DNA of 64,000 nucleotides from NCBI RefSeq assembly GCF_002251855.1, contig NZ_NOXW01000021.1:248001-312000 (forward strand), written 5' to 3'. The notes below the pieces were generated by a model that did no database searches, had not been told where the DNA came from, and saw nothing but the letters and a program-made list of their open reading frames with translations. The position numbers and the translations under genes are program-made. The DNA is from Rhodoferax sp. TH121 (lineage in GTDB: Bacteria; Pseudomonadota; Gammaproteobacteria; Burkholderiales; Burkholderiaceae_C). Below are positions 1 to 64,000 of the stretch, piece by piece; position 1 is the first letter of the stretch; the number at the start of each line of letters is the position of its first letter.

Positions 1-156
1 AAGGGCAACGTGGCCGCCAAGGCCTCGGAGTTTGTGGTCTACCCGCAGGCGCCCCACGCCTTCCACGCCGACTACCGCCCCAGCTACCGCAAAGAGGCAG
101 CTGAGGACGGTTTCCTGCGTGCACTGGCCTGGTTCAAGGCGAAGGGCGTGGCTTGA
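1..156 (+). CDS. Dienelactone hydrolase family protein, C-terminal end (partial)
   Basis: Only the last 51 residues are present, read in frame from base 1 to a TGA. The segment holds the PHAFHADYRPSY stretch, which in alpha/beta-hydrolases of the dienelactone hydrolase (carboxymethylenebutenolidase) family carries the catalytic histidine of the Cys/Ser-Asp-His triad, followed by the usual closing helix ending FKAKGVA. The family hydrolyses cyclic enol-lactones in aromatic catabolism, but many members have unknown substrates. The stop overlaps the TTG start of the next gene, which suggests translational coupling. The nucleophile and Asp lie outside the window, so the exact substrate class cannot be given. 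Confidence 0.8.
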   Translation, partial: KGNVAAKASEFVVYPQAPHAFHADYRPSYRKEAAEDGFLRALAWFKAKGVA

Positions 157-977
157 TCCTGCTTGCGATTGTGATGGGCACCTTGGCGGCCGGCATTGGA
201 AGTGTCTGGTTGGCCGCTGCCCTGAGTTTTGGCGCGCTGGGGCGCTACACCCAGCACATGCTGAGCCTGGCGGCCGGGGCCTTGATGGCCACGGCCTTCA
301 TGCATTTGCTGCCGGAAGCCTTTGAGAGCCAAGCCGGTGCGCGCGACCTGTTCCTGGTGCTGCTGGTGGGACTGGTTTTCTTCTTTTTGCTGGACAAGGC
401 CGAGCTCTGGCACCACGGCCACGAGCACCACCACCACGGCGATACGCACACCGAAGATGCCCACGCGCATGCCCATGCGCACCATGGCCACGCCCATACT
501 CACACGGCGCAGCCCGATCGGCCCATGGCAGGCACCTGGGCTGTGCTGGCCGGTGACAGCGTGCATTGTTTTGGCGACGGGGTGCTGATTGCGTCCGCCT
601 TCATGGCTGACCTGCGCTTGGGCGTGATTGCCTCTTTGGCCGTGTTGGCCCACGAAGTGCCACACCACATGGGCGACCTGGTGGTGCTGCGGGCGGGTAC
701 CGCCAGCCGCCGTGCCGCGCTGACCAAAGTGTCCCTGGCCGGTGCGGTCACCGCCATCGGTGGTTTGACCGGATATTGGCTGGTGGAGCAGTTGCAGGAC
801 TATTTGCCATTTTTCTTGGTCGTGGCTTCCAGCAGCTTCATCTATGTGGCGCTGGCTGATCTGATCCCACAGTTGCAAAAACGTCTGAGTGCCCGCGAAA
901 CCACCGCCCAGATTGCCTGGTTGATGGCAGGCATTGCGCTTGTCACGGTGGTGAGTGGCTTGGCGCACGCCCACTGA
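153..977 (+). CDS. ZIP family divalent metal transporter
   Basis: Inner-membrane ZIP (ZupT/GufA-type) permease for zinc or another divalent metal, 274 residues from a TTG that overlaps the upstream stop; an ATG at 174 is the alternative start. Hydrophobic segments run along the whole chain with a His-rich cytoplasmic loop at about residues 87-118, typical of ZIP proteins. The two metal-site helices are visible: HCFGDG near 138 (family pattern H-N-x-x-D, here with Cys in place of Asn) and HEVPHHMGD at 167-174. Direction in this family is uptake. Nothing nearby names the metal, although an RND efflux cluster follows. Confidence 0.88.
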   Translation: MILLAIVMGTLAAGIGSVWLAAALSFGALGRYTQHMLSLAAGALMATAFMHLLPEAFESQAGARDLFLVLLVGLVFFFLLDKAELWHHGHEHHHHGDTHTEDAHAHAHAHHGHAHTHTAQPDRPMAGTWAVLAGDSVHCFGDGVLIASAFMADLRLGVIASLAVLAHEVPHHMGDLVVLRAGTASRRAALTKVSLAGAVTAIGGLTGYWLVEQLQDYLPFFLVVASSSFIYVALADLIPQLQKRLSARETTAQIAWLMAGIALVTVVSGLAHAH

Positions 978-987
978 AGCGGTGGTG

Positions 988-1380
988 ATGTGGGAGTGGC
1001 AACTCAGCGAGAGTGAGGTGTCCGATGCGCAGCGGCGGGCCGATAGCGTAACGCTGCATTTCTCTGCCGTGACAGCACGCATTCTCGGTATGCAGGCGGG
1101 GGAGGGACCCTCTGCCTGGGGCTATGCCCAAGGGCTTGTTTTGGATTTGCACCAGGTTCAGGTCGCGCAGTGGGAAGGTTTTGCGGCTGGGCGCATCGCG
1201 CATGGGCGCCTGTTCCAAGCAGGGAAACTGGTCCCATCTCTCCCCGTGCCTGCGCAAGAAAGTGTGGCTAGCGTGTGGGAGCTGCGCTTTGCCAACGGCG
1301 CCCTGCTGGTGCTGGCGGCACAGGCTTGGCAATGCCGCTTTGCAGGCGAGCCGCGTTTCCGTGAGTCCTACGCCTGCTGA
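988..1380 (+). CDS. Hypothetical protein, about 130 residues
   Basis: Starts at the ATG of MWEWQLSES, ten bases after the transporter stop; a GTG at 955 would extend it by 11 residues and overlap the upstream gene. No signal peptide, membrane segment or known motif is recognised. The composition is that of a soluble alpha/beta protein with alternating hydrophobic residues. Codon use resembles its neighbours, and the immediate downstream placement suggests co-transcription with the ZIP gene. A long antisense frame over the same region is a GC shadow. Function unknown. Confidence 0.6.
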   Translation: MWEWQLSESEVSDAQRRADSVTLHFSAVTARILGMQAGEGPSAWGYAQGLVLDLHQVQVAQWEGFAAGRIAHGRLFQAGKLVPSLPVPAQESVASVWELRFANGALLVLAAQAWQCRFAGEPRFRESYAC

Positions 1381-1416
1381 CACCCATAACCCCGTCTTGA
1401 AATGGGTTTCTTGGCT

Positions 1417-1444
1417 TAGTTAAATCAAACGTTTGATTTAACTA
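1417..1444. promoter_or_regulatory. 28-bp perfect palindrome, probable TetR operator
   Basis: Two 14-base arms form an uninterrupted perfect inverted repeat whose centre reads ATCAAACGTTTGAT. It lies 15 bases before the regulator start and just upstream of a TATACT -10 box, so a bound dimer would cover the -35 region. This is the usual arrangement for an autorepressing TetR-family protein. It is inferred to be the target of the regulator encoded directly downstream. Confidence 0.75.
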
Positions 1445-1446
1445 GC

Positions 1447-1452
1447 TATACT
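1447..1452 (+). promoter_or_regulatory. Probable -10 box of the tetR-type gene; leaderless start
   Basis: TATACT lies eight bases before the ATG at 1460. Transcription would begin at or within a base or two of the start codon, and there is no purine-rich ribosome site between, so a leaderless mRNA is inferred. The -35 position falls inside the palindromic operator and is not a good consensus match. Confidence 0.5.
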
Positions 1453-1459
1453 CCGCGGC

Positions 1460-2158
1460 ATGTCCGCAGTCCCCCATCCTGAACCTGGCTCGTCCGCTAC
1501 CCTGGCCAAACCCTTGCGTAGCGACGGGCAAGAAGCCCGCACCCGCTTACTGGATGCCGCCCTGGTGTTGTTTGCCGACAAAGGCTTTGCCAAAACGTCC
1601 ACACGTGAGATTGCTCTGACTGCCCAGGTCAATGTGGCCTCCATCAGCTATTACTTTGGCGACAAGGCCGGCCTCTACCGCGCGGTATTCACCGACCCAC
1701 GCAGCAACCCCAGTATAGAGCCAGCCAGCATCGACCAGCCCTCGCAAAGCCTGGCAGAGTCTTTGCGCGCGATGCTCAACACCTTCACCGAGCCGATGAA
1801 AAATGGCGTGGCCATGCAAAACTGCATGAAGCTGCACATCCGCGAAATGTTGGAGCCCACCGGCCTGTGGCAGGCCGAAATCGACAACAACATCAAGCCC
1901 GCCCACCTGGCACTGGTGCAGACCCTGTGCCGCCATCTGGGTGTCACACAGCCCGACGACGATGTGCACCGCCTGGCGTTCTCCATTGTCGGGCTGGGCA
2001 TGATCCTGCACGTGGGCAGCGATGTCATCCAGGCCATCCGCCCGGCGCTGATTGCTTCACCCGCCGCCATTGATGCCTATGCAGACCACATGCTGGTCGC
2101 CGCCCTGTCCATGGTGGAAGGCGAGCGCCAGCGCCGTGCCGTGCCTACCCAGCCCTGA
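1460..2158 (+). CDS. TetR/AcrR family transcriptional regulator of the efflux operon
   Basis: DNA-binding repressor of 232 residues. The N-terminal helix-turn-helix (about residues 25-72) has the family signature: TRLLDAALVLFADKGF, then STREIA and VASISYYFGDKAGLYRAVF. The C-terminal half has the length and look of the CecR/YbiH-type (DUF1956) ligand domain. It faces the RND pump genes in the same direction and has a 28-bp palindrome upstream, so it probably represses itself and the pump in answer to a pump substrate. The ligand is unknown. The next gene starts 28 bases after its stop, and no separate promoter was recognised in between. Confidence 0.88.
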   Translation: MSAVPHPEPGSSATLAKPLRSDGQEARTRLLDAALVLFADKGFAKTSTREIALTAQVNVASISYYFGDKAGLYRAVFTDPRSNPSIEPASIDQPSQSLAESLRAMLNTFTEPMKNGVAMQNCMKLHIREMLEPTGLWQAEIDNNIKPAHLALVQTLCRHLGVTQPDDDVHRLAFSIVGLGMILHVGSDVIQAIRPALIASPAAIDAYADHMLVAALSMVEGERQRRAVPTQP

Positions 2159-2186
2159 TTGTTCTTACCTACTCTGTCCCACGACC

Positions 2187-3593
2187 ATGCATTTGCCCCA
2201 CGCCCGACGCACTCTTGGACTGGCCACCCTGTCCATCCTGACCCTGGCGCTCGCCGGTTGCGCCATCACCATGCCTGCCACCCAGGTGGACGCCCCGGTC
2301 ACCGCCCAATGGCAAGCGCCGCTGCCCCACCAGGGCACGGTGGGCAGCCTGGCGCAGTGGTGGCAGCAGCAGGGTGACCCGCTGTTGGTGGAGCTGATCG
2401 AGGCCGCCCAGACCGTGAGCCCCTCGGTGGCCCAGGCCATGGCCCGTGTGGAAACCGCCCGCGCCCAGCGCACCACCGCCAACGCGGCGCTCTTGCCCAA
2501 GGTCGATGCCTCCATCGCGGCCAGCCGTGGCGTGAGCCAACCCAACGTGCCGGCGGCCACCACACAAACCATTGGCCTGCAGGCTGCCTGGGAGCTGGAC
2601 CTGGTGGGTGCCAACCGCGCGGTGAGCAAGGCGGCCGATGCCCAGCTGCAAGGCATCCAGGCCCAATGGCACGACGCCCGAGTGGCCGTGGCGGCCGAGG
2701 TGGCTAACACCTACTACAGCCTCTCCACCTGCTACCAGCAACTGGACGTGGCGCGCAAAGACGCGGCCTCCCGCCAGGAAACTGCGCGCCTGGCCGACAT
2801 CAGCGCCAAGGCCGGCTTCACCGCACCCTCGGTGGCAGCCCTGGCCCGCGCCAGCGCCGCCGATGGCAGCAGCCGCGTGACGCAGCAGACCGCAGCCTGC
2901 GAGATTGACACCAAGGCGCTGGTGGCCCTGACCGGTGTGCCCGAGGCAGATTTGAAGCAAAAACTGGCCTCAGCCCTCACCAAACCTGCGCAAGCAGCTC
3001 CTGTTTCGATAGCAAGCGTGCCGGCCCAGACACTCACCCAGCGCCCCGACGTGTTTGCCGCCGAGCGTGAGGTGGTGGTGGCCAGTGCCCAGGTGGGCAG
3101 CGCCAAGGCCCAGCGCTACCCACGCCTGACCCTGAGCGGCAATGTGGGCGCCCTGCGTTACAGCAGCATGGGCACCGAGACGAATCTGGACACCTGGTCC
3201 TTCGGCCCCTTGGCACTGACGTTGCCGATTTTTGATGGCGGCGTGCGCAAGGCCAATGTAGTGGCCGCCGAGGCCAGCTACACCCAGGCCGTGGCCGTGT
3301 ACCGCGCCAAGGTGCGCCAGGCCGTGCGCGAGGTCGAGGAGGCCCTGGTCAACCTGCAAAGCACCGACGCCCGCAAACAAGATGCCGAAGTTTCCACCCG
3401 CGGCTACGCCGAATCTTTGGCGGCCACTGAAGGCCGCTACAGCCAGGGCCTGGCCAGTCTGGTGGAGCTGGAGGACGCGCGCCGCACGGCACTGGCCTCG
3501 CAGTCAGCCCAGCTGGCACTGGCATTGGAACGCAACCGCGCCTGGGTGGCCTTGTACCGCGCCCTGGGTGGTGGCTTTGAGCCCGCTCCCTGA
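2187..3593 (+). CDS. RND efflux outer-membrane factor, lipoprotein (NodT/OprM type)
   Basis: Outer-membrane channel of a tripartite efflux pump, 468 residues. The start at MHLPHARRTL gives a proper lipoprotein signal ending in the lipobox LALAGC with the acylated cysteine at residue 25; the longer reading frame upstream lacks this. Two TolC/OEP repeats follow, rich in Ala, Gln and Glu heptads (for example AVREVEEALVNLQ near the C-terminus). Residues about 258-276, including KPAQAAPVSIAS, are encoded by a copy of the interspersed repeat described in the findings. It is followed by the adaptor and permease genes of the same pump. Confidence 0.9.
   Translation: MHLPHARRTLGLATLSILTLALAGCAITMPATQVDAPVTAQWQAPLPHQGTVGSLAQWWQQQGDPLLVELIEAAQTVSPSVAQAMARVETARAQRTTANAALLPKVDASIAASRGVSQPNVPAATTQTIGLQAAWELDLVGANRAVSKAADAQLQGIQAQWHDARVAVAAEVANTYYSLSTCYQQLDVARKDAASRQETARLADISAKAGFTAPSVAALARASAADGSSRVTQQTAACEIDTKALVALTGVPEADLKQKLASALTKPAQAAPVSIASVPAQTLTQRPDVFAAEREVVVASAQVGSAKAQRYPRLTLSGNVGALRYSSMGTETNLDTWSFGPLALTLPIFDGGVRKANVVAAEASYTQAVAVYRAKVRQAVREVEEALVNLQSTDARKQDAEVSTRGYAESLAATEGRYSQGLASLVELEDARRTALASQSAQLALALERNRAWVALYRALGGGFEPAP
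2960..3014 (+). repeat. Interspersed repeat copy 1 (inside the outer-membrane factor gene)
   Basis: Reads ACTGGCCTCAGCCCTCACC, then TGCGCAAGCAGCT, then TTCGATAGCAAG. This matches the spacing and blocks of the other copies (GCCAAATAGGCCTCTAGCCC, then TGCGCAAGCAGCTA, then GATAGC). Reading frame is kept. Confidence 0.6.
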
Positions 3594-3631
3594 ATTCCCT
3601 GTATCTGATTGATTTTTAGCGAGACCGCACC

Positions 3632-4858
3632 ATGAACCGTCTTTTCAACCGCTTCTCTTTTCAACCACTGACCCTTGGCCTGGTGGCTGCAGGCCTGCTG
3701 ACTCTGGGGGGCCTGGGCCTGCTGGCCACGCGCAGCCAGGCGGCCGATGCCGCTGACCCGGCCAAGCCCGGTGCGGCCACTGCCGCCAAGCCTTCGCTCA
3801 CTGTCACCACCATCCAGGCGCAGAGCGGCGTGCTGCCCATCAAGCTGGCAGCCAACGGCAGCGTGGCCGCCTGGCAAGAAGCCAGCGTGGGCACCGAAGT
3901 GAATGGTCTGCGGGTGCAGGAGTTGCATGCCGCCGTGGGCGACAGCGTGCGCAAGGGCCAGGTGCTGGCCACCTTTGCGGCCGAGAGCGTGCAGGCCGAC
4001 GTCGCCCTGGCCCGGGCTGCCGTGTCGGAGGCACAGGCCAACGCAGCAGAGGCCCTGGCCAACGCCGACCGCGCCCGCGCCGTGCAGGGCACCGGGGCCC
4101 TGAGCGCCCAGCAGGTCAACCAGTACCTCACTGCCGAACTCACCGCCAAGGCGCGGGTCGAGTCGGCCAAGGCCCAGCTCGACGCGCAGCTGTTGCGCCT
4201 CAAACACACCCAGCTGCTGGCGCCCGACAACGGCATCATTTCTTCGCGCACCGCCTCGGTGGGCTCCGTGGTGGGTGCCGGTACCGAAATGTTCAAGCTG
4301 ATCCGCCAGGGCCGCCTGGAGTGGCGCGGTGAGGTGACATCGGCCGAGCTAGGCCGCATCACCGTGGGCACCCATGTGGTGGTCACATCGCCCACCGGCG
4401 CGCAGGTCAAGGGCCGCGTGCGCATGCTGGCCCCCACGGTCGATGCGGCCACCCGCAACGGCCTGGTTTATGTGGATCTGGCAGGTGCGGTAGCTGGTGG
4501 CAAGACGGCCCCAGGGGCCTTCAAGCCCGGCATGTATGCACGCGGCGAGTTTGAGTTGGGCAGCTCCGGTGCGCTGACGGTGCCGCAGACGGCGGTGGTG
4601 GTGCGTGATGGCTTCAGCTACGTATACCGCGTGGGCGCGGATAACCGCATTGCCCAGCTCAAGGTGCAGACCGGCCGCGTGGTCGGTGACCAGATTGAAG
4701 TGCAGAGCGGCGTGAAGCCCGAAGACAAGCTGGTAGCGACCGGTGGCAGCTTTCTGAGCGAAGGAGACCTCGTCAAGGTGGTTGAGGCCCCCAAGGCAGT
4801 TTCCAAGCCAAATATGCCCGCAGCCCCTGTGAATGCTGCGCCAGCAGCTAGCAAATAA
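3632..4858 (+). CDS. RND efflux periplasmic adaptor (membrane fusion protein)
   Basis: Periplasmic adaptor of 408 residues linking the inner-membrane permease to the outer-membrane factor. An N-terminal membrane anchor/signal segment (about residues 13-37, LGLVAAGLLTLGGLGLLATRS) is followed by a biotinyl-lipoyl-like half (VGTEVNGLRVQELHAAVGD), an Ala-rich coiled-coil hairpin (about 110-190), the second lipoyl half (LLAPDNGIISSRTASVGSVV), beta-barrel and membrane-proximal domains. The last 18 residues (SKPNMPAAPVNAAPAASK) come from a repeat copy, so the natural C-terminus may have been replaced. The permease starts 12 bases downstream. Confidence 0.92.
   Translation: MNRLFNRFSFQPLTLGLVAAGLLTLGGLGLLATRSQAADAADPAKPGAATAAKPSLTVTTIQAQSGVLPIKLAANGSVAAWQEASVGTEVNGLRVQELHAAVGDSVRKGQVLATFAAESVQADVALARAAVSEAQANAAEALANADRARAVQGTGALSAQQVNQYLTAELTAKARVESAKAQLDAQLLRLKHTQLLAPDNGIISSRTASVGSVVGAGTEMFKLIRQGRLEWRGEVTSAELGRITVGTHVVVTSPTGAQVKGRVRMLAPTVDAATRNGLVYVDLAGAVAGGKTAPGAFKPGMYARGEFELGSSGALTVPQTAVVVRDGFSYVYRVGADNRIAQLKVQTGRVVGDQIEVQSGVKPEDKLVATGGSFLSEGDLVKVVEAPKAVSKPNMPAAPVNAAPAASK
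4806..4858 (+). repeat. Interspersed repeat copy 2 (3' end of the adaptor gene)
   Basis: GCCAAATATGCCCGCAGCCC, then TGCGCCAGCAGCTAGC and AAATAAG. The blocks match the family, and the TAA ending the copy is the stop codon of the adaptor gene. Confidence 0.6.
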
Positions 4859-4870
4859 GGAGCAAGCCAG

Positions 4871-7800
4871 ATGAATGTTTCTGCTTGGTCGATCAAGAAT
4901 CCGATACCGGCGGTCATGCTGTTTGTGCTGCTGACGTTGGCAGGCATCATGTCCTTCAATGCCATGAAGGTGCAACAGTTCCCCGATCTGGAGCTGCCTA
5001 CCGTCACCGTGTCTGCCAGCCTGCCGGGTGCTGCACCCGCGCAGCTGGAAACCGAGGTGGCGCGCAAACTGGAAAACGCCATTGCGCCGCTGCAGGGGCT
5101 GAAGAACATCTACACCCGGGTCTCGGATGGCAATGTATCGGTGACTGCCGAGTTCCGTCTGGAGAAGCCCACGCAAGAAGCGGTGGACGATGTGCGCAGC
5201 GCGGTGCAGCAGGTGCGCAGCGATTTGCCCAGCGATGTACGTGACCCCATCGTCAGCAAGATGAACCTGTCGGGCGCGCCCATCCTGGCGTTCACCATCC
5301 GCTCCAGCAATATGGACGATGAAGCCCTGAGCTGGTTTGTGGACAACACTGTCTCGCGGGCGCTGCTGGGCGTGCGGGGGGTGGGCTCGGTGGCCCGTGT
5401 GGGTGGGGTGACGCGCGAAGTGCAGGTGGCGCTGGACCCGCTCAAGCTGCAGGCGCTGGGCGCCACGGCGGCCGACATCTCGCGCCAGCTCAAGCAGGTG
5501 CAGACCGAAAGCGCAGGCGGCCGTGCTGACCTGGGCGGATCGGAGCAACCCATGCGTACCCTGGCCACGGTGGCCACGGTGGAAGAGTTGTCGCAGCTGG
5601 AGCTGAGCCTGTCCAGTGGCAAGCGTGTGCGCCTGGACGAAGTGGCCACCGTCAAAGACACCGTGGCCGAGCAGCGCAGCATGGCCTTGCTCAACGGCAA
5701 GTCCGTAGTTGGCTTTGAAATTACCCGCAGCAAAGGCGCCAGCGAAGTGGAAGTGGGCGCCGCCGTGCAAAAAGCGCTGGCCGACCTGAAGGCGCAACAC
5801 CCCGATCTGGAACTGACTCAAGCGTTTGACTTTGTGACGCCGGTGCAGGAGGAATTTGATGCCTCCATGACCATGCTGTACGAAGGCGCTGTGCTGGCCG
5901 TGATCGTGGTGTGGTTCTTCCTGCGCAGCTGGCGTGCCACGCTGGTCTCGGCCGTCGCGCTGCCGCTGTCGGCCATCCCCGCGTTCATTGGCATGAACTA
6001 CATGGGGTTCACCACCAATATCGTGACGCTCCTGGCGCTCTCGCTGGTGATCGGCATTCTGGTGGACGACGCGATTGTGGAGGTGGAAAACATTGAGCGT
6101 CACCTGCGCATGGGCAAGACACCCTACCAGGCGGCGATGGAAGCGGCCGACGAAATCGGCCTGGCCGTGATCGCCACCACTTTTGCGCTGATTGCCGTGT
6201 TTTTGCCTACCGCCTTTATGAGCGGTGTGGTGGGCAAGTTCTTCAAGCAGTTTGGCTGGACGGCGGTATTTGCCGTGTTCGCCTCGCTGGTGGTGGCGCG
6301 GGTGCTCACGCCCATGATGGCGGCCTATCTGATGAAGCCGTCCACCCACGTGCACGAAGAGCCAAAGTGGATGCCCTTGTACCTGCGCATGACGCGCTGG
6401 ACGTTGGGCCACCGCTGGACCACCATGTTTGCAGCGATTGCGTTTTTTGTCGGCTCGCTGTTTTTGGTGCCGCTGATTCCCAGTGGGTTTATTCCGCCGG
6501 ACGACAACTCGCAGACCCAGGTCTATGTGGAACTCCCCCCGGGCAGCACGTTACAGCAGACCTACGCCGCGGCCGAACACGCACGTGACCTGGTGGGCAA
6601 GGTTGCGCATGTGAAGAGCATCTATACCACCATCGGCGGCGGTGCCGTGGGTTCCGATCCGTTTGCTGGCGGCGCGACCAATGAAGTGCGCAAGGCCACG
6701 CTCACTGTCCTGCTGGACGAGCGGGGCGCCCGACCCGTCAAGCAGGTGATCGAGAGCCAGATGCGTGCTGCGCTGGCCGAGTTGCCGGGTGCCCGTTTCA
6801 AGGTGGGCCTGGGTGGGTCGGGTGAGAAATACCAGCTCGCACTCAAGGGCGAAGACCCGGTGGCGCTGGCGCAAGCTGCGGCCGCGGTGGAGCGCGACCT
6901 GCGCAAGATCCCCGGTTTGGGCAATATTTCATCGAGTGCCAGTTTGACGCGCGCCGAAATCGCCATTCGCCCTGACTTTGCCAAGGCGGCCGACATGGGG
7001 GTGACCAGCAGCGCAATTGCCGAAACCCTGCGTATTGCGACCGTGGGTGACTACGAGTCGGCCCTGTCCAAGCTCAATCTGAGCCAGCGCCAAGTGCCCA
7101 TTGTGGTGAAGCTCGACACCGATGCGCGCCAGGACCTGGAGCTGCTGGGCCGCCTGATGGTGCCCGGCGTCAAGGGCCCAGTCATGCTGAGCCAGGTGGC
7201 CGCGCTCGAAATGTCGGGTGGCCCTGCGGTGATCAGCCGCCTGAACCGCGTGCGCAATGTGAACTTTGAGGTCGAACTCTCTGGCGTGCCGCTGGGCGAA
7301 GTGACCGAGGCCGTGGCCAATCTGCCCAGCATCGTCAACATGCCGGCCGGTGTGCAGCAGTTGGAGGTAGGTGATGCCGAAGTGCAGGCCGAGATGGTGG
7401 CGGGTTTTGGAATGGCCATGTTGACCGGCGTGCTGTGCATTTACATCGTGCTGGTCCTGCTGTTCAAGGACTTCCTGCACCCCATCTCCATCATCCCCGC
7501 AGTGATCTTGTCTTTTGGCGGTGCCTTCATGGGGCTGCTGGTGACGGGCAAGATGCTGTCCATGCCGTCCTTCATCGGTCTGGTGATGCTGATTGGGGTG
7601 TCCACCAAGAACTCCATTTTGCTGGTGGAGTACGCCATCATGGCGCAGCGCGAACATGGCCTCTCCCGCTTTGATGCGCTGATGGATGCCTGCCACAAAC
7701 GTGCGCGCCCCATCATCATGACCACCATTGCCATGGTGGCCGGCATGCTGCCGCTGGTGATTGGTCTGGGCAGTGCCGACAACAGCTTCCGCGCCCCCAT

Positions 7801-7975
7801 GGCGGCAGCGGTGATTGGCGGCCTGATTACCTCCACCATCCTGAGCCTGTTGGTCACGCCCAGCTTCTTCACCATCGTGGATGACATCGAACACTTTGTG
7901 GGCCGCATCAAGGGCAAGGTGCTGCGCCGGCCTGCCGCACCAGCAGTCTCGGCCGTGGCGGCCGAGACTCACTGA
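4871..7975 (+). CDS. RND family efflux permease (inner membrane pump)
   Basis: Proton-driven RND pump of the hydrophobe/amphiphile (AcrB/MdtB-like) class, 1034 residues, full family length. The first membrane helix (PIPAVMLFVLLTLAGIMSF) is followed by porter domain PN1/PC1, helices 2-6 with the proton-relay pair in GILVDDAIVEVENIERHL, a central loop and seventh helix, then the second porter half, and the last helices with GLVMLIGVSTKNSILLVEYA. It sits last in the regulator/channel/adaptor/pump cluster. The substrate cannot be read from sequence; it may be drugs or solvents. Confidence 0.95.
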   Translation: MNVSAWSIKNPIPAVMLFVLLTLAGIMSFNAMKVQQFPDLELPTVTVSASLPGAAPAQLETEVARKLENAIAPLQGLKNIYTRVSDGNVSVTAEFRLEKPTQEAVDDVRSAVQQVRSDLPSDVRDPIVSKMNLSGAPILAFTIRSSNMDDEALSWFVDNTVSRALLGVRGVGSVARVGGVTREVQVALDPLKLQALGATAADISRQLKQVQTESAGGRADLGGSEQPMRTLATVATVEELSQLELSLSSGKRVRLDEVATVKDTVAEQRSMALLNGKSVVGFEITRSKGASEVEVGAAVQKALADLKAQHPDLELTQAFDFVTPVQEEFDASMTMLYEGAVLAVIVVWFFLRSWRATLVSAVALPLSAIPAFIGMNYMGFTTNIVTLLALSLVIGILVDDAIVEVENIERHLRMGKTPYQAAMEAADEIGLAVIATTFALIAVFLPTAFMSGVVGKFFKQFGWTAVFAVFASLVVARVLTPMMAAYLMKPSTHVHEEPKWMPLYLRMTRWTLGHRWTTMFAAIAFFVGSLFLVPLIPSGFIPPDDNSQTQVYVELPPGSTLQQTYAAAEHARDLVGKVAHVKSIYTTIGGGAVGSDPFAGGATNEVRKATLTVLLDERGARPVKQVIESQMRAALAELPGARFKVGLGGSGEKYQLALKGEDPVALAQAAAAVERDLRKIPGLGNISSSASLTRAEIAIRPDFAKAADMGVTSSAIAETLRIATVGDYESALSKLNLSQRQVPIVVKLDTDARQDLELLGRLMVPGVKGPVMLSQVAALEMSGGPAVISRLNRVRNVNFEVELSGVPLGEVTEAVANLPSIVNMPAGVQQLEVGDAEVQAEMVAGFGMAMLTGVLCIYIVLVLLFKDFLHPISIIPAVILSFGGAFMGLLVTGKMLSMPSFIGLVMLIGVSTKNSILLVEYAIMAQREHGLSRFDALMDACHKRARPIIMTTIAMVAGMLPLVIGLGSADNSFRAPMAAAVIGGLITSTILSLLVTPSFFTIVDDIEHFVGRIKGKVLRRPAAPAVSAVAAETH
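7945..7969. terminator. Strong hairpin at the end of the RND gene, between convergent genes
   Basis: Perfect 10-bp arms AGTCTCGGCC and GGCCGAGACT with a five-base loop, inside the last codons of the pump gene and just before a convergent gene. There is no T-tract on either side, so this may be a weak or Rho-assisted terminator. Confidence 0.4.
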
Positions 7976-7982
7976 GTTAGCG

Positions 7983-10124
7983 TTAATCGTCAGCGTCGCT
8001 GTGCGGCGCTGGCGCCACGCGCGGCAGCGTGATGGTGACAGTGGTGCCTCCGCCCAAGGTGGAAACGACGCTCAGGCTGCCCCCTAGCGTGGACTTGACC
8101 AGGTTGTCCACGATGGACATGCCCAGGCCCGTGCCCCCGCTGCCAATGCGCGTGCTGAAGAAGGGCCTGAACATCTTCTCCAGCGTCTCGGGCGCAATGC
8201 CGCGGCCGTTGTCCTGGCAGACCAGGGTGGCCGAGTCGGCACTGGCGCTGGCCCGCAGCCACACGCTGCCCTGGGCCATGCCCTCGAAGGCGTGCAGGTA
8301 GGCGTTGTTCACCAGGTTGATGACCACTTGGCCCAGCGGCCCTGGGTAGCTGTCCATGTTGATGTCCTCTGGCACCTCCAGCGAGACCGTGTGGGCTTCG
8401 CGCTTGAGGCTGGGTGCCAGCGTGTGCAGCACCTCGCCCAGCACCTGGCGCAGGTCAAACTCGCGGCGCTGCTCGCTGGCTTGGTCGGCCGCCACCTGGC
8501 GAAAGTTTTTCAGCAGCGCTACGGCACGCTCCAGGTTGCGCATCAGCAAAGCGTTGCCCTCGCGCACCTGGGTGATGAACTCGGTCAGGGTGGAGCGGCG
8601 CAGCGTCCCTGCATCCAGCTGGGCCTGAAACTGCTTGGCCTGATCGGCCAGCGTGCTGGCTGTCATCAGGCTGTTGCCCATGGGGGTGCCCATTTCGTGC
8701 GAGACGCTGGCAATCAGCGTGCCCAGGGTGGCGCGCGCCTCGCTGCGGGTGGCTTCTTCCTGCATGCGCTGCTCCAGGGATGCATTGAGCTCACGGATGC
8801 GTTCCTCAGCTTCCTTGCGCTCGGTGATTTCGAGGTTGGTGCCACCCAGGACAAGCGGCTTGCCGTCTGCGTCGCGTTCCAGCAGTCGGGCTCGGGAGCC
8901 AATCCAGATCCAGTGGCCCCGCTTGTGGCGAATGCGGTACTCGTAGTCAAAGTGGGGGGTCTTGCCGGCATAGTGCTCTTCCAGTGCTGTGAAGAACCTG
9001 CTCAAGTCGTCCGGGTGCGTTAGTTCGAGCCACCGCGAGTACAAATCGGGCCCCAGCTCCTCGACGCTGTAGCCTGACATCAGGGCCCAGCGCTCGCTCG
9101 CCTGCAGTATCCGGGTGTTGTAGTTAAATTCCCACGTAACCACGCCGGTGCCGTCCATGATGTTCTGCAGGCGCTGCTGCTCCAGCGCCAGCGCCTCGCG
9201 CGCGCGGGAGGCGCGGTGCCGCGCGGACTCTATGCTGCGCCGGTAGCGCTGTGCCCGCCAAACGGCGGCCATGATCAGCCCGGTGAGCAGCAGGCCTGCG
9301 CCCAGCACATAGGGCGCGTAGCTGGAGGTCAGGTCGGCATAAAACGCAGAGCGTGGGTGCAGCACCACTTGCCAGGGACGGGTGGCGACGTCCAGCGCCA
9401 CCACAAAGTCGTTGTGCGCAGAAACGGCGCGAGGGGCGTGAGATTCGGCTCCCTCCGTTGCCGGGCCTATGCGGGTGTAGATCGCCTCACCCGTGGCGCG
9501 AGCTGCGCCCTCCAGGTCGTAGACCATGAGGTCCATGCCAACCAGGTTGGCGCGGTTGCCTGCATCGCGCAGCAGGGCGTGCAGGGGCACGATGGACTCT
9601 ACAAACCCCCTGTGGCGCACGATGGCGTCGGTGGTGGCGTCCCGTTCGTAAACGGGGGCAGCAATGGCGATCGCAGGGACCCCGGCACCATCGTGGCTGG
9701 GGCTGACCACCGCAAACACCGCGGATGCCACGGGCCGGCCAATCACGCGGGCCTGCTGTTCATGGGACGCCTCGCTGCCGCCGGCGGGCACCCAGCGAAT
9801 GGCTGAGAGCGTGTGCAAGTCGGCCATCACACGGCGGCTCAGCAAGTCCAGTTGCTTGCGCTGCACCTGGGGCTGGCTCTCCAGCACCAGACTGATGTTG
9901 TGGGCGGCCTCCACCGTTCGGTTCACGTCCAGCTCCAGCACATCTTGCACGGTGCGTGCGCTGGCCGTGTGGATGTTTTGCAGGCGCAGTGCCTCAGTCT
10001 GTCGCAAGCTGCCAAAGGCCAGCACACTGCACAGCGCACCAATGCCAAGCACCGCAGCCAGCACCGCGGCATCAGTCAGCGGCTTGCTGCCTGGGCTGTG
10101 CGGGGGAAGGGGCTCGGGCGCCAT
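7983..10124 (-). CDS. Membrane sensor histidine kinase (CHASE-PAS-HisKA-HATPase)
   Basis: Two-component sensor of 713 residues. An N-terminal membrane helix (about 18-40) leads to a periplasmic CHASE-type domain (about 60-255, with SAIRWVPAG), a second membrane helix (about 272-292), a PAS_3 domain with PAC (about 315-435), and a coiled linker. The HisKA box SVSHEMGTPMGN has the phospho-accepting His at about 476. The HATPase domain shows DNGRGIAPE and GSGGTGLGMSIVDNLV. No response regulator gene is adjacent, so its partner is unknown. CHASE domains bind small extracellular ligands, none of which can be named here. Confidence 0.9.
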   Translation of the reverse strand: MAPEPLPPHSPGSKPLTDAAVLAAVLGIGALCSVLAFGSLRQTEALRLQNIHTASARTVQDVLELDVNRTVEAAHNISLVLESQPQVQRKQLDLLSRRVMADLHTLSAIRWVPAGGSEASHEQQARVIGRPVASAVFAVVSPSHDGAGVPAIAIAAPVYERDATTDAIVRHRGFVESIVPLHALLRDAGNRANLVGMDLMVYDLEGAARATGEAIYTRIGPATEGAESHAPRAVSAHNDFVVALDVATRPWQVVLHPRSAFYADLTSSYAPYVLGAGLLLTGLIMAAVWRAQRYRRSIESARHRASRAREALALEQQRLQNIMDGTGVVTWEFNYNTRILQASERWALMSGYSVEELGPDLYSRWLELTHPDDLSRFFTALEEHYAGKTPHFDYEYRIRHKRGHWIWIGSRARLLERDADGKPLVLGGTNLEITERKEAEERIRELNASLEQRMQEEATRSEARATLGTLIASVSHEMGTPMGNSLMTASTLADQAKQFQAQLDAGTLRRSTLTEFITQVREGNALLMRNLERAVALLKNFRQVAADQASEQRREFDLRQVLGEVLHTLAPSLKREAHTVSLEVPEDINMDSYPGPLGQVVINLVNNAYLHAFEGMAQGSVWLRASASADSATLVCQDNGRGIAPETLEKMFRPFFSTRIGSGGTGLGMSIVDNLVKSTLGGSLSVVSTLGGGTTVTITLPRVAPAPHSDADD

Positions 10125-10184
10125 TTCTGCAGTGTAGTACCAGCCCGCTGGGCAGGGATAGCCTTGGGGTTTTGCGGGGCTGTG

Positions 10185-11054
10185 CTAGCCCTGCGCAACC
10201 GGGCGCGTGGCATCGCTGCACCATTCGCTCCAGCTGCCTGCAAACAGCGCGGTGCCACCCAGGCCCGCAATCTCCATCGCCAGCACGTTGGGTACGGCGC
10301 TTACACCGCTGCCGCAGTGGTGCACCACATCCTGCGGCTTGCGCTGGCCCAGCAAGGCTTCAAATTCAGCACGCAGCACCGCAGCGGGTTTGAACAGGCC
10401 GTCTGGCCCCAGGTTGCTGCTGAACACGCGGTTCAACGCACCGGGGATGTGGCCGGCCACCGGATCAATCGGCTCCAGTTCGCCACGGAAACGTGGTGCG
10501 CCACGCGCGTCGATGATGTGCTGGTGGTTCTGGCCCAGGTTGCGCAGCACGGTGCCCACACCCACCAGCGTCACCAGCGGGTCGCCCACAACAAACGTGC
10601 TGGCAGCACGGGGTGCCTCGGCGCCGCTCGCCACGGCACCGCCTGCCGCCTGCCAGGCCTGAAAGCCTCCGTCCAGCACCGCCACATTCGCATGTCCCAG
10701 CCACTTGAGCATCCACCACAGGCGGCCGCAGTAGTTGGCGCCCTGGCGGTCGTACACCACTACCTGGTCCGTGTTCTTTACGCCCACGCTGCCCAGCCAG
10801 GCAGCAAACTTGTCACGCGCGGGCAGGGGGTGGCGCCCACCCGAGGCAGCACCCGTCACCGCCGGGTCGCCCTTGGCGCTGAGGTTGTTGTCCAGGTGCG
10901 CATACAGTGCGCCAGCAATATGGCTCTCGGCATACTGCGCCGGGCCTTGCGCGGGCTGCATCAGGTCGCAACTGCAGTCAAAGACGACGGCAGGTGTGGC
11001 GCTGGCTTGCAGGGATTGGAGTTGGGCGACGGAGATGAGGGTGGTGTATGGCAT
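10185..11054 (-). CDS. Sulfurtransferase (thiosulfate / 3-mercaptopyruvate type)
   Basis: Two-domain rhodanese of 289 residues starting MPYTTLISVAQLQ; longer starts 6 or 33 codons upstream are possible. The inactive N-terminal rhodanese domain has VFDCSCDLM and YDRQGANYCGRLWWML. The C-terminal domain carries the active cysteine in HHCGSGVSAVPN, close to the CG(S/T)GV(T/S) loop of mercaptopyruvate sulfurtransferases rather than the CRxG loop of pure thiosulfate enzymes. It would move sulfane sulfur to cyanide or thiols in the cytoplasm. It stands alone between unrelated genes. Confidence 0.88.
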   Translation of the reverse strand: MPYTTLISVAQLQSLQASATPAVVFDCSCDLMQPAQGPAQYAESHIAGALYAHLDNNLSAKGDPAVTGAASGGRHPLPARDKFAAWLGSVGVKNTDQVVVYDRQGANYCGRLWWMLKWLGHANVAVLDGGFQAWQAAGGAVASGAEAPRAASTFVVGDPLVTLVGVGTVLRNLGQNHQHIIDARGAPRFRGELEPIDPVAGHIPGALNRVFSSNLGPDGLFKPAAVLRAEFEALLGQRKPQDVVHHCGSGVSAVPNVLAMEIAGLGGTALFAGSWSEWCSDATRPVAQG

Positions 11055-11283
11055 GGTGGTGTGATTATCCATTTGCGTCGGTGGCGTGGTTGGCGCGCGC
11101 AGGGTCATGTGGCGGATACCCGGTGGCTCATCAGCCCGCTGCGCGGCCAGCAAATCGACTACCGGGTACGCGCCACATGGCCCTGGGTGTGGGGCGATAT
11201 GAAGAGTATCTAGGTTGATGACCGGTATGCGGCTGAAGCAGAGTTACGCCACGTCGTGCAATCGCGCAGTACGATATGAAAGC

Positions 11284-11679
11284 ATGAACGCTGTCACATT
11301 AGCCGCTCTCATCGCAGTTGTCTCACTGGTGTTTCTGATTGCGCCTTTGATTTTTCAAAGTTCAGTCTTTTCAGGTGGCCCAACAAGAGGCGCGTCCCTA
11401 CTCATTCAAATGCTACCTGTCTCGCTGGTGGCCATCTATTTTGATTACGCTGAATCGCACTCGCGCATCCCCATATTCAGCTACGAGCGTCCCCACTATT
11501 CCTCGGTCATCGGCGCTGTTGCGTTGCTACAGTTTGTTGTAACAACAGCACTAGTTTGGAATAGTCCTTTTTCACAGCTCCGAAAGTTTATTTTTGTTTG
11601 TGCTGCGGTCGTTGGAGCAGCGGCATTTTCTTTCATCGCTGGCGGGGTTACGAGCTGTATGCATGGGAATTGCTTTTAG
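11284..11679 (+). CDS. Hypothetical small membrane protein
   Basis: About 131 residues from the ATG of MNAVTLAAL; an upstream ATG at 11220 is less convincing. Four hydrophobic stretches are visible: VTLAALIAVVSLVFLIAPLI, LLIQMLPVSLVAIYF, SSVIGAVALLQFVVTTALVW and FIFVCAAVVGAAAFSFIAGG, with a short C-terminal tail containing two Cys. The base composition is clearly more AT-rich than its neighbours, which hints at recent acquisition. No family is recognised and the flanking genes face the other way. Confidence 0.55.
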   Translation: MNAVTLAALIAVVSLVFLIAPLIFQSSVFSGGPTRGASLLIQMLPVSLVAIYFDYAESHSRIPIFSYERPHYSSVIGAVALLQFVVTTALVWNSPFSQLRKFIFVCAAVVGAAAFSFIAGGVTSCMHGNCF

Positions 11680-11713
11680 CTGTCTGACGAATTTCGGCAA
11701 TCCGTCAAACCCC

Positions 11714-12601
11714 TCAATGCTCTTCAGCCGGCGTATCCGGCATCGCCCGTGCCCGCAGCACGGTGGCCAGCACTCCGCTGACCACAATCACGGCAATGCC
11801 CAGCCAGCCCATGGGCGCGATCTTGTCGCCGAATAGCAGCAGGCTGAACAGGGCGGCAAACACGATGCCGGAGTACTGCATGCTGGCCACCACCAGGGTG
11901 GCGCCCTTGCGGTAGGCGCGGGTCATGCACCACTGGCCCAACGAGGCCAGAATGCCGATGGGGATGACCCACAGTGCGTCTTGCGTGCGCACCTCGGACC
12001 AGGGTGTGATGTCGGTGAACAGCACACCAATGCCGCCGACGATGGCGGTGCCGACCGAGAAGTAAAACACCGTGCGCTCCTCGGGCTCGCCGACCTTGCC
12101 CAGCGCGGTGACCTGCATGTAGGCCAGCGCCGCGCCCATGCCCGATAGCAGACCGATGACGCCGGCAAACAGCTGGTTCTGGTCGATGGTGGGGCGCAAG
12201 GTCATGACCACGCCCGCAAAGCCCAGCAGCACGGTGCCCAAGAGCGGCCCTTGTTTTTGGGCGTCGCCGTAGAGCAGGGCGCCGCCCACAATGAAGGCGG
12301 CGACCCACACGCCGCTCATGTAGTTGAGTGTCATGGCGGTGGCCAGGGGCAGGTGGGCGATGGCGTAAAACCAGGAGCCCAGCGACAACACGCCGATAGT
12401 GCTGCGCCACACGTGCATCATGGGCACGGGCGTGCTGAGCGTGGCACCGCGGGCGCGCACCACGATGGCCATGAACACCATGCTTACCAAGCCACGGTAA
12501 AACACCAGCTCAAAGGTGCCAAAGCTGTTGGACGCGTACTTGATGCCCACGGCCATCAGCGCAAACCAGAACGAGGCCAAAACCATCCACAAGGCTTGCA
12601 T
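11714..12601 (-). CDS. DMT superfamily EamA permease
   Basis: Drug/metabolite transporter of 295 residues with ten predicted membrane helices in two EamA repeats, full length for the family. The N-terminal helix WMVLASFWFALMAVGIKYAS and the second-repeat YRKGATLVVASMQYSGIVFAALFS segment are typical. Such permeases usually export amino acids or metabolites, or take up nucleotides; the substrate cannot be inferred. It lies 78 bases beyond, in the same direction as, the Rieske oxygenase, with one repeat copy between them. Confidence 0.88.
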   Translation of the reverse strand: MQALWMVLASFWFALMAVGIKYASNSFGTFELVFYRGLVSMVFMAIVVRARGATLSTPVPMMHVWRSTIGVLSLGSWFYAIAHLPLATAMTLNYMSGVWVAAFIVGGALLYGDAQKQGPLLGTVLLGFAGVVMTLRPTIDQNQLFAGVIGLLSGMGAALAYMQVTALGKVGEPEERTVFYFSVGTAIVGGIGVLFTDITPWSEVRTQDALWVIPIGILASLGQWCMTRAYRKGATLVVASMQYSGIVFAALFSLLLFGDKIAPMGWLGIAVIVVSGVLATVLRARAMPDTPAEEH

Positions 12602-12613
12602 CGGTGTTTAGTA

Positions 12614-12670
12614 TTCAAATAGGGCGCTAGCCCGCACAGATATTGCGCGAGCAGCTATAAAAACAATAGT
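12614..12670 (+). repeat. Interspersed repeat copy 3 (between EamA and oxygenase genes)
   Basis: TCAAATAGGGCGCTAGCCC, then TTGCGCGAGCAGCTATAAA and CAATAGT. Contains the mini-palindrome GGGC-GCTA-GCCC. Plus-strand orientation, although both flanking genes are on the minus strand. Confidence 0.75.
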
Positions 12671-12679
12671 GGTCTGGGC

Positions 12680-13855
12680 TCAGGCAGTCAGGCCCGAGAG
12701 GTCTACCTTGCCGCGGTACCACTCGTGGAAGTGCTGCATGCCGTCTTCCATGGGGCTTTGGTACGGGCCGACTTCGTTGTCGCCACGGTCGTACAGGGCG
12801 CGGCGTCCGGCGTCCATGCGCTCGCCGATCTCGTCGTCCTCGATGCAGGTTTCCATGTAGGCGGCCTGTTGGGCTTCCACAAACTCGCGCTCGAAGGCGG
12901 CAATTTCTTCGGGGTAGTAGAACTCCACCATGTTCATGGTTTTGTTCACGCCCATGGGAAACAGGGTGGACACGGTCAGCACATGCGGGTACCACTCCAC
13001 CATGATGTGGGGGTAGTAGGTGAGCCAGATGGCACCGTACTGCGGGGGCACGTTGTTGCGGTAGCCCAGCAAGGCCTTGTGCCAGCGCTCGTAGGTCGGG
13101 CTGCCGGCCTTGCCCAGGCGGTTGGCCACGCCCACGGTTTGCACTGAGTAGTTTTCCTTGAACTCCCAGCGCAGGTCATCACAGGTCACAAACTGGCCCA
13201 GCCCGGGGTGGAAGGGGCCTACGTGGTAGTCCTCCAGATAGACCTCGATGAAGGTCTTCCAGTTGTAGTTGCACGCGTGCATCTCCACTTTGTCGCGCAC
13301 ATAGCCCTCAAAGCTCAGGTCGGCGCGCGGGCCCATGTTCGCCAGCTGGGCGGCCACGTCCACGCCACCTTGGGCGCGGGTGTCTTCGAACAGCAGGCCG
13401 TTCCATTCCTGCAGCTTGTAGTTGTTGAGGTTCAGGCACGGGTCGTGGGCGAAGTGGGGGGCACCGATCAGCGTGCCGCTTTGGCTGCCGTTCTGCCCGG
13501 CGTGGGCGCCGCTGTACGTCCAGCGGTGCAGCGGGCAGACGATGTTGCCGCTTTGCACCTGGCTGCCCTTGTGCGTGAGCGAGCCGCTGCCCTTGAGCAT
13601 GATGGCCTGGCGGTGGCGGCAGACGTTGGAGATGAGTTCAATGCCACCGGCATTGCGCACCAGCGCGCGGCCCTCGTTTTCTTGGGGCAGGGCGTAGTAG
13701 TCCCCCACGTTGGGGACGCTCAAAGAGTGCCCCACGTAGCGGGGCCCTTGCTGGAAGATACTTTGCATTTCAAGCGCGTAGAGCGCCGGGTCAAAGTAGC
13801 TCGAAACTGGTAGTTGGCTATTCGCCTGCTGCAGTTGAAGACTTAAATCAGACAT
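12680..13855 (-). CDS. Rieske non-haem iron oxygenase, alpha subunit
   Basis: Aromatic ring-hydroxylating dioxygenase-like catalytic subunit, 391 residues. The Rieske [2Fe-2S] ligands are visible as CRH at residues 79-81 and CPLH at 107-110. The mononuclear iron site is NWKTFIEVYLEDYHVGPFHPGL-like, with His211 and His216 following Asp209. The active-site domain fills the rest. Genes for a beta subunit, ferredoxin or reductase are not nearby, so an alpha-only enzyme of the demethylase/choline-oxygenase-like branch served by a distant reductase is plausible. Substrate unknown. Confidence 0.85.
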   Translation of the reverse strand: MSDLSLQLQQANSQLPVSSYFDPALYALEMQSIFQQGPRYVGHSLSVPNVGDYYALPQENEGRALVRNAGGIELISNVCRHRQAIMLKGSGSLTHKGSQVQSGNIVCPLHRWTYSGAHAGQNGSQSGTLIGAPHFAHDPCLNLNNYKLQEWNGLLFEDTRAQGGVDVAAQLANMGPRADLSFEGYVRDKVEMHACNYNWKTFIEVYLEDYHVGPFHPGLGQFVTCDDLRWEFKENYSVQTVGVANRLGKAGSPTYERWHKALLGYRNNVPPQYGAIWLTYYPHIMVEWYPHVLTVSTLFPMGVNKTMNMVEFYYPEEIAAFEREFVEAQQAAYMETCIEDDEIGERMDAGRRALYDRGDNEVGPYQSPMEDGMQHFHEWYRGKVDLSGLTA

Positions 13856-14043
13856 GGGTGACCTGACCTAAAGACTCCCCACAGGGGGATGCACCAAAGT
13901 GCGCGGTAAATGGGAGCCGTCCATCCCAGAAGCGGGAGGCCGGAAGCGGGACGGGCGATTGTACCTGCTTGGGGGCATCTGCCTAGGTCGGAGCACCGGG
14001 GCTTGGGCCTAAAATCGCGGTTTGCTTTTTGAACCACCCTCCC

Positions 14044-14286
14044 ATGCCCAAGGCCAGCGCTCCGTCCCCCAGCACCCCCCCCATGCCCGCCACTTACGAA
14101 GCGGCCATGCAGGAGCTTGAAGGCCTGGTGGGCCGCCTGGAGTCGGGCGACCTGCCCCTGGACCAGTTACTGGGCGGTTACCAGCGCGGTGCGGCCTTGT
14201 TGCAGTTTTGCCGCGAGCAGCTGCAGGCGGTGGAAGAACAAATCAAGGTGCTGGACGACGGCGCCCTCAAACCCTGGAAAGCCTGA
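14044..14286 (+). CDS. xseB: Exodeoxyribonuclease VII small subunit
   Basis: XseB forms a complex with the XseA nuclease and degrades single-stranded DNA. The 80-residue chain has the diagnostic helical core [26 protein letters not shown] and the [15 protein letters not shown] segment. The N-terminal 20 residues are a Pro/Ser-rich extension; the ATG at 14044 is preferred over an in-frame TTG five codons upstream. Its stop overlaps the ispA start by one base, and xseB-ispA-dxs is a common operon order in proteobacteria. Confidence 0.93.
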
Positions 14287-15239
14287 TGCACGCCGTTGTT
14301 GCCCCCCAAGCTCTGGCTCCTTTTGACTTGGAGAGCTGGAGCCGCGAACGCCTGAACCAGGTCGAGCGCGCGCTGGAAAGCTGGATCACTCCCGATGCGC
14401 CCCAGGGCGTGGACCACGGCGCGCCGGCTGCGCTGGTGGAAGCCATGCGCTACGCCGTGCTGGACGGCGGCAAGCGCCTGCGCCCGCTGCTGGTGCTGGC
14501 TGCCCACGAGGCGGTGGCTGCCGAGGGTCACGGCTGCCCGGCCGCTGCGCTGCGCGCGGCCTGTGCAGTGGAGCTGATCCACGCCTATTCGCTGGTGCAC
14601 GACGACATGCCCTGCATGGACAACGACGTGCTGCGCCGCGGCAAGCCCACGGTGCATGTGCAGTTTGGCGAGGCCAGTGCCTTGCTGGCGGGCGATGCTT
14701 TGCAAGCCCTGGCCTTCGAGTTTTTGACGCCCCAGGACGATTCGGTGCCCTGCACCACGCAGGCCAAACTCTGTGGCCTGTTGGCGCGTGCGGCGGGTAG
14801 CTCCGGCATGGCCGGTGGCCAGGCGATTGACCTGGCCAGCGTGGGCCTGCCGCTCACCGAAAACCAGCTGCGCGAGATGCACCAGCTCAAGACCGGCGCG
14901 CTGTTACAAGGCAGCGTGCTGATGGGGGCCCACTGCGCAAGTCCCTCGGCCCAGGCGCTCAAGGGCCTGGAGGCGTATGGCGCAGCGATTGGCTTGGCTT
15001 TCCAGGTGGTGGATGACATTCTGGATGTGACGGCCGACTCGGCCACGCTGGGCAAGACCGCCGGCAAAGACGCTGACAACGACAAGCCGACCTATGTGTC
15101 GCTGATGGGCTTGGAGGCAAGCCAGGCCTACGCCACGCAGCTGCTGCAGCAGGCGCTGGATGCGCTGCAGGCCAGTGGCTTGGCAGACACCCGCGCCCTG
15201 CAGGCCCTGGCTGGCATGGTGGTGCACCGCGCCAGCTAG
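14286..15239 (+). CDS. ispA: Farnesyl diphosphate synthase (polyprenyl synthetase)
   Basis: Condenses isopentenyl with dimethylallyl/geranyl diphosphate to farnesyl diphosphate in the cytoplasm; 317 residues. First Asp-rich motif HDDMPCMDND (Asp106, Asp107), preceded by the GGKRLRPLL substrate loop; second motif VVDDILDVT near 245; and the KTAGKDADNDKPTYV segment typical of bacterial IspA. The chosen ATG overlaps the xseB stop (TGATG). The dxs gene follows after 68 bases that hold a repeat copy, and together the pair supplies isoprenoid precursors for quinones and undecaprenyl phosphate. Confidence 0.95.
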   Translation: MHAVVAPQALAPFDLESWSRERLNQVERALESWITPDAPQGVDHGAPAALVEAMRYAVLDGGKRLRPLLVLAAHEAVAAEGHGCPAAALRAACAVELIHAYSLVHDDMPCMDNDVLRRGKPTVHVQFGEASALLAGDALQALAFEFLTPQDDSVPCTTQAKLCGLLARAAGSSGMAGGQAIDLASVGLPLTENQLREMHQLKTGALLQGSVLMGAHCASPSAQALKGLEAYGAAIGLAFQVVDDILDVTADSATLGKTAGKDADNDKPTYVSLMGLEASQAYATQLLQQALDALQASGLADTRALQALAGMVVHRAS

Positions 15240-15248
15240 ATTTTTAGA

Positions 15249-15307
15249 GCCAAATAGGCCTCTAGCCCCCGAATAATATGCGCAAGCAGCTACTAAAAAG
15301 ATAGCAA
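15249..15307 (+). repeat. Interspersed repeat copy 4 (ispA-dxs spacer)
   Basis: One of the cleanest copies: GCCAAATAGGCCTCTAGCCC, then TATGCGCAAGCAGCTACT, then AAAAAGATAGCAA. It ends immediately before the dxs start codon, leaving no recognisable ribosome-binding site for dxs. Confidence 0.85.
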
Positions 15308-17203
15308 ATGCCCTCTACCAATCTGCCCCCTTCGTCCTTGCTGTCCACCATTGACGACCCCGCAGCCTTGCGCCAGCTGCCGCGTGCGCATCTGCGCGCC
15401 CTGGCCGATGAGCTGCGCACCTACCTGCTCAACAGCGTGGCCAAGACCGGCGGGCACCTGAGCTCCAACCTGGGCACGGTGGAACTGACTGTGGCGCTGC
15501 ACTATGTCTTCAACACGCCCGAAGACCGCGTGGTCTGGGATGTGGGCCACCAAACTTATCCGCACAAAATTTTGACCGGACGGCGCGACCGCATGCACAG
15601 CCTGCGCCAGTTTGGGGGCCTGTCGGGATTCCCGCGCCGTGACGAGAGCGAGTACGACACCTTTGGTACCGCGCACTCCAGCACCTCCATCTCGGCCGCG
15701 CTGGGTATGGCACTGGCCGCGCGCATCAAAGGCGAAGACCGCTACTCGGTGGCGGTGATTGGCGACGGCGCCATGACTGCAGGCATGGCCTTTGAGGCGC
15801 TGAACAACGCGGGTGTGGAAGACTGCAAGCTGCTGGTCATCCTCAACGACAACGATATGTCCATCAGCCCGCCCGTGGGCGCGCTGAACCGCTACCTGGC
15901 GCAGCTGATGAGCGGCCAGTTTTATGCCGCCGCCAAGAATGTGGGCAAGACCGTGCTCAAGGGGGCGCCGCCCCTGTTTGCATTGGCCAAACGCATTGAA
16001 GAGCAGGCCAAGGGCATGGTGGTGCCAGCCACGTTGTTCGAGAAGTTCGGCTTCAACTACATCGGCCCCATCGACGGCCACGACCTCGATTCGCTGATTC
16101 CCACGCTGGAGAACATCAAGCATTTGAAGGGCCCGCAGTTTCTGCACGTGGTCACCAAAAAAGGCCAGGGCTACCAGTTGGCCGAAGCTGACCCCGTGGC
16201 CTACCACGGCCCCGGCAAGTTCGACCCGGCGGTGGGGCTGGTCAAGTCCACTGCACCCGCCAAGCAAACCTTCACCCAGGTGTTTGGCCAGTGGCTGTGC
16301 GACATGGCTGCGGCCGACGAGCGCTTGGTTGGCATCACGCCCGCCATGCGCGAAGGCTCCGGCATGGTGGAGTTTGAGAAACGTTTCCCGGCGCGCTACT
16401 TTGACGTGGGCATTGCCGAGCAACACGCCGTCACCTTTGCCGGTGGCCTGGCCTGCGAGGGGCTCAAGCCCGTGGTGGCGATTTACTCCACCTTCCTGCA
16501 GCGCGCCTACGACCAGCTGATCCACGACGTGGCACTGCAAAACCTGCCCGTGGTGTTTGCGCTGGACCGCGCTGGTCTGGTGGGTGCCGATGGTGCCACC
16601 CATGCAGGTGTGTACGACATTCCCTTTCTGCGTTGTATCCCCAATGTCAGCATCGCCTGCCCGGCCGACGAGAACGAGTGCCGCCAGTTGTTGAGCACCG
16701 CGTTTGCACAGAACCACCCGGTGGCCGTGCGTTACCCGCGTGGCAGCGGTGCGGGTGTGGCGGTGCAGAGCAGCCTGGAAGGCCTGCCCTTTGGCAAAGG
16801 CGAAATCCGCCGCCAAGGGCAGGGCATTGCCATCCTCGCCTTCGGCACGCTGCTGCAGCCTGCGCTGGTGGCGGCTGAGGTACTGGGCGCCACGGTGGTG
16901 AACATGCGCTGGGCCAAACCGCTAGACACCGAGCTGCTTCTGCAAGTGGCGCGCAAGCACCAGGCGCTGGTCACAGTGGAAGAGGGCGCCACCTTGGGCG
17001 GGGCAGGCAGTGCGGTGCTCGAAGCCCTGCAGGCAGCGACACTGGAGCTGCCGGTGTTGCAACTGGGCTTGGCCGACGTGTTCACCGAACATGGCGACCC
17101 TGCCCATTTGTTGCAACTGCAGGGGCTGGATGCGCAAGGTATTCAGGCCTCCATCACGCAGCGTTTTGGTGCATTGTTGGCACCGGCGGCGCGCGCTGCG
17201 TAA
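15308..17203 (+). CDS. dxs: 1-deoxy-D-xylulose-5-phosphate synthase
   Basis: First enzyme of the MEP isoprenoid pathway: thiamine-diphosphate-dependent condensation of pyruvate and glyceraldehyde 3-phosphate; 631 residues, full length. The N-terminal region has the [17 protein letters not shown] and [16 protein letters not shown] signatures, the ThDP motif [18 protein letters not shown], the transketolase pyrimidine domain with [15 protein letters not shown], and [15 protein letters not shown]. The C-terminal transketolase domain ends near LLAPAARAA. The initiation region is odd: an interspersed repeat abuts the ATG and no purine-rich site is present. Confidence 0.96.
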
Positions 17204-17223
17204 GCCACAAGTCAGTTAAGAAA

Positions 17224-17242
17224 CCAGCGCGCCCTGCGCTGG
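17224..17242 (+). terminator. Hairpin after dxs
   Basis: CCAGCGC and GCGCTGG arms with a five-base loop, 21 bases after the dxs stop. No T-run follows, so intrinsic termination is uncertain. The remaining spacer up to the TRAP receptor gene shows no further gene. Confidence 0.35.
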
Positions 17243-17407
17243 CTTGCAGAATCCTGAAGGGCTATGCAATCGCTCCATGTGTCGAGGGAAAACCCCCACA
17301 AAAGCCCCCATGTGCGTTCCTACAATCGCGCTTGACTACTACAGTCCTTGCGCCTTGGGAGAGCTGGGTCGCAAGATGGTTACAACACAATTACCGGAGT
17401 ACACCGA

Positions 17408-18490
17408 ATGGATCGTCGTTCAATTATCAAAAACGCTGGTATCGCTGGCGTGCTGGCTGCTGGTGCAGCCCCCGCTGTCCATGCCCAGGCCGCCACTATC
17501 CGTTGGCGCCTGGCTTCCAGCTTCCCCAAGGCGCTGGATACCATCTTTGGTGCGGCTGATACCTTCGCCAAGAAGGTTGGCGAAATGTCCGGTGGCAAGT
17601 TCACCATCACCACCCACGCTGGCGGCGAATTGATGCCCGCCTTCGGCGTGGTGGACGGCGTGCAGAACGGTACTGTGGAAATGGCCCACACCGCGCCTTA
17701 TTACTTCTTCGGCAAGGACGAGACCTTTGCACTGGGTTGCGCCATTCCTTTCGGCTTGAATAGCCGCCAGATGACCGCCTGGATGTACGAAGGCAACGGC
17801 GGCAAGCTGATGCGCGAGTTCTACGCCAAGTACAACATCGTGAACTTCCCCATGGGCAACACCGGTGCCCAGATGGGCGGCTGGTACCGCAAGGAAATCA
17901 AGTCTGCCAAGGACATCAAGGGCCTGAAGTTCCGCGTGGGCGGCTTCGCTGGCAAGGTGATCGAGCGCATGGGTGGTGTTCCCCAGAACATTCCTGGCGG
18001 CGAAATCTACACCGCCCTGGAAAAAGGCACCATCGACGCTGCCGAATGGGTGGGTCCCTACGATGACCAGAAGCTGGGCTTCGGCAAGGTGGCTCCCTTC
18101 TACTACTACCCTGGCTGGTGGGAAGGCGGTCCCCAGTTGGACCTGTTCGTGAACGACAAAGCTTATGCCGGTCTGTCCGCCGAGAACAAGGCCATTGTGG
18201 AAGCGGCTGCAGCCTACGCCCACACCGAAATGCAGGCCAAGTACGACGCGAAGAACCCCGCTGCCCTCAAGCAGCTGGTGGGCGCCAAGGTCAAGGTGCT
18301 GCCTTTCCCCAAGGACGTGCTGGACCTCGCTTTCAAAGAGTCCATGGCCCTGTATGCAGAAATCAGCGCCAAGAACGAAAACTGGAAGAAGGTGTACACC
18401 GACTACGCCAATTTCCGCAAGGACCAGAACCTGTGGTTCCGTTTCACTGAAGCGCGTTTCGACAGCTTCATGCAAGCGCAAAAGCTGTAA
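17408..18490 (+). CDS. TRAP transporter solute-binding protein (DctP family)
   Basis: Periplasmic receptor of a tripartite ATP-independent transporter, 360 residues. The start at MDRRSIIKNAG gives an export signal with an RR pair and cleavage after AVHAQA. The mature protein has the DctP fold signatures RLASSFPKALDT, GGELMPAFGVVDGVQNGTVEMAH, and the substrate-binding Arg in GLKFRVGGFAGKV. It resembles the TakP/2-oxo-acid receptor branch (EWVGPYDDQKLGF). The matching membrane subunits are probably the dctQM pair about 3 kb downstream on the other strand. Confidence 0.9.
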   Translation: MDRRSIIKNAGIAGVLAAGAAPAVHAQAATIRWRLASSFPKALDTIFGAADTFAKKVGEMSGGKFTITTHAGGELMPAFGVVDGVQNGTVEMAHTAPYYFFGKDETFALGCAIPFGLNSRQMTAWMYEGNGGKLMREFYAKYNIVNFPMGNTGAQMGGWYRKEIKSAKDIKGLKFRVGGFAGKVIERMGGVPQNIPGGEIYTALEKGTIDAAEWVGPYDDQKLGFGKVAPFYYYPGWWEGGPQLDLFVNDKAYAGLSAENKAIVEAAAAYAHTEMQAKYDAKNPAALKQLVGAKVKVLPFPKDVLDLAFKESMALYAEISAKNENWKKVYTDYANFRKDQNLWFRFTEARFDSFMQAQKL

Positions 18491-18514
18491 GCAGCCTACT
18501 GCGTTTCGCGAACT

Positions 18515-18545
18515 AAAAGGCCCTGCATTGCAGGGCCTTTTTCAT
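18515..18545 (+). terminator. Intrinsic terminator of the TRAP receptor gene
   Basis: Stem GGCCCTGC/GCAGGGCC with flanking A and T runs (AAAA before, TTTTTC after), 24 bases after the stop. It may act in both directions. Confidence 0.85.
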
Positions 18546-18675
18546 TTTGGGTCTTTGGGAAAGCAGGCTGGGTGAGACTGGGTTTCCACCCTACAATCCG
18601 CGGCAGGGTGTCGCAGCATGGGGCTGAAGGGCAGGAGTAGCGAAGGTCGGGCCGCCTCGCGATTTGTCTACGCTT

Positions 18676-19935
18676 ATGAACTCTCCCACACTCATTCAAA
18701 TCGTCGGTGCGACCCTGTTCGGTCTGGCCGTACTCCACACGTTTTCCACCAAATTTTTTGAGCATCTGGCGCACACCCAACCGCGCCATGCTGGCATCTG
18801 GCATTTGCTGGGTGAGGTGGAGGTGGTCTTTGGCTTCTGGGCCTTGGTCCTTGTCCTGTTCATGTTCAGCATCAATGGCAAAACGGAGGCAACGGCCTAC
18901 CTCGAATCCAGAAACTTTACTGAACCCATGTTCGTATTTGCCATCATGGTGATTGCGGGAACACGGCCCATTCTGCAGTTTGCTGACACCCTGGTGCGCG
19001 CCATCGCACGCTATATGCCGCTCCAACGGGGCATGGCGCTGTACTTTTTGGTACTCGCCTTGGTGCCATTGCTGGGCTCCTTCATTACGGAGCCTGCAGC
19101 CATGACCTTGGCGGCGCTGATCTTGCGGGACACGCTGTTCTCGCGCGACGTGTCTACCCGCCTCAAATACGTCACCATTGGTGTGCTGTTTGTGAACATA
19201 TCCATTGGAGGAACGCTGACGCCTTTTGCGGCCCCCCCAGTCTTGATGGTGGCCGCCAAGTGGAACTGGGACATGTGGTTCATGGTCTCGACCTTCGGCT
19301 GGAAGGCCGCCATTGCGGTGGTGGTCAATGCAGGAGCGGCCATGCTGATCTTCCGCAAAGAGCTGGGTCACATGGCAGCCCAACCCGCGGGTCAAGGGGC
19401 GGCGGTGCCTTTCTCGGTGGTGCTGGTGCACCTCGTATTCCTGGTGCTGGTGGTGGTGTTTGCGCATCACCCGGTGTTGTTCATGGGCCTGTTTCTGTTT
19501 TTCATGGGATTTGCCACAGCCTACCAGCGCCATCAGAACCCGTTGATTCTGCGCGAGGCCTTGCTGGTGGCTTTCTTCCTGGCAGGGCTGGTTGTGTTGG
19601 GCGGGCTGCAGCAATGGTGGCTGGAGCCTGTGCTGATGCGCATGGATGCTGACGCGGTCTTTTTTGGCGCAACGGCGTTGACGGCCATTACGGATAACGC
19701 TGCGCTGACCTACTTGGGGTCGCTGGTGGAAGGCTTGAGTCTGGAGTTCAAAACCGCTTTGGTGGCTGGGGCGGTGACCGGTGGGGGGCTGACACTGATT
19801 GCCAATGCCCCCAACCCCGCCGGGGCGGCCATTCTCAAGGAAAAATTTGTCGACAACGCCATCCACCCCTTGGGCTTGTTGGTCGGCGCATTGCCGCCCA
19901 CATTGGTGGCCATTGTGGCGTTCCGGTTGCTCTAG
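18676..19935 (+). CDS. Putative Na+/H+ antiporter-like membrane protein, paralogue A
   Basis: Polytopic inner-membrane protein of 419 residues with about ten to twelve hydrophobic segments. The ATG at 18676 is chosen over a TTG four codons upstream. It begins with LIQIVGATLFGLAVLHTFSTKFFEHLAH and holds LLGSFITEPAAMTLAALILRD, GGTLTPFAAPPVLMVAAKWNWD and TALTAITDNAALTYLGSL, the last with buried Asp/Asn as in ion-transporter superfamily antiporters. I recognise it as a putative sodium/proton antiporter family (NhaD-like annotation) without proof of the ion. A close paralogue lies convergently about 190 bases away. Confidence 0.7.
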   Translation: MNSPTLIQIVGATLFGLAVLHTFSTKFFEHLAHTQPRHAGIWHLLGEVEVVFGFWALVLVLFMFSINGKTEATAYLESRNFTEPMFVFAIMVIAGTRPILQFADTLVRAIARYMPLQRGMALYFLVLALVPLLGSFITEPAAMTLAALILRDTLFSRDVSTRLKYVTIGVLFVNISIGGTLTPFAAPPVLMVAAKWNWDMWFMVSTFGWKAAIAVVVNAGAAMLIFRKELGHMAAQPAGQGAAVPFSVVLVHLVFLVLVVVFAHHPVLFMGLFLFFMGFATAYQRHQNPLILREALLVAFFLAGLVVLGGLQQWWLEPVLMRMDADAVFFGATALTAITDNAALTYLGSLVEGLSLEFKTALVAGAVTGGGLTLIANAPNPAGAAILKEKFVDNAIHPLGLLVGALPPTLVAIVAFRLL

Positions 19936-19986
19936 CCACGCAATGGCAGGCGCTTCGGTACATCCCGACAGCCGGTAGGTAGGCAC

Positions 19987-20014
19987 AAAAAAAGGGGAGC
20001 CCCGCAGGGCTCCC
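19987..20014 (-). terminator. Intrinsic terminator for paralogue B
   Basis: Perfect 8-bp stem GGGAGCCC/GGGCTCCC with loop CGCA. The seven As before it on the plus strand are a U-tract for leftward transcripts, so it should end transcription of the leftward paralogue. Confidence 0.8.
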
Positions 20015-20126
20015 AATCTCACTGAGTCCGGAAATTGTGTTGATTGCTCAGCACAAGCAAATTATATTCATACAAATGTAAATGCTGGCTGCGGGAAACC
20101 CTGACAGTTCCTTGTGTGCTTAAAAG

Positions 20127-21389
20127 CTACAGCAGGCGAAACGCCACGATGGCCACCACAGTAGGCGGCAGGGCCGCGAGGAAGAGGCCCAGCGGATGGA
20201 TGGTTTCGTCTTCGAAGTTGCTGCGCAAAATCGCAAAGCCTGCGGGGTTGGGGGCGTTGGCAATCACGGTGAGACCTCCACCCGTCACGGCACCGGCCAC
20301 CAGCGCGTACTTGAACTCGTCGCTCAGGCCTTCCACCAAGGAGCCCAGGTAGGTGAGTGCTGCGTTGTCAGTCACAGCAGTCAAGGCAGTGGCACCGTAG
20401 TAGACGGTCGAAGAGTCCATCCCGCGTAGGAGCGGCTCCAGCCACCATTGCTGCTGGCCGCCCAGCACCACCAGGCCCGCCAGGAAAAATGCGACAAGCA
20501 GGCCTTCGCGCAAGAGCAAACGGCTGTCCTGGTACTTGGGGTAAGCCTGGGCAAAACCAATAAAGAACAGGAACAGGCCCAGGAACGCTGCCGGATGGTG
20601 CGCGAATGTCACCACGCCAGCCAGGAACACCACATGCACCAGCAGCACGCCGAACGGGATCTGGATGTCATTGGATTGGGAAGCCTTGGGCAGATGCGCT
20701 AGCTGGCGCTTGAACAGCAAGGTGGCCACCAGCGCATTGAAGAACACGGCCAGCGCGGCCTTCCAGCCGAAATGGGTGAGCATGTACCAGCTGTCCCAGT
20801 TCCATTTGGCAGCCACCATCAAGACAGGGGGCGCTGCAAATGAGGTGAGCGTGCCGCCAATCGAGACGTTCACAAACAGCACGCCCAAGGTGGCGTACTT
20901 CAGCTTGGTGGAGAGTCCTGCGCCAAAAATGCGCTCACGCAGCATCATGGCTGCCAGAGTCATGGCGGCCGGTTCGGTAATGAAAGACCCTAGCAAGGGG
21001 ATGAACGACAGCGCCACGAAATAGAAGGCCATGCCTCCTTTGAGAGGGACCAGCTTTGCAATCGCGCTGACGCCTTTTTTGGCCATGTGCAGTACGGCGC
21101 GGCTGCCGGCAATCACCACAATGGCGAAGACGAACAGCGGTTCGGTGAAGTTGCGGCTGTCGAGGTAGTGGGCGGCTTCTTGGGTGCCCACCAGGCCCAA
21201 CATGGCGAACATCAGCACCATGGCCCAAAAGCCGAACACCACCTCCACCTCGCCCAGCAAATGCCAGAGCCCCGCATGGTTGGGGCGGGTATGGGCCAGA
21301 TGTTCAAAAAACTTGGTGGAAAAGGTATGCAGCACCGCCAGGCCAAAGATGGCGGCACCGGTGATTTGGATGGTGGTTGGATCAGTCAT
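20127..21389 (-). CDS. Putative Na+/H+ antiporter-like membrane protein, paralogue B
   Basis: Polytopic protein of 420 residues that aligns end to end by eye with the convergent neighbour: same start (AAIFGLAVLHTFSTKFFEHLAHT), same GGTLTSFAAPPVLMVAAKWNWD and TALTAVTDNAALTYLGSLVEGLS blocks, same length and ending (VAIVAFRLL). The two are therefore a duplicated pair; sequence drift is spread evenly, so the duplication is not recent. It sits between the TRAP receptor and TRAP membrane genes. Ion specificity is unknown. Confidence 0.7.
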   Translation of the reverse strand: MTDPTTIQITGAAIFGLAVLHTFSTKFFEHLAHTRPNHAGLWHLLGEVEVVFGFWAMVLMFAMLGLVGTQEAAHYLDSRNFTEPLFVFAIVVIAGSRAVLHMAKKGVSAIAKLVPLKGGMAFYFVALSFIPLLGSFITEPAAMTLAAMMLRERIFGAGLSTKLKYATLGVLFVNVSIGGTLTSFAAPPVLMVAAKWNWDSWYMLTHFGWKAALAVFFNALVATLLFKRQLAHLPKASQSNDIQIPFGVLLVHVVFLAGVVTFAHHPAAFLGLFLFFIGFAQAYPKYQDSRLLLREGLLVAFFLAGLVVLGGQQQWWLEPLLRGMDSSTVYYGATALTAVTDNAALTYLGSLVEGLSDEFKYALVAGAVTGGGLTVIANAPNPAGFAILRSNFEDETIHPLGLFLAALPPTVVAIVAFRLL

Positions 21390-21423
21390 GGCAATGGTTG
21401 CGGTTAGGGTGCCCGCTGGAAAT

Positions 21424-21464
21424 GAAAAAGGACCGCTTCAGCGGAGGCACTGAAACCGGTCCTT
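21424..21464 (-). terminator. Intrinsic terminator after dctM
   Basis: Arms AAGGACCG and CGGTCCTT enclose a second stem TTCAG/CTGAA. A short A-run on the plus-strand left side gives a U-tract for leftward transcripts. It lies just beyond the dctM stop and before the antiporter gene, separating the two units. Confidence 0.7.
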
Positions 21465-21481
21465 GTACGTTGTGGCGTGAA

Positions 21482-23317
21482 TTAAGGTTTCTTGGCGGCG
21501 TCCTTGGCCGCCTCTTCCATCATGGCCTTCATGGGGTCATCTTCTTTGCCGGCCTCAGCTGCGGGCTCGGGCATTTCCCCTTCCTTGGCGGCACCCTCCA
21601 TGCCTGCCGTGGGGTCGGCGGTCTCTCCCGCCTCAGGAGCGCCCGGCATGTCCAGTTGCTCCATGATTTGCTCGGAGCTCAAGGATTCGACCTTCTCGAT
21701 GCCGCCCGTCACCAAGACCGGGAAGGCAATCACCGCAACCACCATGATCAGCTGCAGGATGATGAAGGCAATCGAGCCTTTGTAGATTTCGGTGGTTTTG
21801 ACCGAGGGAATCAGTTTGCCGGTGACGCGGTCCTTGTAGTCGAACTTGGCTGCCACGCTGCGCAGGTAGAACAGGGCAAAACCGAAGGGTGGTGTCAGGA
21901 ACGACGTCTGCAGGTTCATCGCGATGATCACACCAAACCAGATCATGGCCTGGTCGGGCGTCATGCCGGGCACCAGGCCGGGCAGGATCTTCTCTGCCAC
22001 CGGGGCCAGCAAGGGGATCACGATGAAGGCGATTTCGAAGAAGTCGATGAAGCAGCCCAGGATGAACACCAGGATGTTCACGACCACCAGGAAGCCCCAA
22101 GCGCCGCCCGGAATCTTGTCAAACAGATGTTCCACCCAGATGTGACCATCGGCCGCATTGAAGGTGAAGCTGAACACAGTGGAGCCAATCAGGATGAACA
22201 GCACAAAAGCGGCCAACTTGGCGGTGTTGTCCAGCGCCTGCTTCATCAGGGGCATGCCCAAACGGCGTTTGCCCATGGCCAAAATCAAGGCGCCCAGCGC
22301 ACCCATGGCGCCGCCTTCGGTCGGTGTGGCCACACCCAGGAAAATTGTGCCCAGCACCAGGAAGATCAGGATCAGCGGAGGCATCAGCACAAAGGTGACT
22401 TGCTCAGCCAGTTTGGACAGCAGGCCCATCTTGGTGATGCGGTTGATGATGGCCAGTGCCAAGCCGGTGAGAGATGCCAATGTCAGGGACAAAATCACGA
22501 TCTCATCACCGGCAGATGGGGTTGCGCGTTCCAGCCATTGGGTCATAAGGCCGTCGTGCACACGTGACCAGGCAAATCCCACAGCAGCGCAAATCAACAC
22601 CAGCACCAGCAAAGACTTGTGGCCAGAAGCGCCGTTGTCTTCTTTGTACAGCAGGGCCTCGGGTGGCAGGGCTGGCACCATCGCCGGTTTGAAGATAGCC
22701 ACTGCCACAATGAAAGCGATATACAGACCCACCAGCAACAGGCCGGGAATCAGGGCGCCGGAATACATGTCGCCCACAGAGCGGCCCAATTGGTCGGCCA
22801 GCACGATCAGCACCAGAGACGGCGGAATGGCCTGGGCCAAGGTGCCCGAGGCGGTGATGGTGCCGGTGGCAATGGTGCGGCTGTAGCCGTAGCGCAGCAT
22901 CACTGGCAGGGAGATCAGGCCCATGGAGATGACCGCTGCAGCCACCACGCCGGTAGTGGCTGCCAGCAGGGCGCCCACTAGAATCACCGCAATCGCCACA
23001 CCACCACGCACGGGACCAAACACCTGGCCCACGGTCTCCAGCAGGTCTTCAGCCATGCCGGAGCGTTCCAGAATAATCCCCATGAAGGTGAAGAACGGAA
23101 TTGCCAACAGCGTGTCGTTTTGCATGATGCCGAAGATGCGAAGCGGCAAGGCTTGAAAGAGTGCAGCGGGGAAAATGCCCGCTTCAATACCCACAAAGCC
23201 CAGCGCCAGGCCTGTCGCTGCGAGACCAAACGCCACCGGGAAACCGGTGAGCAGAATCACAAACAATGTGATGAACATGAGTGGCACAAACTGTTGTGCC
23301 AAGAGGGTGGTTTGCAT
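21482..23317 (-). CDS. TRAP transporter large permease subunit (DctM family)
   Basis: Inner-membrane channel subunit of a TRAP transporter, 611 residues, longer than the usual 430-ish for DctM. Multiple helices include GFPVAFGLAATGLALGF, the GIILERSGMAEDLLETVGQV motif and TPTEGGAMGALGAL. An additional hydrophilic insert separates the two halves (about 230-290), and the last 65-70 residues form a Glu/Ala/Pro-rich, probably disordered tail ending AAKDAAKKP. It is translated directly after dctQ (stop and start adjacent). Likely partner of the DctP-type receptor at 17.4 kb. Confidence 0.88.
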   Translation of the reverse strand: MQTTLLAQQFVPLMFITLFVILLTGFPVAFGLAATGLALGFVGIEAGIFPAALFQALPLRIFGIMQNDTLLAIPFFTFMGIILERSGMAEDLLETVGQVFGPVRGGVAIAVILVGALLAATTGVVAAAVISMGLISLPVMLRYGYSRTIATGTITASGTLAQAIPPSLVLIVLADQLGRSVGDMYSGALIPGLLLVGLYIAFIVAVAIFKPAMVPALPPEALLYKEDNGASGHKSLLVLVLICAAVGFAWSRVHDGLMTQWLERATPSAGDEIVILSLTLASLTGLALAIINRITKMGLLSKLAEQVTFVLMPPLILIFLVLGTIFLGVATPTEGGAMGALGALILAMGKRRLGMPLMKQALDNTAKLAAFVLFILIGSTVFSFTFNAADGHIWVEHLFDKIPGGAWGFLVVVNILVFILGCFIDFFEIAFIVIPLLAPVAEKILPGLVPGMTPDQAMIWFGVIIAMNLQTSFLTPPFGFALFYLRSVAAKFDYKDRVTGKLIPSVKTTEIYKGSIAFIILQLIMVVAVIAFPVLVTGGIEKVESLSSEQIMEQLDMPGAPEAGETADPTAGMEGAAKEGEMPEPAAEAGKEDDPMKAMMEEAAKDAAKKP

Positions 23318-23920
23318 TTATTTGTCTCCAGCCAGCATCTTGGCGGTTTGGGCTTCGAGCTCTTCGAGCTTCTTCTGGTCGTCAGATTTCGCGTCTTCAC
23401 CGCTCAACACATCTGGGCCATTGCCGGTCAGGAAGGCCAGGCGTTTGATCAGCTCCGAGACACCTTGCAGCATCAGCAAGGCAAAGCCAAGGGGAATCAG
23501 TGCGTATGCGGGCCAGCGGATCAGGCCACCAGCGTTTTGTGACATCTCGCCGCTTTGCAGGGCCTGCATGAAGAAAGGCCAGCCCAGGGAGATGCTGATC
23601 ACGCAGAAGGGGAACAGCACCAGCACGATGCCCACCACGTCCACCCAGTTGCGGGCGCGGGCACTGAGCTTGGTGGAAATGAAGTCGATGCGCACATGCG
23701 AGTTCTTCAAAAGTCCATAACCCGCGCCCAGCATGAACACGGCGGCAAACAGGTACCACTGAATTTCGAGCAGGCCGTTGGAGCTGTTGTTGAAAAACTT
23801 GCGCACCAGCGCGTTGCCTGCGCTGATCAGGGTGGTGGCCAGAATCAGCCACATGGTGAATTTACCGACCCAGGTGCTGATCGTGTCGATCAGCCGGGAC
23901 AGTGAGAGCAAGGGTGTCAT
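23318..23920 (-). CDS. TRAP transporter small permease subunit (DctQ family)
   Basis: Four-helix small membrane subunit, 200 residues from MTPLLSLSRLIDTISTWVGK; an upstream in-frame start 18 codons earlier is unlikely. The family signature LEIQWYLFAAVFMLGAGYGLLKNSHVRID is clear. The C-terminal 30 residues are charged and coiled-coil-like (DDQKKLEELEAQTAKML), unusual for DctQ and matched by the odd acidic tail of its DctM partner. First gene of the dctQM pair. Confidence 0.88.
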   Translation of the reverse strand: MTPLLSLSRLIDTISTWVGKFTMWLILATTLISAGNALVRKFFNNSSNGLLEIQWYLFAAVFMLGAGYGLLKNSHVRIDFISTKLSARARNWVDVVGIVLVLFPFCVISISLGWPFFMQALQSGEMSQNAGGLIRWPAYALIPLGFALLMLQGVSELIKRLAFLTGNGPDVLSGEDAKSDDQKKLEELEAQTAKMLAGDK

Positions 23921-24110
23921 GGCGTCTCCGTTGTAGTTTTTGGGAAATGGCCGGGCAGCTATGGCCCGTCCCACTTTGAACCCACGGAGTCTAAGCCTTA
24001 AGCCGGATTGCGCGGCTGAACAAACCCTGACGGGATGCCCCTCAGAGGCCTGCTGTCACAGGGATGTCATGGCCTTTTCGGAGCATGGCAGTCTTGAATA
24101 AGGGTAAACC

Positions 24111-25712
24111 ATGACTTGGCTTGCGCGTTTGCGGATCCGATCCCGTTTGATGGTGCTATTGGTGTTCTCCGTGTTGGCCTTGGCCGCAGTCGGAGGCTTT
24201 GCGGCGTGGACCATAGACCGGGAAGCCACGCGCGCAACACACTTTATCGATTCGGAATTTGAATCCTTGCAGGTCTTGGGCGCAGTGCGCAGCCATTGGG
24301 GTGATGCACGCCGCTACGAGAAAGATGTGTTGCTGACCATGGGGGATGAAGCGGCTACGGAGCGCTACAGCCAGTTGTGGGGGCGGTCTCTGGCTGCCAC
24401 CTTGCAGTCCCTGGCGCAGGTGCAAACCCTGGCCCAGGATGCAGATGCAACTGCACTGGGCGATATGGCACGACGTCTGCGCTTGTACGAGGCCGGCTTC
24501 AAAGACATTCTGGGCAAGCTGGCGCGCGGCGAGCTGCACGACCCTTGGGCAGCCAATGCGGCCATGGCGCCTCTGGCGGCAGACATGCAGGCTGCAGAGC
24601 AGGCATTGGTGGCGGTGTCCCAGTCCATTGCCACGCGTGCGGGTGAGCGCCGTGCCACGCTGACCCGCACCGGCGGCCAGGCACCTTGGGTGGTGCTGGC
24701 GGCAACTGCATTGGTGGCGGTACTGGCTACGCTGCTGGTGTTGGCCATCGTGCGGTCCATCTTGCGCCCCATGCAGTCGCTCCAGGCAACGGCCAAGGCC
24801 TGGGGGCAAGGGAACTTGACGGCTACGGTGCAGGCCCAAGGGCGCGATGAGATCGCCCAAGTGCAGCAGGATCTGGGGCGAATGCACGCAGCGCTGAGCC
24901 AACTGGTGTGGCAGGTACGCGCCGGGGTGGAGGTGGTGGGAGACAACACCGCCGAGATTGCGACGGCCAATGGTGAGTTGTCCGAACGCACTGAGCGGGC
25001 GGCGGCGGCTTTGCAGCGCACGGTGGCGTCGATTGAACAGCTGGCGCTGGCGGCGCGCCACACCGCAGAGTCGGCCACCGAGGCTGTGGGCTCGGCCGAT
25101 ACGGCCCAGCAATTGGCACAACGGGGAGGGGCAGTGGTGAACCAGGTGGAGCACACCATGCAGGACATCAATGACGCCTCCCGCAAAATCGCAGACATCA
25201 TTGCGGTGATTGACGGCATTGCTTTTCAGACGAATATTTTGGCGCTCAATGCCGCCGTGGAGGCCGCCCGTGCGGGCGAGCAGGGGCGGGGGTTTGCAGT
25301 AGTGGCCAGCGAGGTACGCTCATTGGCCGGGCGTTCGGCCCAGGCAGCGCGCGAGATCAAAACCATCATCCACGCCTCGGTTGAAAAAATTGACCGGGGA
25401 TCGGCGCTGGCGGCGCAGGCGGGCCAGACCATGCGCGAGATGGTGGCGGGTGTTGGGCAGGTAGCTGCAGTGGTCCAGGGCATACGCGCGGCTGCGCAAG
25501 AGCAACTGCAAGGCATTGGCGCCATCAACAGCGCGATGGGAGGGATTGACCAAGCGACGCAGCAGAATGCCGCCATGGTGGAGGAATCTGCGGCCGGAAC
25601 CATGAGCTTGGCGCAAGAAACCCAGCAGCTGCGTGCCGCTGTGCGCGTGTTTCTGCTGGACGCACCGCCACTCAGTTTGATGCCAAATCGGCCTCTAGCA
25701 CTTATAAACTAA
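24111..25712 (+). CDS. Methyl-accepting chemotaxis protein
   Basis: Chemoreceptor of 533 residues. N-terminal membrane helix (about 10-32), a periplasmic four-helix-bundle-type sensor domain to about 185, a second membrane helix ([22 protein letters not shown]), a HAMP region, and the cytoplasmic signalling domain with the hairpin tip [32 protein letters not shown]. The last residues (NRPLALIN) are encoded by an interspersed repeat, so the original C-terminus may be lost; no CheR-binding pentapeptide is visible. Ligand unknown. Confidence 0.93.
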
Positions 25713-25738
25713 GCGCGAGCAGCTATAAAAAAAGTAGC
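25682..25738 (+). repeat. Interspersed repeat copy 5 (across two convergent gene ends)
   Basis: GCCAAATCGGCCTCTAGC, then AAGCGCGAGCAGCTAT and AAAAAAAGTAGCGG. It supplies both stop codons and about ten C-terminal residues to each of the convergent chemoreceptor and crcB genes, whose ends overlap by four bases inside it. Confidence 0.8.
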
Positions 25739-26104
25739 GGAACGCAGGCCGGCGATGGTCAGCAGCAGGGAGCCCAACAGGTGCAGGGCCGCAGTGCCCA
25801 GTGCCAGTGCGTAACGTTGCTGGCCCAGCATGGCCACCACTTCCGCGGAGAAGCTGGAGAAGGTGGTGAGTGCGCCCAGAAAGCCGGTGACAAGGGCCAA
25901 ACGCCAGACCGGGTCCAACTGCGGTATGGCCTGAAACACGGCCACACAGACGCCGATCAGGTAACCGCCAATAAGGTTGGCCGCGACAGTGCCCCATGGC
26001 AGCACGGTGCCAGCAGTGGCCACAGGATTCAGCCAGAGACCCAGCTGCCAGCGTGCCAATGCGCCTACGCAGGCACCCATGCAGATGGCGAGCACCTGCG
26101 GCAT
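25709..26104 (-). CDS. crcB: Fluoride ion channel CrcB/Fluc
   Basis: Small dual-topology membrane channel exporting fluoride, 131 residues, four helices. Family motifs: [13 protein letters not shown] at the N-terminus, [16 protein letters not shown] in helix 2, and [18 protein letters not shown] in helix 3, which carry the fluoride-lining Asn and Phe/Ser residues. The ATG overlaps the stop of the upstream gene (TGATG). The C-terminal [10 protein letters not shown] is encoded by a repeat copy. No fluoride riboswitch was recognised upstream. Confidence 0.93.
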
Positions 26105-26394
26105 CACTGGGCGCCGCTCTTGGGGTTGTACGCTGCGCCGTTGACCGTCAGGCCTTCGGCCGAGAGTTTGGCCGCGGCAGAGGCCTTGATGCCTTTGACG
26201 CGGGCCATGAAGTCGGCCCAGTCCTTGAAAGCACCTGCCTCACGGGCCTGCAGAATGCGCCCGGTGCTGCTCGGGCCCAGGCCTTTGACACTGTCGAGTT
26301 GTGCCTCGGTAGCGGTATTGACCTCCAGCGCCCACGCCGATGCGCTAACGACTGCGCTGATGGCAAGCAGGACAAGTTGGCGTGGTTTCAACAT
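26104..26394 (-). CDS. ComEA-like helix-hairpin-helix protein, exported
   Basis: A 96-residue protein with a signal peptide (MLKPRQLVLLAISAVVSASAWA) followed by a ComEA-type double helix-hairpin-helix: VNTATEAQLDSVKGLGPSSTGRIL and WADFMARVKGIKASAAAKL. ComEA proteins bind DNA in the periplasm during natural transformation; many short copies like this have unproven roles. Translationally coupled to crcB. The start is fixed by the signal peptide and a GGAG-type site just upstream; a longer frame overlaps hldD and is rejected. Confidence 0.85.
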   Translation of the reverse strand: MLKPRQLVLLAISAVVSASAWALEVNTATEAQLDSVKGLGPSSTGRILQAREAGAFKDWADFMARVKGIKASAAAKLSAEGLTVNGAAYNPKSGAQ

Positions 26395-26416
26395 GGGCAC
26401 TCCTTGAAGGTGGAAC

Positions 26417-27439
26417 TTACGCCTTGCGGTTGGCCAGCCACCGCACGTACTTGCCCACGCCGGTTTGCACATCCACAAACGCATGGTCGCAGCCGGCGGC
26501 GCGCAGGGCCGTGAGGTCGGCTTGGGTGTAGCACTGGTACTTGCCGCGCAGTGCATCGGGGAAGGGGACGTACTCCACCAGGCCCTTGGCGGCGATGTCG
26601 GCCAGAGGCAGCGCTGCTTCTCCCTGGAGGGTGCGCATGGCGTTGACCACGGAGCTGGCTACATCGTTGAAGGGCTGGGCCCGGCCTGAGCCGAGGTTGA
26701 AGATGCCGCTCTGAGCAGGGTGGTCAAAGAACCATAGGTTCACGGCCACCACATCGTCAATGAAGACAAAGTCACGCATCTGGCCGCCCTGCGGGTAGCC
26801 ACCGTACTCGCCAAACAGCTTGACCTTGCCCTCGGCATTGAACTGGTGGTACTGGTGGAAGGCCACGCTGGCCATGCGGCCCTTGTGCTGCTCACGTGGG
26901 CCGTAGACGTTGAAGTAACGGAAGCCCACCACCTGCATGGTTTTGCCAGCCTTGGTGCGCTGAAAATCATGGCCACATTCGCGGCGCATGCGCTGGTCGA
27001 ACAGCAATTTGGAGTAGCCGTAGACATTGAGCGGAGCCTCAAAGGCCGGGTCTTCGCGGAAGGTGTCGGAGCCGCCGTAGGTGGCTGCGCTGGACGCATA
27101 CAGCAGGCGTGCGCCACGCTTCTGGCAGGCCTGGAACAGGTGCCAGGACAGCGTGTAGTTGTTGGCCATCATGTACTTGCCGTCCTGCTCCATGGTGTCG
27201 CTGCAAGCACCTTCATGGAACACAGCTTCCACCTGGCCGTAGTGGCCGGACGCAAACTCGTCGTAAAACGTGTCCATGTCCACATAGTCGGCAATCTGCA
27301 GGTCGGCCAGGTTGCGGAATTTATCGCCTTGTTTGAGGTCGTCCACCGCAATAATGTCGGTCAGGCCTCGGGCGTTCAGCCCGGCGATGATGTTGCTGCC
27401 AATAAATCCGGCCGCGCCGGTGACCACGATGCGTGTCAT
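26417..27439 (-). CDS. hldD: ADP-L-glycero-D-manno-heptose 6-epimerase
   Basis: Epimerises ADP-D-glycero- to ADP-L-glycero-manno-heptose for the LPS inner core; 340 residues. Short-chain dehydrogenase/epimerase fold with the NAD(P)-binding [10 protein letters not shown] near the N-terminus, [21 protein letters not shown] (family-specific), [10 protein letters not shown], and the catalytic YGYSK. The C-terminal region has [12 protein letters not shown] and [17 protein letters not shown]. The start overlaps the stop of the heptose kinase gene by four bases, so the two are coupled. Confidence 0.96.
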
Positions 27440-28374
27440 GCAAATAGCTCCTCATAGGACACCGTGGCGGTGCCAAATTTACCCACCACCAGTCCCCCTG
27501 CGCGATTGGCAAGGGGCACGGCTTCGCGCAGGCTCAGGCCTGCACCCACCAGGGTCGCCATGGTGGCAATCACGGTGTCACCAGCACCGGTCACATCAAA
27601 CACTTCACGCGCCTGCGCGCTCACATGCAACTGGCCTTCTGCGTCAAACAGGGTCATGCCTTCCTCGCTGCGGGTCAGCAGCACGGCGTCGAGTTGCAGT
27701 TGGGCGCGCAGGGCTTGTACCTTGGTACGCAAGTCTTCCTCACCGTTCCAGCCGCCAATGACCTGTTGCAGTTCTGCGCGGTTGGGCGTGATGACCGTGG
27801 CCTGCTGGTAGCGCGAATAATCGCTGCCCTTGGGGTCGATCAGGATGGGCTTGCCAGCGGCGCGGGCACGCGTAATCATGTCGCTCACGTGGGCCAAGCC
27901 ACCTTTGCCGTAGTCGGAGAAAAGCACCGCATCATGCTGGGGCAGCAGTTGCGCGAAGGAGACCGTTTGGGTGGCCAGCACCTCATTCTTGGGGGTGTTC
28001 TCGAAATCCAGGCGGATCAGCTGCTGCTGGCGTCCAATGACGCGCAGCTTGACGGTGGTCTTGAGATCGGCATCGCGACCAAAGTGGGTGCGTATGCCGG
28101 TCTTGGCCACCAAGGCTTCGAGCTTGTGACTAGCTTCGTCGTCGCCCACCACGGTCAGCAAGGAGGCTTGGGCACCCAGCGTGGCGGCATTGAAAGCCAC
28201 GTTGGCCGCACCGCCGCAGCGCTCTTCTTCGCGGGTGATGCGTACCACGGGCACCGGTGCTTCGGGGCTGATGCGGTCCACCGCACCGTACCAGTAGCGG
28301 TCCAACATCACATCGCCCACTACCAGCACACGGGCTTGGGCCAATCGTTCTTTTGCAATCTTCATCGTTGTCAT
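27436..28374 (-). CDS. hldA: D-glycero-beta-D-manno-heptose-7-phosphate kinase
   Basis: PfkB-family kinase making heptose 1,7-bisphosphate in LPS core synthesis; 312 residues. This is the kinase domain only (the fused adenylyltransferase half of HldE is absent, as usual in Burkholderiales). Motifs: [45 protein letters not shown], and the anion-hole [16 protein letters not shown] with catalytic Asp. A second ATG three codons in may be the true start. It lies between lapB and hldD. Confidence 0.94.
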
Positions 28375-28389
28375 CTTAGCGGGCAGTGT

Positions 28390-29547
28390 TCAGAGTTCTT
28401 CGACCCGGCGCGCGGGATAGCTGTCCCAGGCCTGGCAGCCGGGGCATTGCCAAAAGTGCTGTTTGGCCTCAAAGCCGCAGGCCGCGCAGCGGTAGCGTGT
28501 GAGCGGTTTGACAGCATGGTCCAGCGCACGTTGCACCTGCGGGTGGAAGGCCTCGTGCTCGAGCTTCTCGCCGGCAATCCATTTGGCGGCGGCCACCAAC
28601 GACGGCTCCGCCTCCAGATGGCGTGCATACCATTCGCGCGCGGTAGGGCCGGGCTGGGTGCCCGCAGCCTCCAGCGCCACGATGGCGTCCAGTACATCTA
28701 GTGAGCGGTTACTGGCATAGACATCTTGCAGCAAATGCAAGACGGTTTCGCCTTGGCCGCAGGCCAGCGCCTGCTTGGCCAGCAGCGGTGCAATCAAACC
28801 TACGGCACCGGGTGCCGCATGCAGGGCAGCCATTAGGGTGGCGCAGGCCTTGGCAGGCTGTCCGGCGCCCGCTTGCAGCGAGGCCAGGTCCATGCGTGGG
28901 CGTGGGGCTTCGGGGGCCGTCTCCATGGCTTTGTCCAGCAAGGCATGGGCCTGCTCGGTTTGGCCAGCCGCATGCAGGGTAGCGGCTTGTTCGCAGAGGT
29001 AGTGCGCCAGCCGACCCTTGAAGCTACCCTGGTCGCTGGATTCGAGTTTCTGTGCCACCAGGGCCGCGTGCTCCCAGTCGCGGGAGCGTTCGTAGTTGGC
29101 CAGTAGGGCCAGGCGAGCTTGGGCCTCAAAGCGGGTGCCTTCCAGTTTGAGTAGTGCGTTCTCGGCACGGTCCAACAAGCCTGCTTTGAGGTAATCCAGC
29201 GCCAGTGCATGCTGGGCGCGGTGGCGGTCATCGTCACTCAGGTCGCCGCGCGAGAGCAGGTGTTCATGCACACGGACGGCACGCTCGTATTCGCCGCGGC
29301 GACGGAACAGGTTGCCTAACGCAAAGTGCAGTTCGGAGGTGTCTGGGTCGTTCTGGACGGCTTCAATGAAGGCGTCGATGGCCTGGTCCTGTTGCTCATT
29401 GAGGAGGAAGTTCAGACCCTTGAAGTAGGCCTTGGGGGCTTGGCGATTCTCCATGCGCAGCTGGCGAAGGTCCATGCGCGATGCCAGCCAACCCAGTACA
29501 AAGGCCACGGGCAGGCCCATGAGGATCAGGGTAATGTCAAAGTCCAT
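28390..29547 (-). CDS. lapB: Lipopolysaccharide assembly protein LapB (YciM)
   Basis: TPR protein that couples LpxC turnover to LPS assembly; 385 residues from MDFDITLILMG. N-terminal membrane helix (VAFVLGWLASRMD), then the juxtamembrane KAYFKGLNFLLNEQQDQAIDAFIEA, tandem tetratricopeptide repeats to about 330, and a C-terminal rubredoxin-like metal site CAACGF...CPGCQAW. Its start lies within the end of lapA (11-base overlap), so the two are co-translated. Confidence 0.95.
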   Translation of the reverse strand: MDFDITLILMGLPVAFVLGWLASRMDLRQLRMENRQAPKAYFKGLNFLLNEQQDQAIDAFIEAVQNDPDTSELHFALGNLFRRRGEYERAVRVHEHLLSRGDLSDDDRHRAQHALALDYLKAGLLDRAENALLKLEGTRFEAQARLALLANYERSRDWEHAALVAQKLESSDQGSFKGRLAHYLCEQAATLHAAGQTEQAHALLDKAMETAPEAPRPRMDLASLQAGAGQPAKACATLMAALHAAPGAVGLIAPLLAKQALACGQGETVLHLLQDVYASNRSLDVLDAIVALEAAGTQPGPTAREWYARHLEAEPSLVAAAKWIAGEKLEHEAFHPQVQRALDHAVKPLTRYRCAACGFEAKQHFWQCPGCQAWDSYPARRVEEL

Positions 29548-29851
29548 GCGGTGGAGGTGTTGGGGTTTTGTCCGTCTCTGCGGCCATGGTGGCCAGTGCG
29601 CTGGCAGCTTGGTTGCGGGCGTACTTTGCTGCCCGACGATGGCGCCACCAGCGCGGCACCATGCCCAGTACTCCAATGGCCACACCAGCGGCAAAGGTGA
29701 TCAACACTACCAACACCATGGGTGCAGTCCAGCGCGTGCCAAAGAAAAAATGCACGGTGACGTCGCCTTGGTTGTTCAGAGCAAAGGCGAACAGGGTAAA
29801 AAAAATGGCCGCTTTAAGTAGCCACTTAAAGAGCCATGCGAGCTGTTTCAT
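29537..29851 (-). CDS. lapA: Lipopolysaccharide assembly protein LapA-domain protein
   Basis: DUF1049 (LapA) inner-membrane protein of 104 residues with two helices (AAIFFTLFAFALNN and APMVLVVLITFAAGVAIGVLG) separated by the conserved VTVHFFFGTRWTAPM stretch, and a basic cytoplasmic tail WWRHRRAAKYARN. Partner of LapB. Near its 5' end the DNA has a perfect 8-bp inverted repeat (CTTTAAGT-AGCC-ACTTAAAG, about 29811-29830), which could form a hairpin in the early mRNA. Confidence 0.9.
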   Translation of the reverse strand: MKQLAWLFKWLLKAAIFFTLFAFALNNQGDVTVHFFFGTRWTAPMVLVVLITFAAGVAIGVLGMVPRWWRHRRAAKYARNQAASALATMAAETDKTPTPPPHGL

Positions 29852-29924
29852 TCTTCTCCTCGTTGGCGAGGAATTCTAAGTCCAATAGCCACCTGAATCG
29901 TCGGATGGTCCGGCGGCGTTCATT

Positions 29925-30236
29925 TCACGCTTTGCTGTCGGATTCCAGCTCCGCAGTCCGGGTGTCTACGGCTTCTCGCAGGGCTTTGCCGGGCTTGAAG
30001 TGGGGGACGCGTTTTTCGGGGATGGCCACGCTTTCGCCGCTGCGCGGATTGCGGCCCATGCGGGGCGGGCGGCGGTTAATGGAGAAACTGCCGAAGCCAC
30101 GAATTTCAATGCGATGACCGCGGACCAGGGCGTCGTTCATGGCGTCCAGGATGGCCTTGACGGCGAACTCGGCATCGCGGTGGGTCAACTGGCTGAAACG
30201 GTTGGCCAGTTCTTCAACAAGATCGGAGCGGGTCAT
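29925..30236 (-). CDS. ihfB: Integration host factor beta subunit
   Basis: Sequence-preferring DNA-bending protein, 103 residues. HU/IHF fold: [32 protein letters not shown], the [28 protein letters not shown] arm with the intercalating proline region, and [14 protein letters not shown]. Slightly longer than the 94-residue E. coli protein because of an acidic tail. Placed after rpsA and before lapA as in other betaproteobacteria; an intrinsic terminator separates it from rpsA. Confidence 0.95.
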
Positions 30237-30258
30237 GGCAATCAGAGGGTAAAGCTAA

Positions 30259-30293
30259 GAAAAAACGACCGGCACCCAAGGGGGCCGGTCGTT
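30259..30293 (-). terminator. Intrinsic terminator of rpsA
   Basis: Perfect 10-bp arms AACGACCGGC and GCCGGTCGTT with a ten-base loop. An A-run on the plus-strand left side supplies the U-tract for leftward transcripts. It lies 60-100 bases after the rpsA stop. Confidence 0.85.
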
Positions 30294-30355
30294 CGTTCAG
30301 GTCAACAACATATCAGATGTTGGGTGAAGCGGGCGAGTAGCCCGATCCCCTCTGA

Positions 30356-32038
30356 TTAGGAGTTGTTGTCCAACTTGGCACGCAACAGGGCACCCAGGCT
30401 GGTCGTGCCGGCGTTTTCACGGGCAGACTGCTGGCTCAGGTTCTGCATGGCTTCGTTCTGGTCTGCCATGTCCTTGGCCTTGATGGACAACTGGATGTTG
30501 CGGGTCTTGCGATCCACGTTCACCACCACAGCGGTCACTTCGTCGCCTTCTTTCAGCACGTTGCGTGCGTCTTCAACGCGGTCGCGGCTGATTTCGGAAG
30601 CGCGCAGGTAACCAACAATGTCGTCGCCCAGGTCGATTTCAGCGCCCTTGGCGTCCACGGTCTTGACCTTACCGGTAACGGTCTGGCCCTTGTCGTTCAC
30701 GGACACGAAAGTGGTGAAAGGATCGGAGTCCAATTGCTTGATACCCAAGGAGATGCGCTCGCGGTCCACGTCCACGGCCAACACGATGGCTTCCACTTCC
30801 TGGCCCTTCTTGAATTCGCGCACGGCGGTTTCGCCGGATTCATTCCAAGACAGGTCAGACAAGTGCACTAGGCCGTCGATACCGGCAGCCAGACCCACGA
30901 ACACGCCGAAGTCGGTGATGGACTTGATCGGACCCTTCACGCGGTCGCCGCGCTTGGTGTTCTGGGCAAATTCTTGCCATGGGTTGGCCTTGCACTGCTT
31001 CATGCCCAAAGAGATACGACGCTTGTCTTCGTCGATTTCCAGAACCATGACTTCGACTTCGTCACCCAAGGCAACGATCTTGGACGGAGCCACGTTCTTG
31101 TTGGTCCAGTCCATTTCGGACACGTGCACCAAACCTTCGATACCGGGTTCGAGTTCCACAAACGCGCCGTAGTCGGCGATGTTGGTGATCTTGCCGAACA
31201 TGCGGGTACCTTGGGGGTAGCGGCGGTTGACGCCCATCCAGGGATCGTCGCCCATTTGCTTCAGACCCAGGGACACGCGGTTCTTTTCGGTGTCGAACTT
31301 CAGGATCTTGGCAGTGATTTCTTGACCTGCGGTCACCACTTCGGAAGGGTGACGGACGCGGCGCCATGCCATGTCAGTGATGTGCAACAGGCCGTCGATA
31401 CCGCCCAGGTCCACGAACGCACCGTATTCGGTGATGTTCTTGACCACGCCTTGCACCACAGAACCTTCTTTCAGTGTGTGCATCAGCTTGGCGCGTTCTT
31501 CGCCCATGGAGGCTTCCACCACAGCGCGGCGGCTCAGCACCACGTTGTTGCGCTTGCGGTCCAGCTTGATAACCTTGAATTCTAGGGTCTTGTTTTCGTA
31601 GGGAGACAGGTCCTTGGTAGGACGTGTGTCGACGAGCGAACCGGGCAGGAATGCGCGGATGCCGTTGACCAGAACGGTCAGGCCGCCCTTGACCTTGCCG
31701 GAAGTGGTGCCGGTGACGAATTCGCCGGATTCCAGGGCCTTTTCCAGGCTCATCCAGGAAGCCAGACGCTTGGCCTTGTCGCGGGACAGGATGGTGTCGC
31801 CATAGCCGTTTTCCACGGAGTCAATGGCCACGGACACGAAGTCGCCCACTTGGACTTCGATTTCGCCCTTGTCGCTCTTGAATTCTTCGATTGGCACGTA
31901 GGCTTCGGACTTGAGGCCAGCGTTGACAACAACGAAGCTGTGCTCGATGCGGACGACTTCAGCGGTGATAACTTCACCGGTGCGCATTTCCGAGCGTTGT
32001 AGCGATTCTTCAAATAGGGCTGCGAAAGATTCAGACAT
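30356..32038 (-). CDS. rpsA: 30S ribosomal protein S1
   Basis: mRNA-binding ribosomal protein of 560 residues with six S1 (OB-fold) repeats. The N-terminal ribosome-binding part is [26 protein letters not shown]; repeat signatures include [50 protein letters not shown] and [24 protein letters not shown]. Full length for the family. Codon use is visibly more restricted than in neighbours, consistent with very high expression. A terminator follows. Confidence 0.98.
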
Positions 32039-32141
32039 GAGGTTTGCGGTTGGTACCGCGGGGTTAAGTTATTGAACCCCACCACCGGTGCGCAGACGCG
32101 CGAGAGGAGCGATGGGGGCCAGTTTGCCTACCTAGCCGGGG

Positions 32142-34139
32142 CTAGAACGGCTGTTTGCCCTGCCACCAGGCCAACACCGTTTCAACAGACGTTTCGACTG
32201 TCAAATCCGAGTTATCCAGCAACTGGGCATCATCCGCAGGTTTCAAGGGGGCAACAGTTCGGGAGGAGTCCCGGGCGTCGCGCGCCTCCAAATCTGCACG
32301 AAGACTGTCAAGTGTAGCGGGAATTCCCTTTGAAATCAACTGCTTATAACGCCGCTCCGCACGGCAGGCTGCGCTGGCGGTCAGGTAGACCTTGAGCGGG
32401 GCGTCCGGGAAGATCACTGTGCCCATGTCACGCCCATCGGCGACCAGACCCGGCAGCTTGCGGAATCCACGCTGAAGGTCAATGAGCGCGGTGCGTACTG
32501 CCGGAAATGCAGATACCTTGGAGGCGTTCATTCCGGCTTCTTCGGTACGGATCGCGTCGCTCACATCTTCATCGGCCAGCCAGATGTGGCTGCCTTCAAA
32601 GTGGATGTGCAGGGTGCGCAGCAGGTTGACGATGGTGTGTTCGTGGGCCACGTCCAGTGCAATACCTGCGCGGGTGGCGGCCAGTCCGGTAATGCGGTAG
32701 AGCGAACCCGAGTCCAGGAAGTGGTAGCCCAGCTTTTCGGCCAGTACGGCGGCCAGTGTGCCCTTGCCCGACGCGGTGGGGCCGTCCACGCAGACCACGG
32801 GAATGGCAGCGGTGTCGGCCGTGGCGACCGAGAACAGCGCTTCAAAGTAGTCGGGAAAGGTTTTGGCCACGCATTTGGGGTCTTCAATGCGGATGGGCAG
32901 GCGTGCCGGGTTGAAGGCCGCGAGCGAGAAGCACATGGCGACGCGGTGGTCGTCGTAGGTGTGGATGCTGCCAGTGGTCCATTGGTTGATGGACGTGGGC
33001 GGCGTGACGCGGATGAAGTCTACACCTTCCTCGACGGTTGCGCCCAGTTTGCGCAGTTCGGTCGCCATGGCGACGATGCGATCGGTTTCCTTTACCCGCC
33101 AGCTGGCGATATTGCGCAGCGTGGTCGTGCCCTCAGCGTACAGCGCCATCACGGCCAATGTCATGGCCGCGTCGGGGATGTGGTTGCAGTCCAGATCGAT
33201 GGCCTTGAGCGGCCAGGCACCACGTTGCACGTGCAGCCAGTTGGGGCCGCTATCAATGCGGGCACCCATGGCCTGGGCCGCTTCCATGAAGTGAATGTCG
33301 CCCTGGATGGAGTCGGCGCCTACACCCTGGATTGTGATGCCATTTATGCCGTTAGAGCCCGTGGCTATTGCGCCAAGTGCTATGAAATAGCTAGCGCTGG
33401 ACGCGTCCGCTTCGACGTGGATATCACCGGGCGACTGAAGCTGGCAGCCAGCGGAAATGGTGAAGCGCTGCCAACCGTCGCGCCGCACCTGCACGCCAAA
33501 ACGGGCCAGCAGGTTCAACGTGATTTCGATGTAGGGTTTGGAGATCAGCTCGCCGACCACTTCGATCACGATGTCCTCGGCTGCTACCAAGGGCAGCGCC
33601 ATCAGCAGCGCGGTCAGGAACTGGCTGGACACATCGCCACGCACCTGGATGGGGGCGTCCAACTTCAGCTGGGCCTTGCCGATGCGCAGGGGAGGAAATC
33701 CATCGTTGCCCAGGTAGTCAATGCCGCAGCCCAACTGGCGCAGTGCATCCACCAGGTCGCCGATCGGGCGCTCATGCATGCGCGGCACGCCGCTGAGCTC
33801 AAAGTCACCACCCAATACGGCCAAGGCGGCAGTCAGCGGACGCATTGCAGTGCCGGCGTTACCCAGAAACAGTTTGGCCGATGCGTTGGGCAGCTGGCCG
33901 CCCAGGCCCGTGATGCGCACGATGGGGCCGGATTCTTCGACTCCGCAGCCCAAGGTGCGCAGCGCCACCAGCATGACACGGGTGTCGTCCGAATCCAGCA
34001 GGTCGTGGATGGTGGTGGTGCCCGCGCTCATGGCGGCGAGCAGCAGCACACGGTTGGAAATGCTCTTGGAGCCGGGGAGGGTGACGGCGCCCGCAGCGTG
34101 GGAGAGGGGGGGGAGGTCCAGGAAGGCGGTGGAAAACAT
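32142..34139 (-). CDS. aroA-cmk: Fused 3-phosphoshikimate 1-carboxyvinyltransferase / cytidylate kinase
   Basis: One open chain of 665 residues joins EPSP synthase (about 1-435) to CMP kinase (about 441-665). AroA signatures: [48 protein letters not shown], and [19 protein letters not shown]. Cmk signatures: [18 protein letters not shown] (P-loop), [35 protein letters not shown]. The two genes are separate neighbours in most bacteria; the fusion is known from some Burkholderiales. Residues about 248-267 lie over a diverged repeat copy. The start overlaps the tyrA stop by one base. Confidence 0.95.
33340..33397 (+). repeat. Interspersed repeat copy 6 (diverged, inside aroA-cmk)
   Basis: GCCATTTATGCCGTTAGAGCCC, in shortened form GCCATTTA...GTTAGAGCCC, then CTATTGCGCCAAGTGCTATG and AAATAGCTAGCG. 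Block order and spacing match the family but several positions differ, so the assignment is weaker than for other copies. Confidence 0.45.
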
Positions 34140-35014
34140 TATTTGTGGTGTTTGGACGCCATCGTCCAGTTGGCGCGGGTGTGGCTGGCCTGCTCGATCA
34201 GGCCTTCCAGCGCATCACCGTTGCCGCTGGAGATCATGAGTTCCATGGCCTGCAGCGTGCGCTGGAAAATCTTGCTTTGCTCCAGCAGCTCTTCGCGGTT
34301 GGAGACCATGATGTCGCGCCAGATTTTGGGGTCGCCCGCCGCAATGCGGGTGAAGTCACGGAAGCCCGGGCCTGCCAGCGAGAGGTAATCCTTGCCCTGC
34401 GTTTGGCCCGAGATGGCGTTCATGAGCGCGAATGCAATCAGGTGCGGCAGGTGGCTCACGGCAGCAAAGGCCGCGTCGTGCTGTTCGGGTGACATCTTGA
34501 GCACCCGGCAACCCAGCGCAGTCCACACGTCCACCGCCTTTTGCAGCTGCGTGGTCAGGGTACGCTCAATGGGGGTCAGGATGATCTGCTTGCCCGCATA
34601 CAGGTCTGCATCGGCATGCTCCACACCTGACAGCTCTTTGCCCGCAATCGGGTGTGCGGGAACAAAAGAGCCGATGTGTTCGCGCAGACCGCGGCGACCC
34701 GCGTCGATCACGTCGCGCTTGGTGGAGCCTACGTCCATGATCAGCATATTGGGCGTAACCAGGTGCTTGATGGCCTTGAACGTAGCCTCGGTGGCGGACA
34801 CGGGGACCGCAATCAACACGATGTCAGCGCCAGAGACAGCCAGCAAGGCAGAGGGCGCTTCGATGTCGATGACGCCCATCTGGCGCGCGCGCTCCGTGGT
34901 GGACGGCGACTTGCTGTAGCCCACCACGCGTTTGACCAAGCCCGCCCGTTTGAGGGCCAGGGCGAAGGACCCGCCCATCAAGCCACATCCAATCAAGCCA
35001 AGCTGTTCAAACAT
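34139..35014 (-). CDS. tyrA: Prephenate dehydrogenase
   Basis: NAD(P)-dependent oxidative decarboxylation of prephenate to 4-hydroxyphenylpyruvate for tyrosine; 291 residues. Rossmann motif [21 protein letters not shown], then [32 protein letters not shown] (catalytic His region) and [12 protein letters not shown]. No ACT domain and no chorismate mutase fusion. It sits between pheA and aroA-cmk; hisC, often found here in relatives, is absent. Confidence 0.95.
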
Positions 35015-35035
35015 AAAGAGTCCTGCAGGTGTACA

Positions 35036-36118
35036 TCAGTCGGCCAGAGGGTACGTACCCAGCACCTTGTAGAAGGCGCACAGGCTGGACAAGTCCTGTA
35101 GGGCCGCCGCTACGTGAGGCTGGGAGGGGTGGCCTTGCAGGTCGATGTAGAAATAGTATTCCCATTGGCCGGAGCGTGCTGGCCGGGATTCAAAACGGGT
35201 CATGGACACGCCGTGCTTCTTCAGCGGTACCAGCATGTCGTGCACGGCGCCAGGTTTGTTGGGCACAGAGACCACCAGACTGGTGCAGTCCTTGCCGGAG
35301 GCCTCGGGTGCGGGCAGCACGCTGGGCAGGCAGACCACGACAAAGCGGGTGCGGTTAAAGGCTTCGTCTTGGATGGCGTGGGATGCAATGTGCAGGCCAA
35401 ATTCAGAGCCCGCGCGTTCGCTGGCAATGCCAGCCCAGGCCGGGTTGCTTGCGGCCAGCCGCGCACCTTCGGCGTTGCTGGACACGGCGCGGCGTTCGGC
35501 ATTCGGCAAGTGGGCGCTGAGCCATTGTTGGCACTGGGCCAATGCTTGGGGGTGGGCCAGCACGACCTCGATGCCATCGAGCGATGCTGTGCTGCGCAGC
35601 AGGTGGTGGCGCACCAGCAGGCTGATCTCACCCACGATGTGCAGGGGGGAGTTGAGCAACAGGTCCAAGGAGCGGGTGACCACACCCTCGGTGCTGTTCT
35701 CCACCGGAATTACGCCGAATTCGGCCGAGCCTGCAGTAGCGGCGTGGAACACTTCGTCGAAGTTGGCGCAGGGCACATGCGTGATGCTGGAGCCGAAGAA
35801 GCGCAGCGTGGCCTCTTCACTGAAGGTGCCTTTGGGGCCCAGGTAGGCCACGCGCTGCGGCGCCTCCAGGGCGCGGCAGGCGGACATGATTTCACGCCAG
35901 ATCACGGCCACGCTCTCGTTCTTGAGCGCGCCCTGGTTGGCCTGTTGCAGGTTCGCAATGACCTGCGCCTCGCGTTCAGGGCGGAAGACGGCAGAGCCTT
36001 CCACCTTCTTGATTTCGCCTACCTCATGGGCCAGAGCGGCACGGCGGGTCAGCAGGGCCAGAAGTTCCTGGTCCACGGCGTCAATCAGGACGCGGAGTTC
36101 GGGAAGGGTGCGTGCCAT
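35036..36118 (-). CDS. pheA: Bifunctional chorismate mutase / prephenate dehydratase
   Basis: P-protein of phenylalanine synthesis, 360 residues. Chorismate mutase domain (about 1-90: LRVLIDAVDQELLALLTRRAALAHEVGEIK), prephenate dehydratase domain (about 95-275: RVAYLGPKGTFSEEATLRFFG, PVENSTEGVVTRSLDLLL), and a C-terminal ACT regulatory domain (about 283-360: SLVVSVPNKPGAVHDMLVPL with the ESRPARS phenylalanine-binding motif). It is ten bases after serC in the leftward operon. Confidence 0.96.
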   Translation of the reverse strand: MARTLPELRVLIDAVDQELLALLTRRAALAHEVGEIKKVEGSAVFRPEREAQVIANLQQANQGALKNESVAVIWREIMSACRALEAPQRVAYLGPKGTFSEEATLRFFGSSITHVPCANFDEVFHAATAGSAEFGVIPVENSTEGVVTRSLDLLLNSPLHIVGEISLLVRHHLLRSTASLDGIEVVLAHPQALAQCQQWLSAHLPNAERRAVSSNAEGARLAASNPAWAGIASERAGSEFGLHIASHAIQDEAFNRTRFVVVCLPSVLPAPEASGKDCTSLVVSVPNKPGAVHDMLVPLKKHGVSMTRFESRPARSGQWEYYFYIDLQGHPSQPHVAAALQDLSSLCAFYKVLGTYPLAD

Positions 36119-36127
36119 GGTGTGTGT

Positions 36128-37243
36128 CTAGCCGTGGGTGCGTTCAAATTCTTGCATGTACTGCACCAGCGCTTGCACGCCTTCGATGGGCATGGCGTTG
36201 TAGATGCTGGCGCGCATGCCGCCCACGGATTTGTGGCCCTTGAGTTGCAACAGTCCTGCGGCTTTGGCACCGGTCAGGAAGGCGTCATTGAGCGCTTCAT
36301 CGCGCAGGAAAAAGGGCACGTTCATGCGTGAGCGGGCATTCCGCGCGACGCCGTTCAGGTAAAAGCCGGTGGCGTCAATCGCTTGGTACAGCAGATCCGC
36401 CTTGGCGATGTTGCGTACCTCCATGGCCGCAACGCCGCCCTGGCGCTTGAGCCACTGGAACACCAGGCCCGCCATGTAGATGCTGTAGGTGGGCGGGGTG
36501 TTGTACATAGAGCCGTTGTCGGCCACCGTTTTGTAGTTAAAGGCGCTAGGGCAGATCGGCAGGGCATGGCCCAGCAGGTCCTCGCGCACCACCACTAGGG
36601 TCACGCCGGCCGGCCCCAGGTTTTTCTGGGCACCACCAAAGGCAAGGCCGACTTTGCTCCAGTCCACCGACCGAGACGCCACGTGGGAAGAGAAGTCAAT
36701 CACCAGCTCTGCGCGGGAGCCCAGCGCCTTCAGGTCAGGCAGGGTCTGGAATTCCACCCCGTTGATGGTCTCGTTGGTGCAGATGTGTACGTAGCTGGCA
36801 TCCGCACTGAGTTCCCAGCCGCTGGTCGGCGGGATGGCGGTAAATCCTCCGTCCTTGCCAGACGCAACGGTGCGGGTTTGGCTGTATTTGCCAGCTTCTT
36901 TGAGCGACTTTTCGCTCCAGCTGCCGGTCAACACAAAGTCAGTCACACCGGCTTGGCCGGCTGTGGCGCGCAGGCTACTCAGGTTCAGCGGAACGATGGC
37001 GTTCTCTGCCAGCCCTCCACCCTGCATGAACAGGATCTTGAAGTTGGCAGGCACGGCCAGCAGCTCACGCAGATCGGCTTCAGCATGTTCGTAGATGGAA
37101 AGGAATTCTTTGCCACGGTGGCTCATTTCCATCACGCCCATGCCGCTTCCGTGCCAGTCCAGCATCTCGGCGGCGGCTTGTTCCAGCACTTCGACTGGCA
37201 TGGCGGCCGGTCCGGCCGAGAAGTTGTAGGGGCGTTGCATCAA
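36128..37243 (-). CDS. serC: Phosphoserine aminotransferase
   Basis: PLP-dependent aminotransferase of serine and pyridoxine synthesis; 371 residues. [18 protein letters not shown] at the start (a second Met follows the first), the [14 protein letters not shown] motif, [17 protein letters not shown], the PLP lysine in [16 protein letters not shown], and the C-terminal [23 protein letters not shown]. Lies between gyrA and pheA. An interspersed repeat separates it from gyrA. Confidence 0.96.
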
Positions 37244-37255
37244 CTGGATTTTGTG

Positions 37256-37318
37256 TGAAATAGGGCTCTAGCCCTCGTGGTTTTTTGCGCGAGTAGCTAT
37301 TGATTTGATAGCTACTCG
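37256..37318 (+). repeat. Interspersed repeat copy 7 (gyrA-serC spacer, overlapping the gyrA stop)
   Basis: GAAATAGGGCTCTAGCCCT (perfect palindromic core AGGGC-TCTA-GCCCT), then TTTGCGCGAGTAGCTATTG and TTTGATAGCTACTCG. The second half forms perfect 10-bp arms around 37290-37299 and 37309-37318. The gyrA stop codon is inside the copy. Confidence 0.85.
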
Positions 37319-39963
37319 GTAGCTTCTCCGGAGCCGGTCGATCCCTCTGCGCTCTCGCCCGCATCGCCTTCTGTGGTGTTGGCGTCGTTCTCCACGATGC
37401 GCTGCAAGCCGCTGAGCTTGGAGCCCTCATCCAGGCCAATCAAGGTCACGCCCTGGGTCGCACGGCCGAGTTCACGAATTTCTGCGACGCGGGTGCGCAC
37501 CAGCACGCCCTTGTCGGTGATCAGCATGATCTCGTCGTCGGCATGCACCAGCGTGGCGGCAACGACTTTGCCATTGCGCTCGGACTGCTGGATCGCAATC
37601 ATGCCCTTGGTGCCACGGCCATGGCGGGTGTATTCGGTGATGCTGGTGCGCTTGCCGTAGCCGTTTTCGGTGGCGGTCAGCACGCTTTGCTGTTCGTCTT
37701 CGGCCACCAGCATGGCAATCACGCTTTGGCCGGCTTCGAGGGACATGCCTCGCACGCCGCGGGCATTGCGGCCCAGCGGGCGCACATCGTCCTCGTCAAA
37801 GCGCACGGCCTTGCCGCCATCGCTGAACAGCATCACGTCGTGCTTGCCGTCGGTCAGTGCCGCACCAATCAGGTAGTCACCCTCGTCCAGGTTCACAGCA
37901 ATGATGCCGCCCTTGCGCGGGTTGCTGAATTCGTCCAGCGCCGTCTTTTTGACGGTGCCCATGCTAGTCGCCATGAACACGTACTGGTCGGCCGGGAAAG
38001 TGCGTTTCTCCCCGGTCAGTGCCAACACCACGGTGATCTTCTCGCCCTCTTGCAGAGGGAACATGTTGACGATAGGGCGGCCGCGCGAACCGCGAGAGCC
38101 CTGCGGTACTTCCCAGACCTTGAGCCAGTACAGGCGGCCGCGGTTGGAGAAGCACAGGATGTAGTCGTGTGTATTGGCCACGAAGAGCTGGTCAACCCAA
38201 TCATCTTCCTTGGTGGCGGTGGCTTGCTTGCCACGCCCGCCGCGCTTTTGGGCGCGGTATTCGTGCAGGGGCTGGCTCTTGATATAGCCGCTGTGGCTCA
38301 TGGTCACCACCATGTCGGTAGGTGTGATCAGGTCTTCGGTCGACAGGTCGAAGGAGGAGTGCTCCACCAGGCTGCGGCGTGCGCCCAGCTTGCTCTGGCC
38401 GAATTCCTGCTTCACGTGGCCCAGTTCTTCACCAATGATGGTCGAGACACGCTCGGGTTTGGCCAGGATGTCGAGCAAGTCCTCGATCTCGGCCATGACT
38501 TCCTTGTATTCGGCGATAACCTTGTCCTGCTCCAGGCCGGTCAGGCGCTGCAGACGCATCTGCAGAATTTCTTGTGCTTGCGTTTCAGACAAACGGTACA
38601 GGCCGTCTGCGCCCATGCCAAATTCTTTTTCCAGGCCATCGGGGCGGTAGTCATCGGCATTCACCACGCCGCCGTCGGCACGTGTGCGTGTGAGCATCTC
38701 GCGTACCAGCTTGCTGTCCCAGGGACGGTTCATCAACTCCAGCTTGGCCACGGGCGGCGTGGGCGACTCGCGGATGATGCGGATGAACTCGTCGATGTTC
38801 GCCATGGCTACGGCCAAGCCTTCCAACACATGGCCGCGTTCGCGTGCCTTGCGCAGGTTGAATACCGTGCGGCGTGTCACCACTTCGCGGCGGTGCTGTA
38901 GGAAAACCTCGATCAGGTCCTTCAGGTTGCACAGCTTGGGCTGGCCATTGACCAGCGCCACCATGTTGATACCGAAGGTGTCCTGCAGTTGTGTCTGCTT
39001 GTACAGGTTGTTGAGCACCACCTCAGGCACTTCGCCGCGCTTGAGCTCAATCACCAAGCGCATGCCGGATTTGTCCGACTCGTCCTGGATGTGGCTAATG
39101 CCTTCGATCTTCTTCTCGTGCACCAATTCGGCCATGCGCTCCTGCAGCGTCTTTTTGTTGACCTGGTAGGGCAGTTCATCCACGATGATGGCTTGGCGCT
39201 GGCCCTTGTCGATGTCTTCAAAGTGGCATTTGGCGCGCATCACGACACGGCCGCGACCTGTGCGGTAACCATCCTTCACACCGTTGATGCCGTAGATGAT
39301 GCCGGCCGTGGGGAAGTCTGGCGCGGGGATGATTTCCATCAGCTCGTCGATGGAAGCACCCGGATTCTTGAGCAAATGCAGACAAGCATCCACCACTTCG
39401 TTCAAGTTGTGTGGCGGGATGTTGGTGGCCATACCCACGGCAATACCGCCAGAGCCATTCACCAACAGGTTAGGGATGCGGGTGGGCAGCACCAAGGGCT
39501 CTTTTTCGGAGCCATCGTAGTTGGGCCCGAAATCCACAGTCTCTTTGTCCAGATCGGCCAGAAGTTCGTGGGCAATCTTGGCCAGGCGGATTTCGGTGTA
39601 ACGCATCGCTGCGGCGTTGTCGCCGTCCACCGATCCGAAGTTGCCTTGGCCATCCACCAGCATATGACGCATCGAGAAGTCCTGCGCCATACGCACGATG
39701 GTGTCATACACCGACTGGTCCCCGTGCGGGTGGTACTTACCAATCACATCCCCCACGATGCGGGCGGACTTTTTGTAGGCGCGGTTCCAGTCGTTATTGA
39801 GCTCGTGCATCGCAAACAACACACGGCGGTGCACAGGCTTCAGACCGTCCCGCGCATCGGGGAGGGCGCGGCCCACGATCACGCTCATGGCGTAATCGAG
39901 ATAGCTGCGACGCATCTCCTCTTCAAGACTGATGGGCAGGGTTTCTTTGGCGAACTGGGTCAT
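37312..39963 (-). CDS. gyrA: DNA gyrase subunit A
   Basis: Type II topoisomerase breakage-reunion subunit, 883 residues. N-terminal DNA-cleavage domain with the active tyrosine in [12 protein letters not shown] (about 122), coiled coil and GyrA box region (QKRGGRGKQ), and the six-bladed C-terminal beta-pinwheel. Numbering matches E. coli at the quinolone-resistance region: GDQSVYD has Gln at position 83 where E. coli has Ser, while Asp87 is kept. The last residues and stop lie in a repeat copy. Divergent from the ompA-like gene. Confidence 0.97.
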
Positions 39964-40196
39964 GGATAGACGGTGGACGGTGTCGTGGACAGCTCTCGAT
40001 TCTACGGCCGGTGTGCTGTGGCATCAGAGCAACAAAGTGGCGGTGGCTTTTGACGGAGTTACATCGTAGATAGAGATGTTTCGAAAGGAGTGCTTCGCTA
40101 TGGCACAATAGTGCGAACGTCTTTGGTGCACTGGGCCTAGGGCGTCACACAATTAGTCGCAGTTCGCTGCAGTTTGTCCCGATAAAGGAAGGTCTC

Positions 40197-40835
40197 ATGA
40201 AACAATTGAACAAAGTAGCAATCCTGATCGCTACCGCCGCTCTGGCGACTGCCGCTGGCGCCCAAGAAATCCACAACTGGCGCAGCGCTTCCGGCGACGT
40301 CTGGAAGAACGCCTCCGGTCAGTGCTGGCGTGACGCCAGCTGGACTCCCGCTACTGCAGCTGCTGGTTGCGATGGCGCTTTGACTGCCGCACCTGCTGCT
40401 CCTGCCGCCGCTGCTCCCGCCGCCGCCGCTCCCGCTGCTGCTCCTGCTCCTGCCGCCGCTGCTCCCGCCGCCGCCGCTGCAAGCAAAGTGACTTACGCTG
40501 CTGACGCTTTCTTTGATTTCGACAAATCCGTGCTGAAGCCCGAAGGCAAAGCCAAGCTGGACGATCTGGTGAGCAAGGTCAAGGGGATTAACCTGGAAGT
40601 GATCATTGCAGTGGGTCACACTGACTCTACCGGTTCCGATGCCTACAACCAGAAGTTGTCTGTGGCACGCTCTGAAGCTGTGAAGGCTTACTTGGTGTCC
40701 AAGGGCATCGAAAAGAACCGCGTTTACACCGAAGGCAAGGGCGAAAAGCAACCCGTTGCTGACAACAAGACCAAAGAAGGCAAGGCTAAAAACCGCCGCG
40801 TGGAAATCGAAGTGGTTGGCACACGCGCCAAGTAA
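40197..40835 (+). CDS. OmpA family outer-membrane / peptidoglycan-binding protein
   Basis: 212 residues: signal peptide MKQLNKVAILIATAALATAAGAQ, a short N-terminal module HNWRSASGDVWKNASGQCWRDASW, a long Ala/Pro linker (about 63-97), and a C-terminal OmpA-like peptidoglycan-binding domain (FFDFDKSVLKPEGKAKLDDL, VGHTDSTGSDAYNQKLSVARSEAVKAYLVSKG, KNRRVEIEV). No beta-barrel is present, so it probably tethers rather than forms a pore. The site AGGAAGG lies just before the ATG. Strong terminator downstream, so probably a highly expressed single gene. Confidence 0.92.
   Translation: MKQLNKVAILIATAALATAAGAQEIHNWRSASGDVWKNASGQCWRDASWTPATAAAGCDGALTAAPAAPAAAAPAAAAPAAAPAPAAAAPAAAAASKVTYAADAFFDFDKSVLKPEGKAKLDDLVSKVKGINLEVIIAVGHTDSTGSDAYNQKLSVARSEAVKAYLVSKGIEKNRVYTEGKGEKQPVADNKTKEGKAKNRRVEIEVVGTRAK
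40398..40478 (+). repeat. 33-bp direct repeat in the Ala/Pro linker
   Basis: Two exact 33-base copies start at 40398 and 40446 (48-base period, a multiple of three), each beginning GCTCCTGCCGCCGCTGCTCC. Recombination or slippage would change linker length without a frameshift. Confidence 0.85.
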
Positions 40836-40860
40836 TTCGGCCATTCACTATGGTTTGTGA

Positions 40861-40886
40861 AAAGACCCGCTTCGGCGGGTTTTTTC
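40861..40886 (+). terminator. Intrinsic terminator of the ompA-like gene
   Basis: CCCGC-TTCG-GCGGG with AAAAGA before and six Ts after; a UUCG tetraloop hairpin. Confidence 0.93.
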
Positions 40887-40908
40887 TTGTCTATGCCACC
40901 ATCGCCCT

Positions 40909-41628
40909 ATGAACTCCACTCTGAATGCTGATCCGGCCGAATTGGCCAAATTTTCTGAACTGGCCCACCGCTGGTGGGATTTGGATAGCGAGTTTCGCCC
41001 CTTGCACCAGATCAATCCTTTGCGCCTGGACTGGATTCAGTCTTTCGTCTCTCTGCAAGGCATTGCTGCACTGGATGTCGGTTGTGGTGGTGGCATTTTG
41101 GCGGACTCCATGGCCCGCAAAGGGGCGCAGGTCACCGGCATTGACCTTTCCACCAAAGCCTTGCGGGTGGCCCAGCTCCACGCGCTGGAGGCGCAGACCC
41201 CCAATATTGCGTACCGTGAAGTCAGTGCAGAGGCTCTGGCTGCCGAATCACCAGCCGCATTTGACGTGGTGACCTGCATGGAGATGCTGGAGCATGTGCC
41301 GGATCCATCATCGGTTGTTCAAGCCTGTTCCACCTTGGTAAGACCTGGTGGTTGGGTGTTTTTCTCTACTTTGAACCGCAACGCCATGTCGTTTTTCCAA
41401 GCGATTGTGGGCGCTGAATACCTGCTGGGCCTGTTGCCGCGTGGGACGCATGAATACGCCAAAATGATTCGCCCCAGTGAGCTGGCCTTGTTTTGCCGGC
41501 GTGCCGGTCTGGATTTGCAGAGTAGTGGTGGGCTTGGTTACAACCCGTTGACACGCCGCTATGCCATGAGCCGCAACACCCAGGTGAATTACCTTGTTGC
41601 GACCCGCAAGCCTGTGGCCTCGGTGTGA
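40909..41628 (+). CDS. ubiG: Ubiquinone biosynthesis O-methyltransferase
   Basis: SAM-dependent enzyme that O-methylates both the polyprenyl-catechol and demethylubiquinol intermediates; 239 residues. N-terminal FSELAHRWWDLDSEFRPLHQINPLRLDWI is diagnostic for UbiG. SAM motif I LDVGCGGGILADSMA, then VTCMEMLEHVPDPSSVVQACS and the C-terminal GLGYNPLTRRYAMSRNTQVNYLVATRK. Its TGA overlaps the ATG of gph, so the pair is translationally coupled. Confidence 0.96.
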   Translation: MNSTLNADPAELAKFSELAHRWWDLDSEFRPLHQINPLRLDWIQSFVSLQGIAALDVGCGGGILADSMARKGAQVTGIDLSTKALRVAQLHALEAQTPNIAYREVSAEALAAESPAAFDVVTCMEMLEHVPDPSSVVQACSTLVRPGGWVFFSTLNRNAMSFFQAIVGAEYLLGLLPRGTHEYAKMIRPSELALFCRRAGLDLQSSGGLGYNPLTRRYAMSRNTQVNYLVATRKPVASV

Positions 41629-42299
41629 TGCAAATGTTGGATGCTGTCAAAGCCGTTTTGTTCGATCTGGATGGTACCCTCATCGACAGCGCCCCCGATT
41701 TGGGTGCTGCCGCAGACAAAATGCGATTGGATCGCGGCATGCCTTCATTGCCGCATGCGCTTTACCGCCCCATGGCAGGTGCCGGTGCCCGCGGCATGCT
41801 GCAGGTTGCTTTCGGCATTGCGCCGCAAGACCCCGCTTTCGAGTCTATGCGTGAAGAGTTTTTCGCCAATTACGAGCGCTGCATGACGCACAACACCTAT
41901 GCGTTTGACGGAGTTTCAGCCTTGTTGCACACACTGGAGCAGCGCGGCCTCCCATGGGGGGTTGTGACGAACAAGTCTGAGCGATTTACTAGACCCTTGA
42001 CGCAAGCCATGCCGATATTTGCCAAGGCCGCAGTAGTTGTGAGTGGAGACACTACGCCCCATGCCAAGCCACATCCAGCCCCTCTGCTAGAGGCTGCCAA
42101 TCGTCTGGGCGTAGATCCGCGCCACTGTATTTATGTTGGTGATGACGAACGTGACATCATTGCCGGACATGCGGCTGGCATGCGTACGGTCGCTGCAACC
42201 TACGGTTATTTGGGTAGCCAGCTAGACACGGCAGCATGGCATGCCGACGCCGAAATTAAATCTCCCATTGCCCTCTTGCAATTACTCCCTAGCGCCTAA
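41628..42299 (+). CDS. gph: Phosphoglycolate phosphatase (HAD family)
   Basis: HAD-type hydrolase of 223 residues that removes phosphate from 2-phosphoglycolate. Motif I FDLDGTLIDSAPDL, cap domain, motif II VVTNKSERF, motif III lysine in PHAKPHPAPLLEAA, and motif IV YVGDDERDIIAGHAAGM. The ATG overlaps the ubiG stop; ubiG-gph is a usual pair in Burkholderiales. The ssrA promoter overlaps the last codons. Confidence 0.92.
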   Translation: MQMLDAVKAVLFDLDGTLIDSAPDLGAAADKMRLDRGMPSLPHALYRPMAGAGARGMLQVAFGIAPQDPAFESMREEFFANYERCMTHNTYAFDGVSALLHTLEQRGLPWGVVTNKSERFTRPLTQAMPIFAKAAVVVSGDTTPHAKPHPAPLLEAANRLGVDPRHCIYVGDDERDIIAGHAAGMRTVAATYGYLGSQLDTAAWHADAEIKSPIALLQLLPSA

Positions 42300-42302
42300 A
42301 AT
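42276..42302 (+). promoter_or_regulatory. Probable ssrA promoter
   Basis: TTGCAA and TAAAAT separated by 15 bases, with the -10 ending ten bases before the first base of mature tmRNA. The short spacer makes the -35 call less certain than the -10. The promoter lies over the end of gph. Confidence 0.5.
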
Positions 42303-42311
42303 AGGGACTGA

Positions 42312-42688
42312 GGGGCTGCACTGGTTTCGACACGGGTTCGGACGCGTAGCAGGGCATGTCGAGCTGAATGCGCTCGTAAAACAGATTCAAACAAACTAAC
42401 TGCAAACGACGAACGTTTCGCACTCGCTGCTTAATTGCACGTGAGGCTCACAACAGCAAGCCGATAGGCTGGGCAAGGGTGGCGCAAGCCGTCCAGGCTG
42501 TGGGCTAATTTCATTCGGCTGGATCTGCTTTGGGTAACTTAGGGCAGGTCGAGATAATAGGTTGCTGGCGTCTTGCATAGCGTGCCACTGCGCGATGTAG
42601 GAAGCGAGACTTAAACCAGATGGCTACACATGTAGAACTGTTCGAAGAAGGCTTGTGGACGCGGGTTCAAATCCCGCCAGCTCCACCA
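42312..42688 (+). ncRNA. ssrA: Transfer-messenger RNA (tmRNA)
   Basis: Rescues stalled ribosomes and tags nascent chains. The 5' end GGGGCTGCACTGGTTTCGAC and the 3' end GTTCAAATCCCGCCAGCTCC followed by ACCA form the tRNA-like part; the acceptor stem GGGGCTG pairs with CAGCTCC. The internal reading frame at 42402-42434 encodes the tag ANDERFALAA and a TAA, a typical betaproteobacterial tag. About 377 bases, one-piece form. Its 3' end is a classical integration target, and an integrase gene lies 250 bases downstream. Confidence 0.98.
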
Positions 42689-42700
42689 CACTCAAGTCCA

Positions 42701-42735
42701 AGGCCGTTTGCTGACATCCAGCAAGCGGCCTTTTT
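42701..42735 (+). terminator. Intrinsic terminator of ssrA
   Basis: A 13-bp stem (AGGCCGTTTGCTG with CAGCAAGCGGCCT, one G-U pair) around the loop ACATC, followed by TTTTTCTTT. Confidence 0.92.
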
Positions 42736-42808
42736 CTTTGGTAAATCAACAACTTACAGGCATTTCGCTTCCATGTTAGTGCATTGAAGTGCGCCGACAG
42801 CCAGCCCC

Positions 42809-42836
42809 AAACCGGGGAACAAAGCGGGGAACAAAC
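42809..42836 (+). repeat. Left terminal repeat of the island (AACCGGGGAACAAA units)
   Basis: A 28-base segment containing ACCGGGGAACAAA twice matches the segment at 55287-55314 with one mismatch. Two inverted copies, TTGTTCCCCGGT, follow at 42863-42874 and 42918-42929, the latter just before the integrase start. The layout suits arm-type integrase sites or an integrase operator. Confidence 0.7.
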
Positions 42837-42941
42837 CGGGGTAAGGGCTAAAATTTGGCGAGTTGTTCCCCGGTCTGGTGTGCATTTACCCCGGTGGAAC
42901 TGTCCCAGAGTGGCCACTTGTTCCCCGGTAGGAGGTTTCCC

Positions 42942-44186
42942 ATGCTGACCGACAAGCAATGCAAAAACGCTGTTTGCCCCCCTGACAAGACCCGCGCCCG
43001 CTTCACCGATGGTGCGGGCCTGTACCTGGAAGTCAGCCCGGCAGGTTCCAAACGCTGGTTCTGGAAAACGTACCAGGACGGCAAGGAAGGGCGCTTGGCG
43101 CTGGGCAGCTACCCCGCTATGAGCCTGAGCGATGCCCGGCGGGCGCGTGATGCCGCCAAGATCGTCAAGGCAGAGGGCCGCAACCCGGTAGAAGTGCGCA
43201 AGGTTGAAAAGCTCAAGGCCGCCAGACCGGGCGGGGATACCTTCAAAGCTGTTGCCCTGGAGTGGTATGCCAAGCAGGCCCCACAGTGGAGCGCAAGTCA
43301 TGCAGAGCGCACGCTGCGCCAGTTGGAGCGCGATCTATTCCCCTGGATTGGTGCACGGCCTATCGCTGAGATTCATGCGATGGAGCTACTGGCTGCTCTC
43401 CAGAAGGTGGAGGAGCGCGGGGCAATAGAAACTGCAGACCGTGTGCGCTTGGTTGCTGGCATGGTGTGGGACTATTGGTTACCCACGGCAAACGTGCAGC
43501 AGCGCAACATCACCGAGGGCCTGAAAGCGCGACTGACCCCCTACCGTGGCAAAACCTTTGCTGCCATTGTGGAGCCCGCCCGTTTTGGTGAGCTGTTGCG
43601 GGCGCTGATGGCCTACAAGGGCGGAGCTATCGTACGCACGGCCCTGCAGCTCGCGCCGCTGCTGTATCAGCGCCCCGGCAACTTGCGCGAAATGGAATGG
43701 GCAGAGCTGGACCTTGATGCCGCTCTGTGGGTAATCCCAAGCGCAAAGATGAAGCGCACCAAGCTGGAGAAAGAGCAGGGCGACGCCCACGCCGTACCCC
43801 TTCCCACCCAAGCGGTGGAGCTGCTGCGCAGCATCCAGCCCCTGACCGGGCACGGGCGGTATGTGTTCCCCGGTGAGCGCAGCCATGACCGGCCTATCTC
43901 TGACAACTCCGTGCGCAGCGCCTTGTATGCGTTGGGCTTTGGCAATGAGCAGACCTGGCACGGCTTCAGAGCCAGTGCTCGCACGATGATGGTGGATGAG
44001 CTGAACCTTGACCCGCTGGCCATTGAGGCGAACCTTGCCCATGCTGTAAAGGATGCCAACGGGCGTAGCTACAACCGCACACAGTACCTGGCGCAGCGCT
44101 TTGAGCAAATTCAGAAGTGGGCGGATTATCTAGACAAGCTGCGCAAGGGGGCAGACGTTATCGCCATGCCGACACGTGCCGCCTGA
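42942..44186 (+). CDS. P4-type tyrosine integrase
   Basis: Site-specific recombinase of 414 residues that would integrate and excise the island. N-terminal DUF4102 arm-binding domain (MLTDKQCKNAVCPPDKT, then DGAGLYLEVSPAGSKRWFW, LGSYPAMSLSDARRARD), a SAM-like core-binding domain, and the catalytic domain with Arg in YQRPGNLREMEW (about 245), HGFRASARTMM (His-x-x-Arg, about 340) and the Tyr in NRTQYLAQR (about 383). The start MLTDKQ has the site GTAGGAGG just upstream. Best preserved evidence of mobility in the region. Confidence 0.95.
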   Translation: MLTDKQCKNAVCPPDKTRARFTDGAGLYLEVSPAGSKRWFWKTYQDGKEGRLALGSYPAMSLSDARRARDAAKIVKAEGRNPVEVRKVEKLKAARPGGDTFKAVALEWYAKQAPQWSASHAERTLRQLERDLFPWIGARPIAEIHAMELLAALQKVEERGAIETADRVRLVAGMVWDYWLPTANVQQRNITEGLKARLTPYRGKTFAAIVEPARFGELLRALMAYKGGAIVRTALQLAPLLYQRPGNLREMEWAELDLDAALWVIPSAKMKRTKLEKEQGDAHAVPLPTQAVELLRSIQPLTGHGRYVFPGERSHDRPISDNSVRSALYALGFGNEQTWHGFRASARTMMVDELNLDPLAIEANLAHAVKDANGRSYNRTQYLAQRFEQIQKWADYLDKLRKGADVIAMPTRAA

Positions 44187-44208
44187 GATCCCCGGCCAGT
44201 CCCAACGC

Positions 44209-44242
44209 AAACCGCCTGCACCAGTTGCGAGGCGGTTTTTTT
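44209..44242 (+). terminator. Intrinsic terminator of the integrase gene
   Basis: AAACCGCCT and AGGCGGTTT arms around a 12-base loop, continued by further Ts, about 25 bases after the stop. Confidence 0.88.
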
Positions 44243-44281
44243 GCCTGTGAAACCGTGAAATTTCAGCCGGACGCTCGTTTT

Positions 44282-44377
44282 TGTAGGGGACACAGGGGAC
44301 AAACTGCGTTTCAGAGGAGAAATGGCAGAAAACTGTAGGGGACTAGCAGGGGACTAATAGGGGACTAATAGGGGACA
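44282..44377 (+). repeat. Left GGGGAC iteron cluster
   Basis: Six copies of GGGGAC begin at 44286, 44295, 44338, 44349, 44360 and 44371. The last four are spaced exactly 11 bases apart (units GGGGACTAATA). The first pair forms TGTAGGGGACACAGGGGACA, whose exact reverse complement occurs at 54370-54389. The surrounding 44.2-44.6 kb gap holds no convincing gene. Confidence 0.85.
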
Positions 44378-44630
44378 AACTCTCTCTATCTCATCTATTG
44401 AAGTTTCTTCACTTTCAAGCTCTTCACACGGCTCTATACCGGGCCCATGCCGCCCGCTTCCCCTGCTTGATTGCGGTCCCCCTTGGTGCTGTTGTCTTTG
44501 GATGCCTGCGCACCTTGCCGGAATTGAGCGCGATTGCATTTCCTCTCGTGCCAAACCCTCAGCGAGAATACTGCTCAGCAGATGAACCCGAGGCGATATC
44601 TCTCGGAAAAACAAGTGTGAGGGAGTGTGC

Positions 44631-45191
44631 ATGGCTTACAAAATTTTTGATTCCTGTGTTTTTGTTCCGGGCTTGAGTACAACTGAATGTGCAAGCTGGG
44701 TGCAGGCAATTGGCTCACTAATGGCAATTGCTGTCGCTTGGTTCATTGCCAGCAGGCAAGCAAATCGTCTTGCAGCTGAGAAAGTTTTCGATGAGGCTCA
44801 GCGAACTATAGAGAAAGTAGCGCCGGCAATTGCCATCATTGAAGAGGCTGTTGCAGATTTGAAAAGTATTCACGATGAGACACTCAACTCTATTGAGCGT
44901 GGCGCATTTCGGCCGCCGTTTGATGCGCTTGATCGAGCACGGCGTTACGCAGAAGTCTTCAACACAATCCAAATTGCAAATATGCCATCGGTGGAGTGCG
45001 CAAAGGTGGCTCTCAGAGTCCGTAAGCTACTGAGTGATTCAGATGGTGTCTTGAACCTGACCATAAACAGGCTTGATCCCCAGCAAACTACTCTTGGCGC
45101 AACTGAAGACGTAATTGGATTTCACATAAGCGTCTTGGAAGAGCAAGTTCAAAAACTCAAATCTGAGCTTGTACGAATCAACGCCCGTTAG
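44631..45191 (+). CDS. Unknown protein: one membrane helix plus coiled coil
   Basis: 186 residues from MAYKIFDSCVFVPG, with GGGAG upstream. One hydrophobic helix near the N-terminus (CASWVQAIGSLMAIAVAWFIA) is followed by a long charged helical region (RQANRLAAEKVFDEAQRTIE and, at the end, ISVLEEQVQKLKSELV) that looks like coiled coil. Not recognised. It is AT-richer than host genes and converges on the three-gene leftward operon 97 bases away. It may belong to the same cargo, for example as a membrane effector, but that is inference. Confidence 0.65.
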   Translation: MAYKIFDSCVFVPGLSTTECASWVQAIGSLMAIAVAWFIASRQANRLAAEKVFDEAQRTIEKVAPAIAIIEEAVADLKSIHDETLNSIERGAFRPPFDALDRARRYAEVFNTIQIANMPSVECAKVALRVRKLLSDSDGVLNLTINRLDPQQTTLGATEDVIGFHISVLEEQVQKLKSELVRINAR

Positions 45192-45287
45192 GTCGACCAT
45201 GTGCTTCCGTATGTGCGCACATATGTAGTACCCCAGAGCCTTGCTAGGTATCAGCTTCTGAGCAACTAAAAAACTGTTCTCTATTCG

Positions 45288-45956
45288 CTATTTGTATTTC
45301 TTGGCTGATCGGGCGCTCTTGTCTTTGGGCGCAAAGTGCAGAGATATACAGAAATGCCAGACTCTGAAGGGGACTCCGAGGCTTTCATGTTCTTGCTCAG
45401 TTATGAAGCCCCATGGGCCCCGCCTATTGCAATCGCTATAGGTTGTGCCCTCAGAATCAAATTGCTCTTTGAAGTGCTCTTTCCAGTCTGCAACATGTTT
45501 TGCTGCCCGAGATCTGCGAAGGTAGCCAATCAGTCCACCATGTACCAAGTTAAGAGAGCCGCTGCCTGGTGAATAACGAGTCGAGAGCTGAAGGTAACCT
45601 TCTCTCATGTCGGCAACGCTTTTAAAGCGTTTAGCCTCGCCGATCCATTTGAAGCCCCGCTTGGGGAGTTCGACAGTAATGTCTACAGCCCCGCCAGACT
45701 GTGCGTCATGTGAGGCTTGATACTGAAAACCGAAGAGTATTAGGAGAAGCTTCTCAGTCGTAGCGTCCTCTTCGTCCTCTAGGTGTAGTTGAGGATTTTG
45801 TTCAAGTCTCTCAGTCGCCAGTTTCAGGTCGTCATACAAAACCTCAACAAAATCACTGTAAGTCTTTACTGTCAGCCTGCGGAGCATGTTGGCCAAGAAG
45901 ACATCTTGAGTGGCCAAGGCTTCTAGCTTTTCAATGGTTAGCGAGTTGTCAGCCAT
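45288..45956 (-). CDS. Unknown protein with PD-(D/E)XK nuclease signature (cargo gene 3)
   Basis: 222 residues. The middle contains GGAVDITVELPKRGFKWIGEAKRF, here read as Asp92, Glu107 and Lys109, spaced as in the PD-(D/E)XK superfamily core (a strand with Asp, then E-x-K on the next strand), followed by a helix with Gln123 and Tyr128 (YLQLSTRY). The N-terminal 75 residues are helical and acidic (LEDEEDATTEKLLLILF). This fits a restriction-like nuclease of about the usual domain size. It is last in a leftward operon, its start abutting the stop of the preceding gene. No family name can be given; assignment rests on motif reading only. Confidence 0.65.
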   Translation of the reverse strand: MADNSLTIEKLEALATQDVFLANMLRRLTVKTYSDFVEVLYDDLKLATERLEQNPQLHLEDEEDATTEKLLLILFGFQYQASHDAQSGGAVDITVELPKRGFKWIGEAKRFKSVADMREGYLQLSTRYSPGSGSLNLVHGGLIGYLRRSRAAKHVADWKEHFKEQFDSEGTTYSDCNRRGPWGFITEQEHESLGVPFRVWHFCISLHFAPKDKSARSAKKYK

Positions 45957-46394
45957 TCAGTTTCCGCGCCCCGCTGGAGAGCTCTCGCTTTCAAGCATCA
46001 AGCGCATGGCTGTGGTTGGCCTAAAGTAGATCGACACCTTACTTCCAATCTCAGGGTCGACTTCGCCATTTACGGGGTTGATCTTGTCATCGATCACGGA
46101 CTTGACCTCATCGACCGTCAAGTCGTAAGGTGTCATTTCATCCAAAACCAGTTCAAAGCAACTATCAAGCAAACCAATGCCCTCAGCCGACAGGAACTGG
46201 AGTGTTCTGACGATGCTTGTGTCGGAGGGTTTGAAGAGCTTTGCTTCAGCAATGCGCCTCGTTAGTTGCAATGTGATGTGGCTCGCCTCGGGATGCTCGT
46301 TCAAGTACTCAAACAAATGCTTGGCCGTGATGCATTCGGCACCGCTGCCAAAAATGCCTTCCAGCTTGTCAAGTATCTGATTGGAGCTTTGCAT
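45957..46394 (-). CDS. Unknown protein (cargo gene 2)
   Basis: 145 residues, soluble, no signal peptide. N-terminal half is helical (ILDKLEGIFGSGAECITAKHLFEYLNEHPE), and the C-terminal half has alternating strands (GSKVSIYFRPTTAMRLMLESE). The segment TPYDLTVDEVKSVIDDK resembles TPYDVTVAWDSIINV in the gene before it, so the two proteins may share a short related element. Stop/start spacing to both neighbours is 0-1 base, which argues strongly for one operon and coupled expression. Function not recognised. Confidence 0.7.
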   Translation of the reverse strand: MQSSNQILDKLEGIFGSGAECITAKHLFEYLNEHPEASHITLQLTRRIAEAKLFKPSDTSIVRTLQFLSAEGIGLLDSCFELVLDEMTPYDLTVDEVKSVIDDKINPVNGEVDPEIGSKVSIYFRPTTAMRLMLESESSPAGRGN

Positions 46395-46395
46395 C

Positions 46396-47478
46396 TCAGT
46401 TCGAGGCGTACGACACCAGCTTGTTCACTACAACTGTTACTGCATTGTCGCCACGCGCATCAATAATTCTTGCGTGTCGAACGTGGAAACTATCTGTGGC
46501 CAATCCGGAAATTGGCATGCCAACTTGAACACTTACGGCACCAGTGACATTGATTATTGAGTCCCAAGCGACTGTCACATCGTAGGGAGTGACCTCGCCC
46601 ACAATGTCAATACCACCCTGGATGAATGCATCGACTCGCAAGTCTTCAGATGCCTTTGCGCCTCGGTTAACTAAACCAGTTGGCGTTCTGAAGCTGAGGT
46701 GACTCACTCGACCTTCCCGCTTTGCAAGATAAAGGCCGCTGATGCACGGCGCTAGATTTAACGGCGTGTTTGCATGATAAATGGCCTGCAACACATCTGA
46801 GTAGTGTGCCAACCTGCCCAATATCGCAACGCCCCGTTTCTCGTTAGTTTCAGGTGGTCGCAGTTTGGTTGGCTGGTCCACCAGCACTTCGATTCGATGC
46901 AAGCTCTTGCGTAAGTTCACGACATCAAAGACTTGGTAATTGGATCTTTTGATGGTGACAAATTCATCGAACCCATCAAAGGCCATCTTCACCGCTTCGG
47001 TAACCTCGTTGTACTGGTAGGAGGTTCGCTCTTCTTCACTGCGTTTCGCGCACAAAATTAGCGAAATATCACCGTTTGAGTGCGTAACCTTTTTTACTAG
47101 CTTGTGATCTGTTGACTCGTTCGCAAGTTGTGTCGGAGAAAGAGGGAATGGATAGGAGTCTTGATAGCTGCTCTGAGAGACTTCAATCCCCGTGAGGGCT
47201 GCGTGCAGGGCCTCTGTTTGAACTTGATCAAGTGGGTATACAAAAATGTCTTTTGTCCCCGCAATAACGATATCGCTGTAGAGATTGCCGATCATTCTTT
47301 CGACATTGCTGATTACCGAAGCATCAGCTTCTCTGAGCTTATCCAATAGCTTGTCCCAGCCGCCGCCATGTGGCAGTCCAGCCACCTTCAACAGTGCTGA
47401 AAGCTCCCGAAATTGAAAGCGATCTCTGAGATTGTTCAAAAGCCGGACATACCTGTCCGGTGGATTTCCAGTAGCCAA
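46396..47478 (-). CDS. Unknown protein, first gene of the three-gene cargo operon (cargo gene 1)
   Basis: 360 residues from a TTG start with the strong site AGGGGG six bases upstream. N-terminal 90 residues look like a compact helical domain (RYVRLLNNLRDRFQFRELSALL, then WDKLLDKLREADASVISNVERMI), comparable in size to small adaptor or death-fold-like domains of defence proteins, but this is a loose resemblance. The rest is beta-rich with VAILGRLAHYSDVLQAIYHAN and GGIDIVGEVTPYDVTVAWD. No nucleotide-binding or catalytic motif is visible. A perfect 10-bp inverted repeat spans its promoter and start. Confidence 0.7.
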   Translation of the reverse strand: MATGNPPDRYVRLLNNLRDRFQFRELSALLKVAGLPHGGGWDKLLDKLREADASVISNVERMIGNLYSDIVIAGTKDIFVYPLDQVQTEALHAALTGIEVSQSSYQDSYPFPLSPTQLANESTDHKLVKKVTHSNGDISLILCAKRSEEERTSYQYNEVTEAVKMAFDGFDEFVTIKRSNYQVFDVVNLRKSLHRIEVLVDQPTKLRPPETNEKRGVAILGRLAHYSDVLQAIYHANTPLNLAPCISGLYLAKREGRVSHLSFRTPTGLVNRGAKASEDLRVDAFIQGGIDIVGEVTPYDVTVAWDSIINVTGAVSVQVGMPISGLATDSFHVRHARIIDARGDNAVTVVVNKLVSYASN

Positions 47479-47522
47479 ACCAGCCCCCTATTTTTTTGCA
47501 GAGCATAGCATTGCTGGTTTGG
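47475..47522 (-). promoter_or_regulatory. Inverted repeat enclosing the cargo operon start
   Basis: CCAAACCAGC (47475-47484) and GCTGGTTTGG (47513-47522) are perfect 10-base complements with 28 bases between. For leftward transcripts the TTG start codon lies in the downstream arm and the AGGGGG site in the loop next to it. It could be an operator or an RNA hairpin hiding the start. Confidence 0.6.
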
Positions 47523-47562
47523 GGATTGCCGTGCAATAATCTACACAAGCCAGCAATGGCCC

Positions 47563-47760
47563 GGTGCGTAAGAACACCTTTGGATAAGCGGTGCAGCCTC
47601 CCCGATAGTGAGGTTTTGTCACGTCTGGATATGGCGAATGGCCCACCCGTGGGGCGTTCCGAGTTTTGGGCGGGATGGCCTCAGTGGTAACACCTGGCGC
47701 ACGGCTTATCCCGTGTTCTTAACATCCCGTCCACCCGTTGTGCGTAAGAACACACCGAGT
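47563..47760 (+). promoter_or_regulatory. Candidate RNA switch / attenuator leader
   Basis: Segment A (TAAGAACAC at 47569-47577 and GGATAAGC at 47582-47589) is complementary to segment B (GCTTATCC at 47704-47711 and GTGTTCTTA at 47713-47721). Segment C (TAAGAACAC at 47745-47753) can also pair with B. B also lies in a local hairpin (CACGG-CTTATC-CCGTG, 47700-47715), enclosed by a 10-11-bp stem (47668-47677 with 47723-47732). These pairings exclude each other. The site lies 33 bases before a five-gene rightward operon. Confidence 0.5.
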
Positions 47761-47792
47761 GGTTTTGAAGTCTCGATAAGGAGCATGAAACC

Positions 47793-48068
47793 ATGGCGAA
47801 AGCTATTCAACTTGCCAGCCCCAGCGCTGGTGCCCGTCCTGTGCTGACAGTGCAGACGTTTAGACAACAAACTCCCGACCTAGTAGCCCGCCAAGCGGCC
47901 ATTGAGAACGCCCTAAGCATGGCGCTTCACTTCGTGCGTTTGCCGGGTGAGTCTGCCGCCAATCTCTGGGCCGCTACAGCCCGCGCAAATCGGGCGCTCA
48001 CGCTGTTAAAGCAGGCGAGTGAAGGCGTGGGGCACACCAGCCCTGCAAACGTGTCTGGGAGGGCTTGA
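47793..48068 (+). CDS. Small unknown island protein 1
   Basis: 91 residues, helical, no membrane segment (LVARQAAIENALSMALHFVRL, ANLWAATARANRALTLLKQA). AAGGAG lies nine bases before the ATG; an ATG eight bases earlier opens a different short frame. First of three consecutive small genes whose ends share the same junction sequence. The core resembles the helical bundle of the next protein in layout only. Function unknown. Confidence 0.7.
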   Translation: MAKAIQLASPSAGARPVLTVQTFRQQTPDLVARQAAIENALSMALHFVRLPGESAANLWAATARANRALTLLKQASEGVGHTSPANVSGRA

Positions 48069-48071
48069 ATC

Positions 48072-48365
48072 ATGGTCCGTAAGACTCAATCCAAGTCGGG
48101 CAGCTCATTGCCTGCACTTTGCACCCAGCTTATTCAGCTTGCCTTTCAGATGCCCGGCGGCCTGAAAGTGAAAGTCAAAGACCAATTGATGGCAGCCCAC
48201 CGAGCTTTGTGCGCTCAATCTGGACCCGATCTATCGGCGGCACAAGCTGCCATGGCGGCAGCGTTGAGCGCCTGCATGGAAAACCGCTTGCTTGATGAAC
48301 GCCCAGAGACTGGCTTGGTCTACACCGTCGCCAATCTGTTGGCAGATTCGCAGGGAAGGGCTTGA
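48072..48365 (+). CDS. Small unknown island protein 2
   Basis: 97 residues, mostly helical (LCTQLIQLAFQMPGGLKVKVKDQLMAAHRALCAQ; DLSAAQAAMAAALSACMENRLL). The basic N-terminus MVRKTQSKSG might contact nucleic acid. It starts three bases after the previous stop, and its ribosome site GGGAGGG is inside the end of the previous gene. Not recognised. Confidence 0.7.
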   Translation: MVRKTQSKSGSSLPALCTQLIQLAFQMPGGLKVKVKDQLMAAHRALCAQSGPDLSAAQAAMAAALSACMENRLLDERPETGLVYTVANLLADSQGRA

Positions 48366-48368
48366 GCC

Positions 48369-48635
48369 ATGACACTTGCCACCGTGAAAAACATTGAATA
48401 CGGCCGGGCGCACAAGGTTCTAAAAAAGGCCCCGGCGCATCGCCACGTGAAGTGCGTTGAACTGTTGAAAGAGCAGGCGTCTTTGGTTGATCGCCTGGTG
48501 ACTGTTCGTTGCATGTTGAACGCTTTGACCGACACCGACCCGCAACCAATTCAAAAGCAGCCGGGCAAAGTGTTCCAACTCCGTGATGGTGCGAGTCCGA
48601 AAGGCAAGCCCGAATCTCAGTGCGGGAGGGCTTGA
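48369..48635 (+). CDS. Small unknown island protein 3
   Basis: 88 residues, basic (IEYGRAHKVLKKAPAHRHVK, then QPIQKQPGKVFQLRDGASPKGK). Starts three bases after the preceding stop; site GGGAAGGG inside the preceding gene. Ends in GRA like the two before it, because the same junction sequence encodes the tail. Not recognised. Confidence 0.68.
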   Translation: MTLATVKNIEYGRAHKVLKKAPAHRHVKCVELLKEQASLVDRLVTVRCMLNALTDTDPQPIQKQPGKVFQLRDGASPKGKPESQCGRA

Positions 48636-48638
48636 GCT

Positions 48639-49205
48639 ATGGCCTCAACGATATCTAACCAAGCAACACCCCGCACACGTGCAAAGGCCCGCACCATGGC
48701 CAGCGAAGCTGTGCCAGCCTATGGCTTGGGCGACGGTGTGTTGTCGTTCCGTCATAGCCTGCTGGCCCGCGAGCGCAACGCAATCGACCGGGCGTTAGAG
48801 ATTGTGGGGCGTTGCCTGCGTGAAACCCATTCCCAGTTCACATCTCCGGACGCGGTGAAGGCATATTTACGTCTGCACATGGCTGGTGAACAACGCGAGC
48901 GCTTTGCTGTTTTGTTTTTGGATTCGCAAAATCGTGCGCTAGCCTTTGAAATTATGTTCACTGGAACACTGACGCAGACCAGCGTCTACCCCCGTGAGGT
49001 AGTGCAAGCCGCCATACATCATGGCGCGGCAGCCGTGATTCTTGCTCACAACCATCCCAGCGGCGCTGTGACGCCAAGCCGAGCTGACGCGGCACTGACG
49101 CAGACCCTTAAAGCTGCCCTGGCACTGGTGGATGTTCGGGTACTAGATCACATGATTGTTGGCGGCACGAGTGCGTTCAGCATGGCCGAAACCGGAATGT
49201 TGTAA
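48639..49205 (+). CDS. RadC/JAB-domain protein
   Basis: 188 residues with the JAB/MPN-like metal-binding domain of the RadC family: LFLDSQNRALAFEIMFTGTL, TSVYPREVVQAAIHHGAAAVIL, and the ligand motif HNHPSGAVTPSRAD (His137, His139, Asp150). The usual N-terminal helix-hairpin-helix of chromosomal RadC is replaced by a basic, Thr/Ala-rich leader. Such short RadC proteins are frequent on plasmids, islands and satellites; their biochemical role is unsettled and the DNA-repair name is historical. Fourth gene of the rightward operon. Confidence 0.9.
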   Translation: MASTISNQATPRTRAKARTMASEAVPAYGLGDGVLSFRHSLLARERNAIDRALEIVGRCLRETHSQFTSPDAVKAYLRLHMAGEQRERFAVLFLDSQNRALAFEIMFTGTLTQTSVYPREVVQAAIHHGAAAVILAHNHPSGAVTPSRADAALTQTLKAALALVDVRVLDHMIVGGTSAFSMAETGML

Positions 49206-49209
49206 GCCT

Positions 49210-50124
49210 ATGACAGCTAAGGTAATACCCATGAAGCCCACGAAGCCCGCCAGCCCTCCAACAGTCACGCCTCCAGCGAGCTGGAAAGTTGTCTCTGCTT
49301 ATGGCAGCTTGCAGACACGTGCGGGTGTTGATCTCGTTCGGCTTGAGGAGGTGCATGCCTCAATGTGTGAAAAGGGGATACCGCCCAAAGAAGCTACCTA
49401 CGACATTTTTGCCCCGTTCTATACCGAGTGCATTGCTGCCGTTGGTGGGCATAAGGTCGATGCCCCGTTAATCGAACAATTGCATGCTGCTTGTGCGCTA
49501 GATCGGCCAATAACCTTGTTCCGCGATGGCGCACTCAGCAGGCATGAACATGCGCGGCCATACGGGTTACTCCCCGAGCTGGGCCACGTGCGATTGACCG
49601 ACGGAAGCCCTGGAGGAGTTCTCTACACCCTTGGGGAAGCTGCCTTACGCGTTTGGGTTGGCAGTGCCGATCGCACAACCGACCATGCAGAAGTTTGGAA
49701 GGCGAAGCGTACAGCGACAGAGGAGCAAAAGTACGGTATTGAGTGGCCATCAGATGACGCGCTATGCAAGGTGTTGGGGCGTATTGCAGTGAGCCATGAC
49801 CTGGCGCACCGGCTTTGGGGCTGGGGGACGGTGGGCGTTGCTGCTATGGATGCGTCCCAAAACCAAGTGGAATCATTGGTCGGCACAGTGGCTAAGTCTA
49901 AAGTTGCGCAACGTGAGCTTGCCCCGGACTGGTCGGGTGAAAGGCTGGCCAAGCGACAGGCCGAGTTGAAGACTGAATGCCTCGCGCAAGGCCTGCGAAA
50001 TTTCACTGCGTTATTGGCGACAGAGTGCGGACTACCCATACGGGAAGTGACACGGCGTATCAAGGCAGTAAAAGGCAATTCTTTGGGTGCCATGGCCGAG
50101 CAATTGAAGCGCCAAGCCAAATAG
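49210..50124 (+). CDS. Unknown island protein, about 304 residues
   Basis: Starts at MTAKVIPMKPTKP, four bases after the RadC-like stop. Soluble. N-terminal part has VVSAYGSLQTRAGVDLVRLEEVH and a helical segment CEKGIPPKEATYDIFAPFY; the C-terminal part is basic and helical (RLAKRQAELKTECL, ECGLPIREVTRRIKAV), ending in a possible DNA-binding helix pair. Placed between the RadC-like gene and the AlpA-like regulator, a position often used for island maintenance proteins. No family recognised. Confidence 0.75.
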   Translation: MTAKVIPMKPTKPASPPTVTPPASWKVVSAYGSLQTRAGVDLVRLEEVHASMCEKGIPPKEATYDIFAPFYTECIAAVGGHKVDAPLIEQLHAACALDRPITLFRDGALSRHEHARPYGLLPELGHVRLTDGSPGGVLYTLGEAALRVWVGSADRTTDHAEVWKAKRTATEEQKYGIEWPSDDALCKVLGRIAVSHDLAHRLWGWGTVGVAAMDASQNQVESLVGTVAKSKVAQRELAPDWSGERLAKRQAELKTECLAQGLRNFTALLATECGLPIREVTRRIKAVKGNSLGAMAEQLKRQAK

Positions 50125-50127
50125 AAC

Positions 50128-50213
50128 TTTGCCGAGTGCTTTTGTCCGTCGCCCCTTGTGGGAGTCGGCAAAACGAGTCGGCAAGCCCGTCCATTGATCG
50201 GCAACTTTTGCCG
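50128..50213. repeat. TCGGCAA motif cluster upstream of the AlpA-like gene
   Basis: Direct copies TCGGCAA at 50165, 50178 and 50198, with inverted copies TTGCCGA at 50129 and TTGCCG at 50208. The last direct and inverted copies face each other across CTT. Probably a protein-binding control region for the gene that starts at 50286. Confidence 0.6.
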
Positions 50214-50285
50214 TTCTGAAATTCCTCACAAGCCCGCTGACTCCATTCCGGTATCGAGGGCTTCCAACTCTGAGGAAAACCCACC

Positions 50286-50552
50286 ATGAAAGCTGTTACC
50301 CCTTCCGTGGCGCCGCTGCCGATGCATATCGCTGCCAGTGCCGCACCCGTTATTCCCCGTGACCGCATCCTGCGATTGCCGGACGTGGAGCGCATAACTG
50401 GCCTGAAAAAGTCCACTATCTACGCCCTTGCAAAAGACAAAGAGTCCAACTTTCCGCGCCAGATCCACATTCATCGGCGTCTGACTGGCTGGAGCGAAGC
50501 CGCTGTGCTGACCTGGGTGCAATCCCGCTTGCAGGAAGGTGGTGTGCAATGA
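50286..50552 (+). CDS. AlpA family regulator / excisionase-like protein
   Basis: 88 residues with an N-terminal Ala/Pro-rich extension and the AlpA winged-helix core RILRLPDVERITGLKKSTIYALAKDKESNFPRQIHI, then LTGWSEAAVLTWVQSRL. AlpA proteins act as transcriptional regulators and excisionases of P4-like satellites and islands. Site AGGAAAA precedes the ATG. Stop overlaps the next start by four bases. Preceded by a repeat-rich control region. Confidence 0.92.
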   Translation: MKAVTPSVAPLPMHIAASAAPVIPRDRILRLPDVERITGLKKSTIYALAKDKESNFPRQIHIHRRLTGWSEAAVLTWVQSRLQEGGVQ

Positions 50553-50968
50553 ACGGCGAAACCTGGCCAAAAGAAGAGCAACGCCTTTGCAATGGTGCCT
50601 GCGGGCAAGTGCGAGCAGTTGCAATTGATGGTGAGGCTTTTCCATTGCCTCAACAGGTTGTGGAGGAGGCAAATATTGCCATCGACATTGCAGACCACAT
50701 GGCAGAACAGTCGATGGATTACGCAAGAAATGCCATTGGGCTAAACCTCGCAAAGACTGCCCACGTCTCGAATGTTGTGCATCTTGCTGCTGCCCACTTG
50801 GAGTGCGCCAGCAGGGTGTATGTCGCACGGCAGCACGTGGACGCCTTGCGCGATGTCGGCATTGAAAACGCAGGCGCGATAGACAGTGCTGGCACTGTGA
50901 TCGGTGCAGGCCTTGCTGAAGGTCTGCAAGTGGCTTGCAACGGCCGAACATGCCGCCGCCGTACCTAA
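50549..50968 (+). CDS. Unknown island protein, 139 residues
   Basis: Overlaps the AlpA-like gene by four bases (ATGA). Near the N-terminus CNGACGQVRAVAIDGEAF has two close cysteines. The remainder is helical and Ala-rich (EEANIAIDIADHMAEQSMDYARN, VVHLAAAHLECASRVYVARQHVDAL). No membrane segment. The ending CNGRTCRRRT is basic. Probably co-expressed with the primase-helicase 68 bases downstream. Not recognised. Confidence 0.72.
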   Translation: MNGETWPKEEQRLCNGACGQVRAVAIDGEAFPLPQQVVEEANIAIDIADHMAEQSMDYARNAIGLNLAKTAHVSNVVHLAAAHLECASRVYVARQHVDALRDVGIENAGAIDSAGTVIGAGLAEGLQVACNGRTCRRRT

Positions 50969-51036
50969 GCCTACGTCCATCCCCTAAAACGGCGCAGCGT
51001 CCCGGCTGGGGCCTGCGCAAGTCCTGACACCCACCC

Positions 51037-53928
51037 ATGAACACCCCCACCCCTGAGCTGATACGGCAGGCGCTTCAACACATACCGGCAAACCTGCCCC
51101 GCGATGAGTGGGCGCGTGTCGGCATGGCGATCAAATCCGAATACCCAGACGATACGGGTCGCGAACTGTTCACAGATTGGAGTGCTACCGCCGATGGCTT
51201 CAACCAAAAAGACGCGCTCGATACCTGGCGCAACATCAAGGCAGGCGGCGGGGTAGGCATTGGCACGCTGCTGTACCTGGCAAAAGAAAACGGGTTCACC
51301 ATGCCAAAGACTGGCCAGCCCCAGAGCAAGCCCGACCCGCAAGCCGCTGCACGCATTGCCCATGAGCGTGCGGCCGTACAGCTTGAAGAGCGCGACCAGC
51401 AAGAGGCAGCGCACCGACAGGCAGCAAGCGAGGCTGCAAGCGTATGGGAGCAGGGCGGCGAGACTGGCCAGAGCGCTTACCTGGTGCGCAAAGGTGTGCA
51501 ACCCTATGGCGTGCGCTTTGGGGCAGGTGGCTGGCTGCTGGTGCCCGTGCGCGATGCTGCGGGCGAGCTGTGGAACGTGCAGCGCATTGCCCCTGACAAG
51601 CCCACCAGCGGGCCGGATAAGTTGTTTCTGAAGGGCGGGCGCAAGTCGGGCTTTTGGCACCTGTGCGGCGACCCTGTAAGCGCAACGGTGCTGCTGGTGG
51701 CTGAAGGCTATGCCACGGCAGCGAGCTTGCATGAAGCCACAGGGCGCCCGGTGGCCGTGGCCTTTGATGCGGGCAACCTGGCACACGTTGCCAAGGCTCT
51801 GCACCAACATTACCCCGCTGCGCTGCTGGTGCTGTGCGGTGATGACGATGTGCAGACGTTTGCACAAAAGGGCCACAACCCCGGCAGGGACAAAGCCACG
51901 GCAGCGGCCATGGCAGTGCAGGGCATTGCTGTATTCCCTGAGCAGTTGCCAGAGGGGGGCAGCGACTTCAACGATATGCACCAAGCGGCGGGGCTGGATG
52001 CGGTGCGGACGTTGGTAGAGGCCGCAATTGCAGCGCACCAAACCCAGCAACAGGCTGCGGAAAAGCCAAAAGCTGGCCAGCGCACCCAGCGACAGCAAAA
52101 CGAGCACACAGAGCGGCAAAGCGCCGCGGGCTTTGAGCGCTTCCATGTGGCTGACGGCGATGGCCTTTACTACACCCCGCCCGGTGATGATGGCGGCGCA
52201 CCCCGTAGGGTTTGCGGTGTGCTGCGAGTGGTGGGCATGGCACGGGACAGCCACGACAACCAAGCGGCCCTGCTGCTGGAGTTTGTGACCCAGTTCGGCA
52301 AGGTGCGGCGCTGGCTGATGCCGTTGGCAATGCTGGCCGGGGATGGCAACGCCTACCGCACTGCGCTGCTGGGGCTGGGTTTCATGACGCCCACCGATGG
52401 CAAGCGCCGTGCGTGGCTCACTGAATACCTGCAGAGCCGCAACCCTGAAGCCTTGGAGCTCGTGCGCCATGTGCCCCGCGTAGGCTGGGCGGGCCGTTGC
52501 TACGTGCTGCCCGACGAAACACTGGGCACCAGCCACAGCGGGGAGCGGGTCATATTCCACAGCGAAGCGGGCATAGAGGCCAACTTCAGCAAGCGCGGCA
52601 ACCTGGCGCAGTGGCAACAGGATCTTGCACGCTTGTGCGTGGGCAACTCCCGTGCTGCCTTTGCGGTGGCCACTGCCTTTGCGGGGCCGCTGCTGGCATG
52701 GGCCAATGGTGTGACAGGCGGCGGGGTTCACTATGTCGGGCCTACGTCCATTGGCAAAACCACATGCTTCCTATTGGCTGCGAGCGTGTGGGGGAAGGGC
52801 ACCGAGAAAGACCCAGACAGCTACATGCAGAAATGGCGGGCAACGTCCAACGGCTTGGAGTACCAGGGCGAGCAGCACAACGATTGCACGCTGATCCTGG
52901 ATGAGCTGGGGCAGATGGACGCCGGGGACGCTGGCAACGCTGCGTACATGCTTGCCGATGGCATGGGCAAAACACGGGGCAAGGGGGCTGGCGGGCTGCG
53001 GCCTAAGCCTACCTGGCGGCTATTGTTCCTGAGCAGTGGCGAGCTGACCCTCGCCCAGCACATGGAGACGGTGGGCAAAAAGATGAAGGGCGGGCAGGAG
53101 GTGCGCCTGATCCCGATACCAACCGAGGTGCGGGAAGGGTCTGCCCTGGAGCAGTTCCACGAATTCAGCAACGGGCACGAAATGTCCGGCTGGGTGCAAG
53201 GCCACGCGGCCCGCTGCTATGGCGTGGCGGGCCGTGCTTGGCTCGAATACCTGGTTGCCAATACAGAGGGGCTGGCCGCTGGCCTGCGTGCCCGTATGGA
53301 CGCGATAGAGGCCCAGATTGTCCCGGCCAATGCTTCGGGCCAAGTGAAGCGGGGCGGGCGGCGCTTTGCCCTGATTGCTGCAGCCGGTGAGATGGCCACG
53401 GCAGCGGGCATTACAGGATGGCCCGCTGATGAAGCAATCAACGCTGCACAGGTCTGCTTTGATGCGTGGATCAAGTTGCGGGGCGGGGCTGGCAGTAGCG
53501 AGAAAACCAACATGCTGCGGGCGGTTCGTTCGTTCCTGGAGACGCACGGTGATGGCCGGTTTGCAATGTGGCACAGGGCGGCAGATGACCACGCCCCCAA
53601 GACGTTGCAGCGGGCCGGTGTGCGGCGCATGTTGAACGAAGACGGTGAGCCCATCAAGACCAACAGCCAGCACGCGGTGGAGTTCGGTGAGCGGATGCCC
53701 GCTGCGGTAGGCGAGGCAGTCAGCTTTGAATACTTCGTACTGTCGGAGACGTTCAAAGCTGAGGTGTGCAAGGGCTATGACGTACAGGCCGTGTGCGCTG
53801 TCCTGGTGGAGCATAGTTGCTTGACTGTGAAAGAGCCGGGGCGCTACAGCATCAAGACCAAGCTGCCCGGCATTGGGCCTGCACGGTGCTACCTGGTTAC
53901 GCCTGCAATCTTTGATCTTGACGTGTAG
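51037..53928 (+). CDS. Primase-helicase (PriCT-2, Toprim, DUF927)
   Basis: Large replication protein of 963 residues. The PriCT-2-like N-terminus (about 1-90) reads RQALQHIPANLPRDEWARVGMAI and DALDTWRNIKAGGGVGIGTL. A Toprim-type region (about 200-330) has VLLVAEGYATAASLHEATG and LVLCGDDDVQ. The DUF927 helicase-like half has Walker A GPTSIGKTT (about 568) and Walker B LILDELGQM (about 618). This is the architecture used by satellites and islands for autonomous replication, comparable in role to P4 alpha. It supports replication of the excised element; the GGGGAC clusters are its likely cis sites. Confidence 0.9.
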   Translation: MNTPTPELIRQALQHIPANLPRDEWARVGMAIKSEYPDDTGRELFTDWSATADGFNQKDALDTWRNIKAGGGVGIGTLLYLAKENGFTMPKTGQPQSKPDPQAAARIAHERAAVQLEERDQQEAAHRQAASEAASVWEQGGETGQSAYLVRKGVQPYGVRFGAGGWLLVPVRDAAGELWNVQRIAPDKPTSGPDKLFLKGGRKSGFWHLCGDPVSATVLLVAEGYATAASLHEATGRPVAVAFDAGNLAHVAKALHQHYPAALLVLCGDDDVQTFAQKGHNPGRDKATAAAMAVQGIAVFPEQLPEGGSDFNDMHQAAGLDAVRTLVEAAIAAHQTQQQAAEKPKAGQRTQRQQNEHTERQSAAGFERFHVADGDGLYYTPPGDDGGAPRRVCGVLRVVGMARDSHDNQAALLLEFVTQFGKVRRWLMPLAMLAGDGNAYRTALLGLGFMTPTDGKRRAWLTEYLQSRNPEALELVRHVPRVGWAGRCYVLPDETLGTSHSGERVIFHSEAGIEANFSKRGNLAQWQQDLARLCVGNSRAAFAVATAFAGPLLAWANGVTGGGVHYVGPTSIGKTTCFLLAASVWGKGTEKDPDSYMQKWRATSNGLEYQGEQHNDCTLILDELGQMDAGDAGNAAYMLADGMGKTRGKGAGGLRPKPTWRLLFLSSGELTLAQHMETVGKKMKGGQEVRLIPIPTEVREGSALEQFHEFSNGHEMSGWVQGHAARCYGVAGRAWLEYLVANTEGLAAGLRARMDAIEAQIVPANASGQVKRGGRRFALIAAAGEMATAAGITGWPADEAINAAQVCFDAWIKLRGGAGSSEKTNMLRAVRSFLETHGDGRFAMWHRAADDHAPKTLQRAGVRRMLNEDGEPIKTNSQHAVEFGERMPAAVGEAVSFEYFVLSETFKAEVCKGYDVQAVCAVLVEHSCLTVKEPGRYSIKTKLPGIGPARCYLVTPAIFDLDV

Positions 53929-54297
53929 GCAGGTGGGGCGCTGTGGGTGTGGGGCTGGGTGCATTGCTTAATGCCCCAGCACCACAGTGCTAGCGCCTCT
54001 GATCAATGGCTACTGAGTAGCTGCACGGGCCGCGCGTGGGGGCGGTGTGTGCGAAGCCCTTTCGCGCTGCAAAAGCGGGTCTGTGTGCCCCCTTGATGTG
54101 CCCCAAGGAAAACAGGGTGCAAGGCGTCTGGATTGTCCTGGTGCTGGCCTTGTCGCCGCTGCGGTCTGCGTAACTTAGTTACAGAAGCAGCAGCGGCTTC
54201 AAGTGTTGCCGGGTTCGCTCTGTTCTCTTGGCTTGTCACCCTGCGCAGTTGCACATTCCGGTGCGTTGGACTTCGGTGGACTTCCTGCTGGCTGTTT

Positions 54298-54389
54298 GTC
54301 CCCTGCTGTCCCCTGCTTTCTCAGATGCCGGGGACCGCGCAAACCCGCATGGATAGGGGCTGTCCCCTATGTCCCCTGTGTCCCCTACA
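54298..54389 (-). repeat. Right GTCCCC iteron cluster (inverted relative to the left one)
   Basis: GTCCCC begins at 54298, 54308, 54362, 54371 and 54380, with one GGGGAC at 54330. The segment 54370-54389 is the exact reverse complement of 44282-44301. The cluster lies in the gene-free kilobase after the primase-helicase. Confidence 0.85.
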
Positions 54390-54588
54390 GAAAAAGCGGG
54401 TGGCCGAACTTTGCGCGGTGCTGCGTTGGACTATTCCGTAACGGTGTTACTCACATTCGTGCTGTGCTTGTTGTAGATGTGTGGGGAGGGGATGCACTGG
54501 GTGTTGAACTGCGGCCTCAGACGCATAACTGCTGGGGCTGGGTTGTTGGCCTTGCCTGGGCCTGCACACAGGGTGGGGCAGGGGTGGT

Positions 54589-54831
54589 CAAAAGTGCGGC
54601 TGTTGTCGGCCGGAAACCGACCGCTTAGCAGCATGTTTATGGGGAAATGAAACTACCCCCCTGGGGTTTGGGGTGGGGCCGCTTCGCTATGGCTATGGCT
54701 TGTAGTTGTAGGGCTGGCCTGTGCGCCCGGTGGGACAAGGGGAGGGGGGGATTAAAAGTCTGGAACCCATAGACCGGAAACCGGCCGCTTAGCCAAATTT
54801 TTGTGTGCGCAAGTTATGGGGAGGGGGGGGG
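54589..54831 (+). repeat. Direct repeat and G-tracts in the gene-free region after the primase-helicase
   Basis: CCGGAAACCGACCGCTTAGC (54610-54629) recurs with one mismatch at 54774-54793; each copy is preceded by AAAAGT about 20 bases upstream and followed by TTATGGGGA. G-runs of seven (54744-54750) and nine (54823-54831) are present. The whole 53929-54921 gap shows no convincing gene and is the best candidate for a replication origin. Confidence 0.6.
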
Positions 54832-54921
54832 TGCCCGGCTTACGTTGTCATACTAACGTCGGGTTGCTACTGAATGTTGACCATGTCGGCGCGGCGCAGT
54901 GGCAAATCAAGGGAGGGGAAA

Positions 54922-55200
54922 ATGGCTAAATTTACAATTCGCGTCGAACTTCACGACGCCCAAGCGAAGGACTACGCAACTCTTGAGAAGGCGCTTGCGG
55001 CCAAAAACATTACGGATGTGATCACTAGCGATGGTGTTAAGTACAAAATGCCACCGGCGGAATACCAATGCCATGGTGAACTGACTGCCGCGCAAGTTCG
55101 AGATATAGCTGTTGCCGCTGCGGAGTCGACTGGAAAAAAACACGCAGTTCTTGTGACTGAATCAGCGTCCAGGGCATGGGTCGGTCTGAATAAGGTCTAA
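54922..55200 (+). CDS. GhoS-like (DUF2622) small protein, possible orphan antitoxin
   Basis: 92 residues from MAKFTIRVELHDAQAKDY, with GGGAGGGG seven bases upstream; longer starts lack a site. The pattern RVELHDA, then MPPAEYQCHGELTAAQV, then AVLVTESASRAWVGL matches what I recall of the small DUF2622/GhoS-type family on integrative elements, in which GhoS is the RNase antitoxin of a type V toxin-antitoxin pair. No GhoT-like membrane toxin is visible next to it. Rightmost gene of the island. Family assignment from memory, moderate. Confidence 0.6.
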   Translation: MAKFTIRVELHDAQAKDYATLEKALAAKNITDVITSDGVKYKMPPAEYQCHGELTAAQVRDIAVAAAESTGKKHAVLVTESASRAWVGLNKV

Positions 55201-55286
55201 ACCAAAGATGAGCTAGGTCCAATTAAAGCCTTGCACGAAAGGATCCCTGCGATGTGACCAGCGCCTGAAGCGGGGTAGCAAAACCG

Positions 55287-55314
55287 AAACCGGGGAACAA
55301 ATCGGGGAACAAAC
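55287..55314 (+). repeat. Right terminal repeat of the island
   Basis: Matches the left terminal repeat with one mismatch (T at 55302 for G at 42824) and in the same orientation; contains two GGGGAACAAA units. Followed by about 120 bases without a gene before the arfB stop. Confidence 0.7.
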
Positions 55315-55435
55315 TCAAAGAAAGAATGCTTTTCTTTAGGTTTCATGCGGGTTCTGGGGCTTCTTTCAATTGACGCCAGCCCATACCTCCTGACAAGAGT
55401 CGCCAACCCGCAAGGGGCGGCGGCTTTTTTCTTGC

Positions 55436-55840
55436 CTATTCCACGGGTTTGCCACGTTGGGCTTTGATGGCTGAGCGTTGAGTTTTGGTCTGCAGACGGC
55501 GCTGGCGGGACGCGTAGGTAGGCTGGGTTGCCTTGCGGGGCTTGGGTGGTGTGGCAATACTGTTGACCAGCGCATGTAGCCGCGCGAAGGCGTCCAGCCG
55601 ATTGAGCTCTTGTGTACGAAATTGCTGTGCCTTGATGATCATTACACCCTCGCGGGTGATGCGGCTGTCTTGCAGGAGCAGTAGTCGCTCCTTGATGCCA
55701 TCAGGCAAAGAGGACGCTGGTATGTCGAAGCGCAGGTGGATGGCGCTGGATACTTTGTTGACATTTTGTCCTCCTGCGCCTTGTGCACGAATCGCCGTTG
55801 TTTCTACCTCGGCTTCCTCTATTTGAATTTCGATTGCCAT
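55436..55840 (-). CDS. arfB: Alternative ribosome-rescue factor / peptidyl-tRNA hydrolase ArfB
   Basis: Release-factor-like hydrolase that frees stalled ribosomes without tmRNA; 134 residues. The catalytic GGQ is in RAQGAGGQNVNKVSSAIHLRF, followed by a release-factor domain 3-like fold and the basic C-terminal tail (KPRKATQPTYASRQRRLQTKTQRSAIKAQRG) that enters the mRNA channel. A GC-rich hairpin with a T-run near 55400-55435 lies beyond the stop. Before the island inserted, it would have been near ssrA. Confidence 0.95.
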   Translation of the reverse strand: MAIEIQIEEAEVETTAIRAQGAGGQNVNKVSSAIHLRFDIPASSLPDGIKERLLLLQDSRITREGVMIIKAQQFRTQELNRLDAFARLHALVNSIATPPKPRKATQPTYASRQRRLQTKTQRSAIKAQRGKPVE

Positions 55841-55898
55841 GAGCAGTGATGGGCCAGTTAAACTGGATTGACCTTACCACCATCATCAAGGAGTCACT

Positions 55899-56048
55899 AT
55901 GGCAAAGGGTCAGCAAAAATCCAACAAAGAAGCGAAGAAGCCGAAGAAAGATACTTCGCCACCCAAGCCCGCCAGTGGGGGCGTGGATCCGGTGCGTGCG
56001 ACCATTACCACTGCAGTGATTCCCCGCGGCAAGCTCAAGAACAAGTAA
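55899..56048 (+). CDS. Small basic conserved-looking protein, 49 residues
   Basis: Too short for most gene finders, but with AAGGAG eight bases upstream and a clear coding look: MAKGQQKSNKEAKKPKK at the start, a Pro/Ser spacer, then VRATITTAVIPRGKLKNK. Very lysine-rich and probably disordered. I recall similar roughly 50-residue proteins in related bacteria, without a known function. It ends two bases before the convergent sugar kinase stop. Confidence 0.65.
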   Translation: MAKGQQKSNKEAKKPKKDTSPPKPASGGVDPVRATITTAVIPRGKLKNK

Positions 56049-56050
56049 TT

Positions 56051-56971
56051 TCAAGCAGCCGCTTGCACTTCTGCATACGTAGGGGGTTGGCAGCCTGCGC
56101 GCGAACAGTTGATGGCAGCTGCGCGCATGGCCTCCTGCAATGTTTGACCCACACGCAAATGCGCGTCTGCAGGTCTCAGCGTCCAATCACCCAGGCAGTT
56201 TCCCCAAAACGTATCGCCAGCGCCAACCGTGTCGACGACCCGGGTTGGGGGTACGTCGGCGTCGGCGCTGGCGCCATCCACTCCCAGCCAAGCGCCTTCT
56301 GCGCCAAATGTCAGAGCAATCCGGCGGGTTCCTTGTGCTGCGAAGTGAGCAGCAATTTTTGCGCCATCTGCACGCGTAGGCCGGGTGAACCCTAGCAGCT
56401 CCAAGTCTTCGTCGCTGGCTTTGAGCCAATCCGCATGTCGGGCGATCTGCTCCACAGCTTTCACATACTGGGCCAGGTCAGCCGCAAGCTTGGGGCGCAA
56501 GTTCACGTCCACGCTAAGGGTCCATCCCAACGATTTGGCTCCGGTGAGAATCTCCAACACTTTGTGATGTTCTGGCGGCACCAGTAGCAGGGACCCCGTG
56601 TGCAGCACACCCGCGGTTTGCGTTTGTAAACGACGCAAAACCGCATCTACGGAGTAGTCCCGATCGGCGATGCCTTCACGGTAAAAGCCGTAACTAGGCT
56701 GTCCATGGTCAATTTGCACCACTGCGAGTGAAGTGGGAAGGGCGGTGGTGGCGCTCAAAGGCGTAACTCCGTCCAGTTCCAGTCGCTCGCGCATGCGCTG
56801 GCCAAACTGGTCGGTGGACAATGGATTGATATAACCCACGTGTGCGCCGCGCAAGGCGGCCGCCCGCGCCAGATTAAAGGGGCTGCCGCCCATGAAGGGA
56901 CGCAATGTCCCGTCGGGCTGCGCTACGCAGTCCATGAGGGCTTCACCCAGAACCCAGATTGATGCTGTCAT
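56051..56971 (-). CDS. PfkB family carbohydrate kinase (fructokinase-like)
   Basis: 306 residues starting MTASIWVLGEALMDCVAQ. Sugar-binding MGGSPFNLARAAALRGAHVGYI, a lid, VDVNLRPKLAADLAQ, and the anion-hole/catalytic DTVGAGDTFWGNCLGDW near 245. The N-terminal half suggests fructokinase or ribokinase. It is divergent from the RbsD/FucU-like and transaldolase-like genes, which supports a local sugar-use module. Confidence 0.88.
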   Translation of the reverse strand: MTASIWVLGEALMDCVAQPDGTLRPFMGGSPFNLARAAALRGAHVGYINPLSTDQFGQRMRERLELDGVTPLSATTALPTSLAVVQIDHGQPSYGFYREGIADRDYSVDAVLRRLQTQTAGVLHTGSLLLVPPEHHKVLEILTGAKSLGWTLSVDVNLRPKLAADLAQYVKAVEQIARHADWLKASDEDLELLGFTRPTRADGAKIAAHFAAQGTRRIALTFGAEGAWLGVDGASADADVPPTRVVDTVGAGDTFWGNCLGDWTLRPADAHLRVGQTLQEAMRAAAINCSRAGCQPPTYAEVQAAA

Positions 56972-57306
56972 GTGTTTCTCTTGTGATAGTCGCCACACCT
57001 GCTTGGGGCGGATCCACGTTGCAGCTTAAACCAGCATCGCACGTCTTGTTGTGCGGGAAACCTCATTTGTTGATATCCAGTTGCAAGCGATCGTTGCGGG
57101 TGGTGGCTAATAAAGACGAAAGAGTATTAAACCAAAAAATACACATAAATAAATCAAGTGGTTTTACTAATATGATTTGCGTATGGTGTCTGGCATGCTC
57201 AGCCAGTGCCCAATTTCAAGTCTCTCATGCACAGAAATTCAATGTATTTATTTTTCTCTGTTTTCGCGTTACGAACGACCTATACACTTTCTTCGGAGCC
57301 TATCGC
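56972..57306. promoter_or_regulatory. AT-rich divergent intergenic region
   Basis: 335 bases without a convincing gene. The middle (about 57105-57260) is strikingly AT-rich compared with the rest of the window, with runs such as AAACCAAAAAATACACATAA. It should hold promoters for the kinase and for the RbsD/FucU-like gene. No clear operator palindrome was seen. GGAG lies ten bases before the ATG at 57307. Confidence 0.5.
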
Positions 57307-57744
57307 ATGCTAAAAGGTATTGATCCTCTCCTAACTCCTGAGCTTCTCATGCATTTGTCTGCCATGGGGCATGGCGAATGGGTGGCTGTGGTGGATGCCA
57401 ATTTCACAGCCGATTTTTTGAGTGCCGGGAAACCACTGGTTCGCCTTCCGGGGCACTCGCTGGAACGTGTGAGTCGCGCGGTGCTATCGGTCATTCCGTT
57501 GGCTGATGACATGGCGTGTCCCGCAGCGTACATGCGTGTCTGCCACCAACCTGATACACACCGCACAGACGCGCAGTTGGCGGTATTGCGTTTGTTGCAA
57601 GCAGAGGGTATCGCGCCAGAGCGCGTCGAGCCCGTGGAGCGGTTTGCCTTCTACGACAGAATCAAGGGGGCGAGCTTGATCGTACAAAGCGGCGAGTCGA
57701 CGGCCTACGGTAACGCGATGTACGCCAAAGGCGTCATTCTCTAA
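57307..57744 (+). CDS. RbsD/FucU family sugar mutarotase
   Basis: 145 residues. Family pattern: GIDPLLTPELLMHLSAMGHGEWVAVVDANF with the catalytic His in GHGE and Asp in VDANF, LVRLPGHSLERVSRAVLSVIPLAD, and RFAFYDRIKGASLIVQSGE(S/T)TAYGN near the end. Such proteins interconvert pyranose anomers of fucose or ribose. FucU-like rather than RbsD-like by the C-terminal RFAFYDRIK block. The transaldolase-like gene follows 18 bases later. Confidence 0.88.
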   Translation: MLKGIDPLLTPELLMHLSAMGHGEWVAVVDANFTADFLSAGKPLVRLPGHSLERVSRAVLSVIPLADDMACPAAYMRVCHQPDTHRTDAQLAVLRLLQAEGIAPERVEPVERFAFYDRIKGASLIVQSGESTAYGNAMYAKGVIL

Positions 57745-57762
57745 ATCACAAAGGACTGCGCA

Positions 57763-58431
57763 GTGAAGATTTACCTGGATTCGGCCCAGACTGGCAGTTG
57801 GAAGCTCCCTGCGGGCTGTCCGTCCGTGCAGGGTGTTACGACCAATCCCAGCCTTGTCCATCAAGCGGGTTTGCCGGTCAACCTGCCGACTTACCTGGAT
57901 TTGTTGCAGGCTGCAGCAGACCACGGATTCTCCGAGTTGATGCTTCAGCTACCCAGCAGTGACCTGGCGCTTGCGGCTGCTTGGTTGGATGCATTACGGG
58001 CTCTGTCGCAACGTCTCTCCATACAGCTCACTGTGAAACTACCCTGCGCTCCCGAATGGGCGACCTGCATTCAATGGGTCAAGAAGCAGGGGCAGCCAAT
58101 CTTGTTGACCGGTTTGTCCAATCCCGTGCAACTGCTATGGGCCCGTGAGATGGAGGCCGACTATGTGGCACCCTACGTGGGACGCTTGGTCAATGACGGG
58201 CGCAATGTTTGGGCGCTCATGCAGGCGTGTGTGGCGCAGCAAAATGCTGGCCCGCAGTTGCTGGCTGCAAGTATCAAGTCGCCGGACGTTTTGGCCCAGT
58301 TGATGGGTTTGGGGGCTGCGGCCGTTACTTTGCCGCCGGCCAGCCTGGTTGCCTGGAGCTCCGATGCTTTGACGCAAGCCGCTATCCAGCAATTTGATCG
58401 GGATATCCAAGCCAGCCTGCGTGGGGTCTGA
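57763..58431 (+). CDS. Transaldolase / fructose-6-phosphate aldolase-like protein
   Basis: 222 residues from a GTG start with AAAGGACTG just upstream. Start MKIYLDSAQ and GVTTNPSLVHQ are typical of the small TalC/FSA group; the Schiff-base lysine is in LTVKLPCAPEW, and a late block VAPYVGRLVNDGRN matches the family YVGRxxD pattern. It is about the FSA length (220). Substrate is uncertain, since these enzymes cleave several sugar phosphates. Same operon as the mutarotase. Confidence 0.85.
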   Translation: MKIYLDSAQTGSWKLPAGCPSVQGVTTNPSLVHQAGLPVNLPTYLDLLQAAADHGFSELMLQLPSSDLALAAAWLDALRALSQRLSIQLTVKLPCAPEWATCIQWVKKQGQPILLTGLSNPVQLLWAREMEADYVAPYVGRLVNDGRNVWALMQACVAQQNAGPQLLAASIKSPDVLAQLMGLGAAAVTLPPASLVAWSSDALTQAAIQQFDRDIQASLRGV

Positions 58432-58466
58432 GTGCCCACGGCGGACGCCCGAGTCTCAGCCAAGCG

Positions 58467-59162
58467 CTACTTGAGTTCGCTGAGCCGGCTGTCCAGAGGA
58501 CTCACAAAAGAATTCAGTTCCCAGCCAGAGGCCAGGCGGCTTTCGGGAAAGTCAGGCATGCTCAGGGGGCCGAGCTCTGAGGGGGTGGCCTCGGTCACTT
58601 TGCTTTGACGGCGCTTGGTCACTACTGCTTGCAAATGTTCCCGCACATCTTGGAACCGTGAATCCAAGGGTTGGCTGGCGCTCGTCCGTGCAGCCTGTTC
58701 GCCCAAAAAGGCCGCCCGAATTTGGCTCAGGTGTGGCAGGTTGCTGGGGTCCACCACCACATACCGGATGCTGCATTGGTCCAGCAGGCTGTGCTTGAGG
58801 GTCTGGTTGCCCATGGACAAGCCATTGGGCCCCGGGACATCGACGCAGCCTATCACCCGACCGTCCAGGCTGCAGATGGTGAACGTGCAATAGACGCCGT
58901 TGAGCAATTTGTACCAGTGGGTAGCCTCAGCTTGGCTGGCTGGCGAAGTAAACCGGGTCACGGGAAGTTTGATAAGGATCTGTTGGTCGAACATCACCTT
59001 GGTGAGCCAAATCCAGACGCGCCTCTCCTGGCTGTTGACCAAGGGACGGGTTTTGAGTGGCCAGCTGGCCGGAATCCGGCGACGCTGCCGCTCCACGTGG
59101 CGGTTGCGCCAGAAGAGCAGGGCGGCTCCTACCAAAATCCCCACAACAAAAGAAATGAACAT
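58467..59162 (-). CDS. DUF2726 membrane-anchored protein
   Basis: 231 residues from MFISFVVGILVG; an ATG nine codons upstream is possible but lacks a ribosome site. One N-terminal helix (VVGILVGAALLFW) with a basic flank NRHVERQRRR, then the DUF2726 domain (RPLVNSQERRVWIWLTKVM, YKLLNGVYCTFTICSLDGRVIGCVDV, HSLLDQCSIRYVVVD) and a long polar tail. DUF2726 is related in layout to nuclease-like domains, but its activity is not established. Confidence 0.75.
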   Translation of the reverse strand: MFISFVVGILVGAALLFWRNRHVERQRRRIPASWPLKTRPLVNSQERRVWIWLTKVMFDQQILIKLPVTRFTSPASQAEATHWYKLLNGVYCTFTICSLDGRVIGCVDVPGPNGLSMGNQTLKHSLLDQCSIRYVVVDPSNLPHLSQIRAAFLGEQAARTSASQPLDSRFQDVREHLQAVVTKRRQSKVTEATPSELGPLSMPDFPESRLASGWELNSFVSPLDSRLSELK

Positions 59163-59231
59163 CTCACACCACCCTAAAAATGAAGCCATCTGGCGTGGCT
59201 CTACTACTCGGGTGAAAGTCTACGCAATCGC

Positions 59232-60761
59232 TTAATCAGCGTAAATAGTCCCAATGGCTTGGCGTTGGGTGTTGACTAGTGCGATGAGTTGTGGATCAAA
59301 TTGCAGGCCGGATTCTGATTGCAGGTAGTCTAGCGCGGCCTGTAAGGTCCACGCAGGCTTGTAACAGCTGGCGCTGACCAAAGAGTCCAACACATCGGCC
59401 ACGGCCGCAATCCGTCCGGGCAGGCTGATGGCTTCGCCTGCCAAGCCGCGCGGGTAGCCGGTGCCATCCCAGCGTTCGTGGTGTTCCAGTGCCAATTGGG
59501 CCCCCAGCGTGTGAACACGGGAGCGGGAGTGCGACAGCAGTGCGTGCCCTTCTTGGGCATGGGTCTGCATGGTGGCCCATTCCTCGGGCGTCAAGGGGCC
59601 GGGCTTGGTCAGAATGTGGTCGGGAATGCAGGCTTTGCCCACATCGTGCAGGGTGGCGGCCACCCGCATCAGCTCGACTTCTTGCTCGGTTCCACCAGTG
59701 GCTGCAGTCAACAGTGCAGCGATGTCGCCCACACGCTGCAAGTGCAGTGACGACTCGCTGCAGCGTTTTTCGATAGCGCCGCCCAAAATGCAGATGGTGG
59801 TGCGCTGGGCCGTTTCAGTATCTTCGCGCAACAGCAGGCCGTCGTAGGTGATGGCCACATTGCGCGAAAACAGCTCCAGCAGTTCGCGGGCCTGCGCCCC
59901 AACGGGCTCCACAAATTCCATGTAAATCAGGCTTTCACTACCAGCTTTGGTTTTGAAATAGCCGGCGTAGTAACGCTCACCATGGTGACTGACCTTTTCT
60001 TGTAGCGCCCGGGTGATCGCCGCTTGCACGCCCTCCGGCAGGTTGCGCACTTCTTCATCCACCATCAGTTGTGAATAGGCTTCAGTCGCGGCCAGCACCT
60101 TGAGCTGGCCTTGGGTGGCATTGGCCGTGTACGCAGATACACGGCTCGCGCACAAGCCTTCGCCATGCAGGTCCAGCAAAAAGTTGACTTGCTCCAGTAC
60201 CGCTGAGGCAAAACCGCGCAGGTTGCGCGAGTCGCAGACCTGGCTGATGGCCTCGATGGAGCGGCGCAGCCCCAGGCTGGCCTGTTCGATCCGCATCAGG
60301 TCGCGGTAAGCACGCAGTCCGGCGTAAAACACGGTGATCAGCTTGCGACGGGTGAGGTCGGTTTTTTCCTTGTAGTCGTTGATGTCGTAATCTCGGATCA
60401 CCTGCTCTTCGGGGGCCTGCCCGGGCTGGCCTGTGCGCAGGATGATGCGCACATTGAGGTTGCCCAAGTCTTCGCGGATGTGGCGCGCCAAGTCCAGCCC
60501 GGCGTGTTCAGACTCCATCACCACGTCCAGCAGAATCAGCGCAATATCTGTGCGCTCAGCCAGCACAGTTCTTGCCTCGGCTGCGCTGTAGCAGTGTGTG
60601 AAATGCAGCCCACGCCCGTCCATCTCAAAGTCCGACATGACCAACTTGGTGACTTCGTGCACGGCGGGCTCGTCGTCCACCACCAAAATCTGCCAGGGGG
60701 GCAGGGATTTGCGGCTGCTGGTTTCGGCTTGCTCGTCACTAAACACCAAATCATCGGACAT
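59232..60761 (-). CDS. Response regulator with DUF3369 and HD-GYP domains
   Basis: 509 residues. Receiver domain (about 20-150) with acidic VDDEP and phospho-acceptor Asp in ALILLDVVM; a DUF3369 sensor-like domain (about 170-325); and an HD-GYP phosphodiesterase domain (about 330-500) with LHDVGK, HAQEGHALL and HHERWDGTGYPRGL. Such proteins hydrolyse cyclic di-GMP when phosphorylated. Catalytic residues look intact. No cognate kinase is adjacent. Confidence 0.93.
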   Translation of the reverse strand: MSDDLVFSDEQAETSSRKSLPPWQILVVDDEPAVHEVTKLVMSDFEMDGRGLHFTHCYSAAEARTVLAERTDIALILLDVVMESEHAGLDLARHIREDLGNLNVRIILRTGQPGQAPEEQVIRDYDINDYKEKTDLTRRKLITVFYAGLRAYRDLMRIEQASLGLRRSIEAISQVCDSRNLRGFASAVLEQVNFLLDLHGEGLCASRVSAYTANATQGQLKVLAATEAYSQLMVDEEVRNLPEGVQAAITRALQEKVSHHGERYYAGYFKTKAGSESLIYMEFVEPVGAQARELLELFSRNVAITYDGLLLREDTETAQRTTICILGGAIEKRCSESSLHLQRVGDIAALLTAATGGTEQEVELMRVAATLHDVGKACIPDHILTKPGPLTPEEWATMQTHAQEGHALLSHSRSRVHTLGAQLALEHHERWDGTGYPRGLAGEAISLPGRIAAVADVLDSLVSASCYKPAWTLQAALDYLQSESGLQFDPQLIALVNTQRQAIGTIYAD

Positions 60762-60830
60762 GAGGCGGGCTTTCGTTGGGCGGAGGACTGCTTTGCAGTT
60801 TATCGGATTGTGGCTGCGATACTAGGGCCC

Positions 60831-61580
60831 ATGCAGCTTCAGGAAATTCTCTATTCGCAGGGCTTTGGCACACGCCGCGTGTGTGCGGGTCTGATCCAAC
60901 AAGGCCTCGTGCAGGTTTTTACGCCAAATAGCACTGAAGGCCCCGTCGTTGTTGCGCAAGCAGCTACTGAATTTGTAGCGGAAGGGCTGCGCTTCAAAGT
61001 GCAGGGAGTGGAATGGCAGTACTTCGAGAAGGCCTATCTGGTGTTGCACAAGCCGGCGGGTACCGAGTGTTCACAGAAGCCCTCGACCTACCCCAGCATC
61101 TACACACTGCTGCCATCGCCCCTGCGCTTGCGGCCGCAAAAAGCGGCGGTGCAGGGCGTGCAGGCGGTGGGGCGGCTGGACCAGGACACCACCGGCATGT
61201 TGCTGCTCACTGACGACGGCAAGTTCATTCACCGCATGAGCTCGCCCAAGCACCACGTACCCAAGGTGTATGAAGTGACCGTCAAACATGCTCTTGATGA
61301 GAAGCAGGTGCAGAAACTGCTCGCGGGCGTGGTGCTGGACGACGACCCCAAGCCGGTACGCGCCGCCGCCTGTGAAGCGGTCAGCGAGTTCCACCTGCGC
61401 CTCACCCTGACCGAAGGCAAGTACCACCAGGTCAAGCGCATGCTGGCTGCCGTAGGCAACCGCGTCGAAGGTTTGCACCGGTCCCGCATCGGAGGCGTGG
61501 CGCTGCCTGCCGACTTGGCGCCCGGCCAATGGCGCTGGCTCAGCGCCGAGGAGTTGGTAGCGGTGCAAGCCAAGGAGTAA
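60831..61580 (+). CDS. rsuA: rRNA pseudouridine synthase (RsuA family)
   Basis: 249 residues from MQLQEILYSQGFG. N-terminal S4-like region (about 1-55), then the pseudouridine synthase domain with the catalytic Asp in AVGRLDQDTTGMLLLTDDG, KVYEVTVKH, and LTEGKYHQVKRMLAAVGNRVEGLHRSRIG, the RsuA/RluB/E/F signature. Probably modifies 16S rRNA U516. Residues about 31-50 (TPNSTEGPVVVAQAATEFVA) are encoded by an interspersed repeat within the S4-like domain. Divergent from the HD-GYP gene. Confidence 0.88.
   Translation: MQLQEILYSQGFGTRRVCAGLIQQGLVQVFTPNSTEGPVVVAQAATEFVAEGLRFKVQGVEWQYFEKAYLVLHKPAGTECSQKPSTYPSIYTLLPSPLRLRPQKAAVQGVQAVGRLDQDTTGMLLLTDDGKFIHRMSSPKHHVPKVYEVTVKHALDEKQVQKLLAGVVLDDDPKPVRAAACEAVSEFHLRLTLTEGKYHQVKRMLAAVGNRVEGLHRSRIGGVALPADLAPGQWRWLSAEELVAVQAKE
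60923..60981 (+). repeat. Interspersed repeat copy 8 (inside rsuA)
   Basis: GCCAAATAGCACTGAAGGCCCC, in short GCCAAATAGC...GGCCCC, then GTTGCGCAAGCAGCTACTG and AATTTGTAGCGG. Frame is open and reads AQAAT through the core, the same frame as copy 1. Confidence 0.7.
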
Positions 61581-61583
61581 GCC

Positions 61584-62438
61584 ATGAATCCCATGCTTGA
61601 CGCGTTTTGGCGATCCGTCGCCTATTGCCTGCACCCCAAAGTCATTGGCCTTTCTCTTTTGCCCCTGCTACTGGTCGTCGGTTTAATTGCTGGGCTTGGC
61701 TATTTCTACATGGACCCTGCGCTGGCGGCAGTGCAGGGCTTGCTTGAATCTTCGGACTTGCTTAACCAACTCTGGGCTTGGCTCGAATCAATTGGTGCGG
61801 GCAAGCTCAAGACGGTTCTGGTGCCCCTCATTGTGATTGCACTGGCCACCCCACTCATTGTGGTGGCCAGTCTGTTGTTCGTCGCCACTTTGATGACACC
61901 CTTGATCGTGCGCCTGGTCACGCAGCGCCGTTTTCCAACACTGGAGCGCACTGGCGGTGCGTCCTATCTGGTGAGTGTGTTGTGGGGGCTGGGGGCGAGT
62001 TTGACTGCTCTCGCCTTGCTGGTGCTTTCGCTGCCGTTGTGGTTTGTGCCCCCGCTGGTATTGGTCTTGCCGCCACTGATTTGGGGCTGGCTCACCTACC
62101 GAGTGCTGGCGTTTGACGCCTTGGCAGACCATGCGACGACCGAAGAGCGCCACATCCTGATGCGCCGCCACCGTTGGTGGCTGTTGGGCATGGGCATTTT
62201 TACCGGCTACTTGGGCGCGGCACCCAGCCTGGTGTGGTCGGTGGGCTTTGTGGCCGTGGCCTTGGCGCCGGTGCTGGTGCCCTTGTCGATCTGGCTGTAC
62301 ACGCTGATATTTGCGTTTTCTTCGCTGTGGTTCACCCACTACTGTTTGGCTGCCTTGCAGCAGCTGCGCCGAGAGACTGCGGCAGCAGCGCTGGAACCCG
62401 TGCCAAGCCCCGCTGAACAGGCTTTGGAGGTGTTATGA
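61584..62438 (+). CDS. EI24 domain (CysZ-like) membrane protein
   Basis: 284 residues with six or so hydrophobic segments; EI24/CysZ fold. Family stretches include FWRSVAYCLHPKVIGLSLLPLLL, the MTPLIVRLVTQRRFPTLER region, and PPLIWGWLTYRVLAFDALADHA, which is typical of EI24 proteins. CysZ members import sulfate, but the many EI24 homologues of this length in Burkholderiales have no proven substrate. Overlaps the next gene by four bases (ATGA). Confidence 0.82.
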   Translation: MNPMLDAFWRSVAYCLHPKVIGLSLLPLLLVVGLIAGLGYFYMDPALAAVQGLLESSDLLNQLWAWLESIGAGKLKTVLVPLIVIALATPLIVVASLLFVATLMTPLIVRLVTQRRFPTLERTGGASYLVSVLWGLGASLTALALLVLSLPLWFVPPLVLVLPPLIWGWLTYRVLAFDALADHATTEERHILMRRHRWWLLGMGIFTGYLGAAPSLVWSVGFVAVALAPVLVPLSIWLYTLIFAFSSLWFTHYCLAALQQLRRETAAAALEPVPSPAEQALEVL

Positions 62439-63241
62439 ATTTTGGTCTGATCATCATTGGTGACGAAATTCTCTCGGGCAAGCGGGCCGACAAACACCTG
62501 ACCAAAGCAATTGAGCTGCTCTCGTGCCGTGGCCTGTCAGTCGCTTATGCCGACTATGTGGGCGACGACCCAGAACGCATCACCCAGACCTTGCAGCGCG
62601 CGTTGGAATCGGGTGACGTGGTTTTTTCATTCGGTGGCATTGGCGCTACGCCAGACGACCACACGCGCCAGTGCGCGGGACGGGCGTTGGGCCTGCCGCT
62701 GGTGTTGCATCCGCAGGCCGAAGCCCTGATCCGTGAACGCATGCAGGATGTGGCCCGCGAGCAAGGCCAGCCCTACGAACCTGACCGTGCCGACAATGTG
62801 CACCGGCTTAACATGGGCATGTTCCCCCAAGGCGCAGAGATCATCCCGAACCCCTACAACAAAATTCCCGGCTTTAGCTGTGCCGGGGCACGTGGGGGGC
62901 ACATCCACTTTGTACCTGGCTTTCCGGTCATGGCCTGGCCCATGGTGGAGTGGGTGCTGGACACCAAATACTCGCACTTCTTTGTTCAGCAGGCGCACCA
63001 GGAGCGATCCGTGATCGTCTTTGGTGCCATGGAGTCGGCGCTCACGCCGCTCATGGAAACCTTGGAACGCGAACATGCAATCAAAGTGTTCAGCTTGCCC
63101 AGCGTCGACCATCCAGAGTGGGGGCGCCATATTGAACTGGGCGTCAAGGGAGCGCCTGCTGCTGTGGAGTCGGCCTTTTCCGAACTCCATGCCGCCTTGC
63201 GCGCCATGGGGTTGTCGCTGGGCCCCGAATTGGTGCGTTGA
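62435..63241 (+). CDS. CinA N-terminal-like (MoCF domain) protein
   Basis: 268 residues of the molybdopterin-binding/CinA-like family. GLIIIGDEILSGKRADKH at the start, SFGGIGATPDDHTRQCAG (nucleotide/molybdopterin-binding loop) and NPYNKIPGFSC. The C-terminal nicotinamide-nucleotide amidase half of full CinA is absent; these short forms are often called competence/damage-inducible protein A-like, with ADP-ribose pyrophosphatase activity known for the full family. Coupled to the EI24 gene. Confidence 0.85.
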   Translation: MNFGLIIIGDEILSGKRADKHLTKAIELLSCRGLSVAYADYVGDDPERITQTLQRALESGDVVFSFGGIGATPDDHTRQCAGRALGLPLVLHPQAEALIRERMQDVAREQGQPYEPDRADNVHRLNMGMFPQGAEIIPNPYNKIPGFSCAGARGGHIHFVPGFPVMAWPMVEWVLDTKYSHFFVQQAHQERSVIVFGAMESALTPLMETLEREHAIKVFSLPSVDHPEWGRHIELGVKGAPAAVESAFSELHAALRAMGLSLGPELVR

Positions 63242-63255
63242 TGGCGAGGCACGTG

Positions 63256-63292
63256 TTTGGTGCGCCTTTTGTGCGCACCAAAATTGTGCGCA
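63256..63292. promoter_or_regulatory. Tandem NtrC-like binding sites upstream of glnA
   Basis: TTTGGTGCGC and GCGCACCAAA form perfect 10-base arms (63256-63265, 63273-63282), and TGCGCAC/GTGCGCA (63272-63278, 63286-63292) overlap them. The core GCACCAAAATTGTGC resembles the NtrC consensus GCACC-N5-GGTGC-type sites. About 110-150 bases before the sigma-54 element, which suits an enhancer. Confidence 0.7.
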
Positions 63293-63402
63293 AATGCGGG
63301 GCGCAATCGTCAGCAAGGTGCTTCTTTCCGGTGCGCCGCCGAAAATCGCGACTTCTCAAGGCAAAATAAGGTCGTTTGCCTAATTGCCGGGGCTGTGGTC
63401 TT

Positions 63403-63417
63403 TGGCACAAAAGCTGC
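63403..63417 (+). promoter_or_regulatory. Sigma-54 promoter of glnA
   Basis: TGGCACAAAAGCTGC matches TGGCAC-N5-TTGC with the invariant GG and GC ten bases apart. Transcription would start near 63429, about 37 bases before the ATG. With the NtrC-like sites upstream this fits nitrogen-limited induction. Confidence 0.75.
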
Positions 63418-63465
63418 ATTGTGGGCAGGGCAATTCTTTTTACAACCGTGCAACAGGAGTATTTG

Positions 63466-64000
63466 ATGGCCAAGACCGTCGCAGACGTGATGAAGATGGT
63501 GAAAGAGAACGAAGTCAAGTTTGTTGACTTCCGTTTCACCGATACCCGCGGCAAGCAGCAGCACACCACCGTGCCTGTTTCGCATTTTGACGAAGACAAG
63601 TTCACTTCCGGCCACGCATTCGACGGTTCTTCCATCGCTGGCTGGAAAGGCATTGAAGCGTCGGACATGTTGCTCATGCCCGATCCCAATACCGCCAACA
63701 TTGACCCCTTCTTCGAAGAAACCACCATCATCATGAATTGCGATGTGGTGGAGCCATCGGACGGCAAGGCCTACGACCGTGATCCCCGTTCCATCGCCAA
63801 GCGCGCAGAAGCCTACCTGAAGGCGTCCGGCATCGGCGATGCGGCCTATTTTGGTCCCGAGCCAGAGTTCTTCATCTTCGACGGCATCCGTTGGAGCACC
63901 GATCCCCAGAACACCTTCTACGAAGTGGAAGAGTACGAAGCCCCCTGGAACACCGGAGCCAAGCTCGAAGGCGGCAACCGCGGTCACCGTCCCACCACCA
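63466..64000 (+). CDS. glnA: Type I glutamine synthetase, N-terminal part (runs off the window)
   Basis: ATP-dependent condensation of ammonia with glutamate. The first 178 residues are visible: MAKTVADVMKMVKENEVKFVDFRFTDTRGKQQH, then the HAFDGSSIAGWKGIEASDMLLMPD block, and PEPEFFIFD with active-site Glu residues. CAACAGGAG precedes the ATG. The C-terminal catalytic part and the adenylylation Tyr lie beyond base 64000. Confidence 0.97.
   Translation, partial: MAKTVADVMKMVKENEVKFVDFRFTDTRGKQQHTTVPVSHFDEDKFTSGHAFDGSSIAGWKGIEASDMLLMPDPNTANIDPFFEETTIIMNCDVVEPSDGKAYDRDPRSIAKRAEAYLKASGIGDAAYFGPEPEFFIFDGIRWSTDPQNTFYEVEEYEAPWNTGAKLEGGNRGHRPTT

What the first reader, a model, noticed from the sequence alone, without database searches (positions are those of the whole stretch)
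45288..47478. Unrecognised three-gene operon with a PD-(D/E)XK nuclease signature in the island cargo slot
Seen: three leftward genes (360, 145, 222 residues) with 0-1 base between them, none of a family I recognise, AT-richer than host genes, in the variable slot between integrase and replication module of a satellite-like island. The third has Asp92...Glu107-x-Lys109 with a following Gln/Tyr helix, as in restriction-like nucleases. Known: integrase-adjacent slots of P4-like satellites often carry anti-phage systems. Inference: a new defence or nuclease-based stability cassette, with gene 1 as sensor/adaptor and gene 3 as effector.
Basis: partly seen in the sequence, partly recalled or inferred. 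Interest (0 to 1): 0.85.

Follow-up and report, generated by a model that had tools for sequence, protein, structure and literature searches.

The report
Plug-in nuclease cassette of mobile elements
Three adjoining genes on a bacterial genomic island form a widely shared, so far unnamed nuclease cassette, probably against phages, whose adaptor-nuclease half has elsewhere been attached to quite different partner proteins, including copies of two of the cell's own translation proteins.

Summary
In detail: three leftward genes, A (360 aa), B (145) and C (222), 0-1 base apart, GC 0.49 against 0.60 for the window. A-B-C occurs in this order in 27 curated loci and 5 found later, on P2-like prophages, a PM2-like phage, plasmids and chromosomes. 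C is a predicted PD-(D/E)XK nuclease: E63, D92, E107-x-K109 and Q123 are unchanged in 38 of 38 aligned proteins, and its model resembles OkrAI, BglII and BamHI. A's model is nearest to RdgC, the DNA-encircling protein whose fold phage exclusion protein RexA shares; there is no sequence similarity. In E. coli the trio sits in the P2 gpA-gpQ hotspot that Rousset et al. showed to carry anti-phage systems, but it is not PADLOC's Hp1-Hp3 system. Unexpected: C also occurs without A. Then B is fused to the end of another protein, followed by C: EF-Tu (87% identical to the host's own copies), a ribosomal protein S3 paralogue (weak B), a type ISP restriction enzyme, and a 1089-aa plasmid protein, one locus each. 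So B-C looks like a portable effector on interchangeable recognition or bait modules. Anti-phage activity is inferred, not shown.

The parts
46396..47478 (-). Gene A, 360 aa (TTG start): predicted N-terminal helical domain (about 1-67) plus RdgC-like fold (68-360); proposed recognition module
   Evidence: phrog_12777
45957..46394 (-). Gene B, 145 aa: small adaptor, elsewhere fused to the C-terminus of other proteins
   Evidence: phrog_11490
45288..45956 (-). Gene C, 222 aa: PD-(D/E)XK nuclease, proposed effector
   Evidence: phrog_9664
45768..45770 (-). codon of E63 of C (helix glutamate), invariant
   Evidence: 27 of 27
45681..45683 (-). codon of D92 of C (catalytic Asp, directly before a strand), invariant
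45630..45638 (-). codons of E107-A108-K109 of C (ExK motif in a strand), E and K invariant
42855..44186 (+). tyrosine integrase ORF of the island, next to tmRNA
42312..42688 (+). tmRNA gene next to the island
50286..50552 (+). AlpA-type regulator of the island
51037..53928 (+). primase-helicase (PriCT_2, Toprim, DUF927) of the island
42809..42836 (+). 28-base direct repeat, left copy (one mismatch to 55287-55314); possible recombination site, exact att core not resolved
55287..55314 (+). 28-base direct repeat, right copy; the two copies lie 12,478 bases apart

Best explanation
A-B-C is a mobile nuclease cassette, most likely directed against phages and other invading DNA. C is a metal-dependent PD-(D/E)XK endonuclease effector (fold and motif shown by prediction and conservation; activity inferred). 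B is a small adaptor that ties C to a recognition module (shown: B lies directly upstream of C, as a gene or as a C-terminal fusion; the tie itself is inferred). A is the usual recognition module: an RdgC-like, probably ring- or horseshoe-forming DNA-binding protein with an extra N-terminal helical domain (fold predicted; DNA binding inferred from RdgC and RexA). Inferred action: A dimers load on abnormal or actively recombining and replicating DNA, or on a phage recombination factor, and through B bring in or release C, which cuts nucleic acid, either the invader's or the cell's own in an abortive response. No methyltransferase belongs to the trio, so discrimination would rest on DNA state and not on modification.
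For: Conserved order and close spacing in 27 curated loci, 18 groups at 50% C identity, plus 5 more. A is found in 5 of 398 phylum genomes and in all 5 beside C; C in 8 of 398. A, B and C distances agree (Mantel r 0.82-0.91, 0 of 2000 permutations; 23 loci). Purifying selection: dN/dS 0.05-0.15 in the 10 of 15 comparisons where dS could be computed. Nine residues including E63, D92, E107, K109, Q123 invariant in 38 of 38 C proteins; C model with the expected core, VIA Z 8.1 to OkrAI and BglII, 7.8 to BamHI. A model: RdgC at Foldseek E 1.5e-4, VIA Z 11.2, rmsd 7.5, 234 aligned. Location: between gpA and gpQ of P2-like prophages in 4 of 4 E. coli regions read, of 28 genomes with DNA relatives, the hotspot described in PMC9122126; beside integrases; on a 6.1-kb plasmid. 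B fused to a type ISP restriction enzyme, then C; C beside type I-like and type III-like restriction subunits.
Against: No phage challenge of this trio was found. Sequence comparison does not connect A with RdgC (local hhalign E 0.1-0.3; Pfam RdgC in 0 of 24 members), and the fold match has low TM-scores (0.31-0.40) and large rmsd (about 10 in Foldseek, 7.5 in VIA). Foldseek alone gives C no PDB match below 1e-3 and ranks a non-nuclease first; Pfam PDDEXK_9 matches only 4 of 17 members weakly and not the window protein. B was not modelled. The EF-Tu and S3 partners are hard to read as DNA sensors and favour the bait rival. The neighbours scanned were picked by eye.
Confidence: 0.5

Rival explanations
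1. Integrated-bait guard: the partner fused to or encoded before B is a mimic of a host factor that phages attack (EF-Tu, ribosomal protein S3, RdgC-like DNA clamp, restriction enzyme). When a phage protein binds, cleaves or modifies the bait, B releases C, which destroys nucleic acid.
For: EF-Tu-B fusion of 572 aa with GTPase motifs intact, 87% identical over about 395 residues to the two tuf genes of the same genome, followed by C; S3 paralogue with a weak B-like tail, 61% identical to the host's own rpsC, followed by C. Close likeness to the host protein is what a bait would need.
Against: One locus each. The restriction-enzyme partners look like active enzymes rather than baits. The S3 B-like tail is weak (hmmsearch E 2.9e-5 among 8 proteins with the enlarged profile; hhalign score 26.9, with a control maximum of 17.8 but 19.6 for the tail of an unrelated methylase).
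Confidence: 0.25
2. Recombination or replication module of mobile elements: RdgC-like protein plus nuclease help the element to recombine or to process DNA ends.
For: Among the 5 best viral-library matches of A (E up to 1e-3) are two phage recombination-associated/RdgC proteins and one named exonuclease; RdgC modulates RecA (PMC11077077, passages).
Against: The trio is sparse and optional, sits in accessory slots, and C (with B where detectable) also occurs with translation factors and restriction enzymes instead of A. C's best fold matches are type II endonucleases.
Confidence: 0.1
3. Toxin-antitoxin or stability cassette: C is a toxic nuclease held inactive by A-B and released on loss of the element.
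For: Found on a 6.1-kb plasmid and on islands; partner upstream and close or overlapping.
Against: A three-part system with swapped large partners is unusual for plain addiction (recalled); P2 and phage locations fit exclusion better.
Confidence: 0.1

Closest known systems
Rst_3HP / PADLOC 3HP (three-gene system without clear domains of the P2 hotspot, protects against P1; Rousset et al. 2022, PMC9122126)
   Same: Three genes without recognised domains in the gpA-gpQ hotspot of E. coli P2-like prophages
   Different: Different proteins: second gene 355 aa instead of about 145; E. coli trio L068 hits Hp1-Hp3, ours hits none at E<=10; no profile similarity. That PADLOC Hp1-Hp3 are Rousset's system is recalled, supported by the names and the location only
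RexAB phage exclusion of lambda
   Same: First component with RdgC-like fold in a prophage-borne exclusion setting (fold of RexA from PMC11077077, passages)
   Different: Partner here is an adaptor and a nuclease; no sequence similarity to RexA. RexB being a membrane protein is recalled
RdgC
   Same: Predicted fold over residues 68-360 of A
   Different: Extra N-terminal helical domain, no sequence similarity, beside C in 5 of 5 genomes; the host has two RdgC genes of its own
RdgC-like operon with histone and transmembrane protein (PMC11390915, passages)
   Same: RdgC-fold protein with additional small domains in a conserved multi-gene operon
   Different: Partners are a histone and a membrane protein with a winged helix domain, in Bacillus and Halobacteria
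Type ISP restriction-modification enzymes
   Same: In L036 the C-terminus of such an enzyme carries B and is followed by C
   Different: No helicase, methylase or specificity domain was found in the trio
CENP-N/CENP-L (Chl4/Iml3) inner kinetochore proteins
   Same: Their PDB chains align to A; CENP-N/Chl4 rows start at A residue 6-7 and so include the N-terminal helices
   Different: Z only 5.1-6.9, rmsd 4.7-6.2; eukaryotic; may be a shared common arrangement

Membership tests
PD-(D/E)XK nuclease superfamily (gene C) | D...(D/E)xK motif with a preceding helix Glu | tested here: met
   E63, D92, E107, K109 in 38 of 38 proteins (the two weak C-like domains of L034 and L041 were not aligned); placed in a helix, directly before a strand and in the next strand of the model
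PD-(D/E)XK nuclease superfamily (gene C) | core fold like known members | tested here: met
   Predicted model only; top VIA rows OkrAI and BglII Z 8.1 (rmsd 3.9, 143 and 131 aligned), BamHI 7.8; McrC, PaqCI, EcoRV, NucC lower; Foldseek alone weak
PD-(D/E)XK nuclease superfamily (gene C) | match to a family profile | tested here: inconclusive
   PDDEXK_9 in 4 of 17 members (best 4.3e-4), Mrr_cat in 1 of 17, window protein none
PD-(D/E)XK nuclease superfamily (gene C) | nuclease activity | not testable with these tools
   bench assay needed
Rst_3HP / PADLOC 3HP | match to Hp1, Hp2, Hp3 models | tested here: not met
   0 hits for window trio; no Hp1-Hp3 hit for three E. coli trios, one stray Cas9 match E 0.25; positive control L068 hits all three
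Rst_3HP / PADLOC 3HP | protection against P1 | not testable with these tools
   -
RdgC (gene A) | RdgC fold | tested here: met
   Predicted model; Foldseek E 1.5e-4 with probability 1.00 but TM-scores 0.31-0.40; VIA Z 11.2, rmsd 7.5
RdgC (gene A) | sequence family PF04381 | tested here: not met
   0 of 24 A proteins; local hhalign E 0.1-0.3
RdgC (gene A) | DNA binding as a ring dimer | not testable with these tools
   -
RexAB | sequence similarity of A to RexA | tested here: inconclusive
   hhalign E 0.27; but RdgC against RexA is also undetected, E 0.49
RexAB | membrane partner RexB | not tested
   no membrane prediction was run on B or C
Anti-phage system of the P2 hotspot | position between gpA and gpQ | tested here: met
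   4 of 4 E. coli regions read and Klebsiella phage KP12; not the position in this window
Anti-phage system of the P2 hotspot | reduces plating of phages | not testable with these tools
   -
P4-like satellite (host island) | integrase, AlpA, primase-helicase | tested here: met
P4-like satellite (host island) | capsid remodelling or packaging genes and a helper phage | not tested

The most novel reading that the evidence does not exclude
B-C is a universal plug-in effector of a new class of bacterial guard systems: a protein that phages attack or that recognises foreign DNA (EF-Tu, ribosomal protein S3, RdgC-fold clamp, type ISP restriction enzyme) is joined to B and thereby puts a restriction-type nuclease under its control, in the way integrated decoys work in plant immune receptors.
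Probability: 0.3. Interest if true: 0.92.

Novelty: new variant of a known kind. Interest (0 to 1): 0.78.

Why it matters
If B-C really is a portable effector, one nuclease module is put under the control of unrelated sensors, which would give a direct handle on what phages do to EF-Tu, to ribosomes and to recombining DNA. It would extend the RdgC/RexA fold from exclusion through a membrane protein to exclusion through a nuclease, and it makes an open question testable: what RdgC-like clamps recognise during infection. It is also a naturally re-plugged design for sensor-controlled nucleases.

Tried and rejected
Rejected: identity with PADLOC 3HP. Rejected: Pfam TPR_ATM for A and HMA for the 188-aa neighbour, below their cut-offs. 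Rejected: RdgC as a sequence relative; kept only as fold. Set aside: RexA did not appear among the 50 rows shown for A, which says nothing either way. Led nowhere: sequence search of PDB with A and C singly and with A, B, C profiles; Rfam on 42000-56000 at gathering threshold, tmRNA only; stretches without annotated genes before A in several loci, no shared small gene seen (by eye); IMG/VR scans with two other C proteins, no relative; the Enterobacter trio in E. coli genomes, no DNA match; the attachment core: no exact 12-base repeat of the tmRNA end in the window, only the 28-base repeat further on; junction fragments in genus relatives were fetched but not analysed, so no empty site was shown. 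The B profile after automatic iteration took in long proteins and was rebuilt from the 27 trio B proteins.

Rows dropped before counts: near-copies L006, L047-L059, L061, L062, L064 were left out of the 27; L005, L013, L043, L045 were left out of the distance test; the weak C-like domains of L034 and L041 were left out of the 38. In L009 and L031 B, and in L014 A, were assigned by position and size, not by the profile. Of 5 phage and 16 plasmid records with a C relative, 4 and 8 were opened. Exceptions to the trio are told in the Full report section.

Searches behind 'not in print'. The supplementary tables of Rousset et al. and of DefensePredictor could not be opened, so the trio may be among their listed cassettes or tested systems without a name that I could find.
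Full report
What is there. They have GC 0.494 in a window of 0.603. The island carries an integrase beside tmRNA, AlpA and a PriCT_2/Toprim/DUF927 replication gene and a 28-base direct repeat with one mismatch at 42809-42836 and 55287-55314. The genome has one copy of the trio. Pfam and NCBIfam give no match over a cut-off, PADLOC none; PHROGs give one family of unknown function for each gene.

Co-occurrence. Relatives of C were sought in phages (5 records), plasmids (16 records), genome contigs (4 loci), IMG/VR (1 and 18 loci; none) and whole genomes. Of the 12 phage and plasmid records opened, 11 show A-B-C: Klebsiella phage KP12, an Acinetobacter phage record, a Vibrio PM2-like phage, Moraxella phage Mcat13, plasmid records of Pseudomonas, Calothrix, Enterobacter, Klebsiella, Pantoea, Vibrio and Proteus; the twelfth, Rhizobium, shows another partner (below). 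I curated 27 trio loci, with gene gaps from -49 to 17 bases, forming 18 groups at 50% C identity. Four more came from the order of G610 and one is the Proteus record. Reverse test: A was found in 5 of 398 phylum genomes, and these 5 are among the 8 of 398 with C. Distances of A, B and C agree (Mantel r 0.91, 0.86, 0.82; 0 of 2000 permutations; r 0.45-0.63 among remote pairs; 23 loci). dN/dS was 0.05-0.15 in 10 of 15 gene comparisons; in the other 5 dS could not be computed.

How common. C-like matches: 5 of 299 family genomes (with phrog_9664), 8 of 398 phylum, 2 of 369 class, 6 of 215 in the order of G610, 1 of 220 in its class. Of the 18 different genomes with a match, 11 have A-B-C, 5 have C with another partner (G1085, G610, G655, G268, G274) and 2 (G056, G567) have only a C-like domain inside a protein of 408-412 aa.

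Location. In E. coli, DNA relatives of the KP12 trio are in 28 of 5426 genomes, 6 of them over at least 80% of the query. In the 4 regions read the trio lies between the replication endonuclease and the portal gene of P2-like prophages. This is the hotspot in which Rousset et al. found and tested anti-phage systems (PMC9122126; outline, sections 10 and 24, and passages read). They report a three-gene system without clear domains that protects against P1. I tested whether ours is that system. Another E. coli hotspot trio (L068) matches PADLOC Hp1, Hp2 and Hp3; the window trio and three E. coli trios do not, and profile comparison shows no relation. That Hp1-Hp3 are Rousset's genes is recalled. 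On that footing ours is different.

Gene C. Nine residues, among them E63, D92, E107, K109, Q123 and Y128, are the same in 27 of 27 trio proteins and 11 of 11 others, five of these from the later trios. The AlphaFold2 model (15 sequences, mean pLDDT 80.8, pTM 0.80) has the helix-strand-strand-strand-helix-strand core with D92 directly before a strand and E107, K109 in the next. VIA-align ranks OkrAI and BglII (Z 8.1) and BamHI (7.8) first, with McrC, PaqCI, EcoRV and NucC below. Z near 8 is at the edge of what the tool calls trustworthy, and Foldseek alone finds nothing below 1e-3 and ranks OAS3, not a nuclease, first; but most of the 50 VIA rows are, as I recall the classification, nucleases of this superfamily, and the motif sits where it should. 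Pfam support is weak.

Gene A. The model (15 sequences, mean pLDDT 81.8, pTM 0.81) is nearest to RdgC: the only three Foldseek matches below 1e-3 are RdgC (E 1.5e-4 to 2.0e-4, probability 1.00), though with TM-scores of 0.31-0.40; VIA Z 11.2, rmsd 7.5, 234 residues aligned over model residues 68-360, against 7.6 for the next family, a partial match of 107 residues. The high rmsd may mean that the domains are turned against each other, as in RexA and RdgC; I did not test this. In the viral library 5 matches are below 1e-3, two of them named as phage RdgC or recombination-associated proteins and one as an exonuclease. No sequence link exists. RdgC forms ring dimers thought to bind DNA, and the lambda exclusion protein RexA is its structural relative, as are the kinetochore proteins Iml3 and Chl4 (PMC11077077, passages). 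CENP-N and Chl4 rows align from residue 6-7 of A and so include its N-terminal helices, at Z 5.1-6.0 only. RdgC-like proteins in another conserved operon are on record (PMC11390915, passages).

Gene B and the exchange of partners. B has a conserved L/F pattern and a HP-x-T-G-E like stretch; I think it a winged-helix-like adaptor, which is inference. The surprise came from the loci where C lacks A. In G655 (L036) the gene before C, overlapping by 4 bases, is a 1764-aa type ISP restriction enzyme whose residues 1636-1761 are a B domain (hmmsearch E 1.8e-16, hhalign 97%). In G1085 (L122) it is a 572-aa protein: EF-Tu (Pfam domains 1, 2 and 3), 87% identical to both tuf genes of that genome, then B at 450-567 (E 1.5e-20), then C, overlapping by 35 bases if read from its first start; the GTPase motifs are intact. 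In G610 (L039) it is a 353-aa ribosomal protein S3 paralogue, 61% identical to the genome's rpsC, with a weak B-like tail (E 0.001, or 2.9e-5 with the enlarged profile, among 8 proteins; hhalign score 26.9 against a maximum of 17.8 in 40 internal control segments, while the tail of an unrelated methylase reached 19.6), then C after 14 bases. On a Rhizobium phaseoli plasmid (L134) it is a 1089-aa protein with B at its end (E 5.9e-14), then C overlapping by 4 bases. In L032 and L033 C adjoins type I-like and type III-like restriction subunits with no detectable B; the tails of these two subunits resemble each other (hhalign 93%) but not B. So C, with B where it can be seen, stays while the first partner changes. 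Each exchange rests on one locus.

Neighbours. Ten proteins near trios or C genes, picked by eye as likely defence genes, were scanned against PADLOC; 8 of 10 match at 1e-10 or better, among them restriction enzymes, MkoC and a NERD-UvrD helicase directly before A in Polaromonas. The choice was biased, two of the ten are C's own partners, and this is not an enrichment test.

Mechanism. Shown: conserved cassette, intact catalytic motif, purifying selection, mobile and hotspot location, partner exchange. Predicted: C is a nuclease, A has an RdgC-like fold. Inferred: defence, DNA binding by A, adaptor role of B, activation of C on recognition. The best-supported reading is a nuclease effector (C) held and aimed by an adaptor (B) under the control of an interchangeable recognition module, here an RdgC-like clamp. 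The EF-Tu and S3 partners suggest that at least some modules are baits for phage functions.

Literature. DefensePredictor (PMC13092281, passages) reports 42 validated E. coli systems; of 31 of them, 13 have PD-(D/E)XK domains. RexA and RdgC do not occur in its main text, but its tables could not be read, so one of its systems may be this trio. PMC9090908 (one passage) notes Rst_3HP as mostly prophage-borne. Searches found no description of this cassette; other papers were seen as listings only.

Noticed in passing
L122 4576-6925: EF-Tu paralogue (87% identical to the genome's two tuf genes) fused to a B domain and followed by nuclease C, next to a 651-aa protein that looks like a GHKL ATPase by eye.
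   Followed up: partly
L039 96-1804: Ribosomal protein S3 paralogue with extended C-terminus, followed by nuclease C, on a 3.3-kb contig beside a repressor-like gene (by eye).
   Followed up: partly
window 44625-45191: 188-aa protein converging on the trio between integrase and C, with one hydrophobic stretch near its start by eye; no family over a cut-off.
   Followed up: no
L033 3996-10942: A C-like nuclease gene sits between the Res-like and Mod (MTase_III) genes of a type III-like restriction system.
   Followed up: partly
L002 2639-4468: NERD-UvrD helicase gene ends 9 bases before A in the closest relative (Polaromonas).
   Followed up: no
G000 C13 and C20: The host genome carries two RdgC genes of its own.
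   Followed up: no
window 42700-42760 and 55340-55410: In two genus relatives short matches to the island's two outer flanks lie next to each other in the order right then left (G1044 C116, G1046 C31), so the tmRNA site may hold different islands.
   Followed up: partly
L068 4409-7252: An E. coli P2-hotspot example of the PADLOC Hp1-Hp3 system with a 386-aa unknown protein in front.
   Followed up: no
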